Source: Alphaproteobacteria bacterium
Lineage (GTDB): Bacteria > Pseudomonadota > Alphaproteobacteria > Caulobacterales > Maricaulaceae
Length of the DNA stretch: 64,000 nucleotides
Direction of reading: 5' to 3'
Assembly: GCA_024742735.1 (NCBI GenBank)
Contig: JANSXV010000001.1
Coordinates: forward strand, 1 to 64,000
Positions within the stretch are counted from its first letter, which is position 1; each line of letters starts with the position of its first letter. The position numbers were made by a program, and so were the translations under genes. Under the pieces are notes generated by a model that was not told the DNA's origin, made no database searches, and worked only from the letters and a program-made list of their open reading frames with translations. Positions 1-64,000 of the stretch are shown here, in pieces.

Positions 1-57
1 AGCCACCATCGAGGCTCGCGCATAGGGCGTCGTTCTGGCATTGATATGACTGTTCAT
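1..57 (-). CDS. Start of an unrecognised gene, cut by the window edge
   Basis: Only the first 19 codons lie in the window. The ATG at 57-55 on the reverse strand is preceded by a strong purine-rich ribosome binding site (AGGGGGAG, about six bases upstream), which is the main reason to call it a gene. The encoded start (MNSHINARTTPYARASMVA) is too short to assign to a family. It lies downstream of trkH in the same direction with an 85-bp gap. Its start codon is part of an inverted repeat, listed separately. Confidence 0.5.
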   Translation of the reverse strand, partial: MNSHINARTTPYARASMVA

Positions 58-123
58 CCGGGCTCCCCCTGTCAGCTAGCTGTGTCGCAACAACCAGCTT
101 CAGGCGGTCAGTCCGGATGAACA
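51..123 (-). promoter_or_regulatory. Inverted repeat pairing the leader with a start codon
   Basis: TGTTCATCCGG at 51-61 and CCGGATGAACA at 113-123 are perfect 11-base inverted repeats. In the reverse-strand transcript the downstream arm contains the ATG of the partial gene, and its ribosome binding site lies just inside the loop. If it folds, the RNA would hide the start codon. The repeat is seen directly; a regulatory role is inference, and the 51-base loop makes the structure only moderately favourable. Confidence 0.3.
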
Positions 124-142
124 ACCTTATGAGAGATCACAA

Positions 143-1600
143 CTAGCGCCGCCAGAATCCCGGCGCGAGCATCACCAGCACGGTCATGATCTCCAGCCGG
201 CCGATGAGCATGTTGGCGGTCATGATCCATTTCGCCGGATCGGGAAGCTCCTTGAACGTGCCCGCCGGCCCGATCATGTCGCCAAGTCCCGGCCCGACAT
301 TGGCGAGCGTGGTGGCCGCGCCTGAAACAGCGGTGACCGTGTCGAGTCCGATGATCGCCAGCAGCGAAGCCGATACGGCGAACGTGCCGAAAAACAGGAA
401 GAAGAAGCCCAGCACCGAGCGCACGGTGTCGTCAGGCACCAGCTTTCCGCGATAGCGGATCGGCTTGACCGCATGGGGCCTGGCGTACTGGGCGATATAG
501 GCGTTCATGGCGGACGCCGCGATCTGATAGCGGAAGATCTTCACCGAACACGTCGTCGAGCCGGCGCACCCGCCGATGAACATCAACACAAAGAAGATGG
601 CCGCCGCCCCTCCGCCCCAGAGCCAGAAGTCGGCTGAGGCGTAGCCGGTCCCGGTCAGCACGGATACGCCGTTCACAGCCGCCAGGCGCCAGGCGGGAAG
701 CGCGCTGCCGGTCTCCGGCGCGTTCACCAGGAGCCATGTGGTCAGGGCTGCGAAGGCGATGAAGGCGACAGCCAGGAAGGCGCGCGACTGCGGGTCGATG
801 ATCAGAAGGTCCGGCCGGCCGCCGGCGGCGCGCACGTAAAGCATGAAGGGCAGGGCGGCCAGGATCATGAAGACCAGCGCGACCAGATCGGCCCCGCCCT
901 CGGCGAACGCCCCGATAGACCGGTCATGGGTGGAGAACCCCCCGGTCGCCACCGTCGTCATGGCGTGATTGACCGCGTCGAACGGCGCCATGTCGGCGGC
1001 GAGGTAGGACAGGAAGCAGGCGAAGGTCAGCGCCAGATAGACCAGGCTGACCGCGCCTGCGATCTGGCCGGCGCGCGGCAGGACCTTCTCGGACGTATCC
1101 GAACTTTCCAGGCGAAACAGCTGCATGCCGCCGATGCCTAGCAGCGGCCAGATGGCCATGGCGGTCACGATGATCCCGACACCGCCGATCCATTGCAGGA
1201 TGGAGCGCCAGAGCAGCACGCCTGCGGGCATGTCCTGCAGGCCGGTCAGGACTGTCGCGCCGGTCGTAGTGATGCCCGAAGTTGTTTCAAACAGCGCGTC
1301 GGTCCAGCTCAGCTCGAGGCCCGCCAGCATCAGGGGAACGGCTGCCGCGGTGGACAGCATGGCCCAGCTGCCCCCGGTCAGGATGATGGCGCTGCGCGCA
1401 TTCAGACTGTTGTCCGTGCCCCGGCCCATGAAGGCCATGATGCCGCCGACCGCCATGCCGATGAGCGCCGAGCCGAAGAAGGCGTGGGCGGCCTCGGCGT
1501 CGTCCTGCAGATCCACGATGGCCGGGGCCAGCATGGCCGCCGACAGCGCGCTCAGCAGAACGCCTAGGACGAAAAGGACGGTACGGGCCGACTGGTTCAC
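143..1600 (-). CDS. trkH: TrkH-family potassium uptake transporter
   Basis: Membrane channel subunit of the Trk/Ktr potassium uptake system, normally gated by the cytoplasmic NAD-binding subunit TrkA, which is not in this window. At 485 residues it has the usual TrkH length. The four pore-loop repeats are visible: TTSGITTTGATV (106-117), TVATGGFS (216-223), VLTGTGYA (about 314-321) and TTLANVGPG (about 430), each with the central glycine of the selectivity filter. FIGGCAGSTTCSVK is also a typical TrkH stretch. The start is a GTG 20 bp after apaG on the same strand, so the two may be co-transcribed. The family call is firm; the transported ion is inferred from the family. Confidence 0.93.
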   Translation of the reverse strand: MNQSARTVLFVLGVLLSALSAAMLAPAIVDLQDDAEAAHAFFGSALIGMAVGGIMAFMGRGTDNSLNARSAIILTGGSWAMLSTAAAVPLMLAGLELSWTDALFETTSGITTTGATVLTGLQDMPAGVLLWRSILQWIGGVGIIVTAMAIWPLLGIGGMQLFRLESSDTSEKVLPRAGQIAGAVSLVYLALTFACFLSYLAADMAPFDAVNHAMTTVATGGFSTHDRSIGAFAEGGADLVALVFMILAALPFMLYVRAAGGRPDLLIIDPQSRAFLAVAFIAFAALTTWLLVNAPETGSALPAWRLAAVNGVSVLTGTGYASADFWLWGGGAAAIFFVLMFIGGCAGSTTCSVKIFRYQIAASAMNAYIAQYARPHAVKPIRYRGKLVPDDTVRSVLGFFFLFFGTFAVSASLLAIIGLDTVTAVSGAATTLANVGPGLGDMIGPAGTFKELPDPAKWIMTANMLIGRLEIMTVLVMLAPGFWRR

Positions 1601-1620
1601 GGTCGCTCAGGTCCGCCCGC

Positions 1621-2013
1621 TCAATGCACGGTCATGGTGTTGAACGGGCTGTCGAGCGCGAAAGCCGGAATCGCCGCGTCGAACCGCTCGCCCGTCCGGA
1701 GCGCCATGGTGTAGGCCCCGCTCATGAAGCCGGACGCTGTCTGCAGCGGGGCGCCGGAGGTGTACTCAAAGCGCTGACCTGGCTCGATCACCGGCTGTTC
1801 GCCGACAACGCCGGGCCCGCGTATGATCTCTGTGTGGTTGCGCGCATCGGTGATGCGCCATTCACGCTCGAGCAGCTGAACCGCTTCAGCGCCGTGGTTC
1901 TCGATCACCACCCGATACGCCCACACAAAGCGGTTCTCATCCGGATCGGATTCCTCATCCAGGAAGTTGGGCTCGACCTTGATCAGAACCCCCTGGGTCT
2001 GTTGCTGATACAT
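1621..2013 (-). CDS. apaG: ApaG domain protein
   Basis: A 130-residue ApaG protein with the all-beta fold found in Co2+/Mg2+ efflux-associated ApaG and in some F-box proteins; its biochemical role is still unclear. Typical stretches are the N-terminal VKVEPNFL-like strand (here IKVEPNFLDEESDPDENRFVWAY), the LLEREWRITDA strand and the glycine-rich GVVGEQPVIEPG. The open frame runs further upstream, but the ATG at 2013 is chosen because it has a GAGG ribosome binding site and begins where ApaG proteins begin. It precedes trkH by 20 bp on the same strand. Confidence 0.92.
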   Translation of the reverse strand: MYQQQTQGVLIKVEPNFLDEESDPDENRFVWAYRVVIENHGAEAVQLLEREWRITDARNHTEIIRGPGVVGEQPVIEPGQRFEYTSGAPLQTASGFMSGAYTMALRTGERFDAAIPAFALDSPFNTMTVH

Positions 2014-2174
2014 GACGGCCTCGCCGCAATCACCGCGCTTAATTCCGGATGGAAGTTCACACCCCTTCGGCCCGATGCACAAGGCATCGGCGCTGATCGC
2101 TGGACAGGCGGGCGACGCCCTTAAACACTCAACACACGTTCCACGTCCGATTCTCAACGCCTGAGGCGTCCGCC

Positions 2175-3194
2175 ATGACCGATATGACCGGCATTCTCCC
2201 TGATCGCGCCCTGCGTGACGCGGCGGAGGCCGGCGTCGTGCGCAGCGGCCTGGCGCTGGAGACCGGTCAGATCCAGCCGGCGAGCCTGGATCTGCGCCTG
2301 GGCCGCAAGGTCTGGCGCCTGCGCGCCAGCTTCCTTCCAGGCCCGGACCGCACGGTGGCCGACCGCCTGGACGAGGATGTGGTCATGCACGCGCTGGACC
2401 TCGATGGCGGCGCGGTGCTGGAGACCGGATGCGTGTATCTGGCCGAGCTGGAGGAAGGGCTGACCCTGCCGCAAGGCGTATCTGCGGCGGCCAATCCGAA
2501 GAGCTCCACCGGGCGGCTGGATGTGTTCACCCGGGTCATCTGCGACGGCTGCGCGGCGTTTGACCAGATTCCTGAAGGGTATGACGGTCCGCTCTATGTG
2601 GAGATCGCCCCGCGCACCTTCTCGGTTCTGGCTCGCCCCGGCGACCGGCTTGTTCAGGTCCGCCTGCGCGCGGGCGCCCACGAGGCGCTGCGCGCCATCA
2701 CGCTGTCGGTTGATCTCAATCCCGGCGCCGGTCCGGCCGGGTGGCGGGCCAAGCGCCATGCGCCGCTGGTGGATCTCGCTGGCGTCGGCGCCCATGACGC
2801 TGCGCGGTTCTGGGAGCCCATCGAGGCGCCGGACGGGCGCATCATCCTTGATCCGGGCGAGTTCTACATTCTGGCCAGCCGGGAAGCGGTCAGCGTGCCC
2901 CTGGGCGAAGCGGCGGAAATGGCGCCGATTGCTCCGGAGATCGGCGAGTTTCGCGCCCACTATGCCGGGTTCTTCGATCCAGGCTTCGGGGTGGATGCGG
3001 CTGGCGGGGCGGGCTCACGCGCCGTGCTCGAGGTGAGGGGCCGCGACGTGCCCTTCATCCTCGACCACGGCCAGGCGGTCGCGCGTCTCGTGTACGAACC
3101 TATGTCCGGCCCGGTCGAAACGCCTTACGGCGCGGCAGGCTCGAACTACCAGGCCCAGGGCCTGAAGCTCTCCAAGCACTTCCGCGCCGGTTGA
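2175..3194 (+). CDS. 2'-deoxycytidine 5'-triphosphate deaminase, two-domain form
   Basis: Predicted to deaminate dCTP to dUTP, feeding dTMP synthesis. The protein has 339 residues, about twice the size of E. coli Dcd, and contains two copies of the Dcd/dUTPase fold. The first carries NPKSSTGRLDVFTRVICDG and the glutamate strand LYVEIAPRTF with LARPGDRLVQVRL. The second repeats this as FFDPGFG, AVLEVRGRDVPF and HGQAVARLVYEPMSG. The C-terminal end (about 316-338) looks like the nucleotide-covering tail of Dcd. This long form is common in alphaproteobacteria. Which of the two sites is active cannot be told from sequence alone. The gene converges on the alkaline phosphatase with a 3-bp gap. Confidence 0.88.
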   Translation: MTDMTGILPDRALRDAAEAGVVRSGLALETGQIQPASLDLRLGRKVWRLRASFLPGPDRTVADRLDEDVVMHALDLDGGAVLETGCVYLAELEEGLTLPQGVSAAANPKSSTGRLDVFTRVICDGCAAFDQIPEGYDGPLYVEIAPRTFSVLARPGDRLVQVRLRAGAHEALRAITLSVDLNPGAGPAGWRAKRHAPLVDLAGVGAHDAARFWEPIEAPDGRIILDPGEFYILASREAVSVPLGEAAEMAPIAPEIGEFRAHYAGFFDPGFGVDAAGGAGSRAVLEVRGRDVPFILDHGQAVARLVYEPMSGPVETPYGAAGSNYQAQGLKLSKHFRAG

Positions 3195-3197
3195 TCG

Positions 3198-4754
3198 CTA
3201 ATCGTCCTGCGCATCCCAGCCATAGGCGAAGGTGATGATGCGATTGAGCGTATGCTGCTCCATCGTCCCGTCCACCAGGTGCGCCCACGGCCCAAGTGCG
3301 AAGGCCGCAATGTCTTCACCCGAATGGGTTTCCGAGCCCATGGGAACAGCGGACTGCTGGCGGTAATCCGGGTCAAGCACTTCAGCCTGGGTCAGCGGCG
3401 CGCCGTCGGGATGACGCTGCACCGGGCCGTTATAGTAGCCCAGCGTTGTGTAGGGGCGACCGTCCTGGGCCGGAGCCGGAGGCGTGTCTGAGTCAGACAG
3501 GTCCGGCGCAGGCGGGTGGACCAGACCGAGGATCGGATTGCCCCGGCGTGGGTAGCCGGCGATGTTGAACACATGGCCATGGTCGGCGGTGACGATGATC
3601 AGCGTCTCGTTCGGATCGGTCAGGCGTTCGGCGGTCTCCACCGCCCGCGCGAAGGCCAGCGCATCGGTCAAAGCGCGATAGGCGTTCGTGCCGTGGTGGG
3701 CATGGTCGACCCGGCCGCCCTCGACCATCAGATAAAAGCCGTCTTCGTCATTGGAGAGCCTGCGGATCGCGAACTCGGTCATCTCCGCCAGCGAGGGCTC
3801 TTCAGCGTTGTCGCGGTCATGCTCGTAAGACAGGTGGGAGCGGGTGAACAGGCCCAGCACCGGCGCGTCGCCATTGACGTCGAGGGCGCGGAATTCAGCG
3901 GCGTTGGACACGAAGTCGCCGCCCAGCTGATCCCATTCGGCGGTCAGGTCGCGGCCGTCCTGGCGCATGCCGCCGGCGTCCTGGGGAAGGAAGGCGGCGA
4001 GCCCCCCGCCCAGGGCGACGTCCACTGCGCCGCGATCGGTGAACCAGGTGTCGATCAGCTGCTCGGCGATGTCCCGGCATCCCGCCTCGACCGCTTCGGC
4101 GGGCAGCGCGCCGTCGCTTTCCCAGCCTCGATCGGGCACGTGGGCGTAGGCGGTCGCCGGCGTGGCGTGGGTCAGGCGGGCCGTTGAGACGACTCCGGCG
4201 GCCATGCCGCGGTCCATGGCGCGTTCCAGCGTGGTGGCCGGCACGTCTGCATCCGGCCCGCAGGAGTCGAGTGTCTGGCGCGGATAAACCGAGATCGCCC
4301 CGATATGGCTCTTCACGCCGGTGTGCAGGGCGGTCGCCGTTCCTGCGCTGTCGGGCACCTGGGCGTTCTCGTTATAGGTCTTGATGAGAGCCGAATGGCC
4401 CCATTGTTCAAAGGAGAGGTAGTTTTCCTCGCCCGTTTCGCCCCGGTTCTGACCGTCCAGGATGCGCGCGGCCGTGATCGTTCCGATGTCCATGCCGTCG
4501 GCGATGAACAGGATCACGTTGCGCGCCCGTCCTTCGCGCTGCGGCCGGTTGAGGCGGGCGGCGAGCTCGTCCTCGGCCAGGGCGCGCCAGTCCGCGCCGG
4601 GGCCCTCGAAGCTGTCGGCCAGACCTGCAGTCCGGTCGACCGGCGTAGCGGAAACGGCGCGTGCCGGCGCCTCCTCGACGTCGATGATGACGCATGCTGA
4701 CAGCGCGAAGCAGGCGGCGCCGGCGGCGATGGCGGTGAGACGGGAACGGATCAT
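3198..4754 (-). CDS. Alkaline phosphatase, predicted lipoprotein
   Basis: Alkaline phosphatase superfamily enzyme of 518 residues that would release phosphate from organic esters in the cell envelope. The N-terminus is a lipoprotein signal (AACFALSAC, lipidation at Cys21). Motifs include VILFIADGMD (metal ligand Asp87), DSAGTATALHTG with nucleophile Ser136, MVEGGRVDHAHHG and TADHGH. The ATG at 4754 is preferred over an upstream in-frame start because it begins the signal peptide. A role in the Pho regulon is likely, given the phosphate cluster 10 kb away, but only a weak Pho-like half site (CCGTCAC) was found upstream. A 6-bp hairpin GGGCTA-GGTT-TAGCCC lies at 4790-4805 in the intergenic region. 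Confidence 0.92.
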   Translation of the reverse strand: MIRSRLTAIAAGAACFALSACVIIDVEEAPARAVSATPVDRTAGLADSFEGPGADWRALAEDELAARLNRPQREGRARNVILFIADGMDIGTITAARILDGQNRGETGEENYLSFEQWGHSALIKTYNENAQVPDSAGTATALHTGVKSHIGAISVYPRQTLDSCGPDADVPATTLERAMDRGMAAGVVSTARLTHATPATAYAHVPDRGWESDGALPAEAVEAGCRDIAEQLIDTWFTDRGAVDVALGGGLAAFLPQDAGGMRQDGRDLTAEWDQLGGDFVSNAAEFRALDVNGDAPVLGLFTRSHLSYEHDRDNAEEPSLAEMTEFAIRRLSNDEDGFYLMVEGGRVDHAHHGTNAYRALTDALAFARAVETAERLTDPNETLIIVTADHGHVFNIAGYPRRGNPILGLVHPPAPDLSDSDTPPAPAQDGRPYTTLGYYNGPVQRHPDGAPLTQAEVLDPDYRQQSAVPMGSETHSGEDIAAFALGPWAHLVDGTMEQHTLNRIITFAYGWDAQDD

Positions 4755-4894
4755 GGAAGACTCTCTAAGCACATCGGGATGAGTGAATGGGGCTAGGTTT
4801 AGCCCGCTCGTGTGACGGTTCAATGCCTTTCCGTTTCACCGCGTCGGCCGTTGCAGCGTTTCGCGCCGGGATCAGAACCCCTAGGGTGGCCGGC

Positions 4895-5791
4895 ATGAAA
4901 TCCTTGGCTGTCGTACTCAATTCCCGCGCTGGCCGCGCTCAGGCCGTGCCGCGCCAGGAGATGGTCGCCCGGATCCGCGAGGCGGCGGACTGGGCGGAGG
5001 TGTCGATTTTCGACGCCGCTGACGGCGTGGTCGAGGCCGCTCGCGCGGCCTGCTCAAGCGGGGCCGACGCCGTAGCGGTGGCGGGCGGAGACGGCACGGC
5101 GGCGGCGGTGCTGGATGCGGCGCGCCGGTCAGGCTGCGCCTCGATCATGGTTCCCCTGCCGCTGGGCACGGCGAACATGCTGCCAAGGCGGCTCTACGGT
5201 GATCGCGACTTCGAGACCGTCCTGTCCGAACTGCCGGACTATCAATCGGTTACGCTGCATGCCGGTGAGGCGGCCGGGCGGACCTTCTACGTCGCGCTCA
5301 TGGCTGGGGCGCCGGTGCGATTTGGACAGGCGCGCGAGGCCTTGAGACCGGCGGACAGCGGCCGAAAGCTGGGTGAAGCCGCGCGGCGGCTGCGCCAGGG
5401 GATCTCTTCCCTGGCCGGGTCACGCCTGCGCCTGGGGCTGGATGGGGCGAAGCAGAAGCTCCCGCGGTCCGGCGCAGTGCTGGTGGCGCCCGGTGGATTT
5501 GCCGCGCTGCGCGGCGAGACGCCGCCGCCAGGACGGGCCGTTCTGGAGCACCTGCTGGTCCGTCCGGGCGATCCGGCCGACCTGGCGCTCAAGGCGGCGT
5601 CCTTCGTGACTGGTCTTCCTGATCCCGGTGAGGCCGCCATCATGTCCGACAAACCCGCGACCCTGTCTGGCCCGAGGCAGATCCACCTCATGCTGGATGG
5701 AGAGGTCTTCAAGTCCGCTGGTCCGATCGAAATCCGCCTGATCAAGAATGCGGCTGCGTTCGCCGTGCCGCCTGCGCAGGATGGATCATGA
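4895..5791 (+). CDS. Diacylglycerol kinase-family lipid kinase
   Basis: A 298-residue protein of the DAGK/YegS/sphingosine kinase family, which phosphorylates lipid hydroxyl groups with ATP. The nucleotide-binding motif GGDGTAAAVLDAA is at residues 64-76, and VPLPLGTANMLPRRL matches the conserved P.GT.N segment that follows it. The ATG at 4895 begins the first beta strand (MKSLAVVLNSRAG); the upstream extension has no family resemblance. The last four bases overlap the next gene (ATGA), so the metallophosphoesterase is translationally coupled. This pairing suggests joint work on lipid or nucleotide phosphates, but the substrate is unknown. Confidence 0.88.
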   Translation: MKSLAVVLNSRAGRAQAVPRQEMVARIREAADWAEVSIFDAADGVVEAARAACSSGADAVAVAGGDGTAAAVLDAARRSGCASIMVPLPLGTANMLPRRLYGDRDFETVLSELPDYQSVTLHAGEAAGRTFYVALMAGAPVRFGQAREALRPADSGRKLGEAARRLRQGISSLAGSRLRLGLDGAKQKLPRSGAVLVAPGGFAALRGETPPPGRAVLEHLLVRPGDPADLALKAASFVTGLPDPGEAAIMSDKPATLSGPRQIHLMLDGEVFKSAGPIEIRLIKNAAAFAVPPAQDGS

Positions 5792-6573
5792 CCCGGCTTG
5801 TCCAGATCTCCGATGTGCATTTCGGAGCCGAAGACCCGATTCTGGTCGCTCCGCTCAGCGAGACGATCAACGCGCTGGAGCCGGATCTGGTCATCGTCAC
5901 CGGCGACGTGACCACATTCGGACGGCGGCGCGAATTCGCGGCGGCGCGGGCATTCCTCGATACGCTCAAGGCCCCTGTCGTGGGCGCCCCGGGCAATCAC
6001 GACACGCCTTATCTGGACATGGCCGCGCGGCTGACCAGTCCGTGGAAGCGCTTCGAACGCTGGCTCAGCCCGCGCCTCCAGCCGCGCGCGCAAGCCGGGC
6101 TCGCGCGGGTGGAGATGCTGCCGACCGCCCGCGGGGCGCAAGCCCGAGTGGACTGGTCGCTCGGCCGGGTGCGCAAGCGCGATGCGATCCGCGCGGGGGA
6201 GGCGCTGTCAGATCATGACGGGTTGAAGGTGCTCGCCGGTCACCATCCCCTGGTGGCGCCGGGCGGCCTGAAGGGGCGGGCGAAAACCTCAGGCGGGGAG
6301 CGTGCGGCGAGGCTCATCGCGGAGGCGGGCGTCGACCTGTATCTGAGCGGCCACCTCCACCAGGTCTTCGCTGAACGCCTGGATCGCGGCGACGGCTCGG
6401 TATGCTGGTTCGTTGGGGCCGGCACGGCGCTGTCACGGCGCACGCGCGGCGAACCGGCCAGTTTCAATGTGATCGAGGTGGGCGAGGATCCGCGCCTGGT
6501 GGTCTGGTCGGCGGGCGAGGATCCGGCGTTCAAGCCGGGGCAGGCGATCTCGCTGGAGGGTCTGGGAGCATGA
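5788..6573 (+). CDS. Calcineurin-like metallophosphoesterase
   Basis: A 261-residue metallophosphoesterase with all metal-binding blocks in order: ISDVHFG (Asp9, His11), VTGDVTTFGRR (Asp40), GNHDT (69-73), GHHPLV (about 152) and SGHLHQVF (about 188). These build the two-metal site used for phosphate monoester or diester cleavage. No signal peptide or membrane segment is seen, so it should be cytoplasmic. It overlaps the lipid kinase gene by four bases and is probably the second gene of a two-gene operon. The actual substrate cannot be read from the sequence. Confidence 0.9.
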   Translation: MTRLVQISDVHFGAEDPILVAPLSETINALEPDLVIVTGDVTTFGRRREFAAARAFLDTLKAPVVGAPGNHDTPYLDMAARLTSPWKRFERWLSPRLQPRAQAGLARVEMLPTARGAQARVDWSLGRVRKRDAIRAGEALSDHDGLKVLAGHHPLVAPGGLKGRAKTSGGERAARLIAEAGVDLYLSGHLHQVFAERLDRGDGSVCWFVGAGTALSRRTRGEPASFNVIEVGEDPRLVVWSAGEDPAFKPGQAISLEGLGA

Positions 6574-6575
6574 AA

Positions 6576-6605
6576 AAGCCCGGCGCAGTCTCCCGCGCCG
6601 GGCTT
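6576..6605 (-). terminator. Intrinsic terminator of the M13 peptidase gene
   Basis: AAGCCCGGCGC (6576-6586) pairs perfectly with GCGCCGGGCTT (6595-6605) around an 8-base loop. The run of A at 6573-6577 gives a U tract in the reverse-strand transcript, so it terminates the peptidase gene. It also lies directly after the metallophosphoesterase stop codon and may stop that transcript less efficiently. Confidence 0.8.
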
Positions 6606-6629
6606 CTCCAGGTCAGAAGGGGGTTTTGA

Positions 6630-8660
6630 CTACCAGATGCGCACCCGCTGCTCCGGCGGCAGGTAAAGTTCGTGCTCTTCGGTGATCCCGAACGCTTCGT
6701 ACCAGGCGTCCAGATTGCGCACGACGCCGTTGATACGGTAGCGCGGCGGGCTGTGCGGCCCGTTGACCAGTTGGGCGCGCAGGGCGTCGTCGGTGTAGAG
6801 GTTCCGCCAGACCTGGGCCCAGGCCAGGAAGAAGCGCTGGTCGCCGGTGAAGCCGTCAATGACCGGAGCTTGCCCGCCATAGTGCTCATCCACATAAGCG
6901 CGCCACGCGGTGTAGGCCATCTGCAGCCCGCCCAGGTCGCCGATGTTTTCACCCATGGACAGCCGGCCGTTCACGCACATCTCGTCGATGGGGCAGAAGC
7001 CGTCATACTGGGCGGCCAGGCCATTTGAGCGCTCCACGAAGCGGGAATTCGTCTCCTCGGTCCACCAATCGCGCAGCCGGCCTTCGGCGTCATAGCGCCG
7101 GCCCTGATCGTCGAAGCCGTGGCCGATCTCGTGGCCGATCACGCCCCCGATGGCGCCGAAATTCATGGCCGGGTCGGCGTTCATGTCGAAGAACGGCGCC
7201 TGGAGAATGCCGGCCGGGAAGGTGATCTGGTTCTGCAGCGGGTTGTAGCTGGCGTTGACGATCTGCGGAGGCCATCCCCACTCGCGCGGGTCGACCGGCT
7301 CTGACAGATCCTCCAGCGTCTCGGCCCAGTTGAATTCGGCCATGCGCATGCGATTGCCGAAATAATCGTCCGCAGCGATCTCCAGGCCGTCATACTCGTC
7401 CCAGATCTCCGGGTAGCCGATGCGCGGCTCGAAGGTCGACAGCTTCAGAAGCGCCTGCGCGCGGGTCTCGTCATCCATCCATTCCAGCTGCTCCAGGCGG
7501 CCGCGGAACGCCACGATCAGGTCCTGGACCAGGGCGTCCATTTGCGCCTTGGCTTCGGGCGGGAAGTGGCGCTGGACATAGATCTGCCCGACCGCGTGGC
7601 CGAGCGCGCCGCCGACCAGCTGAACGCCCCGGCGGTCGCGGGAGCGCTGCTCGGCCTGGCCGCGCAGCGTGCGGCCGAAGAAGTCGAAGCTGGCTTCGTC
7701 GAACGCCGCGGGCAGCCAGCTGGAGCGGTCGTCGATGAAGTGGAAGGCCAGCCAGTTGCGGATGGTCTCGATGTCGGCCGCTTCGAACGCTGCGGCCGTT
7801 CCCTCGATGGCGCTGGGCTGCATGACGATGAGCTCGTCGACATCAAGGCCCAGCGCGGCCATGCCCTCAGGGAAGTTGAACGCGGGAGCCAGGGCGTCCA
7901 GCTCGCTCACGGTCATGACATTGTAGGTTTCGGTCGCCTGCCGCGAGCGCTCACGGGTCCAGTGAGCCGCCGCGATTTCGGTCTCGAAGGCCAGAATGTC
8001 TTCGGCGGCGCTGTCCGAGACTTCAAGGCCGGCCAGCTCGAAGACCGTGTTGATGTAATCGACATAGGCTTCGCGATAGGCCTGGAAGCGCTCGGTGTCC
8101 TCCAGATAATAGTCCCGGTTGCCCATGCCCAGACCGCCCTGGAACAGGCGCAGCGCATTCATGGTCGGGTCGGCCGGGTCGGCCCAGACCGCGACGCTGA
8201 ACGGGGCCTGGTGGTGGATCGTCGCGAACAGTGCTGCGGCGTCCTCGTGGGTCTCGACGGCTGCGATTTCAGCCAGATAGGGTTGCACCGGCTCCAGTCC
8301 GCGCGCCTCGATGGCGTCGGCGTTCATCCAGCTGGCGAACAGGTCGCCGACCAGCTGGCTGTTGGACCCCGGCGCAGCTTTCTCCGCCGCGGCTTCGTCG
8401 ATGATGGCGCGCACATTCACTTCGGCTTCTTCAGCCAGCATGGTGAAGACGCCATAGCGTGAGCGGTCAGACGGCAACTCGGTCGTTTCAAGCCAGGCGC
8501 CGTTGGCGAACCGGTTGAAGTCGTCGCCGGGCTGGACGGAACGGTCCATGCCCTCGACGTCGAAACCGAACGTGCCGAAGCGCGGTTCGCTCTCCTGAGC
8601 GCTGGCCTGTCCGGCGAGAAGCGCCGCGCCGGCGGCGCAGGCCATAAGGAACTTTTTCAT
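6630..8660 (-). CDS. M13-family zinc metallopeptidase (neprilysin/PepO-like)
   Basis: A secreted zinc endopeptidase of 676 residues, the usual M13 size. It starts with a signal peptide (MKKFLMACAAGAALLAGQASAQ, likely cut after ASA). The catalytic HEIGH is at 510-514, followed by the third ligand motif ENIGDLGGLQMAY. NASYNPLQNQITFPAG corresponds to the substrate-binding NA.YNP block. The protein ends in RVRIW, close to the family's usual C-terminal tryptophan motif but without its cysteine. The ATG at 8660 has a GGGGAGTGAG ribosome binding site and begins the signal peptide. It is probably transcribed alone and ends at the terminator at 6576-6605. Confidence 0.95.
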   Translation of the reverse strand: MKKFLMACAAGAALLAGQASAQESEPRFGTFGFDVEGMDRSVQPGDDFNRFANGAWLETTELPSDRSRYGVFTMLAEEAEVNVRAIIDEAAAEKAAPGSNSQLVGDLFASWMNADAIEARGLEPVQPYLAEIAAVETHEDAAALFATIHHQAPFSVAVWADPADPTMNALRLFQGGLGMGNRDYYLEDTERFQAYREAYVDYINTVFELAGLEVSDSAAEDILAFETEIAAAHWTRERSRQATETYNVMTVSELDALAPAFNFPEGMAALGLDVDELIVMQPSAIEGTAAAFEAADIETIRNWLAFHFIDDRSSWLPAAFDEASFDFFGRTLRGQAEQRSRDRRGVQLVGGALGHAVGQIYVQRHFPPEAKAQMDALVQDLIVAFRGRLEQLEWMDDETRAQALLKLSTFEPRIGYPEIWDEYDGLEIAADDYFGNRMRMAEFNWAETLEDLSEPVDPREWGWPPQIVNASYNPLQNQITFPAGILQAPFFDMNADPAMNFGAIGGVIGHEIGHGFDDQGRRYDAEGRLRDWWTEETNSRFVERSNGLAAQYDGFCPIDEMCVNGRLSMGENIGDLGGLQMAYTAWRAYVDEHYGGQAPVIDGFTGDQRFFLAWAQVWRNLYTDDALRAQLVNGPHSPPRYRINGVVRNLDAWYEAFGITEEHELYLPPEQRVRIW

Positions 8661-8740
8661 CTCACTCCCCTGAAATGATGAACGCCGGAGCGTTAGCGCC
8701 CCGGCGTTCTGGTTCAAGTTAACAGGCTGTCATGGTCAGC

Positions 8741-11700
8741 CTACTCGGCCGGAGACGGGTGCCCCGGCGGCTCGGCCGGCAGGCGGCGGCCGTCTTCACT
8801 GGCGCGTTCACCTTCATGGCCGACATCAACGCCGTCCGCTCCGCTCTCATGGCCTGAATAGCCCGCGCCGATCATGGGCTGCCACTGGCCGGTCCACAGC
8901 GACTTCACCAGCCGCTTGATGTCCACCCCGACGGCGTAGAGCGCGGGAACCAGGAACAGCGTCAGGAACAATGCGAACACCACCGCAAAGCCGAGCGCGA
9001 CCACCATGGGCTTGAGGAACTGGGCCTGAGTGGAGCGCTCCAGCATCATCGGCACGATGCCCAGGAAGGTCGTCACCGTGGTCAGCAGGATCGGCCGGAA
9101 GCGCTGCACGCCCGCGTCCACGAGGGCCTGGAACGCCCCGACGCCGCGCTCTCGCAACCGGTTCACGAAGTCCACGAGCACCAGGTTGTCGTTGATCACG
9201 ACCCCCGCCGCAGCGCCCACTCCGAAGAAGGAGAACATGGCCAGCGGCATGCCGAACAGCAAGTGGCCGAACACCGCGCCGGCGAAGGCGAACGGGATGG
9301 CCGTCATGATCAGCAACGGCTGCCAGTAGGACCGGAAGGCGATGGCCAGCATGACATACATGGAGCCCAGCATCAGGATCTGCAGGGTCTGCAGCTCGGC
9401 CATGAACTCACGCTGGTTCTGCGCCTCGCCGATCTCGCCTTCGGTCAGGCCGGGATAACGCGCCTCAAGCTCCGGGAAGAAGGTCTCCCGCAGGTCACGG
9501 CGGATCTCGCCGGCCGCGTCCGGATTGGACAGCTCGGTCGAGACGGTCACCGTGCGCTGACGCTCCAGACGGCGGATCCGGTTGATGCCCGGCGCGAACT
9601 CCACGTCGGCCACGGCGGCCAGCGGGATCTCCCGGCCGTCCGGGGTGCGAATGCGCAGGTTACGCACCGCATCCAGGCTGTCGCGGAGCTCGCGGGGATA
9701 GCGCACCATCACCCGGACATCCTCGCCGCCGCGCGGCAGGCGCTGGGCCTCGACCCCGTAAAAGGCCTGACGAACCTGGCTGGTCACGTCGCCGAGCGTC
9801 AGTCCCAGGGCCTGGGCGTCTGGGCGCAGGGTGAACCGCATCTCTTCAGCCGACGCCTGGAGATTGTCGACCACGTCATAGGTGGCGGCGTAGCTGCGCA
9901 GCTGCTCCTTCAGGTCATCGGAGGCCCGGCGCAGCACGTCGAGATCCGGGTGATTCAGCGCGAAGCGCATGCCCGTCTCGTTCTCGTTGATCGAGAAGTC
10001 GAACTCGATCTCCTCAGCGTCAGGGATCGGTCCCATGACATCACGCAGGACCTGCGAGATATCAGCCATGGGGATGGGCTCGGGGCGCTCTTCCGGACCA
10101 GCGACCTGGATCCACGCGCGCACCGAAGAGCCCGACGCGATGGTCGCGGCGCCGCGCACCATGTCGAAGTCGCCATACAGATCAGCATAGTGCTCGTCGA
10201 GCGCGACCTGGGCCTGTTCCAGCTGCTCGCGCACCTGGTTGACCCGCGACCACGGCGCTCCCTCGGGCAGCTCGATCGTGGCCTGGATCAGCTCGTTCTC
10301 CACGTTCGGCATGAAGCTGAAGCCGACCCGGCCGGTGTTCATGAGCACGATCGCAAGGGCGAACAGCATCACGAAGAACACCACCGTGGCGTACCGGAAG
10401 CGGATGCAGACCGCCAGGAAGGGCGCATAGACCCGCCGCGCGAACACCACCAGCGCGTTCGCGATGCCGGCCTGCAGCTTGATCAGCGGACCGAAAAAGC
10501 CGGTGGTCTTCTGCGGACCCAGATGGGCCAGGTGGGCGGGCAGGATGAACAGCGCTTCGATCAGCGAGAAGGTCAGGGCCGCGATCACCACGAGAGAGAT
10601 CTGGCGGGTGAACTGAACCTCCGGACCGGTCAGCAGCATCCAGGGCGCGAACGCCATCATCGTGGTGATGACTGCGAAGACGACGGGCTTGGCGACCATC
10701 TGCACGCCGACCACGGCGGCGGTCATGCCGCGCTCGCCGCGCTCGACCCTGTTGTGGATGTTCTCCCCGACGATGATCGCGTCGTCCACGACCACCCCGA
10801 TCACGATCAGGAAGGCGAACAGGGACAACATGTTCAGCGTCACGCCGAGCATCGGCAGCAGCAACATGCCGCCGGCAAAGGCCGTCGCGATGCCGATGGT
10901 CACCCAGAAGGCCACGATGGGACGCAGGAACAGGATCAGCGTGATCAGGACGAGGATCAGGCCGATCACGGCTGAATTCGAGATCGTCGTCATGCGCGAC
11001 TCGTACAGCTCGCTCATGTCGAACCAGGGCGACAGAGTCACGCTGGGCGGCAGTTCGGCGCGCTTCTCCTCGATGAAGCGCTGCATCTGCTCCGACAGTG
11101 TCACCACGTCCACGTCGCCGGTGGTGCGGATGTCGATCAGCACCATGGTCTGGCCGTTGAACGTGCCCACGAAGTCAAAGTCCCGAAGGCCGTCGGTGAC
11201 TGTGGCCACGTCGCCGACACGCACGACGCCGCCTTCGGGCGTCTGGCGGATGATGATCTGCTCGAAGTCCGCCGCCGTGTCGGCCAGCTGGCGCGAGGTG
11301 AGGGACACCGAGCCCTGAGCTGTTCTCACCGACCCCGCGCTCGCGTTCAGCGAGGAGGCGCGGACCGCCTGGGCGACCTCGGTGAAGGACAGGCTATAGC
11401 GGCGAAGCGCTTCCTCGGAGATCTCGATGGCGACTTCTTCGCTCAGACGCGCCTGGGTGTTGATGAGCTGGGCCTCGGGAACACGCGCCGCGATGTCGTC
11501 GCGGATATCCTCGGCGATGCGTTGCAGCTCGCGGCGGTCGATATCGCCATGCACGGCCATCATGAAGGTCTGCTGCTCGCTCTGCCAGCGGCTGACCACG
11601 GGGCGGTAGGCGTCGCGCGGCAGGTTGTTGATGGAGTCCACGCGCAGCTTGATCTCGTCGATAAAGGCCGTGATCTCCTGGTCGCGCTGGCCTTCCACCC

Positions 11701-12004
11701 AGACCCGGGCCGAGCCTTCCGAGGCCATGGCGGACAGCTCCTCGACGCCTTGGAGGTCGGTCAACGCCTCCTCGATGCGCAGGATGATCTGCTCCTCGAC
11801 CTCCTGGGGAGAGGCGCCCGGCCAGGCCACGGAAATCGTGGCGCCGGGGAAGGTGCCGGACGGGAAGGTTTCCCGCTGCAGCTGGGTGAAGCCGATGATG
11901 CCGCCGATGAAGGCGATGATCATCAACAGGTTGGCCGCCACCGAGTTGCGGGCCCACCAGGCCAGCAGGCCGCGATGTTCGGCTTCTTCAGGACGCTGAA
12001 CCAT
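8741..12004 (-). CDS. RND efflux transporter, inner-membrane permease
   Basis: Proton-driven RND pump of 1087 residues, of the AcrB/MdtB type by architecture. It has a first transmembrane helix (about 20-40), a large periplasmic porter domain with a PGASPQEVEEQI stretch, a block of helices around 340-560, a second periplasmic domain and a final helix block ending near 1045. The proton-relay aspartates are present in VVDDAIIVGEN (about 400-410). The last 40 residues form a charged cytoplasmic tail. The ATG has an AAGGA ribosome binding site. It follows the adaptor gene by 31 bp and the outer-membrane factor gene lies further upstream, giving a complete three-part pump. Substrates are unknown. 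Confidence 0.95.
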   Translation of the reverse strand: MVQRPEEAEHRGLLAWWARNSVAANLLMIIAFIGGIIGFTQLQRETFPSGTFPGATISVAWPGASPQEVEEQIILRIEEALTDLQGVEELSAMASEGSARVWVEGQRDQEITAFIDEIKLRVDSINNLPRDAYRPVVSRWQSEQQTFMMAVHGDIDRRELQRIAEDIRDDIAARVPEAQLINTQARLSEEVAIEISEEALRRYSLSFTEVAQAVRASSLNASAGSVRTAQGSVSLTSRQLADTAADFEQIIIRQTPEGGVVRVGDVATVTDGLRDFDFVGTFNGQTMVLIDIRTTGDVDVVTLSEQMQRFIEEKRAELPPSVTLSPWFDMSELYESRMTTISNSAVIGLILVLITLILFLRPIVAFWVTIGIATAFAGGMLLLPMLGVTLNMLSLFAFLIVIGVVVDDAIIVGENIHNRVERGERGMTAAVVGVQMVAKPVVFAVITTMMAFAPWMLLTGPEVQFTRQISLVVIAALTFSLIEALFILPAHLAHLGPQKTTGFFGPLIKLQAGIANALVVFARRVYAPFLAVCIRFRYATVVFFVMLFALAIVLMNTGRVGFSFMPNVENELIQATIELPEGAPWSRVNQVREQLEQAQVALDEHYADLYGDFDMVRGAATIASGSSVRAWIQVAGPEERPEPIPMADISQVLRDVMGPIPDAEEIEFDFSINENETGMRFALNHPDLDVLRRASDDLKEQLRSYAATYDVVDNLQASAEEMRFTLRPDAQALGLTLGDVTSQVRQAFYGVEAQRLPRGGEDVRVMVRYPRELRDSLDAVRNLRIRTPDGREIPLAAVADVEFAPGINRIRRLERQRTVTVSTELSNPDAAGEIRRDLRETFFPELEARYPGLTEGEIGEAQNQREFMAELQTLQILMLGSMYVMLAIAFRSYWQPLLIMTAIPFAFAGAVFGHLLFGMPLAMFSFFGVGAAAGVVINDNLVLVDFVNRLRERGVGAFQALVDAGVQRFRPILLTTVTTFLGIVPMMLERSTQAQFLKPMVVALGFAVVFALFLTLFLVPALYAVGVDIKRLVKSLWTGQWQPMIGAGYSGHESGADGVDVGHEGERASEDGRRLPAEPPGHPSPAE

Positions 12005-12035
12005 TGTCTGTTCCTTCGCTCTTCGCGCTCAGGGC

Positions 12036-13313
12036 CTAGCGGCCGGCGGCGGTTTGGGCGGCCTGATCGGCCACGGCGGATTCGTCCTCGGACGCATCGT
12101 CATCAGACTCCGCTTCCGGCTCGGGATCGAGCGGCTCGCCGTCTGGACCCAGGGCGCGCACGGCCATGCCTTCAATGGCGCCGCGCACCGGAGAGGTGAT
12201 GACACGCTCGCCTTCGCTGACGCCGGACGCGATCACGACCCGCTCGGGATTGGAGTCGACCACCTCGACCTGGCGGATCGACAGCGTTCCATCCAGCTCG
12301 GCCACATAGATCCGGTCCGCGCCGCGCAGGGCCGAACGGGGCAGGACATAGGCCCGGTCAATGGACCGGCCGGTGACCTCGGCCCGGACGAACAGGCCGA
12401 CCGCCAAGGGTGCGCCCGCGTCTTCCGCGGCGGCGCCATAGGGGTCGTTGACCTCGACGATGGCGCTCAAGGTGCGGGTCTGCGGATCGATGACGGAGTC
12501 GGTGCGAACGATCTCACCCTCCCAGATGCGCTGCTGACCGCCGATCACGGCTGACAGCCGCACTTGCGGGCCGGGATCAGCATCGGTGGCCTGGAAGGCC
12601 AGCGGGATGTTCAGCAGCGTCAGCTCGCCGTCGCTCATGGGAAGGTTCACTTCCACGGTTTCGGTGGCGAAGACCCGGCCCAGGCGCGCGCCGGGGCTGA
12701 TGAACTGGCCCAGATCAGCGGACTTGGCGCGCACCCGGCCGTCGAATGGCGCGGAGATGCGTGTGCGTGACAGGTTCAGCCGCGCTTCGGCCAGGCTCGC
12801 CTCGGCGGCGGCCAGCTGGGCGCGGGCGTCGGCCAGCTGCGGCTCGCGCAAGGTGAGGGCGCTCGCCTGGCCTTCACCCAGGGCTTCCCACTCTTCGCGG
12901 GCAAGCTCGGATTCGGCCTCTTCGCGGATCAGCTGCTGCTGACGCTGGGACACCAGGGCCTGGGCGCGGGTGACCGCAAGGCGATGGTCGGCGTCTTCAA
13001 GCTGGATCAGGACCTCGCCGGCCTCGAAATAGCCGCCCTGAACGAAGCTCGGATTGACGTACTGGATCCGGCCTGCGACCTGCGCGGTGAGATCGATCTC
13101 GATCAGCGGAGTCACTTCGCCCTGGGTCGTCACGGACAGCTGGACCGGTTCGGGCCGGGCTTCAGCAACGAAGACCGCCGCAGGGCGAACCGTGGATTCC
13201 GCCCTCTGAGGCTGGGGCTGCGTCGCCCCGAGCACGACGAAAAGGGCGACGAACCCGACCACGATGAGGCCTGGAACCCCGAAGAGAAGAATGCGACCGA
13301 TGATCTTGCTCAT
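12036..13313 (-). CDS. RND efflux periplasmic adaptor (membrane fusion protein)
   Basis: A 425-residue adaptor that bridges the inner-membrane pump and the outer-membrane channel. It has an N-terminal membrane anchor (IVVGFVALFVVLGA), a beta-barrel/lipoyl half (ISAPFDGRVRAKSADLGQFISPG is the second lipoyl half), an alpha-helical hairpin rich in Gln/Glu/Ala (about 125-185), and a C-terminal acidic tail. The ATG at 13313 is preferred over a TTG six bases upstream because an AGAGG site lies at the right distance from the ATG. It is the middle gene of the efflux operon, between the outer-membrane factor and the permease. Confidence 0.93.
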   Translation of the reverse strand: MSKIIGRILLFGVPGLIVVGFVALFVVLGATQPQPQRAESTVRPAAVFVAEARPEPVQLSVTTQGEVTPLIEIDLTAQVAGRIQYVNPSFVQGGYFEAGEVLIQLEDADHRLAVTRAQALVSQRQQQLIREEAESELAREEWEALGEGQASALTLREPQLADARAQLAAAEASLAEARLNLSRTRISAPFDGRVRAKSADLGQFISPGARLGRVFATETVEVNLPMSDGELTLLNIPLAFQATDADPGPQVRLSAVIGGQQRIWEGEIVRTDSVIDPQTRTLSAIVEVNDPYGAAAEDAGAPLAVGLFVRAEVTGRSIDRAYVLPRSALRGADRIYVAELDGTLSIRQVEVVDSNPERVVIASGVSEGERVITSPVRGAIEGMAVRALGPDGEPLDPEPEAESDDDASEDESAVADQAAQTAAGR

Positions 13314-13368
13314 GACCAACCTCTTTATGTGTGTCTCGCTGCCGGTCTGACGCCGGCTGAAACCGTCT

Positions 13369-14751
13369 CTACTGATCAGCCGGGGCGATGCCGCCGCCGG
13401 CGTTGAAATCGTCCGCGATCGCCAGGTGAAGGGCGATGCGGTTATCGACGCGCTGGGCGCGCGCGGTGATGAGTTGTCCCTGGGCGCTGATGAGACGGCT
13501 CTGGGCGTCGATCAGCTCGAAGATCGTGGCCACGCCGGACGCATACTGGCGTTCGACCAGAGCCAGGGCCTCCGACGCTTCTTCAGAAGCCCGGGTCAGG
13601 GCGTCCACCCGCTCGGCGAGGCGCGCATCTGCGTCGATGGCGTTCTCCGCTTCGCGAAGGGCGTTGAGCGCGGTGTTGACATAGGAGGCCGCCAGACGGC
13701 GCGCCTCGGCCTCGGTCCGGTCGCGCTCGGCGCGCAGGGCCCCGCCGCGGAAGATCGGCGCCAGGATCGACGCGGCGACGCTGCTGACCAGTTCATCGGC
13801 GTCGAACACGTCTTCGATACTGGAAGCCGAATCCGACAGCTCGGCGCGCAGCGACAGACCGGGGTAGAGCGCCTTGCTGGCGGCGTCGGCGGAGAATCCG
13901 GCCGCCGACAGCCGGGCGCCGGCTGCAACGATGTCGGGCCGGCGCTCGAACAGGGCCTGGGGCGAACCCGGGTCGGGCAGCGCGGCAAGTGCGGGAAGAG
14001 CGCCCGCGGCGTCGATGGCGCCGGCGGGATAGTCGCCCAGAAGGACTTCAAGGGTCCGCGCGGCGGCGCGCTCGGAGCGAACGCGGGAGGAGAGACCGGC
14101 TTCGGACGAAGCCAGCGCGGATCGCGCCGTACGGACATCGGAAGACCGTGCGACGCCGCGATTGAAGCGCCGCTCCACGATTTCCAGCTGGCGCTGGCGC
14201 GTGGCGACGTCCTGCCGGGCCAGGTCTGTCTGCAGCGCTGCTTCATTGAGGGCGTACCAGGCGCGGGCGGCGGCGGCGGCGATTGAGAGCCGCGCGCCGT
14301 ACCAGTCGGCGCGTGAGGCGTCCGCGGACAGCGCTCCGGCACGGGCCTGGTCGCTCAGGCGGCCCCAGACATCGGCCTGCCAGCTGGCTTCAAGGCCGAG
14401 CGAGAAGCTCGATCCGCTGGAGAATCCGCCGTCCTGCTCACGCGCGCCGAATGAACCGTCGAGCGTTGGAAGGCGCGATGCGCCGGCCGCGCGGGCGCGA
14501 GCCTCGGCGGCTTCCAGAGCCGCGCGGGCAGCCTGTATGTCCGGATTGTCGCGCAAGGCTTCAGCGACGAGGGCCGGGAGCGCGGGATCGTCAAACGCCG
14601 CGACCCAGTCGGACAAGGCCGGCGCCGTTGCAGCGTCCAGCGCGGCGAAACGCGCCGGGGCCTCGACAGGGGCGGCGGTGTCCGGTCCGGCTGGCGTGGC
14701 GCAGGCCGCAAGCGTCAGAGCCGCGAGGGCTGGGGAGAAACGAAGAAGCAA
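13369..14751 (-). CDS. RND efflux outer-membrane factor, NodT/TolC-type lipoprotein
   Basis: Outer-membrane channel of the tripartite pump, 460 residues. The N-terminus is a lipoprotein signal (ALAALTLAAC). Two internal repeats of the outer-membrane efflux domain can be followed, with DNPDIQAARAALEAAEARARAAGASRLP in the first helical hairpin and RRPDIVAAGARLSAAGFSADAA in the second. The start chosen is a TTG at 14751, because AGGAG lies nine bases upstream and the signal peptide starts there; a longer TTG start at 14820 has no such site. It is the first gene of the efflux operon. Downstream are the adaptor and permease genes. Confidence 0.9.
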   Translation of the reverse strand: MLLRFSPALAALTLAACATPAGPDTAAPVEAPARFAALDAATAPALSDWVAAFDDPALPALVAEALRDNPDIQAARAALEAAEARARAAGASRLPTLDGSFGAREQDGGFSSGSSFSLGLEASWQADVWGRLSDQARAGALSADASRADWYGARLSIAAAAARAWYALNEAALQTDLARQDVATRQRQLEIVERRFNRGVARSSDVRTARSALASSEAGLSSRVRSERAAARTLEVLLGDYPAGAIDAAGALPALAALPDPGSPQALFERRPDIVAAGARLSAAGFSADAASKALYPGLSLRAELSDSASSIEDVFDADELVSSVAASILAPIFRGGALRAERDRTEAEARRLAASYVNTALNALREAENAIDADARLAERVDALTRASEEASEALALVERQYASGVATIFELIDAQSRLISAQGQLITARAQRVDNRIALHLAIADDFNAGGGIAPADQ

Positions 14752-15052
14752 AACGACGGCTCCTGTTAGGTCTTTTGTATTTGGCGGCACCGTACGACCC
14801 GTCTCTCGAAAGTCAATCAAATCTTATCGAAAAACGACAAAAATTTCTCGAATTACGAAAAATTCATGTTGGGTGCTTGCTCCACCTGTTCACCGTTGGA
14901 CGTGATCTTCGCCCGATTTTCAGGCGCTTATCCCTTGATGCGCCAAGGGGCCTACCTGGATGCAGTCCTGTGCGGAAGTGACAGATGTAAGGAGCGGCCA
15001 TGCGCCAATGCAGGGGTTTCGCGGCTGTCACAATCCCGTGGTATCAGGCGGC
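14752..15052. other. Divergent promoter region between efflux operon and phoR
   Basis: This 301-bp stretch holds no convincing gene. Bases about 14800-14880 are strikingly AT-rich for this genome, with A and T runs, and probably hold the efflux operon promoter. Nearer to phoR there is GTGACAG at 14978-14984 and CTGTCAC at 15025-15031, which are Pho-box-like half sites in opposite orientation. Neither has a convincing second 11-base repeat unit. No regulator gene for the pump is adjacent. Confidence 0.5.
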
Positions 15053-16489
15053 ATGGTTAAACACCGCAGCGATTCCAGCGCGCCACGCATGCTCGACCGG
15101 CCCCGGCGCCGGGACATCGCCCTGACGGCGGGATTGTGCATTCTGGTGCTTGCGGTTCTGGCCCTGGCCGGAGAAGTCAGCCCCGGCGTGTTCTTCGCTG
15201 GCGCGGCGGCGACCGCAGCGCTCGCCTTCGTTTATTATCTGACCGCGTTGAGCGCAGCCGAGCCGGCAAAGCGCATCGGCGAGACGGCACGCGTGCGCGA
15301 CGTCGACGGGGAAGCCTGCGAGACCATGCTGGACCGTCTGCCGATCCCTGTTCTGATGATTGGTGCGGGCGGCCGGATCGAGCGGGCGAACCCCGCCGCG
15401 CGCGCTTTTCTCGGGCTGGGCGCAGAACGCGGGCTGCTTTCCACGGTGCTGCGCCAGCCCCGCGTTCTTGAGGCGGTCAGCGCAGCCCTTCGCGGAGAGA
15501 AGGGCGCTGTCGTGGAGTATTCCACGATGGCGCCGCTGGAGAGCCATGTGCGCGCTTTCGTGGAGCCGATCCGCCTGTCCACGCCAGGCCCCATGCCCTT
15601 CCGCGCCATGTTGGTGCTGGCCGACGACACCTCTTCCAAGCGGGCTGAGCGGATGCGCGCTGACTTTCTGGCCAACGCCAGCCATGAGCTTCGCACTCCG
15701 CTGGCGTCGCTGGCCGGCTTCATTGAGACATTGTCCGGCCCCGCCCGCGACGATCCGGAGGCGCAGGAGCGCTTCCTGGAGATCATGCGCGTGCAGACCG
15801 AGCGCATGCGCCGCCTGATCGACGATCTTCTGTCGCTGTCGCGCGTTGAAATGAACGAGCACCTGCCGCCCGCCGGCGAGGTCGATCTCAATGCGGTCAT
15901 CCGCGACGTTCGCGAAGCGCTTGCGCCGGTGCTCGGGCCCCGTGACATCTCGCTGGAGCTTCGCCCCGAGGAGGAAGCCGCGATCGTCGTTGGCGACCGC
16001 GACCAGATATACGAGGTTGTCGAAAACCTGGTTGAGAACGCCGCGAAGTATTCCGCCGACGGCGCATCGATCTGCCTGTGCGTCCATTACGGACACACGC
16101 GCGACGCGGCCGAGCATCTGCCTGAACGCATAGACCCGGAGTCAGGGCGCCTGACGCTTTCGGCGCCCGCGCTGGACTCTGACGCCCGATACGGGGTCGT
16201 GCGCGTGCGCGACAGCGGCCAGGGAATCGAGCGCCGCTTCCTGCCACGCCTGTCCGAGCGGTTCTTCCGGGTCGACGGGCAGAAGAGCGGACCCACGTCA
16301 GGAACCGGGCTGGGCCTGGCCATCGTCAAGCACATCGTGAGCCGACACCGGGGCGGTTTCACGGTGGAAAGCGCGCCCGGCAAGGGATCGGTGTTCTCCG
16401 TGTTTTTTCCGGTGTCGCGCAAGGCCCGGGTCTCCCCGCCGTCCAGCTCTGCCGCTCAAGAGGCATCGACGCAACCGGTCGCGCACTAG
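15053..16489 (+). CDS. phoR: Phosphate regulon sensor histidine kinase
   Basis: Membrane-bound sensor kinase of 478 residues that phosphorylates PhoB when phosphate is scarce. Two N-terminal membrane helices (about 23-65) are followed by a PAS domain (LPIPVLMIGAGGRIERANPA), the dimerisation/phosphoacceptor segment NASHELRTPLASL with His211, and an ATPase domain with LVENAAKYS, DSGQGI and GTGLGLAIVKHI. The ATG at 15053 is the best start near the first helix; the open frame extends upstream without family resemblance. The position directly before pstC, with phoB at the far end of the cluster, is the Caulobacter-like arrangement and supports the name. Confidence 0.92.
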   Translation: MVKHRSDSSAPRMLDRPRRRDIALTAGLCILVLAVLALAGEVSPGVFFAGAAATAALAFVYYLTALSAAEPAKRIGETARVRDVDGEACETMLDRLPIPVLMIGAGGRIERANPAARAFLGLGAERGLLSTVLRQPRVLEAVSAALRGEKGAVVEYSTMAPLESHVRAFVEPIRLSTPGPMPFRAMLVLADDTSSKRAERMRADFLANASHELRTPLASLAGFIETLSGPARDDPEAQERFLEIMRVQTERMRRLIDDLLSLSRVEMNEHLPPAGEVDLNAVIRDVREALAPVLGPRDISLELRPEEEAAIVVGDRDQIYEVVENLVENAAKYSADGASICLCVHYGHTRDAAEHLPERIDPESGRLTLSAPALDSDARYGVVRVRDSGQGIERRFLPRLSERFFRVDGQKSGPTSGTGLGLAIVKHIVSRHRGGFTVESAPGKGSVFSVFFPVSRKARVSPPSSSAAQEASTQPVAH

Positions 16490-16513
16490 ATCGCTCCACG
16501 CTCTTCCGGGGTG

Positions 16514-16542
16514 GTGTCACGGAAATGTTATAAAAGCGTCAT
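16514..16542 (+). promoter_or_regulatory. Pho box before pstC (PhoB binding site)
   Basis: Three 7-base units occur at exact 11-base spacing: GTGTCAC (16514), ATGTTAT (16525) and GCGTCAT (16536), separated by the 4-base spacers GGAA and AAAA. This matches the known Pho box design of CTGTCAT-like direct repeats with AT-rich spacers. It lies about 105 bp before the pstC start, so PhoB should activate pstCAB-phoU-phoB from here. Confidence 0.8.
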
Positions 16543-16648
16543 TTTCAATTGACCGAGCCGGAGCAGGGTCCAGCGCTAACTCAGTGTCGAGCCGCCCCGC
16601 CCGCCGCCGTCCGGGTCCGGGGCGTTTCGACGTAGGCAGGTAAGCCCC

Positions 16649-18337
16649 ATGCAGATCTCGGTGCTGGTTGCGCTGACATTGCTGGTTCTGACGGCGGTCG
16701 GCTTTCTGGTCGGGCGGCGCCGGGCCCTGAGCGCCGCGGACGGTCAGCCCGCCAGCCTGCACTCTCTGCCGGATTATTACGGATATTATATCGCGCTGTG
16801 GACCGGCGCGCCTGCGCTGTTCCTGCTGGCGATCTATGGGATCTTCGGGGCCGCGCTGGTCAACACGCTGGCTTTCGGTCAGCTGGAACGGGACGCCGCG
16901 CCCCTGATCCGGGGCTATGAGGCCGCATTGTCGCAGGATGCGGACCACCAGATCCTGTCCGGACGCCTTGACCGTTTGAACGATCAGATCGCAGGCCTGC
17001 GCGCCGAGCTGCAGGGTGGAACTCACAGCGGCGACGTCGAAGCGGACGTGCGCCGGTTGTCCGCGCTGACGGCTGAACGCAATCAGGTGCAGGCGGGCCT
17101 TGCAGAGCGCCGCAGCGAGGTGGCGTCCGGCATCGAGGCGCGTACGCCTGACACGCCGGCGGGACGCCGGGCGCTGGCCGGCTTCGAGCACTGGCGTGCA
17201 ACGCCGGAGCGGCGTGAACTCTTCATAGCCGATGCCCGGGCGCTTGCTTTTGATGAAGGCCTGGCCAGCCGGGACACGCCCGCCCTGCGCGCCGCGGCGG
17301 CGGCGCTGCAGCCTGTGGAGCGGCTGTTCCAGTGGTCGGCCGCCGGTGCGGCGCTCGCCCTTGCGGTGGCGGGCCTCGCCTTTGCGCGCAGCCGGGTATC
17401 CCGGCGCTTCCGGGCGCGCGACCGGGTGGAAGGAGCGATCTCGGCTGTGCTTCTTCTGGCCTCGATCATCGCCATCCTGACAACGGTGGGGATCGTGTTC
17501 TCCCTGCTGTTTGAATCGATCCGCTTCTTCGCCGCCATCGACTGGCGTATCCATGAGTTTCTGTTCGGGACCCAGTGGAGCCCGCAGATCGCCATCCGCG
17601 CCGACCAGGTCGGCCAGTCCGGCGCCTTCGGTGCGGTGCCCTTGTTCGCCGGTACGGCGCTGATCACGCTCATCGCCATGGCCGTGGCGGTGCCTGTCGG
17701 TTTGTTCGCCGCGATTTACCTGTCGGAGTACGCCGGGCCGGGATTTCGGGCCTGGGCGAAGCCTGCGCTGGAGATCCTCGCAGGCGTGCCGACCGTCGTG
17801 TACGGCTTTTTCGCCCTTCTGACTGTTGGTCCGGCGCTGCGCGATTTCGCCCTCTTCCTGGGCTATGAAGATGCGGTGACCCAGAGTGCGCTGTCGGCCG
17901 GTCTGGTCATGGGCGTGATGATCATCCCGTTCGTGTCCTCGCTGTCTGATGACGTGATCAACGCGGTGCCCCAGTCCCTGCGCGACGGCGCCTACGCCAT
18001 GGGCGCGACCAAGTCAGAGACCGTGCGCCAGGTGGTTCTGCCCGCGGCGCTTCCCGGCATCGTCGGAGCGGTCCTGCTGGCCGTCAGCCGGGCGGTGGGC
18101 GAGACGATGATCGTCGTCATGGCCGCGGGTCAGGGCGCAAACCTGACCGCCAACCCGCTGGAGTCGGTCACCACCATCACCGTGCAGATCGTCATGCTGC
18201 TCACCGGCGACCAGGAGTTCGACAGCGCCAAGACCCTGTCCGCATTCGCGCTCGGACTGGTTCTGTTCGTGATGACGCTGATGCTCAACATCATCGCCCT
18301 TCGGGTCGTCCAACGCTTCCGGGAACGCTATGACTGA
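16649..18337 (+). CDS. pstC: Phosphate ABC transporter permease PstC
   Basis: Inner-membrane permease of the high-affinity phosphate importer, 562 residues. The first 240 residues, containing two membrane helices and a charged, probably coiled region, form the N-terminal extension seen in alphaproteobacterial PstC. The canonical permease part starts near 300 (GTALITLIAMAVAVPVGLFA) and includes the ATPase-contact loop DGAYAMGATKSETVRQVVLPAALPG. E. coli PstC is only about 320 residues, so the size difference is the extension. The ATG has an upstream GCAGG site. It overlaps pstA by eight bases and is preceded by the Pho box. Confidence 0.95.
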   Translation: MQISVLVALTLLVLTAVGFLVGRRRALSAADGQPASLHSLPDYYGYYIALWTGAPALFLLAIYGIFGAALVNTLAFGQLERDAAPLIRGYEAALSQDADHQILSGRLDRLNDQIAGLRAELQGGTHSGDVEADVRRLSALTAERNQVQAGLAERRSEVASGIEARTPDTPAGRRALAGFEHWRATPERRELFIADARALAFDEGLASRDTPALRAAAAALQPVERLFQWSAAGAALALAVAGLAFARSRVSRRFRARDRVEGAISAVLLLASIIAILTTVGIVFSLLFESIRFFAAIDWRIHEFLFGTQWSPQIAIRADQVGQSGAFGAVPLFAGTALITLIAMAVAVPVGLFAAIYLSEYAGPGFRAWAKPALEILAGVPTVVYGFFALLTVGPALRDFALFLGYEDAVTQSALSAGLVMGVMIIPFVSSLSDDVINAVPQSLRDGAYAMGATKSETVRQVVLPAALPGIVGAVLLAVSRAVGETMIVVMAAGQGANLTANPLESVTTITVQIVMLLTGDQEFDSAKTLSAFALGLVLFVMTLMLNIIALRVVQRFRERYD

Positions 18338-20063
18338 GGCGCGCACCATTCGCGATGCGGTCGAGGCGCGCCTTGCGCGCCGGCACCGGGCCGAGCGGCG
18401 CTTCCAGCTCTACGGGCTGGGCGCCATCGTGCTTGCCGTGGCGTTCCTGGTCTTGCTGATCGGCTCGATCCTGTACCAGTCGGTTCCGGCCTTCACCGCC
18501 CACGAAGTCACGCTGGAGGTGGAGCTCGACCCTGCGCTGGTTGATCCGCGCGGTGACGGGAGCGAGGCGAGTCTGCGGCGCGGCTCCTACAACACGGTGA
18601 TCCAGAACGCCTTGCAGGCGCAATTCCCCGATGTCGACGAGCGCTCCGAGCTTCGCGAACTGTTCGGCCTCTACAGCGCCGTCAACGCCGCGCGCCTGCT
18701 CAACACTGTGGTGGATCAGCCTGAGCTGGTGGGCGCGCGCTACGCCTTCTCCTTTCCCATTTCCGACGACGCCGACCTCTATCTGAAGGGCCGCACGGTC
18801 GATGAGCGCCGCGCCGCCGGCGACGGCATGCTGACTATCATTCCCAGCGAAGCCGATGTGACGCTGCGGGCCGACAGTCCCGCCTTCCAACCCTTCGCCG
18901 ACGCCATCCGCGCGGAGGCCGCCGCCTGGGCCGACGCTGCGGAAGCCCGCGCAGCCGCGTCCTGGCGTTCGGCGCAGGAAACGATCGATGCGGACACGCG
19001 CGAAGTTCTGGAAGCCGAAGCAGAGCGTGCCGGCGCCCTGGCTGAACGGTTGCGGAGCCGGCTGGCGCCGGACCAGGCCCTGGTGCTCGACGCCCAGGCG
19101 CCGTCTTTTCTGGTTGAGGCGGACGGGGGTGTGTTCCGGGTCCGCCAAATCAGCGCTGACCGCACCAGCGCGCTTGCGGAGACGGTCATCGCCCCGGCCG
19201 GGACCGGCGCAGCGGAGCGCTGGACGGCCTGGGTTCTGGAAACACCAGCTGCGGCCCGGCTGATTACAGACCGTCAGCTGGTTTGGGTGCGCGCGCTCGC
19301 CGATCGAGGCCTCATCGAGAACCGGTTCAATACCCGGCTCTTCACGAACGCGGACAGCCGGGAGCCGGAACTCGCGGGCGTCATGGGCGCGCTGACCGGC
19401 TCGATCCTGACCGTGCTGGTGACGATGCTCCTGGCGGTGCCCATCGGGGTCGGCGCGGCGATCTATCTGGAAGAATTCGCGCCGAAGAACCGGCTGACCC
19501 AGATCATCGAGGTGAACATCAACAATCTGGCGGCGGTGCCGTCCATCGTCTTTGGTCTGCTCGGGCTTGCGGTCTTCATCAACGCGTTCGGTCTGCCGCG
19601 CTCGGCGCCTCTGGTGGGCGGCATGGTGCTGGCCCTGATGACGCTTCCAACTGTGATCATCTCCTCGCGCGCCGCGCTGAAGGCCGTGCCGCCCTCGATC
19701 CGCGAAGCCGCGCTGGGCGTCGGCGCCTCGAAGACCCAGGCTGTGTTCCACCATGTCCTGCCCCTGGCGGCGCCCGGCATCCTGACGGGCTCCATCATCG
19801 GTCTGGCCCAGGCGTTGGGCGAGACTGCGCCGCTTCTGATGATCGGCATGGTGGCGTTCATCGCCGATCCGCCCAGCCTTGGCTTCTCCGGGTTCACGGA
19901 GCCGGCGACCGTCATGCCGGTCCAGATCTTCATCTGGTCCTCAAGCGCCGAGCGCGCCTTCGAGGCGCGCACGGCGGCCGCCATCCTGGTGCTGCTGGGC
20001 CTGATGATCCTTTTCAATGCGGTCGCGATCTATCTGCGCCGCCGGTTCGAACGGAGATGGTGA
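18330..20063 (+). CDS. pstA: Phosphate ABC transporter permease PstA
   Basis: Second permease subunit of the phosphate importer, 577 residues. After one N-terminal membrane helix (about 28-52) there is a 280-residue periplasmic region typical of the long alphaproteobacterial PstA (the DUF3333-type extension). The permease proper begins near 350 ([20 protein letters not shown]) and carries the ATPase-contact loop [21 protein letters not shown]. It overlaps pstC by eight bases, and pstB starts two bases after its stop codon, so the operon is tightly coupled. Confidence 0.95.
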
Positions 20064-20064
20064 G

Positions 20065-20895
20065 TTGAGCGAGGACCGAGTGGACCTGACGGCGCCGGAC
20101 GGCGCGGCCACGCTGTATCACCCGACCCCGGCCGGGCTCGATCCGAAGGTTGCGACGCGCGAGGTCAGCGTGACCTATGGCGGCAAGCTGGCGCTGGACC
20201 GGGTGACGCTGAACGTGCCCGACCGGTCGGTGACGGCCTGCATCGGGCCGTCGGGCTGCGGGAAGTCGACCTTCCTGCGGTGCATCAACCGCATGAATGA
20301 CACGATCGACAATGCAAAGGTCACCGGCTCGATCCGCATTGATGATGAAGAGGTCAATGATCGTTCGGTCGACCCCGTCGTCCTGCGCGCCCGGGTCGGC
20401 ATGGTGTTCCAGAAGCCGAACCCGTTTCCCAAGTCGATCTATGATAACATCGCCTACGGGCCCCGGATCCACGGCCTGGCGTCCTCCCGCGAGGAGCTGG
20501 ACGCCATCGTGGAAACGAGCCTGAAAAAGGCCGGGCTGTGGAACGAAGTCGCCGACCGTCTGGCTCAACCGGGCACGTCGTTGTCCGGCGGCCAGCAGCA
20601 GCGTCTGGTGATCGCTCGCGCCATCGCGGTGAACCCGGAAGTGATCCTCATGGACGAGCCGTGCTCGGCTCTGGACCCGATCGCGACCGCGCGCATCGAG
20701 GAGCTGATCGATGAACTGCGCGAGAACTACGCGCTGGTGATCGTGACGCACTCCATGGCCCAGGCCGCGCGAGTCTCGCAGATGACCGCATTCTTCCACC
20801 TCGGCGCGCTCGTGGAGTACGGGCCGACCGAGGAGATCTTCACCAACCCCCTGGATCAACGCACCCAGGATTACATCACCGGACGCTTTGGATGA
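20065..20895 (+). CDS. pstB: Phosphate ABC transporter ATP-binding protein PstB
   Basis: ATPase of the phosphate importer, 276 residues. It shows the Walker A motif GPSGCGKST (61-69), [20 protein letters not shown] typical of PstB, the signature LSGGQQQR, and Walker [14 protein letters not shown] followed by the switch histidine in VTHSM. The open frame runs back into pstA. The start chosen is the TTG at 20065, two bases after the pstA stop and preceded by a GGAG site; a GTG at 20080 is the alternative. Confidence 0.94.
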
Positions 20896-20944
20896 GGTCC
20901 TTCAAAGCAGCACGTTCCGTTTCCGGACCTGAAAGGCGAAAGCC

Positions 20945-21652
20945 ATGACGACGCCGATCAGAGCGCCGCATATCGTCAAAGCCTTCTCCGAGGAGCTTGA
21001 GCGCCTGGCCGCCGATGTGGCGGCCATGGGCGGGCTCGCCGAAAGCCTCGTTTCGGACGCTCTGGAAGCGGCCGCGACCCGGGACGGCGATCTCGCCGCC
21101 GAGGTCATGGCGCGCGATGTCCAGGTCGACGACATGCAGCGCGATATCGAGAAGAAGATCATCCGCCTGCTCGCCCTGCGCCAGCCCATCGCTCAGGATC
21201 TGCGGGTCTGCATCGCCGCACTGAAGATCGTGGCGGACCTGGAGCGTGTCGGCGACCTGGCCAAGTCCATCGCCCGGCGCGTGCCGACCCTGAACGAAAG
21301 CGATCCGACGCCCTTTGCGGCTTCGGTGGACCGAATGGGCAAGCTGGTTCTGGGTCACCTGCATCAGGTGCTCGACGCCTACGCCACCGGTCAGGCCCGG
21401 CAGGCGGTCGGCGTGTGGGAGCGCGACGATGATGTTGACGAGCACTATAACGCGCTGTTCCGCGAGCTGATCGGCGCCATGACTGAAGACCCGGCCATGA
21501 TCGGACCGGGCGCGCACCTATTGTTTATCGCCAAGAATCTCGAGCGCATCGGTGATCACGCCACCAACATCGCCGAGGTCGTTCACTACCTTGTCACGGG
21601 CCGGGAGATCGCGTCGGAACGGCCGCGCGGACCGCGTCCCGAGGCGCCTTGA
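20945..21652 (+). CDS. phoU: Phosphate signalling complex protein PhoU
   Basis: A 235-residue, all-helical PhoU made of two copies of a three-helix bundle. It links the Pst transporter to PhoR and holds the kinase off when phosphate is plentiful. Family stretches include VQVDDMQRDIEKKIIRLLALRQPIAQDLR, here broken by the metal-binding E/D motif DLERVGDLAKSIA in the first repeat and NLERIGDHATNIAEV in the second. The ATG has a GAAAGG site. It lies 49 bp after pstB and 14 bp before phoB. Confidence 0.95.
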   Translation: MTTPIRAPHIVKAFSEELERLAADVAAMGGLAESLVSDALEAAATRDGDLAAEVMARDVQVDDMQRDIEKKIIRLLALRQPIAQDLRVCIAALKIVADLERVGDLAKSIARRVPTLNESDPTPFAASVDRMGKLVLGHLHQVLDAYATGQARQAVGVWERDDDVDEHYNALFRELIGAMTEDPAMIGPGAHLLFIAKNLERIGDHATNIAEVVHYLVTGREIASERPRGPRPEAP

Positions 21653-21666
21653 GGGGGACCTGAGAC

Positions 21667-22356
21667 ATGCAGCCGCACGTGCTTGTCGTTGAGGATGAAG
21701 ACGCACTCGCCGAGCTTCTCCAGTATAATCTGAAAAAGGAGGGCTTTCGCGTCTCCATCGCCGCCGACGGGGAAGAAGCCCTGATGCTGGTGGAGGAGCG
21801 TCAGCCCGACGTCGTGATCCTGGACTGGATGCTGCCGAAAATCTCCGGCATCGAGGTGTGCCGGCGCCTGCGCGGCCGCCAGGAGAGCCGGAACCTGCCC
21901 ATCATCATGCTGACTGCGCGCGGCGAGGAAGCTGACCGGATCCGCGGGCTCGACACCGGCGCGGACGACTACATCGTCAAGCCGTTCCTCATGAAGGAGC
22001 TGTTCGCCCGAGTGCGCGCGATCCTGCGCCGCATCCGTCCAGGGCTCGCCGAAGACAAGGTCGCAGTCGGCGACATCACCATCGACCGGGTCGCCCACCG
22101 CGTGATGCGCAATGGCGACGAGATTCATCTTGGTCCGACGGAATTCCGCCTGCTCGACTATTTGATGCAGCACCCGGGCCGGGTGTTTTCGCGTGAGCAG
22201 CTGCTGGACGCGGTCTGGGGTTCAGATGTCTATGTGGAGGCCCGCACCGTGGACGTGCATATCGGCCGTCTGCGCAAGGCGCTGAACAAGATCCCCGGCG
22301 TTGATCCGATCCGCACGGTGCGCTCGGCCGGCTATGCGCTGAATTCGGACGGGTGA
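21667..22356 (+). CDS. phoB: Phosphate regulon response regulator PhoB
   Basis: OmpR-family response regulator of 229 residues that binds Pho boxes. The receiver domain has the acidic pair VEDED (9-13), the phosphorylation site Asp53 in ILDWMLP, and the conserved lysine in DYIVKPF (about 106). The C-terminal winged helix begins near 130 with the typical LGPTEFRLLDYLMQHPGRV segment and ends in RTVRSAGYAL. It is the last gene of the phosphate cluster. The next gene, on the other strand, ends only four bases away and no terminator is seen between them. Confidence 0.95.
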   Translation: MQPHVLVVEDEDALAELLQYNLKKEGFRVSIAADGEEALMLVEERQPDVVILDWMLPKISGIEVCRRLRGRQESRNLPIIMLTARGEEADRIRGLDTGADDYIVKPFLMKELFARVRAILRRIRPGLAEDKVAVGDITIDRVAHRVMRNGDEIHLGPTEFRLLDYLMQHPGRVFSREQLLDAVWGSDVYVEARTVDVHIGRLRKALNKIPGVDPIRTVRSAGYALNSDG

Positions 22357-22360
22357 AGGC

Positions 22361-22561
22361 TCAGGCGACGCCGAACCACATCAGGATCCCGCGGATCGCG
22401 CCAAGCGGCGGCAGGATAAGGTCGAAGATCAGCCAGAGCCATTTCACCATCATGGCGTCTCTGACGACCGCCGTGATCCAGCCGGCCAGCGCGATCACGC
22501 CCAGACAACCTCCGCCGCCCAGGCACCCGTTCTCGCGCTGAATGATGATCCGGGTCGCCAT
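22361..22561 (-). CDS. Small membrane protein with a Cys/Gly-rich N-terminus
   Basis: A 66-residue protein with two predicted membrane helices (about 18-32 and 40-63). The first is preceded by CLGGGGCLG, with two cysteines five residues apart. The second contains LILPPLGAIRGILMW, whose LPPLG resembles the Pmp3/YqaE family, but the layout is not the same. The ATG at 22561 has a GC-rich leader and no clear ribosome binding site. Coding potential is supported by the regular hydrophobic pattern. No function is proposed. It ends four bases from phoB, in convergent orientation. Confidence 0.6.
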   Translation of the reverse strand: MATRIIIQRENGCLGGGGCLGVIALAGWITAVVRDAMMVKWLWLIFDLILPPLGAIRGILMWFGVA

Positions 22562-22599
22562 GGGCGCAGGCTAGCAGCGGACTGAACGACCGCAAGCGG

Positions 22600-23070
22600 C
22601 TAGAGCGTCCGGATCATGCAATAGCTGAACGTGCCGTCCTTGTAGGGCGGGAACGCGTCGCAATGGGCGAAGCCCAGCCGCTTATACAGGCGCCGCGAGG
22701 CGGCGAAGCCGTCCGACCAGCCGGTTTCCAGGCCCAGGTGCGAACAACCGGCTTCGCGGGCCGCAGCGATACAGGTTTCGACCAGGGCGGCTCCGAGGCC
22801 CGAGCCGCGCGCGGCGTCGAGCACATGGACCGATTTCAGCTCCGCGAAGCCGGCTTCGCGAAGCACGAGGGCTGCACAGCCGGCTGGAGCTCCGCCGATG
22901 CGCGCCATCCAGAACGTCACCGCCGGCGCTGCGAGCTCATCGGCGTCGAATGCGTAGCAGGCGCCGGGGGGAGAGTTCGCACGCGTGAAGGCCAGGTGGC
23001 GGTCGAGAAGCATGATCGCGTCGGCTGAACGCGGATCGGCTTCAGCAATGACCGGCGTGCCGTCTGTCAT
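22600..23070 (-). CDS. GNAT-family N-acetyltransferase
   Basis: A 156-residue acetyl-CoA-dependent acetyltransferase. The acetyl-CoA binding motif A is ARGSGLGAALVETCIAAAREAG (in the R/Q-x-x-G-x-G/A form), preceded by the beta strand FAELKSVHVLDAA and followed by LGLETG and ASRRLYKRLGFAHCDAF, the usual C-terminal GNAT elements. The substrate is not evident. Its ATG overlaps the stop of the next acetyltransferase gene upstream (TCAT on the plus strand), so the two are an operon of two GNAT enzymes. Confidence 0.88.
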   Translation of the reverse strand: MTDGTPVIAEADPRSADAIMLLDRHLAFTRANSPPGACYAFDADELAAPAVTFWMARIGGAPAGCAALVLREAGFAELKSVHVLDAARGSGLGAALVETCIAAAREAGCSHLGLETGWSDGFAASRRLYKRLGFAHCDAFPPYKDGTFSYCMIRTL

Positions 23071-23654
23071 CGGGCCATCGCCTCCAGTCGTGCATCAAGC
23101 CCGTCGCGCACCGCAGGCCATTCGCTGGCGAGGACCGAATAGTAGACGCTATCGCGGCGTTCGCCTGTCCAGGTCTTGGCGTGGCTGCCCAGCACGCCTT
23201 CGCGCACCGCGCCCAGCTTCTCCATGGCGCCCTGGGAGCGCAGATTGTGCGCCCCGGTCTTCAGCTCGACGCGTGCTGCGCCGCACTTGAACGCATGGTC
23301 GAAGAGCAGCCGCTTGGCCGCCGGGTTCACATGGCTTCGGTGAGCCGATGCGCCATACCACGTCCAGCCGATCTCCACCCGGTCATGGTCAGGGGCGATG
23401 GCTAAAAAGGCGGTATGGCCGACGATGCCGCCGCCGATCCTGTCATGGACCGCATAGCTGATCTGGGTTCCGGCGGCGCTCGCTCTCACCATGGTGTCGA
23501 ACCAGCTGTCGAACCCGGCCGCGGAAGCGTTCAGGCTGGTCTGGACCCAGAGCGAGGGATCGTCTGCAACCGGCTGCAGCGGCGCGCGGTGACGCTCCTC
23601 CAGCAAGTCCAGCCGGACATAGGCGTTCTCCAGGGCGATGGCGCTCAACTGCAT
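23067..23654 (-). CDS. GNAT acetyltransferase, RimJ/RimL-like
   Basis: A 195-residue acetyltransferase of the RimJ/RimL (Acetyltransf_3) group, whose members acetylate protein N-termini, aminoacyl compounds or antibiotics. Family features are the start LENAYVRLDLLEERH, IGWTWYGASAHRSHVNPAAKRLLFDHAF in the acetyl-CoA region, and ELKTGAHNLRSQGAMEKLGAVREGVL, a clear RimL-type ending. A reverse-strand open frame extends far upstream of the ATG at 23654, but that part lies opposite the acyl-CoA dehydrogenase and is a shadow. It overlaps the following acetyltransferase gene by four bases. Confidence 0.88.
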   Translation of the reverse strand: MQLSAIALENAYVRLDLLEERHRAPLQPVADDPSLWVQTSLNASAAGFDSWFDTMVRASAAGTQISYAVHDRIGGGIVGHTAFLAIAPDHDRVEIGWTWYGASAHRSHVNPAAKRLLFDHAFKCGAARVELKTGAHNLRSQGAMEKLGAVREGVLGSHAKTWTGERRDSVYYSVLASEWPAVRDGLDARLEAMAR

Positions 23655-23834
23655 GGGCCGTATCCTCCTGCCGGTCTCGATAGCCAAGAGCGGGCCTGAG
23701 CGCTCATCACGTTTCGCGGCGAAAAGTTTCTGCAGCCGGGCGCAGATGTCGCGGGTGGAATCTCGGCTCAGCGCGTTAAGATCGGGCCAAACGCAAATCG
23801 CCCGCATTGATCCGGGCTGGGGAGGGTCTGACCG

Positions 23835-25052
23835 ATGAATTTTGAATATTCCGATCTGTGCAAGGACTATCTTGCGCGGGTGCGCGCCTTCATGGACGCC
23901 CATGTCTATCCCAATGAGAAGACCTATCACGATCAGCTGGCGGGCTTCGGGACCAATCGCTGGCAGGTCCTGCCGATCATTGAGGAACTGAAGGCAAAGG
24001 CGAAAGCGGAAGGGCTGTGGAATCTGTTTCTGCCCGATTCCGAGGAAGGCGCCGGGCTGTCCAACCAGGACTACGCCCCGCTCGCCGAGGAGATGGGCCG
24101 TGTGGTCTGGGCCTCGGAGGTGTTCAACTGCTCCGCGCCGGACACCGGCAATATGGAAGTCCTCACCCGCTACGGCACGCCGGAGCAGCAGGAGCAGTGG
24201 CTGAAACCGCTTCTGGCCGGTGAAATCCGCTCCGCGTTCCTGATGACCGAGCCGGCGGTGGCCAGCTCGGACGCCACCAATATCGAGTGCTCCATCCAGC
24301 GCGAGGGCGATGAGTATGTCATCAACGGGCGCAAGTGGTGGAGCTCCGGCGCCGGGGATCCGCGCTGCAAGATCTTCATCCTCATGGGCAAGACCAATCC
24401 GGATGCGGACACCTATTCCCAGCAGTCCATGATCCTCGTCCCCGCCGACGCCGACGGTGTGACCATCGAACGCCACCTTCCCGTGTTCGGTTATGACGAC
24501 GCGCCCCATGGCCACATGGAGGTCAAGCTGGACAATGTGCGTGTGCCCGCCTCGAACATGCTGCTGGGCGAGGGGCGCGGGTTCGAGATCGCGCAGGGGC
24601 GCCTTGGCCCGGGGCGCATCCACCACTGCATGCGCACGATCGGCTGCGCTGAGCGCGCGTTGGAGCTGCTGGTCAAGCGGGCCATGAGCCGGGAGGCCTT
24701 CGGCAAGCCGGTCATCAAGCACTCCATCTGGGAGCACCGGATCGCCAAGGCCCGCATCGATATCGAGATGGCCCGGCTGCTCACGCTCAAAGCGGCCTGG
24801 ATGATGGATACCGTCGGCAACAAGGTCGCCCGCGGCGAGATCGCCATGATCAAGGTGGCCGCCCCGCGCGTGGCGCTGGAAGTCATCGACAACGCCATTC
24901 AGGTCCATGGCGGCGGAGGGGTGTCCGACGACTTCCCGCTGGCGGCGTCTTACGCCGGCATCCGCACGCTGCGCCTGGCCGATGGCCCGGACGAAGTGCA
25001 CGAGCGCACGATCGCGCGCCTGGAAGCCAAGCGCTGGCTGAACGCCAATTAG
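23835..25052 (+). CDS. Acyl-CoA dehydrogenase, ACAD10/11-like
   Basis: FAD-dependent acyl-CoA dehydrogenase of 405 residues. It introduces a double bond next to the CoA thioester. Typical blocks are [20 protein letters not shown] (flavin contact), [37 protein letters not shown] (recognised in the ACAD10/11 subgroup), AFGKPV and the C-terminal [16 protein letters not shown]. The ATG at 23835 has a GGGGAGGG site. Natural acyl substrates are unknown; ACAD10/11 relatives often act on long or 4-hydroxylated acyl chains. It is transcribed alone and is followed by a strong terminator. Confidence 0.93.
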
Positions 25053-25075
25053 GCGCACCACGCCTGAAGACGTGG

Positions 25076-25106
25076 AAACGCCCCGCCGGAGCCCGGCGGG
25101 GCGTTT
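25076..25106. terminator. Strong bidirectional intrinsic terminator
   Basis: AAACGCCCCGCCGG (25076-25089) pairs perfectly over 14 bases with CCGGCGGGGCGTTT (25093-25106) around a 3-base loop. It lies between the convergent acyl-CoA dehydrogenase and cheZ genes, and the flanking A and T runs allow it to act in both directions. Confidence 0.85.
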
Positions 25107-25130
25107 CTACGACGCAGCAGACAACCGGAT

Positions 25131-25799
25131 CTAATCGAACAGGGAGTCGATGGCGTCCTGATCCATGCTCATCAGGTCGTCCACGGCGCTCTGGTCGGTT
25201 TCAGGACCGCCCTGGGCCGGACCGTTCAGGTGCAGGCGCTGGCGGCGCTCGGTCTCGGCGCGCTCTTCCTCGGTCATTTCCGCATCATGCACGCCCATGG
25301 TCTTGGCGAAGCGCGCGACGCGCGTCTCGATATGCTTGAGCGAGGTGACGACCTTGGAGACCCGCTGGCCGGCGAGATCCTGGAACGAGCAGTTCTCGAT
25401 GATCCGGCACATCGCCTCGTCGACATGAGCCTTGTAGGCGTCGAGATCGGTCGGCTCGGCGGCCATCAGGTTCTCGGCCTCGCTCATGATCGCTTCGGTG
25501 GCGCGTTCGGTGTCGGAGACCACAGCCTCCAGCTCCGCTCCGGCGACCGGGATGCGTTGTTCCTTGATGTCGTTCGGGCGCAGTTCGGCGATTTCGTCGC
25601 GGGTCCGGGCGATATAGGCCGCGATGGAGTTGAACTCCTCGTGGATCGACCGGTCCAGCGACCCGAAAAACATCTGCATGGTGTCTGTCAGCTGTTGAGC
25701 GAGGCGCAGGACCTCGATCAGCTGGGCGTCCTTGAGATCGGCGGATTTCACCGACTTCAAACTATCGCGCACGCGCGCGGCGACTTCAGCGGCAGGCAT
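25131..25799 (-). CDS. cheZ: CheZ-family CheY phosphatase
   Basis: A 222-residue all-helical phosphatase that speeds dephosphorylation of CheY. The catalytic segment CSFQDLAGQRV (137-147) matches the FQDLTGQ motif of enteric CheZ, with the catalytic glutamine at Gln145. The C-terminus DDLMSMDQDAIDSLFD resembles the amphipathic tail that binds CheY. The ATG at 25799 has a GGAAGGA site; the open frame runs on without family resemblance. The upstream gene on the same strand encodes a CheY-like receiver, which is the obvious partner. CheZ is less common in alphaproteobacteria than in gammaproteobacteria but occurs in Caulobacterales relatives. Confidence 0.9.
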   Translation of the reverse strand: MPAAEVAARVRDSLKSVKSADLKDAQLIEVLRLAQQLTDTMQMFFGSLDRSIHEEFNSIAAYIARTRDEIAELRPNDIKEQRIPVAGAELEAVVSDTERATEAIMSEAENLMAAEPTDLDAYKAHVDEAMCRIIENCSFQDLAGQRVSKVVTSLKHIETRVARFAKTMGVHDAEMTEEERAETERRQRLHLNGPAQGGPETDQSAVDDLMSMDQDAIDSLFD

Positions 25800-25929
25800 G
25801 GGATATCCTTCCCTCTTATTGCGCCATCCGCGGAGCAGGGCGGCCGTTTCGGGCAGCGCGGGCTCCGTGTTCCCCAATGAGACCTGTCGGGTCAGCTCTT
25901 GGCGGCTGATCCCGGCGTGATCTGAAGCC

Positions 25930-26316
25930 CTAGAACTCGCCGATGACGGCGGTCATCTTGGCCTTCAGGGTTCCGGCGTTGAACGGCTTCACGATGTAAT
26001 TGTTCACACCGGCCTTCTTCGCCGCGATCACGTTCTCGGTCTTGGATTCAGCAGTCACCATGATGAACGGGGTCGCCTTGGTGGCTTCCTCGGCGCGCAC
26101 TCTCTGGAGCAGCTCGTAGCCGGTCATCGGCTCCATGTTCCAGTCAGAGATCACCAGTCCGTACTTCTTCTTCTTCATGAGTTCGAACGCTTCGGTTCCA
26201 TCCGAAGCTTCGTCCACGTTCTCAAAGCCGATCTGCTTGAGCAGATTCTTGATGATGCGGACCATGGTCTTGTAATCATCCACCACCAGGATCGGCATCG
26301 ACATTTCGACGGCCAT
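25930..26316 (-). CDS. cheY: CheY-like single-domain response regulator
   Basis: A 128-residue receiver domain with no output domain. The acidic pair is VVDDY (11-15), the phosphorylation site is Asp58 in ISDWNMEPMTG, the switch threonine is Thr88 in IMVTAES and the conserved lysine is Lys110 in NNYIVKPF. DWNMEPMTGYELL is very close to classical flagellar CheY. The ATG at 26316 follows a GGAG site. It is followed by cheZ after a 130-bp gap. A second, more diverged CheY is in the che cluster at 40 kb, so this copy may be the one acting on the flagellar motor. Confidence 0.92.
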   Translation of the reverse strand: MAVEMSMPILVVDDYKTMVRIIKNLLKQIGFENVDEASDGTEAFELMKKKKYGLVISDWNMEPMTGYELLQRVRAEEATKATPFIMVTAESKTENVIAAKKAGVNNYIVKPFNAGTLKAKMTAVIGEF

Positions 26317-26412
26317 CGCCCCAACTCCGTATCCGTTGTTCTTCCACCCACCAGACGGTCGTTTCGCATGTGCGGGCCGCCGTCCTTGAGACGAGACCCT
26401 AGACAAGTGCGG

Positions 26413-26427
26413 TCAAAAATCGGTTAA
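26413..26427 (-). promoter_or_regulatory. Possible CtrA binding site before cheY-cheZ
   Basis: On the reverse strand the sequence is TTAACCGATTTTTGA, matching the CtrA pattern TTAA-N7-TTAA with one mismatch and with the favoured TTAACC left half. It lies about 97 bp before the cheY start and in the short divergent region shared with the MaoC gene. Chemotaxis and motility genes are common CtrA targets in this bacterial group, which makes the site plausible. Confidence 0.4.
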
Positions 26428-26458
26428 ACACGCGCACATCGCGCCGTGGAGCAGTGGC

Positions 26459-26899
26459 ATGAACGAATTCGAGGGCTTCGCCATCACCGAGCTGGAGGTC
26501 GGCCAGAGCGCTGAAATCGTGCGTGTAGCCGACGATGAATCGGTGCGAAAGTTCGCCGAGGTGTCCGGCGACTTCAATCCGCTGCATATGGACGAAGAGT
26601 ACGCGAAGAAGTCGCCTTTCAGAGGCCGGATCGTGCACGGCGCGCTTGTGGCGAGCTTTGTTTCCAACGTGCTGGGCAATCATCTGCCCGGGCCGGGCGC
26701 CGTGTTCGCGGGCATGACGATCCGCTTCGAGCGCCCGGTGCGGATCGGCGACAGCGTGACCACGCGCGCCACGGTGACCGAGGTGGATGTGAAGGCGCGC
26801 CGGGTGAAGCTGGCCTGCGTGTGCGAGGTGGACGGCGTGGTCTGTATGGAGGCCGACGCCGAAGTGATCGTGCGCAAGCGCCGCAAGTCAGCGGCCTGA
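26459..26899 (+). CDS. MaoC-like (R)-specific enoyl-CoA hydratase
   Basis: A 146-residue hot-dog-fold hydratase of the PhaJ type, predicted to convert trans-2-enoyl-CoA to (R)-3-hydroxyacyl-CoA. The hydratase 2 motif is present as FAEVSGDFNPLHMDEEYAKK with the catalytic Asp and His, followed by RIVHGALVASFVSNVLG. The second half (FERPVRIGDSVTTRATV) is the usual MaoC ending. The ATG has a GGAG site. The stop is 12 bp before ribF, so both may share a transcript, although their functions are unrelated. Confidence 0.9.
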   Translation: MNEFEGFAITELEVGQSAEIVRVADDESVRKFAEVSGDFNPLHMDEEYAKKSPFRGRIVHGALVASFVSNVLGNHLPGPGAVFAGMTIRFERPVRIGDSVTTRATVTEVDVKARRVKLACVCEVDGVVCMEADAEVIVRKRRKSAA

Positions 26900-26911
26900 G
26901 TTAAGGGTTTC

Positions 26912-27844
26912 ATGAGCGTCTATCATGGCCATTCCGGCCTGCCTCAGGCCGCGCGGGGCGCCGTTCTGGCGCTTGGTAATTTCGACGGTGTTCATCGCGG
27001 CCATGCCGCCGTGATCGCTGAGGCGAAGGCGCTGGCCTCTGACCTGTCTGCGCGGCCGGGTGCGGCGGTCTTCAGCCCCCATCCGCGCCTTCTGTTCCAG
27101 CCCGGCGCCGAGCCCTTCGCGCTCATGAGCGAGGCTCAGCGCGTGCGCGCGCTCCAGGCCGAAGGTGCTGAGATCATCCATCACATCGTCTTCGACCAGG
27201 CCCTGTCGCAGATGAGCCCGGACGCCTTCGTGGAGGAGGTGCTTCATCGCGGCCTCGGCGCTGCGGGCGTCGTGACCGGCGCGGACTTCTGCTTCGGCAA
27301 GGGCCGTGCGGGCTCGGCTGACGATCTGCACCGCCTGTGCGGTGAGCGAGGCGTCGCCTGCCGGACCGCCAGGGCGGTCTCCATCGCGGGCGCTGAGGGG
27401 AAGATCTCCTCCTCCGACGTTCGCGCCGCCCTGCGTGACGGCGACCCGGCGTGCGCGGCAGCCCTGCTGGGCCGGCCTTTCGCCATAGAAGGCGCGGTCC
27501 AGACGGGCGATCAGCGCGGACGCACGATCGGTTTCCCCACCGCCAATATCGCGCTTGGGACCTATGTGCGGCCGGCCTTCGGCGTCTACGCCACACGCTC
27601 CCGGCTGGACAATGGCCGGACCGTGCCCGGCGTCGCCAATCTGGGCCGCCGCCCGACAGTGGACGGGACCGAGGCGCGCCTTGAGGTGCACCTGTTCGAT
27701 TTCAGCGAAGATCTGTACGGCCGGACGCTGGAGACCGAGCTGATCGCCTACATCCGCCCGGAGAAGAAATTCGACGGTCTTGACGCGTTGAAGGCCCAGA
27801 TCGCCGCCGACAGCGAGACGGCGCGCGCTCTCCTGGCTCCATGA
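26912..27844 (+). CDS. ribF: Bifunctional riboflavin kinase/FAD synthetase
   Basis: Makes FMN from riboflavin and then FAD from FMN. At 310 residues it has the standard two-domain layout. The N-terminal FAD synthetase is a nucleotidyltransferase with GNFDGVHRGH (22-31) and the SSSDVRAALRDGD region near 170. The C-terminal riboflavin kinase has GRTIGFPTANIAL, GVYAT and VANLGRRPTVDG. The gene converges on gcrA and is separated from it by a hairpin terminator. Confidence 0.96.
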   Translation: MSVYHGHSGLPQAARGAVLALGNFDGVHRGHAAVIAEAKALASDLSARPGAAVFSPHPRLLFQPGAEPFALMSEAQRVRALQAEGAEIIHHIVFDQALSQMSPDAFVEEVLHRGLGAAGVVTGADFCFGKGRAGSADDLHRLCGERGVACRTARAVSIAGAEGKISSSDVRAALRDGDPACAAALLGRPFAIEGAVQTGDQRGRTIGFPTANIALGTYVRPAFGVYATRSRLDNGRTVPGVANLGRRPTVDGTEARLEVHLFDFSEDLYGRTLETELIAYIRPEKKFDGLDALKAQIAADSETARALLAP

Positions 27845-27847
27845 AAA

Positions 27848-27871
27848 AGCCCGGCCGTTTCCAGCCGGGCT
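27848..27871 (-). terminator. Intrinsic terminator of gcrA
   Basis: AGCCCGGC (27848-27855) pairs with GCCGGGCT (27864-27871) around an 8-base loop. The A run at 27844-27848 becomes a U tract in the reverse-strand transcript, so it ends gcrA. It begins just after the ribF stop codon and has the same design as the terminator at 6576-6605. Confidence 0.75.
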
Positions 27872-27899
27872 CTCTGCGCTCGCGTCGGTCAGAGGGGGG

Positions 27900-28466
27900 T
27901 TAGAAATTGACCCGGCGGGCGCTCTGCAGGCTGTCGAGCACGGCGCGCGCATCATCGGACGGTTTGCGCCGGCGCTTGGCCTGGGGCTGATAGGCCATCT
28001 GGGCGTGGGCCTCGCAATAGGCGTTGCCGACCCCGGAATGGCGCCCGCAAAAGCGGAACTCGGTGTCGGCCGGATCGCCGATCGGCCATTTGCACATGCC
28101 TTCGCGCAAGGTCAGGACCGTGGCGTACTCCCCGCTGGGCAGGCGCTGGGCCTCTTTCGGCGCGACCGGCTGAGCCGGGGCGGCGGCCTTGATCTCGCGA
28201 ACCGGGCTCGGCTTCGGCGATGCGGTCGGCTGGGTCTTCGCCTGGGCCGCCGCCGCCGGCTTGGCCTTGCGCGCCGCCGGACGCTGGGGGGCGGGCCGGC
28301 GCGTCGGCCGCGAGGGCGCCGCGCGGCCCGACAGGCCCAGGCGGTGCACCTTGCCGATCACGGCGTTACGCGTCACGCCGCCCAGCTGCTTGGCGATCTG
28401 GCTGGCGCTGAGGCCGTCGGCCCACAGCTTTTTCAGGGTTTCCACGCGTTCTTCGGTCCACGCCAT
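27900..28466 (-). CDS. gcrA: Cell-cycle regulator GcrA
   Basis: GcrA works with sigma-70 RNA polymerase at promoters carrying methylated GANTC sites and drives S-phase genes in Caulobacter. The 188-residue protein has the N-terminal helix-turn-helix (MAWTEERVETLKKLW, then LSASQIAKQLGGVTRNAVIG), a long Ala/Pro/Lys-rich linker (about 50-115), and the C-terminal sigma-binding region with CKWPIGDP, FRFCG and YCEAHA. The ATG at 28466 starts the conserved MAWTEERV and has a GAGGAG site. The upstream region holds three GANTC sites, consistent with methylation-linked control. Confidence 0.95.
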   Translation of the reverse strand: MAWTEERVETLKKLWADGLSASQIAKQLGGVTRNAVIGKVHRLGLSGRAAPSRPTRRPAPQRPAARKAKPAAAAQAKTQPTASPKPSPVREIKAAAPAQPVAPKEAQRLPSGEYATVLTLREGMCKWPIGDPADTEFRFCGRHSGVGNAYCEAHAQMAYQPQAKRRRKPSDDARAVLDSLQSARRVNF

Positions 28467-28631
28467 GGCGGTGCGCTCCTCGCCTGCTACGCTCATCCAC
28501 AAGACGGTCGGAGCCTCCATTGCTTGGGCGCCGTTCCGTCATCACCCCCATATCTTGGGGCGCGACACGAAATACAGTAGCCGAAGGGGGAGGGGGCGCA
28601 ACATCTGCGCCGACATGGCCTGTGGAAAGCT

Positions 28632-28701
28632 GATTCGAGCCCGGCTGCGAAGCGTGCTAAGGCCACCCCTCATAGCCCTTACACAGAGTCGCATCTGAGT
28701 C
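28632..28701. promoter_or_regulatory. Cluster of three GANTC (CcrM) sites
   Basis: GATTC at 28632, GAGTC at 28686 and GAGTC at 28697 lie within 70 bp between gcrA and the divergent ABC-2 permease gene. At this base composition about one GANTC per 300 bp is expected, so the cluster is enriched. GANTC is the target of the CcrM methylase and marks GcrA-controlled promoters. The last two sites lie 5-20 bp before the permease start codon. Confidence 0.45.
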
Positions 28702-28705
28702 GCCA

Positions 28706-29530
28706 ATGTCTGATCAAGCTGTTGATATGTCTGGCCCGAAACCGCCCCAACCGCGCGCGCTGGGCGCGGTCAACTGGCTGGGTCTGTGGACGCTGTACAA
28801 GAAGGAGGTGCGCCGCTTTCTGAAGGTCAGCTTCCAGACGGTTCTGGCGCCAGTGGCGACAAGCCTGTTGTTCATGCTGGTGTTTTCGCTGGCCATAGGC
28901 AGCCGTCGCGGCGAGATGATGGGCGTGGAGTTCGCCGCCTTCCTGGCGCCGGGTCTTGTGATGCTGGGCATTCTCAACAATGCCTTCGCCAACTCCTCCA
29001 GCTCGCTGATCGTGGCGAAGGTCCAGGGCAACACGGTCGACTTCCTCATGCCGCCGCTCAGCCCGTCAGAGCTCGCAGCGGCCTTCATCGGCGGAGCGGT
29101 GACGCGCGGCGTCATCGTGGCGCTTGCCACGGCGCTGGCCATCGCGCCCTTCGTCGATATGTCCATGGCCCACCCCTGGGCGGTGCTTTATTTCGGCCTC
29201 AGCGCAGCGGCCATGCTGTCCATGGTCGGCCTGATCGCAGGTCTGTGGGCGGAGAAGTTCGACCACCTGGCGGTGATCACGAACTTCGTCATCATGCCGC
29301 TGGCCTTCCTGTCAGGCACCTTCTACTCGGTGGAGATCCTTCCCGAGCCTTTCTACACGATCAGCCATGTGAACCCGGTCTTCTTCATCATCGACGGGTT
29401 CCGCTACGGCTTCATCGGCGTCCACGACAGCAATCTGCTGATCGGCGCGCTGGTGTGTGCCGCGATCAATATCGCGCTCCTGACGGCGAGCTATCTGCTG
29501 CTGCGCTCAGGCTGGCGCTTGAAGAGCTAG
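28706..29530 (+). CDS. ABC-2 type transporter permease
   Basis: A 274-residue permease of the ABC-2 family (YadH/NodJ-like), members of which export polysaccharides, drugs or lipids. Six hydrophobic helices can be followed, with the family stretch PLAFLSGTFYSVEILPEPF near residue 195-213 and NPVFFIIDGFRYGFIG just after it. The matching ATP-binding protein, usually encoded next to the permease, is not in this window; the next gene is argD and upstream is gcrA. The ATG at 28706 has only a weak ribosome binding site. The transported compound is unknown. Confidence 0.88.
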   Translation: MSDQAVDMSGPKPPQPRALGAVNWLGLWTLYKKEVRRFLKVSFQTVLAPVATSLLFMLVFSLAIGSRRGEMMGVEFAAFLAPGLVMLGILNNAFANSSSSLIVAKVQGNTVDFLMPPLSPSELAAAFIGGAVTRGVIVALATALAIAPFVDMSMAHPWAVLYFGLSAAAMLSMVGLIAGLWAEKFDHLAVITNFVIMPLAFLSGTFYSVEILPEPFYTISHVNPVFFIIDGFRYGFIGVHDSNLLIGALVCAAINIALLTASYLLLRSGWRLKS

Positions 29531-29591
29531 GCGCGCCGCGGCTAGATCGGCGCTGACGCGTTCAACAATAATCAGATCCAGGGAGTCGTTC

Positions 29592-30782
29592 ATGCCCAAG
29601 CCGCTCATGGAGACCTACAGCCCGCCCGATCTCGACTTCGTGCGGGGCGAGGGCGTCTACCTGCATGAGAAGGGCGGGGACACCTATCTCGACTTCATCT
29701 CCGGCATCGCCGTGAACGGGCTGGGCCACGCCCATCCCAAGGCTGTGGCGGCCCTGAAAGAGCAGTCGGAAAAGCTCTGGCACACCTCGAACATGTTCCG
29801 GGTGCCAGGCCAGATCGAGCTGGCCGAGAAGTATTGCCGCGACAGCTTCGCGGACCGGGTCTTCTTCACGAATTCCGGAACGGAGGCGGTGGAGTGCGCC
29901 CTGAAGACGGCGCGCCACTACCAGTTCGCCAACGGCCGTCCGGACCGGTATCGCATCATCACCTTCACCGGCGCTTTCCACGGGCGCACCTACGGCGCGA
30001 TCAACGCCGGCGGCAATCCGAAATATCTGGAAGGCTTTGGCCCGGCCATGGAGGGCTTCGACCAGGTCGAGTTCGGTGATCATGACGCGCTCAAAGCCGC
30101 CGTCACCGAGGAGACCGCCGCGATCATCGTGGAACCGGTCCAGGGCGAGGGCGGCGTGCGCGCCATCCCCGACGTCTGTTTGCGCGGTCTGCGCGAGCTG
30201 TGCGACCAGCATGGCCTTCTGCTGATCTATGACGAGGTCCAGTGCGGCGCTGGGCGCACCGGCAAGATGTGGGCCCATGAATGGGCCGAAACCGCCCGTC
30301 CGGACATCATGGCCGTGGCCAAGGGCGTCGGCGGCGGCTTCCCCATGGGCGCGTGCCTGACGACCGACGCGGCCGGCGAACACATGGTCGTGGGCACTCA
30401 CGGCTCGACCTTCGGGGGCAATCCCCTGGCCATGGCGGTCGGCAATGTCGTCTATGACGAGCTGAACCAGCCGGAGTTTCTGCAGCACGTGGTGGATATC
30501 TCAAACACGCTGCGCCAGCAGCTGGGCCAGCTTCAGGACGCTCACGCGGGCAAGGTCGAGGAGGTCCGCGGGCGCGGTCTGCTGGTCGGTCTGAAACTGA
30601 ATGCAGCGTATCTGAACAAAAAGCTGGCCGCGAAAGCGCGCGACCACCATCTGCTGATGGGCGCGGCCGGGGACAATGTCGCGCGTCTCGCTCCGCCGCT
30701 GATCATCAACGAAGATCATGTGCGCGAAGCGATCGACGCGCTGGACAAGGCGCTGGGCGCGCTTGAGCCGGAGACGGCGTAG
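29592..30782 (+). CDS. argD: Acetylornithine/succinyldiaminopimelate aminotransferase
   Basis: PLP-dependent class III aminotransferase of 396 residues in arginine (and possibly lysine) synthesis. Family marks are FTNSGTEAVECALK, FTGAFHGRTYGA, EPVQGEGGVRAIP, IYDEVQCGAGRTG, the PLP lysine Lys244 in VAKGVGGGFPMGA, and HGSTFGGNPLA. The ATG has a CAGGGAG site. In many alphaproteobacteria argF follows argD directly and hslO comes next; here hslO follows argD after 20 bp and argF is absent. Confidence 0.95.
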   Translation: MPKPLMETYSPPDLDFVRGEGVYLHEKGGDTYLDFISGIAVNGLGHAHPKAVAALKEQSEKLWHTSNMFRVPGQIELAEKYCRDSFADRVFFTNSGTEAVECALKTARHYQFANGRPDRYRIITFTGAFHGRTYGAINAGGNPKYLEGFGPAMEGFDQVEFGDHDALKAAVTEETAAIIVEPVQGEGGVRAIPDVCLRGLRELCDQHGLLLIYDEVQCGAGRTGKMWAHEWAETARPDIMAVAKGVGGGFPMGACLTTDAAGEHMVVGTHGSTFGGNPLAMAVGNVVYDELNQPEFLQHVVDISNTLRQQLGQLQDAHAGKVEEVRGRGLLVGLKLNAAYLNKKLAAKARDHHLLMGAAGDNVARLAPPLIINEDHVREAIDALDKALGALEPETA

Positions 30783-30802
30783 CAGGCTGCAGGCGGGGCT
30801 TC

Positions 30803-31780
30803 ATGGCGGACGAAAACGGGTTCGGACCGGACGATCTGGGCGCGGGCGATGACTGCGTTGCGAGCTTCCAACTGGAAGGCCGCCCGGTTCGCGGCCGCGT
30901 CGTGCGCCTGGCCGAGACCGCCGATCTGTTGCTCGGCGCCCATGACTACCCCGTCAGCGTCGCGCGTCTGGTCGGTGAGGCCGCCCTGCTGGCCGTGCTC
31001 ATCGGCGACAGCCTGAAATTCGACGGCAAGCTGATCATCCAGGCGAGCGGCCCGTCCTCCCACGGCAAGCAGGTTGAGGGCGAAGGCCCGGTCGCCTTCG
31101 TCGTCGCCGATTTCGTGCCGGGCGAGGGCGTGCGCGGCTACGCCAAGTACGACGCCGAGCGCGTGCGCACGCTGGAAGCGGCGACGGGCTCCGCGGTCGG
31201 CGCGCAAATGCTGCTGGGCGGCGGGCATTTCGCCATGACGGTCGATCCTGGACCCGGCATGGAGCGCTATCAGGGCGTCACCGCAATCGAAGGCGAAAGC
31301 CTGGCTGAGGCCGCCGAACATTATTTCGCCCAGTCCGAGCAGGTCCCCTCGCGCCTGAAGCTCGCCGTCGGCCGCTACCATGACGGGACGAAGGAGCGCT
31401 GGCGCGCCGGCGGCGCCCTGATCCAGCGCATCGCCGCCGATGAAACCCGTGGCGAGACCGATGGCGACTTCGACCATGCCCGCGCCCTGTTCGACACGCT
31501 CGGCGATGACGAGCTGATCGATCCGACCCTTTCGGTGGGCCGGGTGCTTTACCGCCTGTTCCACGAGGAGGGCGTGCGCCTGGAGGATGTCCGTCCCGCG
31601 CCGCGCCGCTGCGCCTGCACCCAGGAGCGCCTGGCCGAGCTGCTCGCCCGGTTCAACACCTCCGACCGCGAACACATGAGCGATGAGACCGGCGAGGTCG
31701 TGATGACCTGCGAATACTGTAACCAGGAATGGCGCTTCTCCGCCGCCGAGATCGACCAGGCCGGCAAGGCGAACGATTAG
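30803..31780 (+). CDS. hslO: Redox-regulated chaperone Hsp33
   Basis: Hsp33 holds unfolding proteins during oxidative stress and is switched on by disulfide formation at a zinc site. The 325-residue protein ends with the zinc motif: a CxC pair in RRCACTQERL near 270 and a CxxC pair in TCEYCNQEW near 303. The N-terminal domain includes FQLEGRPVRGRVVRL and the glycine-rich GEGPVAFVVADF. It starts 20 bp after argD and is probably in the same operon. Confidence 0.95.
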   Translation: MADENGFGPDDLGAGDDCVASFQLEGRPVRGRVVRLAETADLLLGAHDYPVSVARLVGEAALLAVLIGDSLKFDGKLIIQASGPSSHGKQVEGEGPVAFVVADFVPGEGVRGYAKYDAERVRTLEAATGSAVGAQMLLGGGHFAMTVDPGPGMERYQGVTAIEGESLAEAAEHYFAQSEQVPSRLKLAVGRYHDGTKERWRAGGALIQRIAADETRGETDGDFDHARALFDTLGDDELIDPTLSVGRVLYRLFHEEGVRLEDVRPAPRRCACTQERLAELLARFNTSDREHMSDETGEVVMTCEYCNQEWRFSAAEIDQAGKAND

Positions 31781-31834
31781 GCCCGCAGCGCCTGCGCCTT
31801 GAACCTTTTCCGGCCTCGGCTTATTTCTCCGCCC

Positions 31835-32350
31835 ATGGCTGTCCGTGAAATCCTCACCGTTCCAGACGCCCGTCTGAAGCTGGTCTCCAAGCCCGTCGAC
31901 ACGGTCGACGATGCGCTTCGCGACCTCATGGACGACATGGTGGAGACCATGTATGCGGCTGACGGCATCGGGCTCGCCGCCATCCAGGTGGGCGTGGACA
32001 AGCGCGTCATCGTCATGGACCTGTCGGAAAATCGCGATGCGCCGCGCTATTTCGTCAATCCGGTGATCACGCCCCTGACCGAGGACCTGAAGCCCTATTC
32101 GGAAGGCTGCCTGTCCATCCCCGACGTGTTCGACGAGGTCGAGCGCCCGTCCAAGGTGAAGGTCGAGTATATCGATTATGACGGACAGAAGCGCGAGGAG
32201 ATCGCCGAGGATCTGTTCGCGGTCTGCATCCAGCATGAGATGGATCACCTGGAAGGCGTCGTCTTCATCGACTACCTCTCGCGCCTGAAGCGCGAGCGGG
32301 CGGTCAAGAAGGTCCAGAAGCTGGTTCGCCAGCGCGCCGCCGCTGAATAA
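31835..32350 (+). CDS. def: Peptide deformylase
   Basis: Metalloenzyme that removes the formyl group from the N-terminal methionine of new proteins. At 171 residues it shows the three motifs: GIGLAAIQV (44-52), EGCLSIP (90-96) and HEMDH (134-138), whose Cys and two His bind the metal. The first motif has Ile where the usual form has Pro, as in several other alphaproteobacterial deformylases. The ATG at 31835 begins the conserved N-terminus, but no clear ribosome binding site is seen before it. Confidence 0.95.
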
Positions 32351-32443
32351 TCGCCTTTACCGCACAACGCCTGACCGGCCTCGCCCAGGCGGGCCGTGCA
32401 ATCCATGCTGCGCCCGTTTTCCGCCGCCAGAAGGCTGTCACCC

Positions 32444-33988
32444 ATGACCGAGACCCGCCGCTCCGCCAAGCTTCTTGTCCGCAATGCGACGCTGGAGGAT
32501 GTGGACGCCATCCTGGCTCTGCAGAACCGGGCCTATCCCAACATGACGCCGGACCTGCCCGCCATGATCCGCGGCCAGATCGCCACCTTCCCGGAAGGCC
32601 AGGTGGTCGTGGAGTATGAAGGCGACATCGTGGGCTGGTGCGCCAGCTTCATCATCGATGAGGCCAGCGCCTTCGGCCCGCACGATTACGCCGGCATTTC
32701 CGGCGGCGGCTTCGCCGCGCGCCATGATCCGGACGGTGACTGGCTCTATGGCATGGAGGTGGCGGTCGATCCCGGACGGCGGCGCCTGCGCATTGGTCAG
32801 AGGCTGTATGACGCCCGCACCGCGCTGGCCGAAGACTGGGGCCTGAAGGGCACGGTGTTCGGCGGGCGGCTGTCGGGCTTCCGGCGCAAGAAAAAGACCT
32901 ATCCCACGCCGGAGGCGTACCTCGCCGCCGTGGAGGCGGGCGAGATCAAGGACCCGGTCCTGAACTTCCAGATCCGCAACGGGTTCGAGCCGGCCGGCGT
33001 GCTGCGCGACTACTATCCCGAGGACAAGGAAGCCGGCGGCCACGCCGCGCGCATGGTCTGGCGCAACCCGGCCTGGACAGAAGGCGAGGGCGGCGTGTCC
33101 CGGCCTGCGCCCAATACCGTGCGCGTGGCCGCCGTCCAGCTGAAGATGCGCGCGCCGGACACGCTGAAAGAGTTCGAACGCCGCGTGGAATATTTCGTGG
33201 ACGTGTGCGCGGACTACCGCGCGGACTTCTGCGTCTTCCCGGAGATGTTCACCGTGGCGCTTCTTGCGCTGGAGAAGCGCAAGCTGAACCCCGAGGAGAG
33301 CATCGAGGCGCTCTCGCGCCATACCCCGCGCTTCATCGAGTTCATGAGCACGCTGGCGGTGCGCTACAACATCAACATTATTGGCGGCTCCCACCCGACC
33401 AAGGCCGATGACGGCGACATCCAGAATGTCGCCTATGTCTTCCTGCGCGACGGCTCGGTCCACGCCCAGGAAAAGATCCATCCCACGCCGAACGAGCGCT
33501 ACTGGTGGAACATCAAGGGTGGCGACGCTGTTGCGGCGATCCCCACCGATTGCGGGCCCATCGGCGTTTTGATCTGTTACGACGCGGAGTTTCCAGAGCT
33601 CGCGCGGCGCCTAGCTGACGAGGGCGCGAAGATCATCTTCATGCCCTACGCCACCGACGACCGGGGCGGGCATCTGCGCGTGCGCTATTGCGCCCACGCC
33701 CGGGCCATCGAGAACCAGCTCTACTGCGTCACCGCCGGCAATGTCGGCAATCTGCCCGACGTGGAGAACCAGGACGTCAACTACGCCCAGAGCGCCATCA
33801 TCACGCCGTGCGACTTCCCCTTCGCCCGTGACGGACTTGCGGCGGAGGCCAGCGAGAACGTCGAGACCATCGCGGTCGCCGACCTGCACCTGGACGACCT
33901 GAACGAGGCCCGCCGCTCCGGCACGGTCCGCAATCTGCGCGACCGGCGCTTCGATCTGTACCGGATCACGTGGACCGATCGGGGTTAG
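32444..33988 (+). CDS. Acetyltransferase-nitrilase fusion protein
   Basis: A 514-residue fusion. Residues about 10-205 are a GNAT acetyltransferase domain (MEVAVDPGRRRLRIGQRLYDAR is its acetyl-CoA motif). Residues about 225-500 are a carbon-nitrogen hydrolase of the nitrilase superfamily with the complete triad: Glu267 in FPEMF, Lys344 in QEKIHPTP and Cys378 in ICYDAEFPE. Such GNAT/nitrilase fusions are known but their natural substrates are not. A shared amide or amine substrate, made by one half and cleaved by the other, is inference. The ATG at 32444 has an AGAAGG site; the open frame extends further upstream without family support. Confidence 0.88.
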   Translation: MTETRRSAKLLVRNATLEDVDAILALQNRAYPNMTPDLPAMIRGQIATFPEGQVVVEYEGDIVGWCASFIIDEASAFGPHDYAGISGGGFAARHDPDGDWLYGMEVAVDPGRRRLRIGQRLYDARTALAEDWGLKGTVFGGRLSGFRRKKKTYPTPEAYLAAVEAGEIKDPVLNFQIRNGFEPAGVLRDYYPEDKEAGGHAARMVWRNPAWTEGEGGVSRPAPNTVRVAAVQLKMRAPDTLKEFERRVEYFVDVCADYRADFCVFPEMFTVALLALEKRKLNPEESIEALSRHTPRFIEFMSTLAVRYNINIIGGSHPTKADDGDIQNVAYVFLRDGSVHAQEKIHPTPNERYWWNIKGGDAVAAIPTDCGPIGVLICYDAEFPELARRLADEGAKIIFMPYATDDRGGHLRVRYCAHARAIENQLYCVTAGNVGNLPDVENQDVNYAQSAIITPCDFPFARDGLAAEASENVETIAVADLHLDDLNEARRSGTVRNLRDRRFDLYRITWTDRG

Positions 33989-34013
33989 GGAAGGACTGCG
34001 CCGCCTTTGAACC

Positions 34014-34099
34014 CCCGGCCAAGCGCAGCGCAGAGCCGGGGCCTGCCTGATCGCTCGCACCGAGGTCCCGGCTCTGCGCCGCGTTGCGGCTTGACCGGG
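34014..34099. repeat. Large imperfect palindromic intergenic repeat
   Basis: The left arm (34014-34044) and right arm (34063-34099) share, as inverted copies, a perfect 13-base core GCGCAGAGCCGGG, flanked by CCT on one side and CCCGG-x-CAAG on the other; the right arm has six extra bases. The 18-base loop is GCCTGATCGCTCGCACCG. It fills the gap between the convergent nitrilase-fusion and M23 peptidase genes and could act as a terminator. It looks like a dispersed REP-type element. Confidence 0.65.
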
Positions 34100-34113
34100 A
34101 ATTCAGATGGAGC

Positions 34114-35631
34114 CTACCGCCCGGCGTCCCCGCTTGCGCCTGCACTGGCCAGCGCCGTCGGGCGTTCGGCGAAGGCCCCGGCGTCTGCGATCGCAGGCAG
34201 GGCCTGGTCGCGGATCTGGATGATCCGTTCGCGCTCGGCTTCGAACAGCTCCAGCTCCTCTTCGGACAGCGTGCGGCCCGTCGGCAGGTCCAGCGCCATG
34301 GGATTGGTCGGCCGGCCGTTCAGGTGCACCTCGTAGTGAAGGTGCGGGCCGGTGGAGCGTCCGGTCGTGCCCACATAGCCGATGGTCTGGCCCTGCTGGA
34401 CGCGGGCGCCGGCGCGGATGCCGCGCGCGAACCCGTTCAGGTGCGCATAGGCGGTTTCATACCCGTTGGAATGGCGGATGCGGATATAGTTGCCGAAACT
34501 TCCGAACCGGTTGGCGCGCTCCACGATGCCGGCGCCCGCGGCCATGATCGGCGTGCCGCGCGGTGCAGCGAAGTCGGTGCCGTTATGGGGCCGGTTCGTG
34601 TTCAGCACCGGGTGGAAGCGCATGCCGAAGCTGGACGAGATACGCGCGCCGTTGATCGGCATGAGCATCAGGAGGCGCTGGGCGCTTTCGCCGTCAGCGG
34701 TGAAATAGCCCACTTCGCCGTCGGGCGCGGTGAAGCGGAAATACTCCAGCGGATCGCCGCGGCCTTCGAAGACCACGTAGAGGATCTCGCCCGTGCGAAC
34801 CGTCTCGCCGCGCCGGTTCACGAAGCGCTCGAAGACGATGTCGAACCCGTCGCCGGGCTGGATGGCGCGAAAGTCCACCGCGAAGCCCAGGATATTGGCC
34901 AGCTCCACCACGATCCGGTCAGTCGCGCCGCCTTCGATGGCGGAGAGGTAAAGTGAGGAGTCCACCTCGCCGCGGGCGCGCACCACTTCACGCTCGAGGC
35001 TGGCCACCGCCTCACGGGTGCGGAACTGGTCGCCGACGCGCGAGACGGTCAGCGTGCGCTCGCTGTCGGGACGGAAAGAAAAGCCCGCGAGCCGCGTCTC
35101 GGGCGCGTCAGCACCGATCGCCTCGGCCGACGCGAATGCGGCTGCGCCCGGCACTTCCATGAAGATTGTCAGGTCCTGACCGGCGCGCAGCTCACGGGCG
35201 GAGAAGTAGGGTTCAAGCGCCGCGATGGCGCGTGCGGCGTCGATCCGGCTCGCTCCGGCGTCATCCAGGACGCTGGCGAAGGTCTGCCCGCTGCGCACCG
35301 TGGTCTGGACCGGCTCGATGTCGGCTCGCCAAAGACCGGCGAACTGGGCGTGTTCGGCCTCGATAAGGGCGAGGCCGGACAGCGAGGGTGCGGCGACCGG
35401 TTCGATCGCAGCAGGGGCGTCAACGCTGGTGTCGGCCTGCTGCGCGGCGGGCGCGCCATCGCGTTCAAGGGTGGCGACGCGGGGGGCGTCATCCATGGCC
35501 GGAGCCGGGCGTTCGCCTGCGCTGAATATCAGCAATCCGGCGATCAGGGCCAGGGCTCCTCCCAGCGCGGCGAAAAACAGGAGCGTGCGCGAGCGGCGGG
35601 CATCAGCGAGATGGACGTCGAAACCGGACAT
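34114..35631 (-). CDS. M23-family murein peptidase with membrane anchor
   Basis: A 505-residue cell-wall peptidase. It has one N-terminal membrane helix (about 17-36), a long periplasmic region with a LysM-like/OapA-like stretch (VRSGQTFASVLDDAGASRIDAARAI is broken up by family variation), and a C-terminal M23 zinc domain. The zinc and catalytic residues are in RPHNGTDFAAPRGTP, AYAHLNGF and GPHLHYEVHLNG. It should cut peptide cross-links in peptidoglycan. The ATG at 35631 is chosen because it gives a normal cytoplasmic N-terminus; the ribosome binding site is rather far away (about 13 bases), and an ATG at 35664 is possible. Confidence 0.88.
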   Translation of the reverse strand: MSGFDVHLADARRSRTLLFFAALGGALALIAGLLIFSAGERPAPAMDDAPRVATLERDGAPAAQQADTSVDAPAAIEPVAAPSLSGLALIEAEHAQFAGLWRADIEPVQTTVRSGQTFASVLDDAGASRIDAARAIAALEPYFSARELRAGQDLTIFMEVPGAAAFASAEAIGADAPETRLAGFSFRPDSERTLTVSRVGDQFRTREAVASLEREVVRARGEVDSSLYLSAIEGGATDRIVVELANILGFAVDFRAIQPGDGFDIVFERFVNRRGETVRTGEILYVVFEGRGDPLEYFRFTAPDGEVGYFTADGESAQRLLMLMPINGARISSSFGMRFHPVLNTNRPHNGTDFAAPRGTPIMAAGAGIVERANRFGSFGNYIRIRHSNGYETAYAHLNGFARGIRAGARVQQGQTIGYVGTTGRSTGPHLHYEVHLNGRPTNPMALDLPTGRTLSEEELELFEAERERIIQIRDQALPAIADAGAFAERPTALASAGASGDAGR

Positions 35632-35845
35632 GGGTTTTTGAATTCCCTCTTCCTCGCCTCGCATTGCGCGGGTCAGCGCCACGTCGCCGCGCCCGAAGCC
35701 CCTCGCAAATACCAGACCGCCTTAACCCTGTGATCTGGTTTTTTCAGCGCCCACGACCACTGTGGCGCGCGAATATGGCCGCAGCAAGCTGACACCTGAA
35801 TGCGCGATGGCGGTTTAACAAACCGGAAAGCATGCCATATCGGGT

Positions 35846-35861
35846 GCAGGAGGTTTCCTGC
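35846..35861 (+). promoter_or_regulatory. Hairpin containing the ribosome binding site
   Basis: GCAGGA (35846-35851) and TCCTGC (35856-35861) form a perfect 6-base stem with a GGTT loop, ending one base before the ATG at 35863. The ribosome binding site AGGAGG of the following small gene lies within the stem and loop, so folding would hide it. The sequence is seen directly; translational control is inference. Confidence 0.4.
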
Positions 35862-35862
35862 C

Positions 35863-36087
35863 ATGAAACAGATGCTCGCCCTGATCGCCCTGTTTGTCGC
35901 CATCATCGGCGCCGCGCTGTTCGTGGCGCTTCGCGCGTTCACCGACATTGATACGCAGATGAGCTGGCATGGCTGGCTGGCCATGGCGCTGGGCGTGGTG
36001 CTCACCGCCGCGCTGGGCGGCGGCTTGATGTATCTGGTTTTCTACTCCGCCCGCCACGGTCATGACGATATCGACCACGACCTGTGA
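35863..36087 (+). CDS. Small two-helix membrane protein
   Basis: A 74-residue protein with two strong membrane helices (about 3-23 and 36-60) and a histidine/aspartate-rich C-terminus (HGHDDIDHDL). The ATG at 35863 has a perfect AGGAGG ribosome binding site nine bases upstream. No family is recognised. It lies 44 bp before chpT on the same strand, so the two may be co-transcribed. The His/Asp tail could bind metal, but that is a guess. Confidence 0.65.
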   Translation: MKQMLALIALFVAIIGAALFVALRAFTDIDTQMSWHGWLAMALGVVLTAALGGGLMYLVFYSARHGHDDIDHDL

Positions 36088-36131
36088 CGCGTTAACGCTT
36101 TCAGCGGCGAGAATCGGATAAGGGTGGCGAC

Positions 36132-36809
36132 ATGAGCCAGATTGATCACGCCCCCACCGCCGCCGAACTCGCAGCTCTTCTATGCTCGCGGGTGTGTCAC
36201 GACATCGCCGGACCGACCAGCGCCATGGGCGCGGCCCTGTCCGTGCTGGCCGACGAGGGCGCGGCCGACATGCGCGACGACGCCATCGACCTGTTGCGCA
36301 CCGGGGCTGTTTCTATCCGCAACAAGCTGGAATACGCCCGCGTCTGCTTCGGCGCGGCGGGTTCGCGCGGCGGCGAGATGACGATCCAGGAAATCCGGGC
36401 CGTGGCCGAACCCATGTTCGCTGACGCCCGCGCCGAACTGGTCTTCAAGACCGAGGCCGGCGCCCTGGACAAGTCGGCGGGCCGGGTTCTGCTGAACCTG
36501 ATCTGGATGGCGATTGAATCGCTGCCGCGCGGCGGCACGGTCACGGTGGAGGCCAGCGCCTCCAGCGATGGCGGGGCGCGCTTGCGCATTGTCGCCTCGG
36601 GCCCGCGCATCCGGCTCGAGCCGGCCTTTGCCGCGGCGCTTGGCGGCGAGCGTCCCGAGGACGGGTATGACGGGCGCTCGATCCAGGCCTATTACGCCGG
36701 CCTGATCGCGCGCGAAGCGGGCGGCCGCGCGGCCGCGTCGGCGAGCGAGGAGCGCGCCGAGTTCACGGCGCTCACCGGTCCGGTGCAGACGATTGCTGCT
36801 GCGGAATAG
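36132..36809 (+). CDS. chpT: Histidine phosphotransferase ChpT
   Basis: ChpT passes phosphate from the hybrid kinase CckA to CtrA and CpdR. The 225-residue protein has the phosphoacceptor helix ELAALLCSRVCHDIAGP, with the histidine followed by Asp and the conserved proline, then a degenerate ATPase-like C-terminal domain (AGRVLLNLIWMAIESLPRGG and a glycine-rich end). It is a dimeric HPt protein that resembles a histidine kinase without ATP binding. The ATG has an AAGGG site. The che operon starts 86 bp downstream. Confidence 0.92.
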   Translation: MSQIDHAPTAAELAALLCSRVCHDIAGPTSAMGAALSVLADEGAADMRDDAIDLLRTGAVSIRNKLEYARVCFGAAGSRGGEMTIQEIRAVAEPMFADARAELVFKTEAGALDKSAGRVLLNLIWMAIESLPRGGTVTVEASASSDGGARLRIVASGPRIRLEPAFAAALGGERPEDGYDGRSIQAYYAGLIAREAGGRAAASASEERAEFTALTGPVQTIAAAE

Positions 36810-36895
36810 ACCGATACACGCTCGGCCAACCTTTGCTTAACCACATGCGTGACAGGGTCCCGGTGGATGACTGAATCTGCTGCGGGGCCAGTCCT

Positions 36896-39628
36896 ATGGA
36901 TGAGTTGATCGGCGAGTTTCTGGCGGAGACGTCCGAGAGCCTTGACGTTATCGATGCCGAGCTCGTGAAGTTCGAAGAAGATCCCACGGATCGCGCGACG
37001 CTGGACAATATTTTCCGGCTCCTTCACACCATCAAAGGCACGTGCGGCTTCCTTGGTCTGACCCGCCTGGAAGCCGTCGCTCACGCCGGCGAGACGCTGC
37101 TCGGCAAGTTCCGTGACGGCGACCTTGTCGCCGACAGTGCGGCGGTGACCCTGGTGCTGCAATCGCTTGACCGTATCAAGGAAATCCTTGCGGGTCTGGA
37201 GCAGACCGGCCTCGAACCTGAGGGCGAGGACGGCGATCTGATCGCCCGGCTGGAGGCGATGAGCGAAGGCAAGGCCGATCCGGCGCCGGCCGCCGCATCG
37301 GCGCCGGAACCGGTCATCGAGCCCGAGCCGGAACCTGAGCCCGCGCCTGCGGTCGAGGCTGAAGCGCCCGCAGGTGGCGGGGTCTTTGATGAGCATCTTG
37401 GCCGCGAGCTTCGCCCCGGCGAGGTGTCGCTGGCCGAGCTTGAAGCCGCCTTCATGAATACGCCGGGACCGGAGGAGGATGAGGCGACTTCAGACTCCGA
37501 TGGGGACGCCGAAGAGGATTCGGAGTCGGACATCGCGGTCGAGGCCGCAGCCCCCGCCGTGCGGCCCGCAGCTGCCAATGCCGGGCCTGCTGCGAAACCT
37601 GCCGACGCGCCCGCAGCGGCGGCCGCCCAGCGGCCCGCCTCCACGATCCGCGTGAGCGTGGACGTGCTTGAAAACCTGATGACGACCGTGTCCGAGCTGG
37701 TTCTGGCCCGGAACCAGATGCATCAGATCGTGCGCGGCGTTGAAGACAGCGCCCTGAAGACCCCGCTGCAGCGCCTGTCCTCGGTCACCGCCGAGCTGCA
37801 GGACGGCGTCATGAAGACCCGCATGCAGCCCGTGGGCGATGCCTGGAAGAAGCTGCCGCGCATCGTGCGCGACGCCAGCCAGGATCTGGGCAAGAAGATC
37901 CGTCTTGTTCAGGAAGGCGAGGACACCGAACTCGACCGGCAGGTTCTTGAGCTGATCAAGGATCCGCTCACCCACATGGTGCGCAATTCCTGTGATCACG
38001 GGCTTGAGGGGCCGGCCGATCGGCAGGCCGCCGGCAAGGCCGAGACCGGGACGATCCGCCTGTCCGCCTACCATGAAGGCGGCGCGATCATCATCAAGAT
38101 CAGCGACGACGGCCGGGGCCTCGATCCGGCCAAGATCCGTGCAAAGGTTCTGGAGAAAGGACTCGCCACCGAGGAAGAGCTCGCCGGGATGAGCGAGGCT
38201 CAAATCCAGCGCTTCATCTTCGCCGCCGGGTTCTCCACCGCCGCCCAGGTCACCAACATGTCCGGCCGGGGCGTCGGCATGGACGTGGTGCGCACCAATA
38301 TCGAACAGATCGGCGGGTCCATCGACCTTCAGTCCGAGGTCGGCAAGGGCACGTCCTTCTCCATCAAGATTCCGCTAACCCTGGCGATTGTCTCGGCGCT
38401 GATCATCAAGGCGGGCGGCGCCCGCTTCGCCGCGCCGCAGCTGGCCGTGCGCGAGCTGGTCCGCGTCGGCCCGGGCTCGTCCGTGGCCGTGGAGACGCTG
38501 CACGGCGCCAAGATGATCCGCCTGCGCGACCGTCTGCTGCCGGTGATTTCGCTCAACCAGGTCCTCAGCCAGTCCCTTCAGGACGAGGCGGAAATGAGCG
38601 GTTACGTGATCGTTCTGGAGGCGGCCGGGCGCAAGATGGGCCTGGTGGTCGATGATGTGCTCGATACCGAGGAGATCGTGGTCAAGCCGCTCTCCGGTCC
38701 GCTGCGCAGTGTCTCGGTGTTCTCCGGCGCCACCATTCTGGGCGACGGCTCGGTGATCATGATCCTGGATCCCAACGGTCTCGCGCAGGAAACCGCCATG
38801 GAATCCGACGAGGTGGCTGCGGGGCCCGCGGAAGACGCCGAGCGCAGCGACAGGATCAGCGCGCGTCAGCGCTTGCTGCTGGTGCGCGCTGGCGGCGAGG
38901 AGCCCAAGGCGGTTCCTGTCAGCCTGATCACGCGCCTGGAAGACTTTGACGCCTCGATGATCGAGAAAGTCGACGGGCGTCATGTGGTCCAGTACCGCGG
39001 ACGGCTTCTGCCGTTGGCCCATGCCGGCGGGATGGATGACTTCCAGACCGAGGGGCGCCAGCCGGTTCTGGTGTTCTCCGAAGACGGCAAGTCGGCCGGC
39101 GTCGCCGTGGATGAAATCCTGGACGTGGTCGAGGAGACGCTGGATCTGGAGATGGGTTCCGAGCGTCCGGGCACCATCGGTTCCGCGGTCATCAAGGGCA
39201 AGGCGACCGAAGTGCTCGACATCGCCTGGCACATGGAGCGCGCCTGGTCAGGCGCGCCTCAACGCGCCGAGCGGGGCGGGTCAAACTCGATCCTGCTGGT
39301 GGAGGCCGACGCGTTTTCGCGGCGCATGCTGGCGCCGCTGCTCGCTGCGGCTGGATATGACGTCACCGTCGCCGGCGGCCTGCATGAGGCCCGTGATGCG
39401 GCCCAGATGGGCGCGGCCTATGATGTCGTGGTCGGCGATCCCGCCGCGCTCTCCCGCCTGGCGGACGAAGGCTACTTCAAGGACATTCCACGCCTGGGCG
39501 TGGGCGAGAACGCTTACGGGGCGCCGGCGGAAGGCTTTGTGGCGGTCATGGACCGCGCTGATCGCGGCGGCCTCATCGCCGCTCTCGACAAGGCCGCACG
39601 CGCACGCGCCGCCGCTGCCGCAGCGTAA
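36896..39628 (+). CDS. cheA: Chemotaxis histidine kinase CheA, with tandem CheW-like domains and a degenerate receiver
   Basis: CheA of 910 residues, well above the usual 650-700. Domains in order: HPt with His44 in LLHTIKGTCGFLG; an acidic, Pro/Ala-rich linker (about 125-245); dimerisation domain; ATPase with HMVRNSCDHGLE, DDGRGLD, GFSTAAQVTNMSGRGVGMDVV; a CheW-like domain (about 500-640); a second, weaker CheW-like domain (about 665-785); and a C-terminal receiver-like part (about 797-890). In the last part the first acidic pair is reduced to VEA and the conserved Lys is missing, so it is probably a pseudo-receiver. It is the first gene of cheA-W-Y-B-R. Confidence 0.93.
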   Translation: MDELIGEFLAETSESLDVIDAELVKFEEDPTDRATLDNIFRLLHTIKGTCGFLGLTRLEAVAHAGETLLGKFRDGDLVADSAAVTLVLQSLDRIKEILAGLEQTGLEPEGEDGDLIARLEAMSEGKADPAPAAASAPEPVIEPEPEPEPAPAVEAEAPAGGGVFDEHLGRELRPGEVSLAELEAAFMNTPGPEEDEATSDSDGDAEEDSESDIAVEAAAPAVRPAAANAGPAAKPADAPAAAAAQRPASTIRVSVDVLENLMTTVSELVLARNQMHQIVRGVEDSALKTPLQRLSSVTAELQDGVMKTRMQPVGDAWKKLPRIVRDASQDLGKKIRLVQEGEDTELDRQVLELIKDPLTHMVRNSCDHGLEGPADRQAAGKAETGTIRLSAYHEGGAIIIKISDDGRGLDPAKIRAKVLEKGLATEEELAGMSEAQIQRFIFAAGFSTAAQVTNMSGRGVGMDVVRTNIEQIGGSIDLQSEVGKGTSFSIKIPLTLAIVSALIIKAGGARFAAPQLAVRELVRVGPGSSVAVETLHGAKMIRLRDRLLPVISLNQVLSQSLQDEAEMSGYVIVLEAAGRKMGLVVDDVLDTEEIVVKPLSGPLRSVSVFSGATILGDGSVIMILDPNGLAQETAMESDEVAAGPAEDAERSDRISARQRLLLVRAGGEEPKAVPVSLITRLEDFDASMIEKVDGRHVVQYRGRLLPLAHAGGMDDFQTEGRQPVLVFSEDGKSAGVAVDEILDVVEETLDLEMGSERPGTIGSAVIKGKATEVLDIAWHMERAWSGAPQRAERGGSNSILLVEADAFSRRMLAPLLAAAGYDVTVAGGLHEARDAAQMGAAYDVVVGDPAALSRLADEGYFKDIPRLGVGENAYGAPAEGFVAVMDRADRGGLIAALDKAARARAAAAAA

Positions 39629-39640
39629 GGAGGAACACCG

Positions 39641-40090
39641 ATGAGCGCTGAATCCTCATTCGAATACGTCACGGTTCATATCGGCGGCCAGCTGTTCGGC
39701 GTCGAGGTGTGCGAGATCCGCGAGGTCTTCGCGCCGCTGGACGTGACGCCGGTGCCGCGCGCGCCCGCCGAGATCGCCGGGCTGATGAATTTGCGCGGCC
39801 GCATCGTGACCGCCGTGGACGCCCGCAGCCGTCTGGGTCTGCCCCCGCGCGGCGAGGAAGAGCCGGTCATGGCGCTTGGCCTTGAGCAGGGATCGGAACT
39901 GTTCGGAGTGCTGGTGGACAATGTCGGCGAGGTGATGCGCCTCAAGTCCGACACGCTGGAAGCGAGCCCGGCCCACCTGGACCCTAAATGGCGTGCGCTC
40001 CTGAAGGGCGTTCACAGACTTGAAAACGAATTGTTGGCGATTCTCGACGTACGAGCCTTGATCACATGGCGCACGCCGCTGGCGGCCTAG
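39641..40090 (+). CDS. cheW: Chemotaxis coupling protein CheW
   Basis: A 149-residue adaptor that links chemoreceptors to CheA. It shows the two beta-barrel subdomains typical of CheW, with FGVEVCEIREVFAPLDVTPVPRAP, IAGLMNLRGRIVTAVDARSRLG and VLVDNVGEVMRL in order. The ATG has an AAGGAGG site and lies 12 bp after cheA. No receptor (MCP) gene is in the window, so the input signal is unknown. Confidence 0.95.
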   Translation: MSAESSFEYVTVHIGGQLFGVEVCEIREVFAPLDVTPVPRAPAEIAGLMNLRGRIVTAVDARSRLGLPPRGEEEPVMALGLEQGSELFGVLVDNVGEVMRLKSDTLEASPAHLDPKWRALLKGVHRLENELLAILDVRALITWRTPLAA

Positions 40091-40108
40091 GACCTGGAGA
40101 CCTGACTC

Positions 40109-40474
40109 ATGAAGACCTGTCTGGTGGTCGATGACAGCCGCGTGATTCGCAAGGTCGCGCGCAAGATCGTTGAGGATATGGGCTTCGCCTGCGAAGAGGC
40201 CGCCGACGGCCAGGAGGCGCTGAACGCCTGCCGCAGGGCGATGCCCGACGCGGTCCTGCTGGACTGGAACATGCCGGTCATGAACGGGCTGGATTTCCTG
40301 ATCAAGCTGCGCGAGGAGCCGAACGGCAAGAAGCCGGTCGTGGTCTTCTGCACTACCGAAAACGACATGTCGCACATCACCCAGGCGCTTCGCGCGGGCG
40401 CGGACGAGTACGTGATGAAACCCTTCGACGGCGACATCATCGAGTCCAAGTTCGCCGAAACCGGCCTGGTCTGA
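40109..40474 (+). CDS. cheY: CheY-like response regulator of the che operon
   Basis: A 121-residue receiver without output domain. It has the acidic pair VVDDSR (7-12), the phosphorylation site in LLDWNMPVMNGLDFL (Asp near 52), the FCTTEND switch threonine and the conserved lysine in EYVMKPFDG (near 107). It differs clearly from the CheY next to cheZ. LDWNMPVMNG is the form seen in non-motor CheY proteins of Caulobacterales. It lies between cheW and cheB in the same operon. Confidence 0.93.
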   Translation: MKTCLVVDDSRVIRKVARKIVEDMGFACEEAADGQEALNACRRAMPDAVLLDWNMPVMNGLDFLIKLREEPNGKKPVVVFCTTENDMSHITQALRAGADEYVMKPFDGDIIESKFAETGLV

Positions 40475-40488
40475 GGGGGAACGGCCTC

Positions 40489-41586
40489 GTGAGCGCAGCG
40501 CCCTCCCTGTCCGCCGCCGGAGGCGTCCCGAAAGTCCTGATCGTCGACGACAGCGCGGTCGTGCGCGGGCTGGTGGCGCGCTGGGTTGAGGCGGACGCAA
40601 GGCTTGAGGTCGCCGCGACCTGCGCGGACGGCGAGCAGGGCGTGCGCCGCGCGGGCGAGCTGCAGCCCGATCTGGTCGTGCTCGACATTGAAATGCCGCG
40701 CATGGACGGACTGACCGCCCTGCCGCTGATCCTGAAGGCGGCGCCGCGCGCCCGGGTCGTCATGGCGTCCACCCTGACCCGCAAGGGCGCGGAGGTGACC
40801 ATGCGCGCCCTGTCTCTGGGCGCGGCGGACTATGCGCCCAAGCCTGAAGCCGGCCGGGTCGCAGGCGCTGAGGCCTATCGCACCGAATTGCTGCAGAAGC
40901 TTGTCGCGCTGAGCCCGCGTCAGAGCGTACGCGCCGCTTCGGCGCCTGCCGTCTCCGCCCCCCGCCCGCTGCTGTCCCAGGCCAAGGCCGCGCCGCGCGC
41001 CGGCGTGGCGCCGAAGCCCAATCTCATCGCCATCGGGTCGTCGACCGGCGGGCCCCAGGCCCTGCGCGACGTGATGAGCGTCATCCCCAGGGACGCGCGG
41101 GTCCCGGTTGTGATCGCCCAGCACATGCCCAAGCTGTTCACCGCGATCCTGGCTGAACACCTTTCCAAGTGCGGCATGCCGGCCGCCGAGGCCAGGCATG
41201 GCGAGGTGCTGCGCCCAGGCCGCGCCTACCTGGCGCCGGGCGACTGGCACTTCACGCTGAAGGCGGGCGGCCAGGGTTTCGTCGCCGAGCTGGACCAGAG
41301 CCCGCCCGTGAATTTTTGCCGCCCGGCGGTGGATCCGCTCTTCCGCTCCTGTGCGCAGGCGGCAGGCCGCAACGTGCTCGCCATCGTCCTGACCGGAATG
41401 GGCTCCGACGGCCGGGAAGGCGCGCGGTGTATCCGCGAGGCCGGCGGCCATGTCATCGCCCAGGACCAGGCGAGCAGCGTTGTTTGGGGCATGCCCGGCG
41501 CTGTCGCCGAGGCCGGCCTTGCCGACATGATCTTACCTCTGAAGGATATCGGCCCGGAGATCGCCCGGCGCCTGAAAGGTGTTTGA
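40489..41586 (+). CDS. cheB: Chemotaxis methylesterase/deamidase CheB
   Basis: A 365-residue CheB that removes methyl groups from receptors and provides adaptation. The receiver domain has Asp66 in VVLDIEMPRMDG. After an Ala/Pro linker (about 145-175), the methylesterase domain shows the catalytic serine in IAIGSSTGGPQAL (near 184), the histidine in AQHMPKLFT (near 210) and the aspartate in TGMGSDGREGA (near 307). The start is a GTG at 40489 preceded by GAGGGGG. Its stop codon overlaps the cheR start (ATGA). Confidence 0.95.
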   Translation: MSAAPSLSAAGGVPKVLIVDDSAVVRGLVARWVEADARLEVAATCADGEQGVRRAGELQPDLVVLDIEMPRMDGLTALPLILKAAPRARVVMASTLTRKGAEVTMRALSLGAADYAPKPEAGRVAGAEAYRTELLQKLVALSPRQSVRAASAPAVSAPRPLLSQAKAAPRAGVAPKPNLIAIGSSTGGPQALRDVMSVIPRDARVPVVIAQHMPKLFTAILAEHLSKCGMPAAEARHGEVLRPGRAYLAPGDWHFTLKAGGQGFVAELDQSPPVNFCRPAVDPLFRSCAQAAGRNVLAIVLTGMGSDGREGARCIREAGGHVIAQDQASSVVWGMPGAVAEAGLADMILPLKDIGPEIARRLKGV

Positions 41587-42413
41587 TGAGCGCTTTACCG
41601 CCCGCCAAGTTCGACTTCCTCAGCCAGGATGTGAAAAAGCGCACCGGCCTCATCCTTGGACCGGAGAAGGCGTATCTGGTTGAATCCCGGCTCGGCCCGG
41701 TGGCCCGGCGTGAGGGATTTGCGAGCGTTGAGGCGCTGGTGGACGCCATGATGCGCGGCGACCGTAATCTGTGCGTCGCCGCGAGCGAGGCCCTGGCCAC
41801 CCACGAGACCTTTTTCTTCCGGGACAAGACGCCGTTCGAGCTGTTCGAGCAGGCGATCCTTCCCGCCTTCAAGGCTAGCCGGGCCGGGCGCAGGCTGAAA
41901 ATCTGGTGCGCGGCGGCCTCGTCCGGTCAGGAGCCGTATTCGCTGGCCATGCTGCTGGACGAGGGCGTGGGTCCGGACGCCGACATTCTGGCCACCGACA
42001 TGAGCGGACCGGTCCTGGAGAAGGCCAAGGCCGGGGTCTACACCCAGTTCGAGGTTCAGCGCGGCCTGCCGATCCAGCGGCTGGTGAAGCATTTCGACCA
42101 GACCGGGGAGACCTGGCGGATCAAGCCGCACCTGCGCCAGAAGATCCGGTTCGAGCAGGGCAATCTGCTGGAGGACTTCTCCCGCTATGGCCGCCAGGAC
42201 GTCATCTTCTGCCGCAACGTGCTGATCTATTTCGATATTGAGACCAAGGCCAAGGTCCTCGACCGGCTCGCAGCCCTTCTGGCCGATGACGGCTATCTGA
42301 TCCTGGGCGCCGCCGAGACCGTCGTAGGGCTGACGGACTCCCTGCGTCCGGTTCCAGGCCGCCGGGGCCTCTACGCCAAGCCGGAAACGGCAGCCAAAGC
42401 GGCCGCGGCCTAG
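41586..42413 (+). CDS. cheR: Chemoreceptor methyltransferase CheR
   Basis: SAM-dependent methyltransferase of 275 residues that methylates chemoreceptor glutamates. The all-helical N-terminal domain (FDFLSQDVKKRTGLILG) is followed by the Rossmann domain with THETFFFRDKTPFE, IWCAAASSGQEPYSLAML (SAM binding), ILATDMSGPVLEKAKAGVYT, and VIFCRNVLIYFD. The ATG overlaps the cheB stop by one base. Its stop codon shares the CTAG at 42410-42413 with the stop codon of the convergent glycosyltransferase gene. Confidence 0.95.
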   Translation: MSALPPAKFDFLSQDVKKRTGLILGPEKAYLVESRLGPVARREGFASVEALVDAMMRGDRNLCVAASEALATHETFFFRDKTPFELFEQAILPAFKASRAGRRLKIWCAAASSGQEPYSLAMLLDEGVGPDADILATDMSGPVLEKAKAGVYTQFEVQRGLPIQRLVKHFDQTGETWRIKPHLRQKIRFEQGNLLEDFSRYGRQDVIFCRNVLIYFDIETKAKVLDRLAALLADDGYLILGAAETVVGLTDSLRPVPGRRGLYAKPETAAKAAAA

Positions 42414-43504
42414 CCGCGGCGTCCCAGGCGTCTCAGGCGCCGCCAGAAGCGGCGGCGCTCGGGGCGCGGCTGGGGCTTCAGGTTCTGCACGAACTCTTCA
42501 GCGCAGGCCTTCCAGGAGTATTTCTCCGCAAAGGCCCGGCAGTCCTCGCGCTTCATCTCGAGTGCTTCCAGGCAGGCCTTCTGCAGATCATCGCCGATGG
42601 CGCCGGCGTTGGATCCGGGGATGATGTCTTTCGGTCCGTTGGCCACGAACGCCGCGACCGGCGTGCCGCAGGCCATGCTTTCCAGAATCACCAGCCCGAA
42701 CGTGTCGGTGAAGCTGGGGAAGACCATGACGTCGGCGTCGGCGAAGTGCTGCGCCAGCTCGTCACCGGACTTGTTGCCGGTGAACACCACGTCCGGATAG
42801 CCCTTCTTCAGCTCCTCCAGCTGCGGGCCAGGGCCCACGACGACCTTCGTGCCGGGAAGGTCCAGATCGAGGAAAGCCTCGATATTCTTCTCCACGGCGA
42901 CACGGCCGATATAGACGAAGATCGGGCCTTCCAGGCCTTCATAGACGCTCTTGCCACCCATATGGCGCTTGTCGGGGTGGAACAGCTCAGTGTCCACGCC
43001 GCGCGCCCAGGGCGTGATATTGTTGAAGCCGCGCTCGGCCAGCATGTCGCGCATGGACGGCGTGGCGACCATCAGCCGGTTTCCGGAGTTGTGGAAGCGC
43101 CTCATGAAGGCGTAGCCCGCTGAAATCGGAATGAGCGGAATGCGCGCATGCACGTACTCGGGAAACTTGGTGTGGTAGCTGGTCGTGAAGGGCAGCTTCC
43201 ATTTCAGGCAGATCTTGCGCGCGGCGTGGCCGAGGGTGCCTTCGGTGGCGATGTGAATGGCTTCCGGTTCGAAGGCCTTGAAGCGGCGCTCGATCTCCTC
43301 GTCCGCGCCGATCGCGAGCTTGATGTCGGGATAGGTCGGAAGCGGGAAGGTGCGAAAGCCGAGGCCGGGGTGAATGACCTCCACCTCATGGCCCATCAGG
43401 CGGCACTCATCGACGGTGCGCGACAGGGTGCGCACGACGCCGTTGACCTGGGGCTCCCAGGCGTCGGTGACCAGCATGATGCGCAGCGGGGCGCTCTCGT
43501 CCAT
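42410..43504 (-). CDS. Glycosyltransferase, GT4 family
   Basis: A 364-residue GT-B-fold glycosyltransferase, similar to the GDP-mannose-dependent alpha-mannosyltransferases that build glycolipids. The N-terminal domain has MLVTDAWEPQVNGVVRTL and SYHTKFPEYV; the C-terminal donor-binding domain has FVYIGRVAVEKNIEAFLDL, VFTGNKSGDELAQHFADADV and PSFTDTFGLVILESMACGTPV, with the E-x7-E motif. A basic tail (about 345-364) could bind membranes. The ATG at 43504 follows GGAG; the longer open frame upstream is not supported. It converges with cheR and shares a CTAG at the stops. Donor and acceptor are inferred from the family only. Confidence 0.9.
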   Translation of the reverse strand: MDESAPLRIMLVTDAWEPQVNGVVRTLSRTVDECRLMGHEVEVIHPGLGFRTFPLPTYPDIKLAIGADEEIERRFKAFEPEAIHIATEGTLGHAARKICLKWKLPFTTSYHTKFPEYVHARIPLIPISAGYAFMRRFHNSGNRLMVATPSMRDMLAERGFNNITPWARGVDTELFHPDKRHMGGKSVYEGLEGPIFVYIGRVAVEKNIEAFLDLDLPGTKVVVGPGPQLEELKKGYPDVVFTGNKSGDELAQHFADADVMVFPSFTDTFGLVILESMACGTPVAAFVANGPKDIIPGSNAGAIGDDLQKACLEALEMKREDCRAFAEKYSWKACAEEFVQNLKPQPRPERRRFWRRLRRLGRRG

Positions 43505-43665
43505 GGGGAGCTCCGAAGGGGCTGTTTGGTTCAGGCGGCGGTGTTTAGCGTGTTTTTTGCCGCAGGCGAAGACTGAAGGGCTGCAGCGCTGTGGAGTCCG
43601 CTCTGTTGGTTGCACGCAAGGGCCAGGTCGCCATCATGGCGGCCTGATCAAGGGCAGGGGGCTCC

Positions 43666-44331
43666 ATGACTGACACCGCACCGACATCGCCGGGCCTGAA
43701 GCGCGCCCGTCCGCTTGCGCCGCTGTTTCGGCACGCCCGCCTCGCCTTCCGGATCTATGTGGGGGTCCAGGCCGCGTTCTGTATCTTCCTCATCCTCATG
43801 GCGGTTGTTTTCAGCCGTGCGGCGGACGGCGTCTATATCAGCCCGGGAACGGCGCGCGAGCTGGACCTGATCGGCCTCGTCGTCGGCGTGTCCTACCTCG
43901 CCGTATTGATCTGGACCATCGTGCTGGTGCTGCGCTTCACCTTCCGCGCCATGGCGAATCTCAGGGGGCGCGGCGAAGACACCGAGATGAGCCCGACGAT
44001 GGCCGTCGTCTGGTACTTCATCCCGTTCGCGCTTTTGTATTTCCCGTTCAAGGGTATGCAGGAAATCTGGCGAAAGTCCCGCGCCCGCATCGGTCAGCCT
44101 GACCCGGCAAGCGGCCATCTGGGCGCCTGGTGGGCGACCTGGCTTGTCGGCGGCCTGCTCGGAAACATCACTTTGCGCCTCGTCGGATTCGGCGGCGATG
44201 CGTCGCTGGAGATGCTGGCGTTGAGCAACTGGATCGACGCCGCCGGGAGCCTCATTCACATCGCCAGCGCGCTGCTCCTGCTTAGAATTCTCAGCGAAAT
44301 CACCACCGCTCAGGACCAGGAGATTCAATAA
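43666..44331 (+). CDS. DUF4328 membrane protein
   Basis: A 221-residue protein of unknown function with four predicted membrane helices (about 27-50, 67-90, 112-128, 155-178) and a fifth near the end. The stretch MSPTMAVVWYFIPFALLYFP followed by KGMQEIWRKS matches the DUF4328 core, where this helix is followed by a charged loop. The ATG has an AGGGGG site. It is divergent from the glycosyltransferase and 109 bp before putA. No function can be assigned. Confidence 0.8.
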   Translation: MTDTAPTSPGLKRARPLAPLFRHARLAFRIYVGVQAAFCIFLILMAVVFSRAADGVYISPGTARELDLIGLVVGVSYLAVLIWTIVLVLRFTFRAMANLRGRGEDTEMSPTMAVVWYFIPFALLYFPFKGMQEIWRKSRARIGQPDPASGHLGAWWATWLVGGLLGNITLRLVGFGGDASLEMLALSNWIDAAGSLIHIASALLLLRILSEITTAQDQEIQ

Positions 44332-44440
44332 TACAAAGGCTTGGGTTCGGGCGGTTCCGCCGCAGCCGACTTCGCTTGCAACGCAATAGCATTCATCCCA
44401 TCGTCCCGCCCTCTGAAGCTATTTCGTGCGGGAGCAGCCC

Positions 44441-47400
44441 ATGCGCGACCATGCCGAGACCTTGATCGATTGGGACGGTCTGGACGATCTGAAATTCGCC
44501 GATGAACGTGAAGCGGCGCGTGAACTGGACGCGCTGGTCGGACTTGATGACGCCGCGCGAAAACGCGCCGGTGAAGCGGCTGTGGGCCTTGTAAAGACCG
44601 CCCGCAAGACCCGGCGCGGCGGCGGTCTGATGGAAAGCTTCCTTCAGGAGTTCGGCCTGTCCAACAAGGAGGGCCTGGCGCTCATGTGCCTTGCCGAGGC
44701 GCTTCTGCGTGTGCCTGACAAGGAAACCGCCGACGAACTGATCAGCGAGAAGATCGGCTCGGGCCGCTGGGCGGAGCATGCCTGGAAGTCTGACAACTGG
44801 CTGGTCAACGCCTCCACGCTGGGCCTGATGCTGACCGGCTCGATCACCAGCCTCGATCCCAAGGCGCGCAAGGATCCTGGCGGCTATTTCCGCCGTCTGG
44901 CCGGGCGTTTGGGCGAGCCGGTGATCCGCACCGCGACCCGGCGCGCCATGCGCATCCTGGGCGAACAGTTCGTGCTGGGCCGCACCATCGAAAGTGCGAT
45001 CAAGCGCGGACGCGGCTGGAAGATGTACGGCGCCATGACGCCGCTCTTCTCCTTCGACATGCTGGGCGAGGGTGCGCGCACCGAAGCTGACGCCCAGCGC
45101 TATCACACACGCTATCTGGAGGCGCTGCAGGCCGTCGCCGCCAAACGCCAGGACGGGCCGATCGAAGCCGTCGACGGGGTCAGCGTGAAGCTGTCCGCCC
45201 TGCATCCACGCTATCTGGCGGTCAAGGAAGACCAGGTCTTCGAAGAGCTCTACCCGCGCATACTGGAGCAGTGCCAGGCCGCAGCGAAAGCCGATATCGC
45301 CTTGTGCCTGGACGCTGAAGAAACCGATCGCCTGGTCATCCAGATGAAGGTGTTGGAGCGTCTGGCCCGCGAACCCTCCCTGAAGGATTGGGGCGGGCTG
45401 GGTCTGGCCGTTCAGGCCTATCAGAAGCGCTGCCGGCCCATGCTGGAGCGGCTGGTGAAGCTGGGCGAGCAGACCGGACGGCGCTTTCTGGTGCGTCTTG
45501 TCAAAGGCGCCTACTGGGATACCGAGATCAAATGGGCCCAGGTCGCCGGGCATCCGGACTTCCCGGTCTGGTCGACCAAGCCGGCCACCGACATGAATTA
45601 TCTGGCCTGCGCGCGCGTCATGCTGAATGCGCCCCACGCCATCTATCCCCAGTTCGCCACGCACAACGCCCATTCGCTGTGCACGGTGCGCGAACTGGCC
45701 AAGGAAGCCGGCGATCCGCCCTACGAGTTCCAGCGCCTGCACGGCATGGGCGAGCCGCTGTATGCGGCGGCTGCGGAGACCTGGGGCGAGGATCTGGGCC
45801 CGGTGCGCATTTATGCGCCCGTGGGCACCCATGAGGATCTGCTGCCCTATCTGGTCCGCCGCCTTCTGGAGAACGGCGCCAACACCAGCTTCGTGCACGC
45901 CTTCCTGGATGACGACGTGCCCGCCGAGCACGTCGCCTCCGGCCCGTTCGCCATGGCGCCGACGCTCGATCGGCACCCCTTCATCCCGGCGCCGCCGTCG
46001 CTGTATGGCGAGGCGCGGGTCAACTCGGCCGGCGTCGACCTGTCCCAGGTCAAGGTGCGCACCCGCCTCGCCAAAGCCCAGGCCGAGTTCGACGCCGCCG
46101 CGCCCCATGTATGCGGCCCGATCATAGATGGTCAGGCTTTCGTCGACGGCGGTGATGTGCGTGTCAGTCCGGCCGACGAAAGCTTCAACGTGGCGAAGGT
46201 CCGCGACGCGCAACCCGGCGAGGTGGACGAGGCCTATGCCCGCGCCCGCGCCGCCCAGCCTGACTGGGACGATCGCGGCGGACCGGAACGCGCCGAAGTC
46301 CTGCGCGCCATGGCCGACAAGCTGGAGGAGCACACCGACCGGCTCATCGCCCTCATGGCGCGCGAAACTGGCAAGACGCTGGCCGATGGCGTCGCGGAAG
46401 TGCGCGAAGCGGTCGATTTCCTGCGCTATTACGCGGTCGAGGCCGAGACCAAGTTCACCGGCCCCCAGCGCCTGCCAGGACCGGCGGGCGAGACCAACCA
46501 TCTGGAGCTGCGCGGGCGCGGCGTGTTCGTGTGCATCAGCCCGTGGAACTTCCCGCTGGCGATCTTCACGGGTCAACTGTCCGCTGCGCTGGCCGCAGGC
46601 AACACGGTGCTGGCCAAGCCGGCCGAGCAAAGTCCGCTCATCGCTTTTGAGGCGGTGAAACTGTTCCGCGAAGCCGGCTTGCCGGACGGGACGCTGAACC
46701 TCCTGCCCGGCGGCGGGGATATCGGCGCGGCGCTGGTCAACCTGCCCCATATCGACGGGGTGTGCTTCACCGGCTCCACTGAAGTCGCCCGTATCATCAA
46801 CCGGGCGCTCGCGGCCAAGGATGGACCGATCGTGCCGCTGATCGCGGAGACCGGCGGCCTGAACGGCATGTTCGTGGACACCTCGGCCCTGACCGAGCAG
46901 GTGATCGACGATGTGATCCTGTCCGCCTTCGGCTCAGCCGGGCAACGCTGCTCGGCGCTGCGGGTCCTGTTCCTGCCGGAAGACAGCGCGGATCATGTGA
47001 TCAAGGCGGTCAAGGGCGCCATGGATGTTCTGAAAGTGGGCGACCCAAGCCTCGCCGCCACGGACGTTGGCCCGGTCATCGACGCCGACGCCCAGGACGT
47101 GCTGGAGCATCACCTTGAAGAGACGCCGGGCAAGATCATCCACCGCACCCCGGTCGCCGAAGAGGTGAAGGCGCGCGGGCGCTATTTCGCGCCGGCGGTG
47201 GTGGAGCTGAACAGCTTGGATGACATCACCGAGGAGAAGTTCGGCCCGATCCTGCATGTCGTGCGCTACAAGCGCGGCAAGCTGACCGAGACCGCCGAGA
47301 AACTCGCCGCGAAAGGCTACGGCCTGACCCTGGGCGTGCACTCGCGCCTGGACCGCTTCTTCAATGCGGTGCGCCAGGCGGTTCCGGCGGGCAATGTCTA

Positions 47401-47581
47401 TGTGAACCGCAACATCACCGGCGCGGTGGTGGGCGTGCAGCCATTCGGCGGGGAGGGCCTGTCCGGAACCGGTCCCAAGGCCGGCGGGCCGCACTACATC
47501 TACCGCTTCGCGGCGGAGCGTGCGGTCACGATCAATATCGCTGCGCAAGGCGGCGATCCGGAGCTGTTGAGCCTGGAATAG
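44441..47581 (+). CDS. putA: Bifunctional proline dehydrogenase/delta-1-pyrroline-5-carboxylate dehydrogenase
   Basis: Oxidises proline to glutamate in two steps, with a FAD-linked proline dehydrogenase and an NAD-linked aldehyde dehydrogenase in one chain, channelled between the sites. It has 1046 residues, the size of the short PutA without the DNA-binding ribbon-helix-helix domain, so it should not repress its own gene. The proline dehydrogenase part shows FSFDMLGEGART, VKLSALHPRY, LVKGAYWDTEIKWAQ and FQRLHGMGEPLY. The aldehyde dehydrogenase part shows SPWNFPLAIFTG, ETGG (catalytic Glu) and GQRCSALR (catalytic Cys). ATG at 44441 is preferred over a GTG at 44426 because of its GGGAG site. 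Confidence 0.95.
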   Translation: MRDHAETLIDWDGLDDLKFADEREAARELDALVGLDDAARKRAGEAAVGLVKTARKTRRGGGLMESFLQEFGLSNKEGLALMCLAEALLRVPDKETADELISEKIGSGRWAEHAWKSDNWLVNASTLGLMLTGSITSLDPKARKDPGGYFRRLAGRLGEPVIRTATRRAMRILGEQFVLGRTIESAIKRGRGWKMYGAMTPLFSFDMLGEGARTEADAQRYHTRYLEALQAVAAKRQDGPIEAVDGVSVKLSALHPRYLAVKEDQVFEELYPRILEQCQAAAKADIALCLDAEETDRLVIQMKVLERLAREPSLKDWGGLGLAVQAYQKRCRPMLERLVKLGEQTGRRFLVRLVKGAYWDTEIKWAQVAGHPDFPVWSTKPATDMNYLACARVMLNAPHAIYPQFATHNAHSLCTVRELAKEAGDPPYEFQRLHGMGEPLYAAAAETWGEDLGPVRIYAPVGTHEDLLPYLVRRLLENGANTSFVHAFLDDDVPAEHVASGPFAMAPTLDRHPFIPAPPSLYGEARVNSAGVDLSQVKVRTRLAKAQAEFDAAAPHVCGPIIDGQAFVDGGDVRVSPADESFNVAKVRDAQPGEVDEAYARARAAQPDWDDRGGPERAEVLRAMADKLEEHTDRLIALMARETGKTLADGVAEVREAVDFLRYYAVEAETKFTGPQRLPGPAGETNHLELRGRGVFVCISPWNFPLAIFTGQLSAALAAGNTVLAKPAEQSPLIAFEAVKLFREAGLPDGTLNLLPGGGDIGAALVNLPHIDGVCFTGSTEVARIINRALAAKDGPIVPLIAETGGLNGMFVDTSALTEQVIDDVILSAFGSAGQRCSALRVLFLPEDSADHVIKAVKGAMDVLKVGDPSLAATDVGPVIDADAQDVLEHHLEETPGKIIHRTPVAEEVKARGRYFAPAVVELNSLDDITEEKFGPILHVVRYKRGKLTETAEKLAAKGYGLTLGVHSRLDRFFNAVRQAVPAGNVYVNRNITGAVVGVQPFGGEGLSGTGPKAGGPHYIYRFAAERAVTINIAAQGGDPELLSLE

Positions 47582-47590
47582 GTCGGGTGA

Positions 47591-47614
47591 GGGGCTGGCG
47601 AATTGGTCAGCCCC
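47591..47614. terminator. Hairpin between convergent putA and helicase genes
   Basis: GGGGCTG (47591-47597) pairs with CAGCCCC (47608-47614) around a 10-base loop. It lies between the putA stop and the helicase stop, overlapping the latter. There is no U tract in either direction, so it may be a weak terminator. Confidence 0.4.
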
Positions 47615-50258
47615 CCATCGCCTCCGCGATCAGGTCCTCGCTGGCTTCCTCCAGAAGCGCGTCGCCAGCTTCGCCGTGCACCGCCTCGCGGCCGATTTCC
47701 AGCATGACCGGGACAGCGAGCGGCGAGACGCGTTTGAGGTCCACCGCATCGATTTTCCCGCCGATCCGCGCGAGGGCGTCAGACAGGCGGCGAACGTCCA
47801 ACAGTCCTGCCGCCGCATCCGCCCAGGCGGCCTGCAGGAGGATGTGGTCCGGCTCGTGGTCGCGCAGCACGTTGTAGATCAGGTCGGCGGAAAACGTGAC
47901 CTGGCGGCCCGTCTTCTCCTGACCGGGAAAGCGCCGCTCGATGAGACCGGCGATCAGCGCGCAGTTGCGGAAGGTGCGCTTCATCAGATCGCTTTCGGCG
48001 AGCCAGGCGTCGAGATCGTCGCCCATCATGTCCTCTGAGAACAGCGCGGCCATGTCCACATCGGCCATGGGGCTCAACCCCCACACCGACAGCGCGTACT
48101 CGTTGGCGACGAAGCCCAGAGGCCGCTTGCCCAGGCGTTCGAGGCGCCGGGTCAGCAGCATGCCCAGGGTCTGATGGGCGAGGCGTCCTTCAAAGGGATA
48201 GCACACGAGGTAATGCTTGCCGCCGCGCGGGAAGGTCTCCACCAGCAGCCGGTCGGGCGCGGGCAGTCTCGAGCGCCGTTCTTGTATCTCCAGCCATTCG
48301 CGGATCTGGCCGGGCAGGGCATCCCAGCTGGCCGGATCGTGGACCAGATTGCGCACGCGTTCAGCCAGATAGGTGGACAGGGGAAACTTGCCGCCCTGCC
48401 AGCTGGGCACCTTGGGGTCTTCGCTAGCTGACCGGCTGACCAGGCAGTCGGTTCCGTCCACGCCTTCAAAGCGCAGCATCTGGCCAGCGAACATGAAGGT
48501 GTCGCCGGGGCTGAGCTGGTCGCAGAACCATTCCTCCACCTGGCCCAGGCGCGGCCCGCCCGCGCGGCGGGGCGTTTTCTTTCCTCCCCCGCCTGCGGCG
48601 ACGGAGGGGGGAGCGCCGGCTGAAAGCCCCCGCGATATCGCGGCGAGGGAGTAATCCGGTTTGACCGTCCGCTTCCCCCCTCCGCTCGCTTCGCGAGCAC
48701 CTCCCCCGTGAACGGGGGAGGAAACCGTCGGCTTCGCTCCACCCTTCACCAGACGCACGTCCAGCATGGGGCTTTCCACGATCGTGCCGACATTCATGCG
48801 ATGGCGCTGGGCGGCGTCGCGACTGCGTGCGCGCCAGCGCCCGTCGCGGCCCTTCACCATGCGCTTGAACCGGTCGTAGGAGCCCAGCGCGTAGCCGCCG
48901 GAGGCCACGAACTCCAGCACCCGGTCGAAGGTCGCCCGGTCCAGTTCGGAGTAGGGCGCGGCGCGGGTGATCTCGGCGTAAAGCGCCTCCTCTTCAAACG
49001 GCTCACCGCAGGCCCGGCCCATGACGTGCTGGGCCAGCGCATCCAGCGCGCCGGCGCGCAGCGGTTCGCCGTCGAGCGCCTTTTCCGCCACGGCGTCCTT
49101 GGCCGCGCGGCATTCCAGATGCTCGAACCGGTTGGTGGGGACAAGCACGGCGCGGCTAGGCGCATCCAGCTGGTGATTGGCCCGGCCCAGGCGCTGGATC
49201 AGGCGGGCCGAGCCCTTCGGCGCGCCCATCTGGATCACCAGATCCACATCCCCCCAGTCGATGCCCAGATCGAGGGTTGAGGTGCACACCACGCCTTTCA
49301 GCCTGCCCGCCGCCATGGCGCTTTCCACCTTACGGCGCTGCTCCGGCGACAGGGAGCCATGGTGCAGGGCGATGGGCAGGGCGTCCTCATTGACGCTCCA
49401 CAGCATCTGGAAGGTGAACTCGGCCTGGGAGCGGGTGTTCACGAAGATGAGGGCGGTCTTCGCCGTCTTGATCAGCTCGTAGACGGACCGGATCGCATGG
49501 CGGCCTGTGTGCCCGGCCCAGGGGATGCGGTCCTCGGGACTGAGAATGTCCACTTGGGGTTCGGCCCCGCCGGCGCCCCTCACGATCCGGGCGAAGCTCG
49601 GCTCGGCGCCTTGCGTCGAAAGCCAGCGGGCATGGCCCATCTCGTCCTTCACGGTCGCCGAGAGGCCGACGCGCCGGGCCTGAGGGGCATAGGTCTTCAG
49701 CGTGGCCAGGCCCAGCGCCAGAAGGTCCCCGCGCTTGCCCGGGGCGAGGGCGTGGACCTCGTCGATGATGACGGTTTGCAGATGCTCGAAGAAGGCTGCG
49801 CCGTTCTCCTGGGCGCAGAACAGGGCCAGCTGCTCGGGCGTGGTCAACAGGATGTCCGGCGGGCGCTGACGCTGGCGGGTGCGTTTGCCGGCGGGCGTAT
49901 CGCCGGTGCGGGTTTCGATCCGCAGGTCCAGGCCCATCTCGGAGACCGGCGTCATCAGATTACGGGCCACGTCCTGAGACAGGGCTTTAAGCGGTGAGAT
50001 GTAGAGCGTGTGCAGGCGGTAGGGCCTGTCCTTGCCGCCGGCCAGAGCGATGGCGGCCAGATCAATGAGGCTGGGCAGGAACCCGCCCAGCGTCTTGCCC
50101 CCGCCCGTCGGCGCGATCAGCAGGGCGTCCTGCCCGGCTCTGGCGGCGGCGACCATCTCGCGCTGGTGCGAACGCGGCGCCCAGCCCCGGCTTTGAAACC
50201 AGGCTTCGAACCGATCGGGGAAGGCGGGAAGGTTGCGATGCTCCATGAACCGACACAT
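47607..50258 (-). CDS. Ligase-associated DNA damage response DEXH-box helicase
   Basis: Lhr-like superfamily 2 helicase of 883 residues, of the type found with a dedicated DNA ligase, an exonuclease and a phosphoesterase. Walker A is APTGGGKT (49-56), the DEVH box is IIDEVHALAPGK (about 163-175), then GLSATVKD, FVNTRSQAEF, and QRLGRANHQ (motif VI). The C-terminal part is the Lhr core extension. Residues about 512-560 are not helicase-like: they are encoded by a GC-rich palindromic repeat (see 48580-48724), placed between conserved regions. The ATG at 50258 is used; a second ATG at 50246 is equally possible since neither has a clear ribosome binding site. The partner exonuclease is 3.3 kb away. 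Confidence 0.9.
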   Translation of the reverse strand: MCRFMEHRNLPAFPDRFEAWFQSRGWAPRSHQREMVAAARAGQDALLIAPTGGGKTLGGFLPSLIDLAAIALAGGKDRPYRLHTLYISPLKALSQDVARNLMTPVSEMGLDLRIETRTGDTPAGKRTRQRQRPPDILLTTPEQLALFCAQENGAAFFEHLQTVIIDEVHALAPGKRGDLLALGLATLKTYAPQARRVGLSATVKDEMGHARWLSTQGAEPSFARIVRGAGGAEPQVDILSPEDRIPWAGHTGRHAIRSVYELIKTAKTALIFVNTRSQAEFTFQMLWSVNEDALPIALHHGSLSPEQRRKVESAMAAGRLKGVVCTSTLDLGIDWGDVDLVIQMGAPKGSARLIQRLGRANHQLDAPSRAVLVPTNRFEHLECRAAKDAVAEKALDGEPLRAGALDALAQHVMGRACGEPFEEEALYAEITRAAPYSELDRATFDRVLEFVASGGYALGSYDRFKRMVKGRDGRWRARSRDAAQRHRMNVGTIVESPMLDVRLVKGGAKPTVSSPVHGGGAREASGGGKRTVKPDYSLAAISRGLSAGAPPSVAAGGGGKKTPRRAGGPRLGQVEEWFCDQLSPGDTFMFAGQMLRFEGVDGTDCLVSRSASEDPKVPSWQGGKFPLSTYLAERVRNLVHDPASWDALPGQIREWLEIQERRSRLPAPDRLLVETFPRGGKHYLVCYPFEGRLAHQTLGMLLTRRLERLGKRPLGFVANEYALSVWGLSPMADVDMAALFSEDMMGDDLDAWLAESDLMKRTFRNCALIAGLIERRFPGQEKTGRQVTFSADLIYNVLRDHEPDHILLQAAWADAAAGLLDVRRLSDALARIGGKIDAVDLKRVSPLAVPVMLEIGREAVHGEAGDALLEEASEDLIAEAMGG
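48580..48724 (-). repeat. Palindromic repeat inserted in frame in the helicase gene
   Basis: The 145-bp block starts with TTTCCTCCCCC (48580-48590) and ends with the inverse GGGGGAGGAAA (48714-48724). It contains three perfect smaller palindromes: CCGCGATATCGCGG (48630-48643), GCTCGC-TTC-GCGAGC (48684-48698) and CCTCCCCCGT-GA-ACGGGGGAGG (48700-48721). It is translated into a Gly/Ser/Ala-rich segment (for example SSPVHGGGAREASGGG). It looks like a dispersed intergenic repeat pair of the type known in alphaproteobacteria that has landed in a coding sequence without breaking the frame. Confidence 0.75.
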
Positions 50259-50333
50259 AGCGCGGCTGAGGCGAGGATGACACGGGCGGTCTGGGCGCCT
50301 AGTTTCTTCGTCAGCAGATCAGGAGAGCCCGCC

Positions 50334-52547
50334 ATGCGCCGTGTTTTCGCCACACTGTCCATTCTGGCTATCGCCGCCTGCTCTCCAGGCGAGCGCGACG
50401 CCGTTTCCAGCGACCAGGCGGGAGCGCCGGTGGATATCGAACAGGCGCCGCCGATCCGGGTCCCCGACTACCCTCAAAGCCGGCGCGTGGATCAGAGCGA
50501 TGTCTATCGCTCGGCGAGCCACGGCGAGGTCGAGGTGGCGGACCCTTATCGCTGGCTGGAAGCCGATGTGCGGGTCTCCGAGGAGGTCGCCGCCTGGGTG
50601 GAAGCGCAGAACGCCGTGACCCAGGCCTATCTCGATCAGCTGCCCGGCCGCGATTACATCGCCGAGCGCCTGCGTGAGCTCTGGAATTACGAGCGCTACG
50701 GCCTGCCTGAGCGCGCCGGGGAGCGGTATTTCTATACCCGCAATGACGGTCTGCAGGATCAAAGCGTGCTCTATGTGGCCGAAGGTCTGGAGGCTGAACC
50801 GCGCGCCCTGATCGACCCCAACGCCTGGTCCGGCGACGGGACCACCGCGTTGGCCGGCTGGGAGCCGAGCCCGGACGGGGCGATGCTGGTCTACGCGGTC
50901 CAGGAAGGCGGCTCGGACTGGCGGACGCTTCGGGTGCTGGATATCGAGACGGGCGAGGATCTCGCCGACGAGATCAGCTGGGTGAAATTCTCACCCATCA
51001 GCTGGGCTGTGGACGGGTCAGGCTTCTTCTATTCGCGCTATCCGCAGCCGGAGGAAGGCGAGGCGTTCACGGCTCTGAACCTCAACCAGGCGATCTATTT
51101 CCACGCCATTGGAACCGATCAGAGCCAGGACCGGCTGATCCAGGCTGACCCGGACAACCCGCAAGTAAGCTGGCGCGGATCGGTCAGCGATGACGGACGG
51201 TATCTGATCATCAACTCCTCCACGGGCACCGACGGCAACGGCGTGCATGTGCTCGACCTTCAGGCCGACGCCGCCGACCCGGTCCTGATTTTCGAGGGCT
51301 TTGCGAACAACCACGCCTATGTCGGCAATCTTGGAACGACCTTCCTGTTCCACACCGATCTGGGCGCCCCCAACGGCCGGATCGTGGCGGTGGACCTGTC
51401 AGACCCTTCATCGCTCACCGACGTGGTGGCCGAGGGCGCTGACCCCATCACCGGGGCCGACCATTTGGGCGGTCACCTGGTCGTGGAGACCATGCGGGAT
51501 GTGGCGAGCGCCGTGGCGGTCTACACCGAAACCGGCGACCTCTTGCGCGAGGTTGAGCTTCCCGGACTTGGCGTGGCGTCGGGCTTCTCCGGTTCGCCGG
51601 ACCGCGCGGAGACCTTCTACAGCTTTGAGAGCCTGAACCAGCCCGCCGCGCTATATCGCTATGACGTGGAGACCGGCGAAAGCACGGTCTTCCGCGCGCC
51701 GGAGCTGACTTTTGACCCCGAAGAGTACGTGGTCACCCAGACCTTCTATGACAGCACCGGTGGGGCGCGCATTCCCCTTTTCATCGCCCACCATCGCGAT
51801 GTCGATCCGAACGGGGCGCGCCCAACGTTGATCTACGGCTATGGCGGTTTCGCCATCACCCGACGGCCCGACTTCGATCCGCGCCGCTTGCAGTGGATGG
51901 AAATGGGCGGAGTGTACGCCATCGCCAATCTGCGCGGCGGCTCGGCCTATGGCCGGGACTGGCATGACGCCGGGCGGCTCGCGGAGAAGCAGAACGTCTT
52001 CGACGATTTCATAAACGCCGGCCGCGCCCTGATCGAGATGGGCTGGACCAGCCCGGACCATCTGGCGATCCATGGCCGCTCCAATGGCGGCCTTTTGGTC
52101 GGCGCCGTGGCCAATCAGGCGCCCGAGCTGTTCGCCGCCGCCCTGCCGGCGGTCGGCGTGATGGATATGCTGCGCTTCAACCAGTTCACCGCCGGGCGCT
52201 TCTGGGTGGATGACTACGGCAGCCCCCAGGATCCGGAGATGTTCGATGTCCTCTATGGCTACTCGCCCTATCACAATGTTCCTGAGGACGGAGAATACCC
52301 GGCGACCCTGATCACCACAGCCGACACCGATGACCGTGTGGTCCCAGGCCATTCCTTCAAGTACGCCGCCGAGCTGCAGGCCTCGAACACGGGTGATGCG
52401 CCGACGCTGATCCGCATTGAGTCGAGCGCCGGCCACGGCGCAGGAACGCCGGTCTCCAAGCTGGTGGAGGAAGCGGCCGATCGCTGGGCCTTCATCGCCT
52501 ACCATACCGGGCTTGATTCGACGGGCCGCGCCGAGCGGAGCCGGTGA
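50334..52547 (+). CDS. Prolyl oligopeptidase (S9), predicted lipoprotein
   Basis: Serine peptidase of 737 residues that cuts short peptides after proline. The N-terminus is a lipoprotein signal (ILAIAACSPGE), so it should sit in the cell envelope. An N-terminal seven-bladed propeller region (about 60-450) is followed by the alpha/beta hydrolase domain with Ser583 in GRSNGGLLVGAVA, the aspartate in TADTDDRVVPGHSFKYAAEL and the histidine in SSAGHGAGTP. The ATG at 50334 has an AGGAG site and begins the signal peptide; the open frame upstream runs into the helicase gene on the other strand and is not used. The next gene starts within its stop codon (GTGA). Confidence 0.94.
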   Translation: MRRVFATLSILAIAACSPGERDAVSSDQAGAPVDIEQAPPIRVPDYPQSRRVDQSDVYRSASHGEVEVADPYRWLEADVRVSEEVAAWVEAQNAVTQAYLDQLPGRDYIAERLRELWNYERYGLPERAGERYFYTRNDGLQDQSVLYVAEGLEAEPRALIDPNAWSGDGTTALAGWEPSPDGAMLVYAVQEGGSDWRTLRVLDIETGEDLADEISWVKFSPISWAVDGSGFFYSRYPQPEEGEAFTALNLNQAIYFHAIGTDQSQDRLIQADPDNPQVSWRGSVSDDGRYLIINSSTGTDGNGVHVLDLQADAADPVLIFEGFANNHAYVGNLGTTFLFHTDLGAPNGRIVAVDLSDPSSLTDVVAEGADPITGADHLGGHLVVETMRDVASAVAVYTETGDLLREVELPGLGVASGFSGSPDRAETFYSFESLNQPAALYRYDVETGESTVFRAPELTFDPEEYVVTQTFYDSTGGARIPLFIAHHRDVDPNGARPTLIYGYGGFAITRRPDFDPRRLQWMEMGGVYAIANLRGGSAYGRDWHDAGRLAEKQNVFDDFINAGRALIEMGWTSPDHLAIHGRSNGGLLVGAVANQAPELFAAALPAVGVMDMLRFNQFTAGRFWVDDYGSPQDPEMFDVLYGYSPYHNVPEDGEYPATLITTADTDDRVVPGHSFKYAAELQASNTGDAPTLIRIESSAGHGAGTPVSKLVEEAADRWAFIAYHTGLDSTGRAERSR

Positions 52548-53521
52548 CCCCCGACCTTCAGGACCGGCTCGACCGGGTCAGCGCCCTCCAGACCGCCTTG
52601 CGCGACGGCCGGCCGCGCCCGGACAAGGTCGCGTCCTGGTACTGCGCCAGCGCGCTTCTGGACGCTGACGGCGCTCCGGAAGCCGTGGCCGCGGACGTGC
52701 GCGCCATGCGCGAAGCGATCATCGGACGGATCGGCAAATCGCGCGCTCCGACCGGGGAGATGCGATGGGCCTATGCCGCGATGCTCGTCGCACGCGGCGT
52801 CAGCGCGGATCAGCTCGCGGCGCAACGCGAGGCGATCAGAACGACCTTTAAGAGTTCTGAGGCGTACAAGAAGACTGGGCGGCCCCACGCCGGCGGCTCT
52901 CGCGCCGCGCTGGTTCTGGCTGTCTGCGGCGCCGAGCCGGCGGCGGGCGCGAGGGCTTTCTTCGATATGAAGGTCCAGCTCAATCCGCCGTGCTGGCGGC
53001 GCGATCCCGGCGTGACCGACCTGTTCGCCGCCGCCCACGCCGCGAAGGGCGATGATGCCCGTATCGTGGCGCAAGCGCGTGACCGCGCGACGGAGGTCTT
53101 CGGCTCAGACAGTCGCGCCAGGGGTCACAAGCATACCGGCGCCAAGGCGTGTGCATTGTATGAGGCCGAGCCGCGCACCGTGCTGCGGCGCTTCCATGCC
53201 CTCGATGATGCGCGCAAACAGATCAAGGGTCTGCGCCATCGCGTCACCCGGGACATGGCGATTGAATGGGCCGCGCAAGGCCTGGAGCCCGCCGACCTGC
53301 AGACCATCGCAGACCTGATCGACGTTCTGCCGAAATCCCTGTCCGGCGTTTCAACCGGACGCTCCCGCATGGCGCACCTTCTGCTGACTCACGGCCGGGA
53401 GGGCGCCGAGTTCGGCGAGATCACGGCGCTCGCCGCCATCATCGCCGCCCAGACCGCCGCGCTGGTCGCCGTCATGGCCGCCACCACTGCGACGACGACG
53501 GCCGCCACTGCGGGGAGCTGA
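52544..53521 (+). CDS. Unrecognised protein coupled to the prolyl oligopeptidase
   Basis: A 325-residue protein starting at a GTG that overlaps the stop of the peptidase gene (GTGA), so it is translationally coupled. The first 280 residues look soluble and helical, with short repeated themes such as EAVAADVRAMREAI and ADQLAAQREAIRTTF, and three scattered cysteines. It ends in a hydrophobic, Ala/Thr-rich tail (AAIIAAQTAALVAVMAATT) that may be a membrane anchor. It faintly resembles helical proteins of the DUF4003 kind, but not enough for a call. It has normal codon use. The next gene is the repair exonuclease, 39 bp on. Confidence 0.7.
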   Translation: MTPDLQDRLDRVSALQTALRDGRPRPDKVASWYCASALLDADGAPEAVAADVRAMREAIIGRIGKSRAPTGEMRWAYAAMLVARGVSADQLAAQREAIRTTFKSSEAYKKTGRPHAGGSRAALVLAVCGAEPAAGARAFFDMKVQLNPPCWRRDPGVTDLFAAAHAAKGDDARIVAQARDRATEVFGSDSRARGHKHTGAKACALYEAEPRTVLRRFHALDDARKQIKGLRHRVTRDMAIEWAAQGLEPADLQTIADLIDVLPKSLSGVSTGRSRMAHLLLTHGREGAEFGEITALAAIIAAQTAALVAVMAATTATTTAATAGS

Positions 53522-53560
53522 AGGCTCGCAGCGCACCCGCAGCGCCCTAGTTTGTTCGTC

Positions 53561-54580
53561 ATGATCCGGCCCGAAGACCTTCTACGAGAGACCGAACGCG
53601 GCCTGTGGTGCCAGCCGGGCGGGTTCTTTATCGATCCCATGCGCCCGGCGGACCGGGCGGTCGTCACCCATGGCCATGCCGACCATGCGCGGGCCGGGCA
53701 CTCGAAAGTCGCCGCCACGCCGCAGACCCTGGCCATCATGGCCTCGCGCTATGGCGAAGACTTCGCTGAGAGCCGCCAGGCCATGGAATACGGCGAAGTC
53801 GTGCGCATGGGTGAGGTGGATGTCAGCTTCCACCCGGCGGGCCACGTGCTGGGCAGCGCCCAGGCAAGGCTGGAATGGAGGGGGCTCGTGATCACCGTGT
53901 CCGGCGACTACAAGCGCCGCCGCGATCCCACCTGTACGCCGTTCGAGATTGTTCCGAGCCACATCTATGTCAGCGAGGCCACGTTCGGCTTGCCGGTCTT
54001 CCGCCATCCCGACGACACGGGCGAGATCGCCAAGCTGCTGGCCAGCCTGAACCGCTTTCCCGAGCGCGCCCATCTGGTCGGCGCCTACGCCCTGGGTAAG
54101 GCGCAGCGGATCATCTGTCTGCTGCGCGAGGCGGGCTATCACGATCCGATCTATATCCACGGTGCGCTGAAACAGCTGTGCGCGCTCTATGAGGATCACG
54201 GCGTTCAGCTGGGCGAGCTCCGAAACGCCACGCTCAAGGATGAGGACGGCAAGAAGGCCGATTTCGCCGGCAAGATCATCATCGGTCCGCCCTCGAGTTT
54301 CCAGACCAGCTGGGCGCGGCGCTTTCCCGATCCGGTCACGGCCTTTGCATCGGGGTGGATGCAGGTGAGAGCCAGGGCCCGCCAGCGCGGCGTCGAACTG
54401 CCGTTGATCCTGTCCGACCACGCGGACTGGGACGAGCTGACCGACACGGTGCGCGAAAGCGCGCGTGAAGAGCTCTGGATCACCCATGGCCGCGAGGACG
54501 CGCTGGCCCGCTGGGCGCAGCTCGAAGGCCTGAAGGCGCGGCCCTTGTCGCTGGTCGGCTATGAGGACGAGGGCGAATAG
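53561..54580 (+). CDS. Ligase-associated DNA damage response exonuclease
   Basis: Metallo-beta-lactamase/beta-CASP fold nuclease of 339 residues, from the group that accompanies a dedicated ATP-dependent DNA ligase. Metal ligands are in VVTHGHADHARAG (35-47), FHPAGHVLGSAQ, VSGDYKRRRDPTC and the C-terminal LSDHADWDEL; ITHGRED lies near the end. The ATG at 53561 is used instead of a TTG three codons before it. No clear ribosome binding site is seen. The matching helicase is on the other strand 3.3 kb upstream; the ligase and phosphoesterase of the group are not in the window. Confidence 0.92.
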   Translation: MIRPEDLLRETERGLWCQPGGFFIDPMRPADRAVVTHGHADHARAGHSKVAATPQTLAIMASRYGEDFAESRQAMEYGEVVRMGEVDVSFHPAGHVLGSAQARLEWRGLVITVSGDYKRRRDPTCTPFEIVPSHIYVSEATFGLPVFRHPDDTGEIAKLLASLNRFPERAHLVGAYALGKAQRIICLLREAGYHDPIYIHGALKQLCALYEDHGVQLGELRNATLKDEDGKKADFAGKIIIGPPSSFQTSWARRFPDPVTAFASGWMQVRARARQRGVELPLILSDHADWDELTDTVRESAREELWITHGREDALARWAQLEGLKARPLSLVGYEDEGE

Positions 54581-54624
54581 CCCGGCTTGCGCCGGCGCGC
54601 GCCCGCGCGTAAGCCCTTGCGCCC

Positions 54625-55602
54625 ATGGATGCGCTGTCGCTTGCAATTACGAATCTGACCTCGCCGGCCTTCCTGTTCTTCGCGCTCGGCGTGGGGGCGG
54701 GGCTGGCCCGGTCGGATCTGGAAATCCCTCAGGCCGTGGCCAAGGGCCTTGCGCTCTATCTGATGCTCGCCATCGGCTTCAAGGGCGGTGTGGAAGTCAG
54801 CAAGGTGGGCCTGACGCCCGACCTGTTGCTGGCCGCCGGCGCGGGCGTGCTCTTGTCTTTCTCCATGCCGCTCATCGCCTATGGGCTATTGCGGGCCTTT
54901 ACAAAGCTGGATCAGGTCACGGCGGCGGCCGCAGCGGCGCACTACGGGTCGATCTCGGTTGTCACCTTCGTGGCTGGCTCGGAATTCCTCACCGCGTCAG
55001 GGCTGGTTTATTCCGGCCACATGATCGCGGTTCTGGCCTTGATGGAGACACCGGCGATCCTGACCGGGCTCCTGCTGGCCGGGCGCAGCGCTGGGCAGGC
55101 CGATGCGCGCGAACGCGGCGAGCTGCTTCGAGAGGTGGCGCTGAACGGCTCGGTGGTGCTGCTCATCGGCGCCTTCGCCATCGGATGGATTTCCGGCGAG
55201 CCTGGCATGGAGAAGCTCTATCCCTTCGTGGACGAGCTGTTCCAGGGCGTGCTTGTCCTGTTCCTGCTGGACATGGGCCTGGTCGCGGCCCGCCGCATGG
55301 GCGGGGCGAAACGCCTGGGCGTGAACGGCGTGATCTTCGGCGTCGTCATGCCGCCCATCGGCGCAGCTTGCGCCCTGCTGATCGCGCTGGTGATCGGCAT
55401 GAGCGCAGCCGACGCGGCGGCGCTCATGATCCTGGGCGCCTCGGCGAGCTATATCGCGGTGCCGGCGGCCATGCGCATCGCCTTGCCGAAGGCGGATCCC
55501 AGCGTCTATCTCACCTTGTCGCTGGCGATCACCTTCCCGTTCAATCTCGCCATCGGCATTCCGCTCTACGCATTCCTCGCCCGTTCCGTCATCGGAGGCT
55601 GA
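54625..55602 (+). CDS. sbtA: SbtA-family sodium-dependent bicarbonate transporter
   Basis: A 325-residue permease of the SbtA family, known in cyanobacteria as a Na+/HCO3- symporter. About ten membrane helices form two inverted halves. The first starts FLFFALGVGAGLARSDLEIPQAVAKGLALYL and both halves contain family stretches such as IGFKGGVEVSKVG, HYGSISVVTFVAGSEFL and GASASYIAVPAAMRIALP. It is 50 residues shorter than cyanobacterial SbtA. It is followed after one base by an SbtB-like PII gene, so the regulator is coupled. Bicarbonate transport is inferred from the family. Confidence 0.9.
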   Translation: MDALSLAITNLTSPAFLFFALGVGAGLARSDLEIPQAVAKGLALYLMLAIGFKGGVEVSKVGLTPDLLLAAGAGVLLSFSMPLIAYGLLRAFTKLDQVTAAAAAAHYGSISVVTFVAGSEFLTASGLVYSGHMIAVLALMETPAILTGLLLAGRSAGQADARERGELLREVALNGSVVLLIGAFAIGWISGEPGMEKLYPFVDELFQGVLVLFLLDMGLVAARRMGGAKRLGVNGVIFGVVMPPIGAACALLIALVIGMSAADAAALMILGASASYIAVPAAMRIALPKADPSVYLTLSLAITFPFNLAIGIPLYAFLARSVIGG

Positions 55603-55603
55603 C

Positions 55604-55912
55604 ATGCCCCGCACCAAGGCCAAGAAGATCATAGCCATCGTCGAGGCGCCGCACTTGAAGCGGCTGATCGAGCTCTTGCGAGCGTGCGGCGTGACCGGTT
55701 TCACTGTGATCGAGGGGCGCGAGGGCTCCGGCCTGACCGGCGACTGGACCAGCGCCGATCTGCTGGACGCCGCCGAGATGAAGGTCGTCCACTCGGTGAT
55801 GAAGCCGGACACGGCTGACAAGGTGTTCGAGCGCGCCGATCCGTTCTTCAAGCGCTATCCCGGCATCATTTACGGCTATGATGTGGAAGTGCTGCGTGGC
55901 GAGCGCTTCTGA
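55604..55912 (+). CDS. sbtB: SbtB-like PII signalling protein
   Basis: A 102-residue PII-fold protein that should bind adenine nucleotides (or cAMP, as in cyanobacterial SbtB) and control SbtA. The PII layout is visible: the beta strand KKIIAIVEAPHLKRLIELL, the fold's GVTGFTVIEGREGSG, a T-loop-like segment GLTGDWTSADLLDAAEMK and a final strand IIYGYDVEVL. The redox-sensitive CGPxGC tail of many cyanobacterial SbtB proteins is missing. The ATG has a GGAGG site. A good terminator follows 38 bp after its stop codon. Confidence 0.87.
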   Translation: MPRTKAKKIIAIVEAPHLKRLIELLRACGVTGFTVIEGREGSGLTGDWTSADLLDAAEMKVVHSVMKPDTADKVFERADPFFKRYPGIIYGYDVEVLRGERF

Positions 55913-55949
55913 GGGCGGTCTCAAAGACCGCAACGCCGGCAAGGTGAAG

Positions 55950-55975
55950 AAACCGGGCGGATTCGCTCCGGTTTT
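55950..55975 (+). terminator. Intrinsic terminator after sbtAB
   Basis: AAACCGG-GCG (55950-55959) pairs with CGC-T-CCGGTTT (55964-55974) with a single bulged T and a GATT loop, ending in TTTT. It closes the sbtAB unit before the antiporter operon. A second perfect hairpin, GCGGTCT-CAA-AGACCGC, lies just before it at 55915-55931, immediately after the sbtB stop. Confidence 0.7.
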
Positions 55976-56060
55976 GCTGGAAATGACAGATCGGGTTTCC
56001 TAGAACCCCGCCATATCGCCGCAGTCCGGAGTCAGGGCGCGGCGCGGCAAGGAGCGCATT

Positions 56061-56561
56061 GTGGGCCGACGGCTCGTATACGGCTTTGTTCTGACGGTGG
56101 TGCTGGCCGTGCTTTGGCTGGCGCTGTCTGGCATGTGGTCGAACCTTCTGATCACCGCGCTGGGCGCGGCGTCCGTGGCGGTGTCGGTCTACATGACCAT
56201 CCGCATGGGCGTGCTGGACGGGGAAAGCGTGCCGTTCGCGAACCTGATTCGGTTCGGCCGCTACTGGGGCTGGCTCGGCGGCGAGATCTTCAAGGCCAAT
56301 ATCGCCGTGGTTCGCCTGGCGCTCGCGCCCAACCTGAACATCAAGCCCGTCCTCACCCGCGTGGCCGCCGACCATGGCAGCGACCTGGCGCGCACTACCT
56401 TCGCCAACTCCATCACGCTGACGCCGGGCACGGTGACCGTGGAGGTGGAGCCCAACGGCTTCCTTGTTCACGCCCTGGATGAAAGCTTCGCCGACCAGGA
56501 GGCCTTCCGCGACATGGAGCGGCGCGCGGTCAGGGCTTCGGACGGGGAGGCGCCGGCATGA
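56061..56561 (+). CDS. mnhE: Mrp-type antiporter subunit E
   Basis: A 166-residue MnhE/MrpE subunit of the multisubunit Na+/H+ antiporter (also called MbhA). Two N-terminal helices are followed by a soluble C-terminal part with the family segment FANSITLTPGTVTVEVE and a conserved HALDESFAD stretch. The GTG start has an AAGGAG site. Its stop overlaps the start of subunit F (ATGA), opening a chain of overlapping genes that continues to 63.7 kb. Confidence 0.93.
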   Translation: MGRRLVYGFVLTVVLAVLWLALSGMWSNLLITALGAASVAVSVYMTIRMGVLDGESVPFANLIRFGRYWGWLGGEIFKANIAVVRLALAPNLNIKPVLTRVAADHGSDLARTTFANSITLTPGTVTVEVEPNGFLVHALDESFADQEAFRDMERRAVRASDGEAPA

Positions 56562-56881
56562 TCATGAGCGCAGTCGATTTCGCCGTGGGCGCCATTCTGG
56601 CGTTCGCCATGGTGATCATCCTGATCCGCCTGTTCGCCGGCCCGACGCTTTATGACCGGGTGCTGGCGGTGAACGCCTTCGGCACAAAGACCGTGCTGTT
56701 CCTCGTCGTGTTCGCCCTGATGGTGGACGAGCCGGCGGCCATCGATATCGCGCTGCTCTATGCGCTGATCAACTTCATCGCAACGATCGCGATTCTGAAA
56801 TTCTTCCGCTACCGCTCGCTGGAGGTGGCCCTGTCGGCCATGGCGCTGCGCAAGGCGCTGGACCGGGAGGATGAGGAATGA
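56558..56881 (+). CDS. mnhF: Mrp-type antiporter subunit F
   Basis: A 107-residue MnhF/MrpF subunit with three membrane helices (about 5-27, 38-58, 63-82). The core stretch RLFAGPTLYDRVLAVNAFGTK is highly typical of this family. It overlaps subunit E and subunit G by four bases each. A full Mrp antiporter needs all seven subunit types, and E, F and G are present in the same order as in archaeal Mbh clusters. Confidence 0.93.
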   Translation: MIMSAVDFAVGAILAFAMVIILIRLFAGPTLYDRVLAVNAFGTKTVLFLVVFALMVDEPAAIDIALLYALINFIATIAILKFFRYRSLEVALSAMALRKALDREDEE

Positions 56882-57240
56882 GTCCGTCGCTCCTGATTGA
56901 GTACGGCCTTGATGCGGTCTCGGCGGTGCTGATGATCACCGGCGCGGTGTTCGTGCTGGCCGGCGCCATCGGCATGATGCGCCTGCCCGACTTCTACACC
57001 CGCATGCATGCGGCCGGGGTGACCGACACGCTGGGCGCGGAGCTGATCGTGATCGGTCTGATGTTCCAGTCCGGATGGTCGCTGGTCACGGTCAAGCTGG
57101 CGCTGCTGGGCCTGTTCGTGTTTCTCACCAGCCCCACGGCCACCCACGCCACGGCCAACGCCGCCTACAAGGCCGGGCTGAAGCCGCTGCTCACACGCTT
57201 CCGTCCCGGCGGCGACGACCAGAACGGGAGTCCTCTGTGA
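56878..57240 (+). CDS. mnhG: Mrp-type antiporter subunit G
   Basis: A 120-residue MnhG/MrpG subunit with three membrane helices. Family marks are MITGAVFVLAGAIGMMRLPDFYTRMHAAG, here with the conserved LPDFYTRMH, then TDTLGAELIVIGLM and the closing SPTATHATANAAYKAG. It overlaps subunit F by four bases, and its stop codon overlaps the start of the next gene by one base. Confidence 0.93.
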   Translation: MSPSLLIEYGLDAVSAVLMITGAVFVLAGAIGMMRLPDFYTRMHAAGVTDTLGAELIVIGLMFQSGWSLVTVKLALLGLFVFLTSPTATHATANAAYKAGLKPLLTRFRPGGDDQNGSPL

Positions 57241-57797
57241 TGGTCGATTTCACGCAAGTCTTCGACTACGTGCTCATGGCCATGCTTCTGGCCATCGGCG
57301 TGGCGGTCATCCGCCTGAAGAACCTGTTCGCCATCGTCATGCTCACCGGGGTGTACTCGCTCCTGTCGGCGGCCTGGTTCGTCTCGCTCGACGCGCTGGA
57401 CGTGGGCTTCACCGAAGCGGCCGTGGGCGCGGGCGTGTCGACCGTGCTGTTGCTGGCCGCCATGCTTCTGACCGCGCGCGACTGCGATCATGTCGGCGCG
57501 GCGCGCCACTGGGCCGCCCTTGCGGTGACGGTCGCGGCCGGCGCCGCGCTGTTCTACGCCCTGCCGGACATGCCGATCTACGGCTCAGGCGACACCCCGG
57601 CCAATTCCGGCGTGGGCATGGACTACATGATGCGCACCGGGGAAGAGCTGTTCATCCCCAACGTGGTCACCGCCGTGCTGGGCTCCTACCGGGGCTTCGA
57701 CACCATGGGCGAGGTGTTCGTGGTGTTCGCCGCCGGCGTCGGCGTGGCGCTGCTGATGGGCCTGGGCGGTGGCAAGCGGGACGAGGAGGACGTCTGA
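57240..57797 (+). CDS. MrpA C-terminal-like subunit (MbhD/MbhE type, DUF4040)
   Basis: A 185-residue membrane protein equivalent to the C-terminal third of the large MrpA subunit, or to archaeal MbhD plus MbhE. The first half has FAIVMLTGVYSLLSAAWFVSLDALDVGFTEAAVGAG, the MbhD (DUF4040) signature with its helix-breaking glycine, broken here by normal variation; the second half has NVVTAVLGSYRGFDTMGEV, typical of MbhE/MrpA-end. In a classical Mrp operon these belong to one large MrpA; here they form a separate gene. It overlaps subunit G by one base. Confidence 0.88.
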   Translation: MVDFTQVFDYVLMAMLLAIGVAVIRLKNLFAIVMLTGVYSLLSAAWFVSLDALDVGFTEAAVGAGVSTVLLLAAMLLTARDCDHVGAARHWAALAVTVAAGAALFYALPDMPIYGSGDTPANSGVGMDYMMRTGEELFIPNVVTAVLGSYRGFDTMGEVFVVFAAGVGVALLMGLGGGKRDEEDV

Positions 57798-57798
57798 C

Positions 57799-58242
57799 AT
57801 GGGCGCACACCTGATCCTGCGCGTCGTCGCCAAGCTGCTGATCCCGCTGATCTTCATCTTCGGCTTCTATGTGCATTTCCACGCCAAGTACGCGCCTGGC
57901 GGGGCCTTCCAGGCCGGCGTGATCCTGGCCGCTGCGGTGATCGTCTACGGCCTGATTTACGGCATGGACGCCGCGCGCAAGGCCGTGCCGCCCTGGGCGG
58001 CGCGCGTGGGCATGGCGCTGGGCGCCTTTATCTTCGCCGCCGTCGGCTTCGTCTCCCTGATCTTCGGCGAGAATTTCCTTGATTACGACGTGCTGCATCC
58101 GGACGTGGAGCATGCGCGCGGCCAGTATCTGGGCATCATCCTGGTGGAGATCGGCGTGCTCCTGACCGTGACCACGGTGATCATCGCCATCTTCTACGCC
58201 TTCGCAGGCCGCTCGCCTGAAATCACCGAAGAGGAGTGGTGA
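57799..58242 (+). CDS. mnhB: Mrp-type antiporter subunit B
   Basis: A 147-residue MnhB/MrpB subunit with four membrane helices. HAKYAPGGAFQAGVILAAAV contains the conserved PGGGF-like loop of this family (here PGGAF), and VEIGVLLTVTTVIIAIFYAF closes it. The ATG at 57799 follows a GAGGAGG-like stretch and lies one base after the stop of the previous gene. Subunit C starts three bases after its stop codon. Confidence 0.92.
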   Translation: MGAHLILRVVAKLLIPLIFIFGFYVHFHAKYAPGGAFQAGVILAAAVIVYGLIYGMDAARKAVPPWAARVGMALGAFIFAAVGFVSLIFGENFLDYDVLHPDVEHARGQYLGIILVEIGVLLTVTTVIIAIFYAFAGRSPEITEEEW

Positions 58243-58244
58243 GC

Positions 58245-58649
58245 ATGATCGAGATGCTCGGCGAACGCTTCACCTATGCGGTGATCATCATCCTGATGAT
58301 GGTCGGCCTGTATGCGCTGATCGCGACCGGCAACCTGGTCAAGCGCATGGTGGGGCTGACGATTTTCCAGACCTCGGTGTTCCTGCTCTACATCTCCATG
58401 GGCAAGGTGTTCGGCGGCGCGCCGCCCATCCTTCCCTATTACGAGATTAAGAATGACAGCCTTGATCCGACGGCGCTGTATTCCAACCCGCTGCCCCACG
58501 TCCTGATCCTGACGGCCATCGTCGTGGGCGTGGCCACGCTCGCCATGGGGCTGGCGCTGGTGGTGCGCATCCGCGAGGCCTACGGCACGATCGAGGATGA
58601 CGACATCGCCGAGGCTGACTACTCGCTCGAACTGGAAAAGGGCGTGTAG
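58245..58649 (+). CDS. mnhC: Mrp-type antiporter subunit C (NuoK-like)
   Basis: A 134-residue MnhC/MrpC subunit, the NuoK counterpart. Three helices are visible, with the family stretch LIATGNLVKRMVGLTIFQTSVFLLYI and the C-terminal LPHVLILTAIVVGVATLAMGLALVVRI, the typical NuoK/MrpC ending. The ATG at 58245 has a GAGGAG site eight bases upstream and is preferred over GTG codons at 58236 and 58239. Confidence 0.92.
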   Translation: MIEMLGERFTYAVIIILMMVGLYALIATGNLVKRMVGLTIFQTSVFLLYISMGKVFGGAPPILPYYEIKNDSLDPTALYSNPLPHVLILTAIVVGVATLAMGLALVVRIREAYGTIEDDDIAEADYSLELEKGV

Positions 58650-58652
58650 GCT

Positions 58653-60188
58653 GTGAGCGATCCGATCCTGCTTCCTGCGGCTCTGGCCGCCCATGCCCCT
58701 GCACTGCTTGTTGCGGTTCCGTTGATCCTGTCGACGGTGGCCGCCGCGCAACCCTCAGGCCGCTTTGCCTGGGCGCTGGCCTTCATCTCGGCGGCCGTGG
58801 CGTTCTTCTGCGCCATCGAGCTGTTCGCCGCGACGCGCGGGGAGTATGCCATCGTCTCGTACGCCATGGGCGGCTGGGAGCCGCCCTTCGGTATCGAGTT
58901 CCGCATTGACGGGCTGAACGCGGCGCTCTTGCTGCTGCTGTCTGCGACGGCGCTGGTGACGCTGGTTTTCGGCTTCTCCACGGTCGAGGACGAGGTCGAT
59001 CCCGACAAGCGCTCGCTGTTCTATTCCGCCTTCATGCTGTGCTTCTCCGGCCTATCCGGCGTGGCGATCACAGGGGACGCGTTCAACCTGTTCGTTTTCC
59101 TGGAGATCAGCTCCATCGGCACCTACGCCATCATCGCCATGGGCTGGAGCAATGACCGGCGCGCGCTGACCGCCTCGTTCAACTATCTGGTCATGGGCAC
59201 GATCGGGGCGACCTTCTTCGTCATCGGCATCGGCTTTCTGTATATGGCCACCGGCACGCTCAACATGGCCGACATGGCCGCACGCATCGCCGAGCTGCCA
59301 GGCAACCGGGTGGTGGAAGTCGGCTTCGCCTTCATTCTGGTGGGGATCGGTCTGAAGGCGGCTTTGTTCCCGCTGCATCTCTGGCTGCCCAACGCCTACG
59401 CTTTCGCGCCGAGCTTCGTGACGACCTTCCTCGCCGCCACGGCGACCAAGGTCGCCTTCTACGTGATCATCCGGTTCAGCTTCGACGTCTTCGCCATCGA
59501 TTCCGGTTTCGTGCAGAACGCGCTGACCTATGTGGTCACGCCGCTGGCCATCGCAGGCATGATCATCGCCTCGGCCCAGGCCCTGTTCCAGGCCGATGCG
59601 CGCCGTTTGCTCGCCTACTCGTCGGTGGCCCAGGTCGGCTACATGCTGCTGGGTCTCGGCATCGCCACGGCGGCGGGCGTGACGGCGGGCGCGCTGCACC
59701 TTCTCAATCACGCCCTCATGAAGGGCGCGCTGTTCATGGCGCTGGGCGCGTTCTTCTACAGCTATGGCGTGCGCCGGATCGATGATCTCAAAGGGCTGGG
59801 CCAGGCTATGCCGGCGGTCGGCGGCGCCTTCACCATCGGCGCGCTCAGCCTGATCGGCGTGCCGTTCACGGCGGGCTTCATCTCCAAATTCTATCTGATC
59901 CAGGCCGCGCTGCAGAATGGCTGGTGGTGGGCGGTCGTCGCGATCCTGGCGGCTTCGGTGCTGGCGGTGTTCTACTGCTACCGCATGCTCGTGGCGCTGT
60001 GGGTCAACCCCAAGCCGGAGCCGGAGCACCTGCCCAACGGCCATGTGCGCAAGGTCCCGCTGACCATCCTGGTTCCGCTCTACGTGTTTGCGCTGGCGAA
60101 CCTCTATTTCGGGATCAATTCTGAATTCATGGTCGACATGGCGCGCATCGCCGCCGAGGCCGCCATTAACGGGGGAGTGGGCCGGTGA
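58653..60188 (+). CDS. mnhD: Mrp-type antiporter subunit D
   Basis: A 511-residue proton-pumping antiporter subunit of the NuoM/N/MrpD fold with about 14 helices. The lysine-bearing helix FAFILVGIGLKAALFPLHLWLPNAYAFAP and the later LLNHALMKGALFMALGAF are the conserved ion-channel elements, and FLEISSIGTYA carries the glutamate of the first half-channel. The GTG start at 58653 is two bases after subunit C. It overlaps the next gene by four bases (GTGA). This is the true MrpD by position and sequence. Confidence 0.93.
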   Translation: MSDPILLPAALAAHAPALLVAVPLILSTVAAAQPSGRFAWALAFISAAVAFFCAIELFAATRGEYAIVSYAMGGWEPPFGIEFRIDGLNAALLLLLSATALVTLVFGFSTVEDEVDPDKRSLFYSAFMLCFSGLSGVAITGDAFNLFVFLEISSIGTYAIIAMGWSNDRRALTASFNYLVMGTIGATFFVIGIGFLYMATGTLNMADMAARIAELPGNRVVEVGFAFILVGIGLKAALFPLHLWLPNAYAFAPSFVTTFLAATATKVAFYVIIRFSFDVFAIDSGFVQNALTYVVTPLAIAGMIIASAQALFQADARRLLAYSSVAQVGYMLLGLGIATAAGVTAGALHLLNHALMKGALFMALGAFFYSYGVRRIDDLKGLGQAMPAVGGAFTIGALSLIGVPFTAGFISKFYLIQAALQNGWWWAVVAILAASVLAVFYCYRMLVALWVNPKPEPEHLPNGHVRKVPLTILVPLYVFALANLYFGINSEFMVDMARIAAEAAINGGVGR

Positions 60189-61657
60189 GCTGGACGCCTG
60201 AACTCGCCCTGGCGCTGACCCTGATCATCCCGTCGCTCGGCGGGGTGGGCGTGGCGCTGCTGGGCCGCTGGCCCAATCTGCGTGAAGCCGCGACGCTTCT
60301 CAGCGCGGTCGCTCTGGCGGTCGTGGTGGCCTATCTGGTGGAGGTCTCCGGCCAGCGTCCGGAGCTGACCCTGATCGAGTTCGCGCCCGGCCTCAGCCTG
60401 ACCTTCCATCTGGAACCGCTGGGCGCGGTCTTCGCCATGGTGGCCAGCGGTCTTTGGATCGTGAACTCGCTGTACTCCATCGCCTATATGCGCGGGAACG
60501 CCGAGACCAATCAGACCCGCTTCTATTTCTGCTTCACGATCTCCATCGCGGCGGCCATGGGCATCGCGCTGGCGGGCAATCTGCTGACGCTGTTCTTCTT
60601 TTACGAACTTCTGACCCTGTCGACCTTCCCGCTGGTCGCCCACAAGGGCGATGGGAAGGCGAAGAAGGGCGCGGCGATCTATCTCGGGGTCCTGCTTGCG
60701 ACCTCCATCGGCCTTCTCCTGCCCGCGATCTTCGCGACCTACGCCCTCACCGGCACGACGGATTTTGAAGCTGGCGGCATCCTGGCCGGAGCGGCAGGGC
60801 CGGTGGCCGGCTCGATCCTGCTGGTCATGTTCGCCTTCGGCATCGGCAAGGCCGCGCTCATGCCCACCCATCCCTGGCTTCCAAACGCCATGGTGGCGCC
60901 GACCCCGGTCTCCGCGCTGCTGCACGCCGTGGCGGTGGTTAAGGCGGGCGTGTTCACGATGCTGAAGGTGGTGATCTACACGTTCGGGCCAGACTACATG
61001 CAGACCCTTCCGGCCGCTGATGTTCTGGCCTGGATCGCCGGCGCCTCCATCGTCGTGGCTTCGGTCATCGCCATGACCAAGGACAATCTGAAAGCCCGGC
61101 TCGCCTTCTCCACGGTCAGCCAGCTGTCCTATGTGACGCTGGGCGCCATGCTGGCCAGCCCGGCGGCCCTGATGGGCGGAGCGCTTCAGATCGTCATGCA
61201 CGCCTACGGCAAGATCACGCTCTTCATGACCGCCGGCGGGATCTACACCGGGACCAAGAAGGGCGAGATCAGCCAGCTCGACGGGCTGGGCTGGTACATG
61301 CCGGTCACCTTCGCCGCCTTCGCCATCGGCGCGCTGTCCATCATCGGCGTACCGCCTTTCGGCGGGGTCTGGCCGAAAATCTTCCTCATGGACGGCTCGG
61401 CCGAGGCCGGCCAGCCTTGGCTGATCGCTTTCCTGATCGGCTCGACCCTTTTGAATATCGGCTACCTGCTGCCCATCGTGATCCGCGGATTCCTGAAGCC
61501 CAAGCCGGAGGTCAGCCCCATGAAGCCGGGCAAGCCGCCTGCGCTGGCCTTCGTGGCGCCGGCCTTCACCGCGATCATGACGATCGTGCTGTTCTTCGCG
61601 GTCGGGCCGATCATCGACTTCCTCCAGCCCGTCTTCACCACGGAGATGACGCCATGA
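60185..61657 (+). CDS. Second antiporter-like subunit, NuoL/MrpA-type core
   Basis: A 490-residue proton-channel subunit. Unlike the gene before it, it carries the NuoL/MrpA signature GIGKAALMPTHPWLPNAMVAPTPVSALLHAVAVVKAGVF (here described in parts: GKAALMPTHPWLPNAM, then APTPVSALLHAVAVVKAG). It therefore looks like the N-terminal core of MrpA encoded alone, with the MrpA C-terminal part encoded separately at 57240. The channel glutamate is in FFFYELLTLSTFP. It overlaps both neighbours by four bases. Confidence 0.88.
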   Translation: MSWTPELALALTLIIPSLGGVGVALLGRWPNLREAATLLSAVALAVVVAYLVEVSGQRPELTLIEFAPGLSLTFHLEPLGAVFAMVASGLWIVNSLYSIAYMRGNAETNQTRFYFCFTISIAAAMGIALAGNLLTLFFFYELLTLSTFPLVAHKGDGKAKKGAAIYLGVLLATSIGLLLPAIFATYALTGTTDFEAGGILAGAAGPVAGSILLVMFAFGIGKAALMPTHPWLPNAMVAPTPVSALLHAVAVVKAGVFTMLKVVIYTFGPDYMQTLPAADVLAWIAGASIVVASVIAMTKDNLKARLAFSTVSQLSYVTLGAMLASPAALMGGALQIVMHAYGKITLFMTAGGIYTGTKKGEISQLDGLGWYMPVTFAAFAIGALSIIGVPPFGGVWPKIFLMDGSAEAGQPWLIAFLIGSTLLNIGYLLPIVIRGFLKPKPEVSPMKPGKPPALAFVAPAFTAIMTIVLFFAVGPIIDFLQPVFTTEMTP

Positions 61658-61989
61658 CCGCGCCGCGCAAACCACACTCGGCGAGCGACGGCGTGCATCC
61701 TCTGGCGCGCCCCTTCCTGACGCTGTTTTCACCGCGCGCCGGCTTTTTCGCCGTGGTGGTCCTGGCGGTGCTGCTCGTGCTTGGCTTCGCCATTGAAGCC
61801 GCCGTGACTGGCGGGGAGGGGCTGTCGAAGTATCCGGAAGTCCTGGGCGGCTACGAAATCCTGCCCGCCGTCGCTTTGGCGGCGGCGATCCTGGTCTCCT
61901 GGGTCGTGCGCTGGGTGCTGGGCGCGTCTGCGAATTTTTATGAACGCGCCGCTGGCGATGTGATCAAGGAGGACGACGGCGATGCCTGA
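61654..61989 (+). CDS. Small membrane protein within the antiporter operon
   Basis: A 111-residue protein with two predicted membrane helices (about 32-52 and 73-92), a basic Pro/His-rich N-terminus (MTAPRKPHSASDGVHP) and an acidic C-terminus (KEDDGDA). It overlaps the gene before it by four bases and the gene after it by eight, so it is fully embedded in the operon. It matches none of the standard Mrp subunits A-G. It may be an extra subunit or assembly factor; that is inference from position only. Confidence 0.75.
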   Translation: MTAPRKPHSASDGVHPLARPFLTLFSPRAGFFAVVVLAVLLVLGFAIEAAVTGGEGLSKYPEVLGGYEILPAVALAAAILVSWVVRWVLGASANFYERAAGDVIKEDDGDA

Positions 61990-63715
61990 GTTTCTCCAGC
62001 AGATTTCGCCCGCTTTCGCGCTGATCCTGGCCGGCGTTCTCGCGCTGGCCGCGCCCTCCAATGCGATCCGCAAGGTTCTGATGATCGCGGGGCCGCTCGC
62101 TGGGCTGGCCATGTGGTTCATGGTGCGCGAGCCGGGCGTCTACGGCCTTGTCGATATCGGCCCCTTCACGCTGGAGACCTTCCGCTTCGACGCGCTGTCG
62201 CGGGTCTGGGCGCTGGTCTTCCTTCTGATCAGCTTCATCAACGGCATCTACGCCCTGCATGAGCGCTCACGCTGGGCGGACGCAGCTTCGCTGATCTATG
62301 CCGGTTCTGCGGTCGGCGCGGTGTTCGCGGGCGATCTCCTGACCCTGTTCTTCTTCTGGGAGATCACGGCCATCGCCTCGGCGCCGCTGATCTTCGCGGC
62401 TGGCGGGGCCGTCGCGCGACGCGCGGGCCTGCGCTATCTGGCGATCCAGGTGCTCTCCGGCGTCCTGCTGCTGGGCGGGGCCGCGCTGTGGGCGAGCCAG
62501 ACCGGGTCGTGGAGCTTCGGCGGGATGAACGAGACCGGCGTGTTCGACCTGAACAGCGCGGCGGGCATCGCGATCCTCATCGGCTTCGGCATCAAGGCCG
62601 GCTTCCCGCTGCTGCACATGTGGCTGCCCGACGCCTATCCCAAGGCCACCGGTTTCGGCGCGGTCGTGCTTTCGGCGTTCACCACCAAGATGGCGATCTA
62701 CGCGCTCGCGCGCGGCTATGCCGGCGAGGAGATCCTGATCACGATCGGCCTGATCATGGCGGTCTTCCCGGTCTTCTTCGCCATTGTGGAGAATGACCTG
62801 CGCCGTACGCTCGCCTACGCCCTGATCAACCAGCTGGGTTTCATGACCGTGGCGGTCGGCGTGGGCTCGGAGCTGGCCCTCAATGGCGCAGCGGCCAACG
62901 CCTTTGTCGGCGTCATCTACATGGCCCTGTTCTTCATGGTCATGGGCGCGGTGCTGCGCCAGACCGGAACCGTGAAGGCGTCCGAGCTCGGCGGTCTGTT
63001 CAAGTCCATGCCCGTGACCGGCTTCATGGGCGTGATCGCCGGCCTGGCTGTCGTGGGCGCGCCGCTGTTCTCCGGCTTCGTGGCCAAGACGCTGATCCTG
63101 TCCTCGGTCCATTATGAGCATCTGACGCTGGCGTATTTCGTCCTGTTCTTCGCGTCTGCCGGCGTGATGGAGCAGACAGCGCTGAAAGTGCCCTTCTTCG
63201 CCTTCTTCGGTCAGGACCGCGGTCACCGCGTCTCCGAAGCCCCCGTCGGGCAGCTGGTCGCCATGGGGCTCGCGGCCTTCCTGTGCCTCTTCATCGGGAC
63301 CCAGTATCAGGCGCTGTACGGCCTGTTGCCGTTCGATATCGATTACAAGCCATACAAGCTGGATTCGGTCGTTGGACAGATCCAGATTCTGATCGCCGGC
63401 GCGCTGGCGTTCGCGGCTCTGATCTGGCTGAAGCTCTATCCCCTGCGCGGGGACCGGACCATTGTCGATGCTGACTGGCTGTACCGCTATTTCGGCGACG
63501 GCGCGGCGCGCTGGTTCGCGGCCATGGGCCGGCTGTTCGTCAGCTGGACCGAGCAGGTGCTGGGCGGCGTGTTCAAGACGATCGGACGGTCGCTGTTCAA
63601 CGTGTTCAGCCCGGCCGGCGCCCTGTCGAAGGATTTCCCGTCCGGTCTCATGGCGCTCTGGACCGCGATCATGCTGGCGGCGGTCCTGCTGGTTGCGTAC
63701 TTCTCCCCCGTGTAA
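61982..63715 (+). CDS. Third antiporter-like subunit, with C-terminal extension
   Basis: A 577-residue NuoM/MrpD-type proton-channel subunit. Channel elements are FFFWEITAIASAPLIF, GFGIKAGFPLLHMWLPDAYPKATGFG and FTTKMAIYA. After the usual 14 helices it has an extra 80-90 residue tail (WLYRYFGDGAARWFAAMG, then an amphipathic stretch and a final helix WTAIMLAAVLLVAYF). This resembles the lateral helix plus terminal helix of NuoL and of MbxH'-like subunits, which clamp neighbouring subunits together. It is the last gene of the operon. Confidence 0.9.
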   Translation: MPEFLQQISPAFALILAGVLALAAPSNAIRKVLMIAGPLAGLAMWFMVREPGVYGLVDIGPFTLETFRFDALSRVWALVFLLISFINGIYALHERSRWADAASLIYAGSAVGAVFAGDLLTLFFFWEITAIASAPLIFAAGGAVARRAGLRYLAIQVLSGVLLLGGAALWASQTGSWSFGGMNETGVFDLNSAAGIAILIGFGIKAGFPLLHMWLPDAYPKATGFGAVVLSAFTTKMAIYALARGYAGEEILITIGLIMAVFPVFFAIVENDLRRTLAYALINQLGFMTVAVGVGSELALNGAAANAFVGVIYMALFFMVMGAVLRQTGTVKASELGGLFKSMPVTGFMGVIAGLAVVGAPLFSGFVAKTLILSSVHYEHLTLAYFVLFFASAGVMEQTALKVPFFAFFGQDRGHRVSEAPVGQLVAMGLAAFLCLFIGTQYQALYGLLPFDIDYKPYKLDSVVGQIQILIAGALAFAALIWLKLYPLRGDRTIVDADWLYRYFGDGAARWFAAMGRLFVSWTEQVLGGVFKTIGRSLFNVFSPAGALSKDFPSGLMALWTAIMLAAVLLVAYFSPV

Positions 63716-63721
63716 GCTGCT

Positions 63722-63807
63722 CGCCTTAAAGGCGATCTTGAGGCTGTACGCGAATATTTCGCCACCCATATAGGAAAGTTATCCTCGCGTTCCTGTCTCG
63801 TTCCTAT
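63722..63807. promoter_or_regulatory. Dyad repeats in the leader of the last gene
   Basis: The 138-bp gap after the antiporter operon holds a 13-base palindrome CGCCTTAAAGGCG (63722-63734) and, further on, ATAGGAA (63770-63776) with its inverse TTCCTAT (63801-63807), between which GTTCCT occurs again at 63789-63794. The gap is AT-richer than its surroundings. These are typical of operator or promoter regions, but no known regulator pattern is recognised. Confidence 0.3.
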
Positions 63808-63853
63808 CATGATCTGTCCCCCACGGGATGGATGATGAATGGAGGAGATTTTG

Positions 63854-64000
63854 ATGACGGACCCGTTCAAGGGCCGCGACCATGCCCGAGCCCGGCTCGC
63901 CCTGCAGACCGTCGCCTACGCGCTGCAGGTCCCGGCCGAGGAGATTGACGCGCCGACGCGCGGATCATCGCGTGCTTCGCTCGCCCGCCAGGTGGCGATC
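63854..64000 (+). CDS. DnaA C-terminal-like DNA-binding protein, cut by the window edge
   Basis: The first 49 codons are present. ATG at 63854 has a perfect GGAGGAG ribosome binding site. The sequence RARLALQTVAYALQVPAEEI, then APTRGSSRASLARQVAI, matches the start of the DnaA domain IV fold (the helix-turn-helix part, with the PTR..S..LARQ.A stretch) found alone in small alphaproteobacterial regulators. The rest of the domain lies outside the window. It could be a chromosome-replication or cell-cycle regulator, but only the fold is supported. Confidence 0.75.
   Translation, partial: MTDPFKGRDHARARLALQTVAYALQVPAEEIDAPTRGSSRASLARQVAI

Follow-up and report, generated by a model that had tools for sequence, protein, structure and literature searches.

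Group 3 Mrp antiporters have been defined by the absence of mrpA and the presence of mrpD, sometimes in several copies (PMC8415708, cited here, like the other papers given by accession, from excerpts). In Pyrococcus, the group 3 Mrp genes run E-F-G-B-B'-C-D with one channel subunit, and Microbacterium TS-1 is described as carrying three channel genes in the order mrpFGBCDDAE (PMC8415708, PMC5703873). 'Candidatus Nitrospira alkalitolerans' has mrpA-G genes likewise classed as group 3, with two genes similar to NuoM and NuoL after mrpD (PMC7784846). The Mrp of Bacillus and Anoxybacillus (7qru, 6z16) encodes MrpA in a single gene that includes an N-terminal channel, and has two channels. In the excerpted model of Steiner and Sazanov, two antiporter-like subunits account for 2 H+ per Na+, with Lys-TMH7/Glu-TMH5 and the neighbour's Lys-TMH12 as coupling points (PMC7419157). 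The Pyrococcus MBH and MBS complexes (6cfw, 6u8y) share the membrane arm, the Mrp part of MBH following the gene order described below (PMC7419157), and continue after the H subunit with hydrogenase or sulfane reductase. Finally, in the green complex I, two MrpD-like subunits are described as replacing NuoL (PMC9040806).

The window, i.e., the whole 64,000-nucleotide stretch analysed here, carries at 56061-63715 on the + strand an operon that open reading frames and family scans resolve as mrpE-F-G-(MrpA C-terminal domain)-B-C-D1-D2-sm-D3 (Table 1). The genes share one orientation, and neighbours overlap or lie a few bases apart. An earlier note on this DNA had described an Mbh-like order, E-F-G-(MrpA C-terminus)-B-C-D, with three channel subunits, a small protein between the second and the third, and no redox subunits behind them; coordinates and family matches bear out this layout. 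Inspection by eye of the translations from the 8.4 kb that start at 63600 gave a DnaA-C-like protein, unrelated proteins and an argininosuccinate synthase, with no hydrogenase or oxidoreductase subunit seen. The complex I subunits NuoB, C, D, H and I were absent from 54625-63715 by family scans and from the next 8.4 kb by eye. A scan for promoters and terminators gave nothing that stood out from shuffles (0 vs 1.5; 7 vs 5.9). The mrpB start was placed at ATG 57799, an alternative GTG upstream at 57769 being possible.

Table 1. Genes of the mrp operon and of its upstream neighbours in the window
Feature	Coordinates	Strand	Evidence
SbtA-type Na+-dependent bicarbonate transporter	54625..55602	+	PF05982 367 bits
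P-II-like protein, SbtB-like, beside SbtA	55604..55912	+	PF00543 44.7 bits
mrpE	56061..56561	+	MNHE family, Pfam PF01899 101.8 bits; GTG start
mrpF (MrpF_PhaF)	56558..56881	+	PF04066 60 bits; alignment to 6z16_F; family survey
mrpG (PhaG_MnhG_YufB)	56878..57240	+	PF03334 95.8 bits; TIGR01300 over cut-off
MrpA C-terminal domain (A'), separate gene, MbhD+MbhE-like, NuoJ-like	57240..57797	+	PF13244 (MbhD) 51 bits (cut-off 27.2 bits)
mrpB	57799..58242	+	MnhB PF04039 98.3 bits; NF009162 over cut-off
mrpC, NuoK-like	58236..58649	+	Oxidored_q2 PF00420 72.7 bits; PDB best MbsG 69.5 bits
D1, mrpD/mbhH-type channel subunit	58653..60188	+	PDB best MbsH 250 bits; MrpD 171-199
D2, second channel subunit, with NdhF/NuoL/MrpA-like scores	60185..61657	+	
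sm, small protein encoded between D2 and D3, with two hydrophobic segments	61654..61989	+	
D3, third channel subunit; long tail helix predicted	61982..63715	+	NF009310; AlphaFold model

The operon thus unites, according to the family scans, homologues of MrpB, C, D, E, F and G with an MrpA C-terminal domain. The latter, A', is a protein of 185 aa with the motifs DVGFTEAAVGAG and DTMGE; it exceeds the NF009159 cut-off in the NCBIfam scan, stays below threshold for MbhE (PF20501, 22.6 bits, cut-off 27), and matches MbsD/E, MbhD/E and the MrpA C-terminus in the PDB. As this domain is a separate gene, the operon lacks the single large MrpA, with or without fused MrpB, that marks groups 1 and 2, and its content, without a full mrpA but with mrpD-type genes, agrees with the wording used for group 3. 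It has the Pyrococcus order but three channels instead of one, and as many channel genes as Microbacterium TS-1 in a different order; as in 'Ca. Nitrospira alkalitolerans', two further channel-like genes follow mrpD, although the excerpts on that organism speak neither of sm nor of the residue differences given below. The C, D and F subunits and the MrpA C-terminal domain of the Bacillus/Anoxybacillus Mrp align with window proteins, although that complex has one channel fewer. With MBH and MBS the window shares the MbhD/E-like A' and a D1 nearest to MbsH, but D2-sm-D3 stands where these carry their redox subunits. The same gene order recurs in Maricaulaceae, Gammaproteobacteria, Nitrospirota and many further genomes, and its conservation across 59 Mrp-context loci rules out chance or artefact. 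The operon is therefore already known in kind, as a widespread and recognised group 3 Mrp whose third channel is modelled by NCBIfam, and the possible novelty that the earlier note saw in the exact ten-gene set is largely refuted.

D1, D2 and D3 all exceed the Proton_antipo_M cut-off of Pfam, and each carries the full set of Glu-TMH5, Lys-TMH7, Lys-TMH8 and Lys-TMH12 (Glu151, Lys235, Lys266 and Lys412 in D1; Glu141, Lys222, Lys253 and Lys398 in D2; Glu127, Lys205, Lys236 and Lys369 in D3). With 575.7 bits, D3 passes the curated cut-off (564) of the equivalog NF009310 (PRK12668, 'Na(+)/H(+) antiporter subunit D'). The genome holds six Proton_antipo_M genes, the other three lying on this contig as well, at a distance of ~455 kb; we take these for nuoL, M and N from their order and length, the longest of the six frames (701 aa) being taken for nuoL.

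In a tree of 138 rows, built without the near-duplicate loci L019, L024, L027, L117 and L118, D1 grouped with MrpD (SH-aLRT 94), whereas D2 and D3 each fell with their relatives into a group of its own (29 rows and SH-aLRT 100 in both cases), outside the branch of MrpA and NuoL, on a backbone whose low supports (11-26) leave the placement of these two groups tentative. The 'other' rows of this tree (26 rows, 16 loci) came from the 65 weak matches L028-L092 (Chloroflexota, archaeal and others), whose gene order was read by phmmer only. The earlier note's view of D2 as a NuoL/MrpA-type core agrees with its scores, although it forms its own group. The proposal that MrpA has been split into two distant genes is thus not supported as worded: D2 stays apart from MrpA in this tree, and D2 and D3 are separate clades shared with green complex I subunits.

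The small subunit sm (111 aa) matched no Pfam or NCBIfam family, and nothing credible came from a search of the PDB (best E 0.052). An sm homologue nevertheless occupies the same slot in 58 of the 59 Mrp-context loci read, and D2-sm-D3 is contiguous behind D1 in 58/59 (within a set of 75 loci covered in wide context), flagging a conserved subunit that is unnamed in both databases. The lateral-helix-like tail that had been noticed on D3 is also found in its AlphaFold model (pLDDT 84.1, pTM 0.84), which predicts beyond the core a long helix with one break (498-542) and a final one (555-574), both of low confidence (pLDDT about 43-62). In structure comparisons the model matched NuoL with Z about 44, over 4-517 (E. 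coli) or 4-538 (mycobacterial), the alignment reaching the start of the NuoL lateral helix; MrpD was nearly tied (Z 43.0) over the core alone (3-453).

The rhizobial 'green' complex I, nuo2, reportedly goes back to Degli Esposti and Martinez-Romero (2016). Its D2-sm-D3 genes have the same order (read from locus L115) and belong to the same tree groups as those of the window: the D2 and D3 groups include complex I copies with SH-aLRT 100 each, with an sm homologue between them, and in Sinorhizobium meliloti nuo2 the hypothetical protein of 84 aa encoded between the MrpD-like gene pair is a homologue of sm. Unlike in the window, the module is there part of an NADH:quinone oxidoreductase with NuoM, N, A and C-F. 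Gene order and tree together show D2-sm-D3 as a conserved module standing in for the N-terminal half of MrpA in the window and for NuoL in the rhizobial complex, so that one common module is found both in a proposed sodium antiporter and in respiratory complex I. A plasmid search with D2 gave only further rhizobial-type matches among the matches listed.

The two contexts differ in the TMH7 lysine of D3, which the window retains and the rhizobial complex lacks. This lysine, called absolutely conserved and essential by one structural study, was found in 60/60 copies of D1 and 72/72 of D2. In D3 it was absent from all 12 complex I copies read, and in Mrp context the residue was Lys in 39 and Asn in 20 of 59 copies, a ratio that is not a prevalence because the wide-context loci were selected by TMH7 state, one set mostly for D3 without the lysine and another mostly with it. 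Large searches contributed at most 30 best-scoring loci each, and D3 rows were de-duplicated by sequence. In the contexts resolved, the Lys state thus occurs in Mrp only, and Asn or another residue in some Mrp and in every complex I copy read. A lack of channel residues in the third channel, which the earlier note had considered, is therefore not seen in the window and holds for a single lysine in many relatives: Glu-TMH5, Lys-TMH8 and Lys-TMH12 were each kept in 135 of 136 distinct D3 frames. The sole frame without Lys-TMH12 is a cut frame; among the D2 subunits, one complex I copy has Asn at TMH8. In the Nitrospirota sample (29 frames and L020, the gene of 'Ca. Nitrospira alkalitolerans' itself excluded), no D3 carried Lys-TMH7. 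When D3 was placed in a tree together with nine outgroup rows, the Lys rows came out as one group nested in the others, two changes being sufficient; with outgroup branches that are long and flagged, the change may have been a loss or a regain. Moreover, Pyrococcus MbsH has Glu at this position, hence a lysine there is not universal among working complexes. The contrast between Mrp and complex I copies may be new; the word 'lysine' does not occur in PMC9040806.

From sequence comparison we propose, with a probability of roughly three in four, that the ten genes specify a group 3 Mrp (CPA3) confined to the membrane and working on its own. With its three channels in series, it would most likely exchange cations for protons electrogenically. 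E-F-G-A'-B-C, by their homology, would form the cation module. As in Mrp, MBH and complex I structures, the row would continue with D1, D2 and the distal D3, braced by the long D3 tail helix, and cation efflux would be powered by proton entry through three channels coupled to each other. Since all three channels carry the full residue set, the H+ per cation ratio could be higher than in a two-channel Mrp, at a little under even odds. A broader proposal, which we put forward tentatively with the balance tilting against it, is that D2-sm-D3, with its conserved two-helix subunit and a last channel in two TMH7 states, is a distal module exchangeable between a widespread Mrp type and complex I, making the window Mrp a true three-pump antiporter and giving green complex I no pump from D3 if Lys-TMH7 is needed. 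On the same condition, D3 would add no pump to the five-channel Complex_I_3 of Manganitrophaceae either. This would contradict the 5 to 6 protons proposed in the excerpts of PMC9040806. The number of protons per antiporter-like subunit and the role of the TMH7 lysine are disputed; the paired D3 states therefore represent a natural experiment, making the question testable by comparison of natural variants.

Several alternatives bear on this model. D3, together with sm, could be mainly structural, its tail helix holding the row, with about two protons per cation and a dispensable Lys-TMH7. The 20 Asn copies (in a sample enriched for them) and the 12 complex I copies favour this, as does the retention of the lysine throughout D1 and D2, and a third full pump would thus not be essential to this type of complex; yet the window and 39 of the 59 Mrp copies keep all four residues, and the near-invariance of the other three also argues against it, so that we consider it unlikely though far from implausible. 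A redox-driven, Mbh-like complex with its partner encoded elsewhere would explain the order of the membrane arm and the Mbs/Mbh-like D1, C and A'. We regard it as highly improbable, given the genes read by eye in the 8.4 kb downstream and the lack of matches to the NuoA, C, D, E, F and J profiles in the Mrp-context loci (a group defined partly by lack of NuoK and NuoM, and scanned with Nuo but no hydrogenase profiles); D2 and D3 would moreover lie on the side where MBH bears its hydrogenase, as deduced from the excerpts of PMC7419157.

The proposed antiporter could also move another ion, K+ or other, or use a cation path unlike that of Bacillus-type Mrp, since the cation-path residues of the studied group 1/2 Mrp are not conserved in this operon type. 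Window MrpF has Asn39 where Anoxybacillus flavithermus MrpF has Asp35 (alignment to 6z16_F), and among 55 rows of this Mrp type the position is Asn in 50, Gly in 4, Ser in 1 and Asp in 0 (near-copies included), against Asp in 10/10 group 1/2 references. Thr46 and Phe49 stand at the MrpC His37 and His40 positions in a pairwise alignment; the MrpC motif is FQ-(T/V/A) against (S/G)-(Y/N)-A-x-(N/H) in references, and that of A' is the MBH-like TEAxVG against TQxxVE, two MrpC rows (L275 and L026) and six of A' having no alignment over the motif. However, MBH and MBS, with the same A' motif, are reported as Na+ pumps in the excerpts of PMC8415708, and the presence of SbtA beside the operon in this genus points to an Na+ economy; a different ion or path thus appears rather unlikely to us. 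As for SbtA-SbtB-Mrp being primarily an inorganic-carbon uptake unit, in which the antiporter recycles Na+ for bicarbonate import, 11 of the 15 genomes in the genus carry SbtA ~4 kb ahead of D1 and in the same orientation, and the group 3 Mrp of Nitrospira is located near bicA (PMC7784846). This adjacency falls to 2/22 in the rest of the family and 0/24 in the order, although the operon is present in 21/22 and 12/24 of these genomes, respectively, which makes such a primary role improbable. Within the genus, Na+ exported by the proposed antiporter would probably also drive the neighbouring SbtA importer, the bicarbonate symporter near mrp being SbtA here and BicA in 'Ca. Nitrospira alkalitolerans'.

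The Mrp operon consists of closely spaced open reading frames in the same orientation, which family scans assign to mrpE, mrpF, mrpG, a separate gene for the MrpA C-terminal domain (A', above the MbhD cut-off and below that of MbhE), mrpB, mrpC and three Proton_antipo_M proteins, the channel subunits D1, D2 and D3; a 111-aa protein, sm, is encoded between D2 and D3. The closest solved relatives of D1 are MbsH (250 bits), then MrpD and MbhH, and by sequence D1 is of the MrpD/MbhH type. D2 scores highest against NdhF, NuoL and MrpA, and D3 is the most divergent of the three, with a top score of 102 bits versus MrpD. Since D3 passes the curated cut-off of NF009310, the third subunit belongs to a family that has been modelled before. 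Published work describes group 3 Mrp systems as lacking mrpA and carrying mrpD, at times in multiple copies (PMC8415708); Microbacterium mrpFGBCDDAE, in which three genes encode channels, is one example (PMC5703873), and Nitrospira is reported to have two additional channel-like genes behind mrpD (PMC7784846). The window operon is thus a member of a described kind, group 3 Mrp.

D3 occurrence was counted at the family's cut-off, with counts at E 1e-100 for some samples. D3 was found in 48 of 61 genomes in the search for relatives (own genome included), 21/398 in the phylum sample, 87/385 in the class sample (E 1e-100: 97), 63/369 in a different class of the same phylum (65), 26/148 in the phylum that includes Nitrospirota locus L020 (27), and 2/48 in the class of genome G139. 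Among 75 loci seen in wider context, 59 had an Mrp context (D1 lies upstream, and neither NuoK nor NuoM was matched), 12 had complex I genes and 4 could be assigned to neither. The D2-sm-D3 series was contiguous in 58 of the 59 Mrp loci and 11 of the 12 complex I loci. Gene E together with D1-D2-sm-D3 occurred in 50 Mrp loci, the others being mostly truncated where the contig or stretch ends; at several loci a single frame covers both A' and B, and overlapping frames altered the order of small-gene matches in a few cases. The full series from E to D3 was found on named contigs of Maricaulaceae (L013, L015, L016, L019), Nitrospirota (L020) and a gammaproteobacterium (L022), among others. Window D3 is 64 to 81% identical to its seven nearest named loci, from Oceanicaulis, Marinicauda and an unplaced Maricaulaceae bacterium, and on these identities the window genome belongs with Oceanicaulis/Maricaulaceae.

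On pSymA of Sinorhizobium meliloti, nuoJ and nuoK are followed by D2, a gene for a hypothetical protein of 84 aa, D3, nuoM, nuoN, nuoA and nuoC-F, and this order recurs in six more loci, within the reach of each stretch. The arrangement, with two MrpD-like subunits in place of NuoL, is known as green complex I (PMC9040806). In a 138-row tree, the D2 copies, including those of complex I and orphan copies, formed a single group (29 rows, SH-aLRT 100), as did those of D3 (29 rows, SH-aLRT 100); D1 grouped with MrpD (SH-aLRT 94), and MrpA with NuoL and six rows classed as 'other' (SH-aLRT 95). The branches bearing on the placement of D2 had supports of 11 to 26 and are uninformative. Phmmer and profile matches showed that sm is homologous between the Mrp and complex I settings. 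It contains two hydrophobic segments, and most of 72 rows carry an R-x-E-D-Y-Y-like tail, where window sm reads N-F-Y-E; neither sm nor three of its relatives scored above cut-off for any Pfam or NCBIfam family.

One genome of the Nitrospirota-phylum sample (G712; L262, L282) has four D3 matches, one of them inside a complex I cluster that also contains two NuoM matches and resembles the five-channel Complex_I_3 of PMC9040806. In genome G139, locus L126 (contig C27, 8751-12316) carries D2-sm-D3 without other Mrp or complex I matches, with Lys at the TMH7 position of D3 and flagellar-looking flanking genes (by eye); two more copies in that genome have an Mrp context (L128, L129). At locus L259 (G829:C244, 155-7829), sm-D3 occurs twice, no D2 was detected, and both D3 have Asn at TMH7; an apparent large multidomain synthase lies nearby (by eye).

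The key channel residues are Glu-TMH5, Lys-TMH7, Lys-TMH8 and Lys-TMH12, and the TMH7 lysine is termed absolutely conserved in the complexes compared (PMC7419157). The earlier note's reading of three proton channels is borne out at these sites, as window D1, D2 and D3 each have all four. Among relatives, window included, Lys-TMH7 is present in D1 (60/60) and D2 (72/72), as well as in NuoM and NuoN of seven green loci. In D3, 39 of the 59 copies in Mrp context have Lys at this position and the other 20 have Asn; of the 12 complex I copies, 11 have Asn and one has Ser, and of 5 copies of unassigned context, 2 have Lys and 3 Asn. The Mrp figures do not reflect prevalence, because some loci were picked mostly for D3 without this lysine and others mostly among copies with it. 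In a larger set of 136 distinct D3 frames, viewed in narrower context with short flanks, the 25 with NuoM directly downstream have no Lys (Asn 22, Cys 2, Thr 1); the 111 without NuoM in the short flank have Lys 84, Asn 26 and Ser 1, some of them being complex I copies with a shortened flank (e.g., L093 and L094, the same loci as L116 and L117). Lys-TMH7 is also missing from D3 in all 29 Nitrospirota-phylum search frames and in L020. In a D3 tree with outgroup, two changes separate the Lys rows, among which window D3 falls, from the rest, and the tree gives no direction. Outside D3, the position is Glu in 4 of the 26 rows classed as 'other' and, by alignment, in Pyrococcus MbsH; since Lys-TMH7 is thus not universal, D3 copies without it may still conduct. 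One D3 with NuoM downstream (L179, frame from 1480) has Gln at TMH5, Thr at TMH7 and Asn at TMH8 and is perhaps a non-conducting copy. Literature searches, not all aimed at these points and returning sources in part, gave no mention of the shared small subunit or of the missing Lys-TMH7 in complex I D3, and we claim no priority.

The AlphaFold model of D3 (24 sequences; pLDDT 84.1, pTM 0.84) has helices beyond the core at 498-527, 529-542 and, last, 555-574, all at low confidence. Foldseek ranked MrpA and MrpD at the top; VIA-align placed NuoL first (Z 44), with MrpD nearly level over the core (43.0). As the NuoL alignments extend into its lateral helix (D3 model to 517-538), the modelled D3 probably lies at the distal end, like NuoL.

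For the cation path, Asn39 of window MrpF aligns with Asp35 of Anoxybacillus flavithermus MrpF. This position is Asn in 50, Gly in 4 and Ser in 1 of 55 rows of the window's Mrp type (window and near-copies included), and Asp in 10/10 group 1/2 references drawn from other genomes in the class. In A', the 49 alignable rows, window included, have the motif TEAxVG, like MBH/MBS, whereas the 10 references have TQxxVE. In MrpC, FQ precedes the changed site in 57/59 rows (one exception is misaligned, one cut), in contrast to (S/G)-(Y/N)-A-x-(N/H) in the references. Together, these motifs place the cation path on the MBH side, with changes of its own, and the transported ion is not deducible by analogy with Bacillus.

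The operon's surroundings are listed below; the genes downstream are unrelated (by eye). By eye comparison of positions, SbtA adjoins the operon in 11/15 genomes of the genus, own included, in 2/22 other family genomes (21 with the operon) and in 0/24 order genomes (12 with the operon). A comparable link, bicA close to group 3 Mrp, is described for Nitrospira (PMC7784846). An additional SbtA-type gene lies on a separate contig of the window's genome (C26).

Features of the window in and around the Mrp operon
Feature	Position	Remark
Large Lhr-like helicase; prolyl-oligopeptidase-like protein on opposite strand; metallo-beta-lactamase-fold exonuclease-like protein nearby	47607-54580	by eye; possibly a cluster for DNA repair
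Bicarbonate transporter of the SbtA type with its P-II-like partner	54625-55912	directly upstream of operon
Mrp operon	56061-63715
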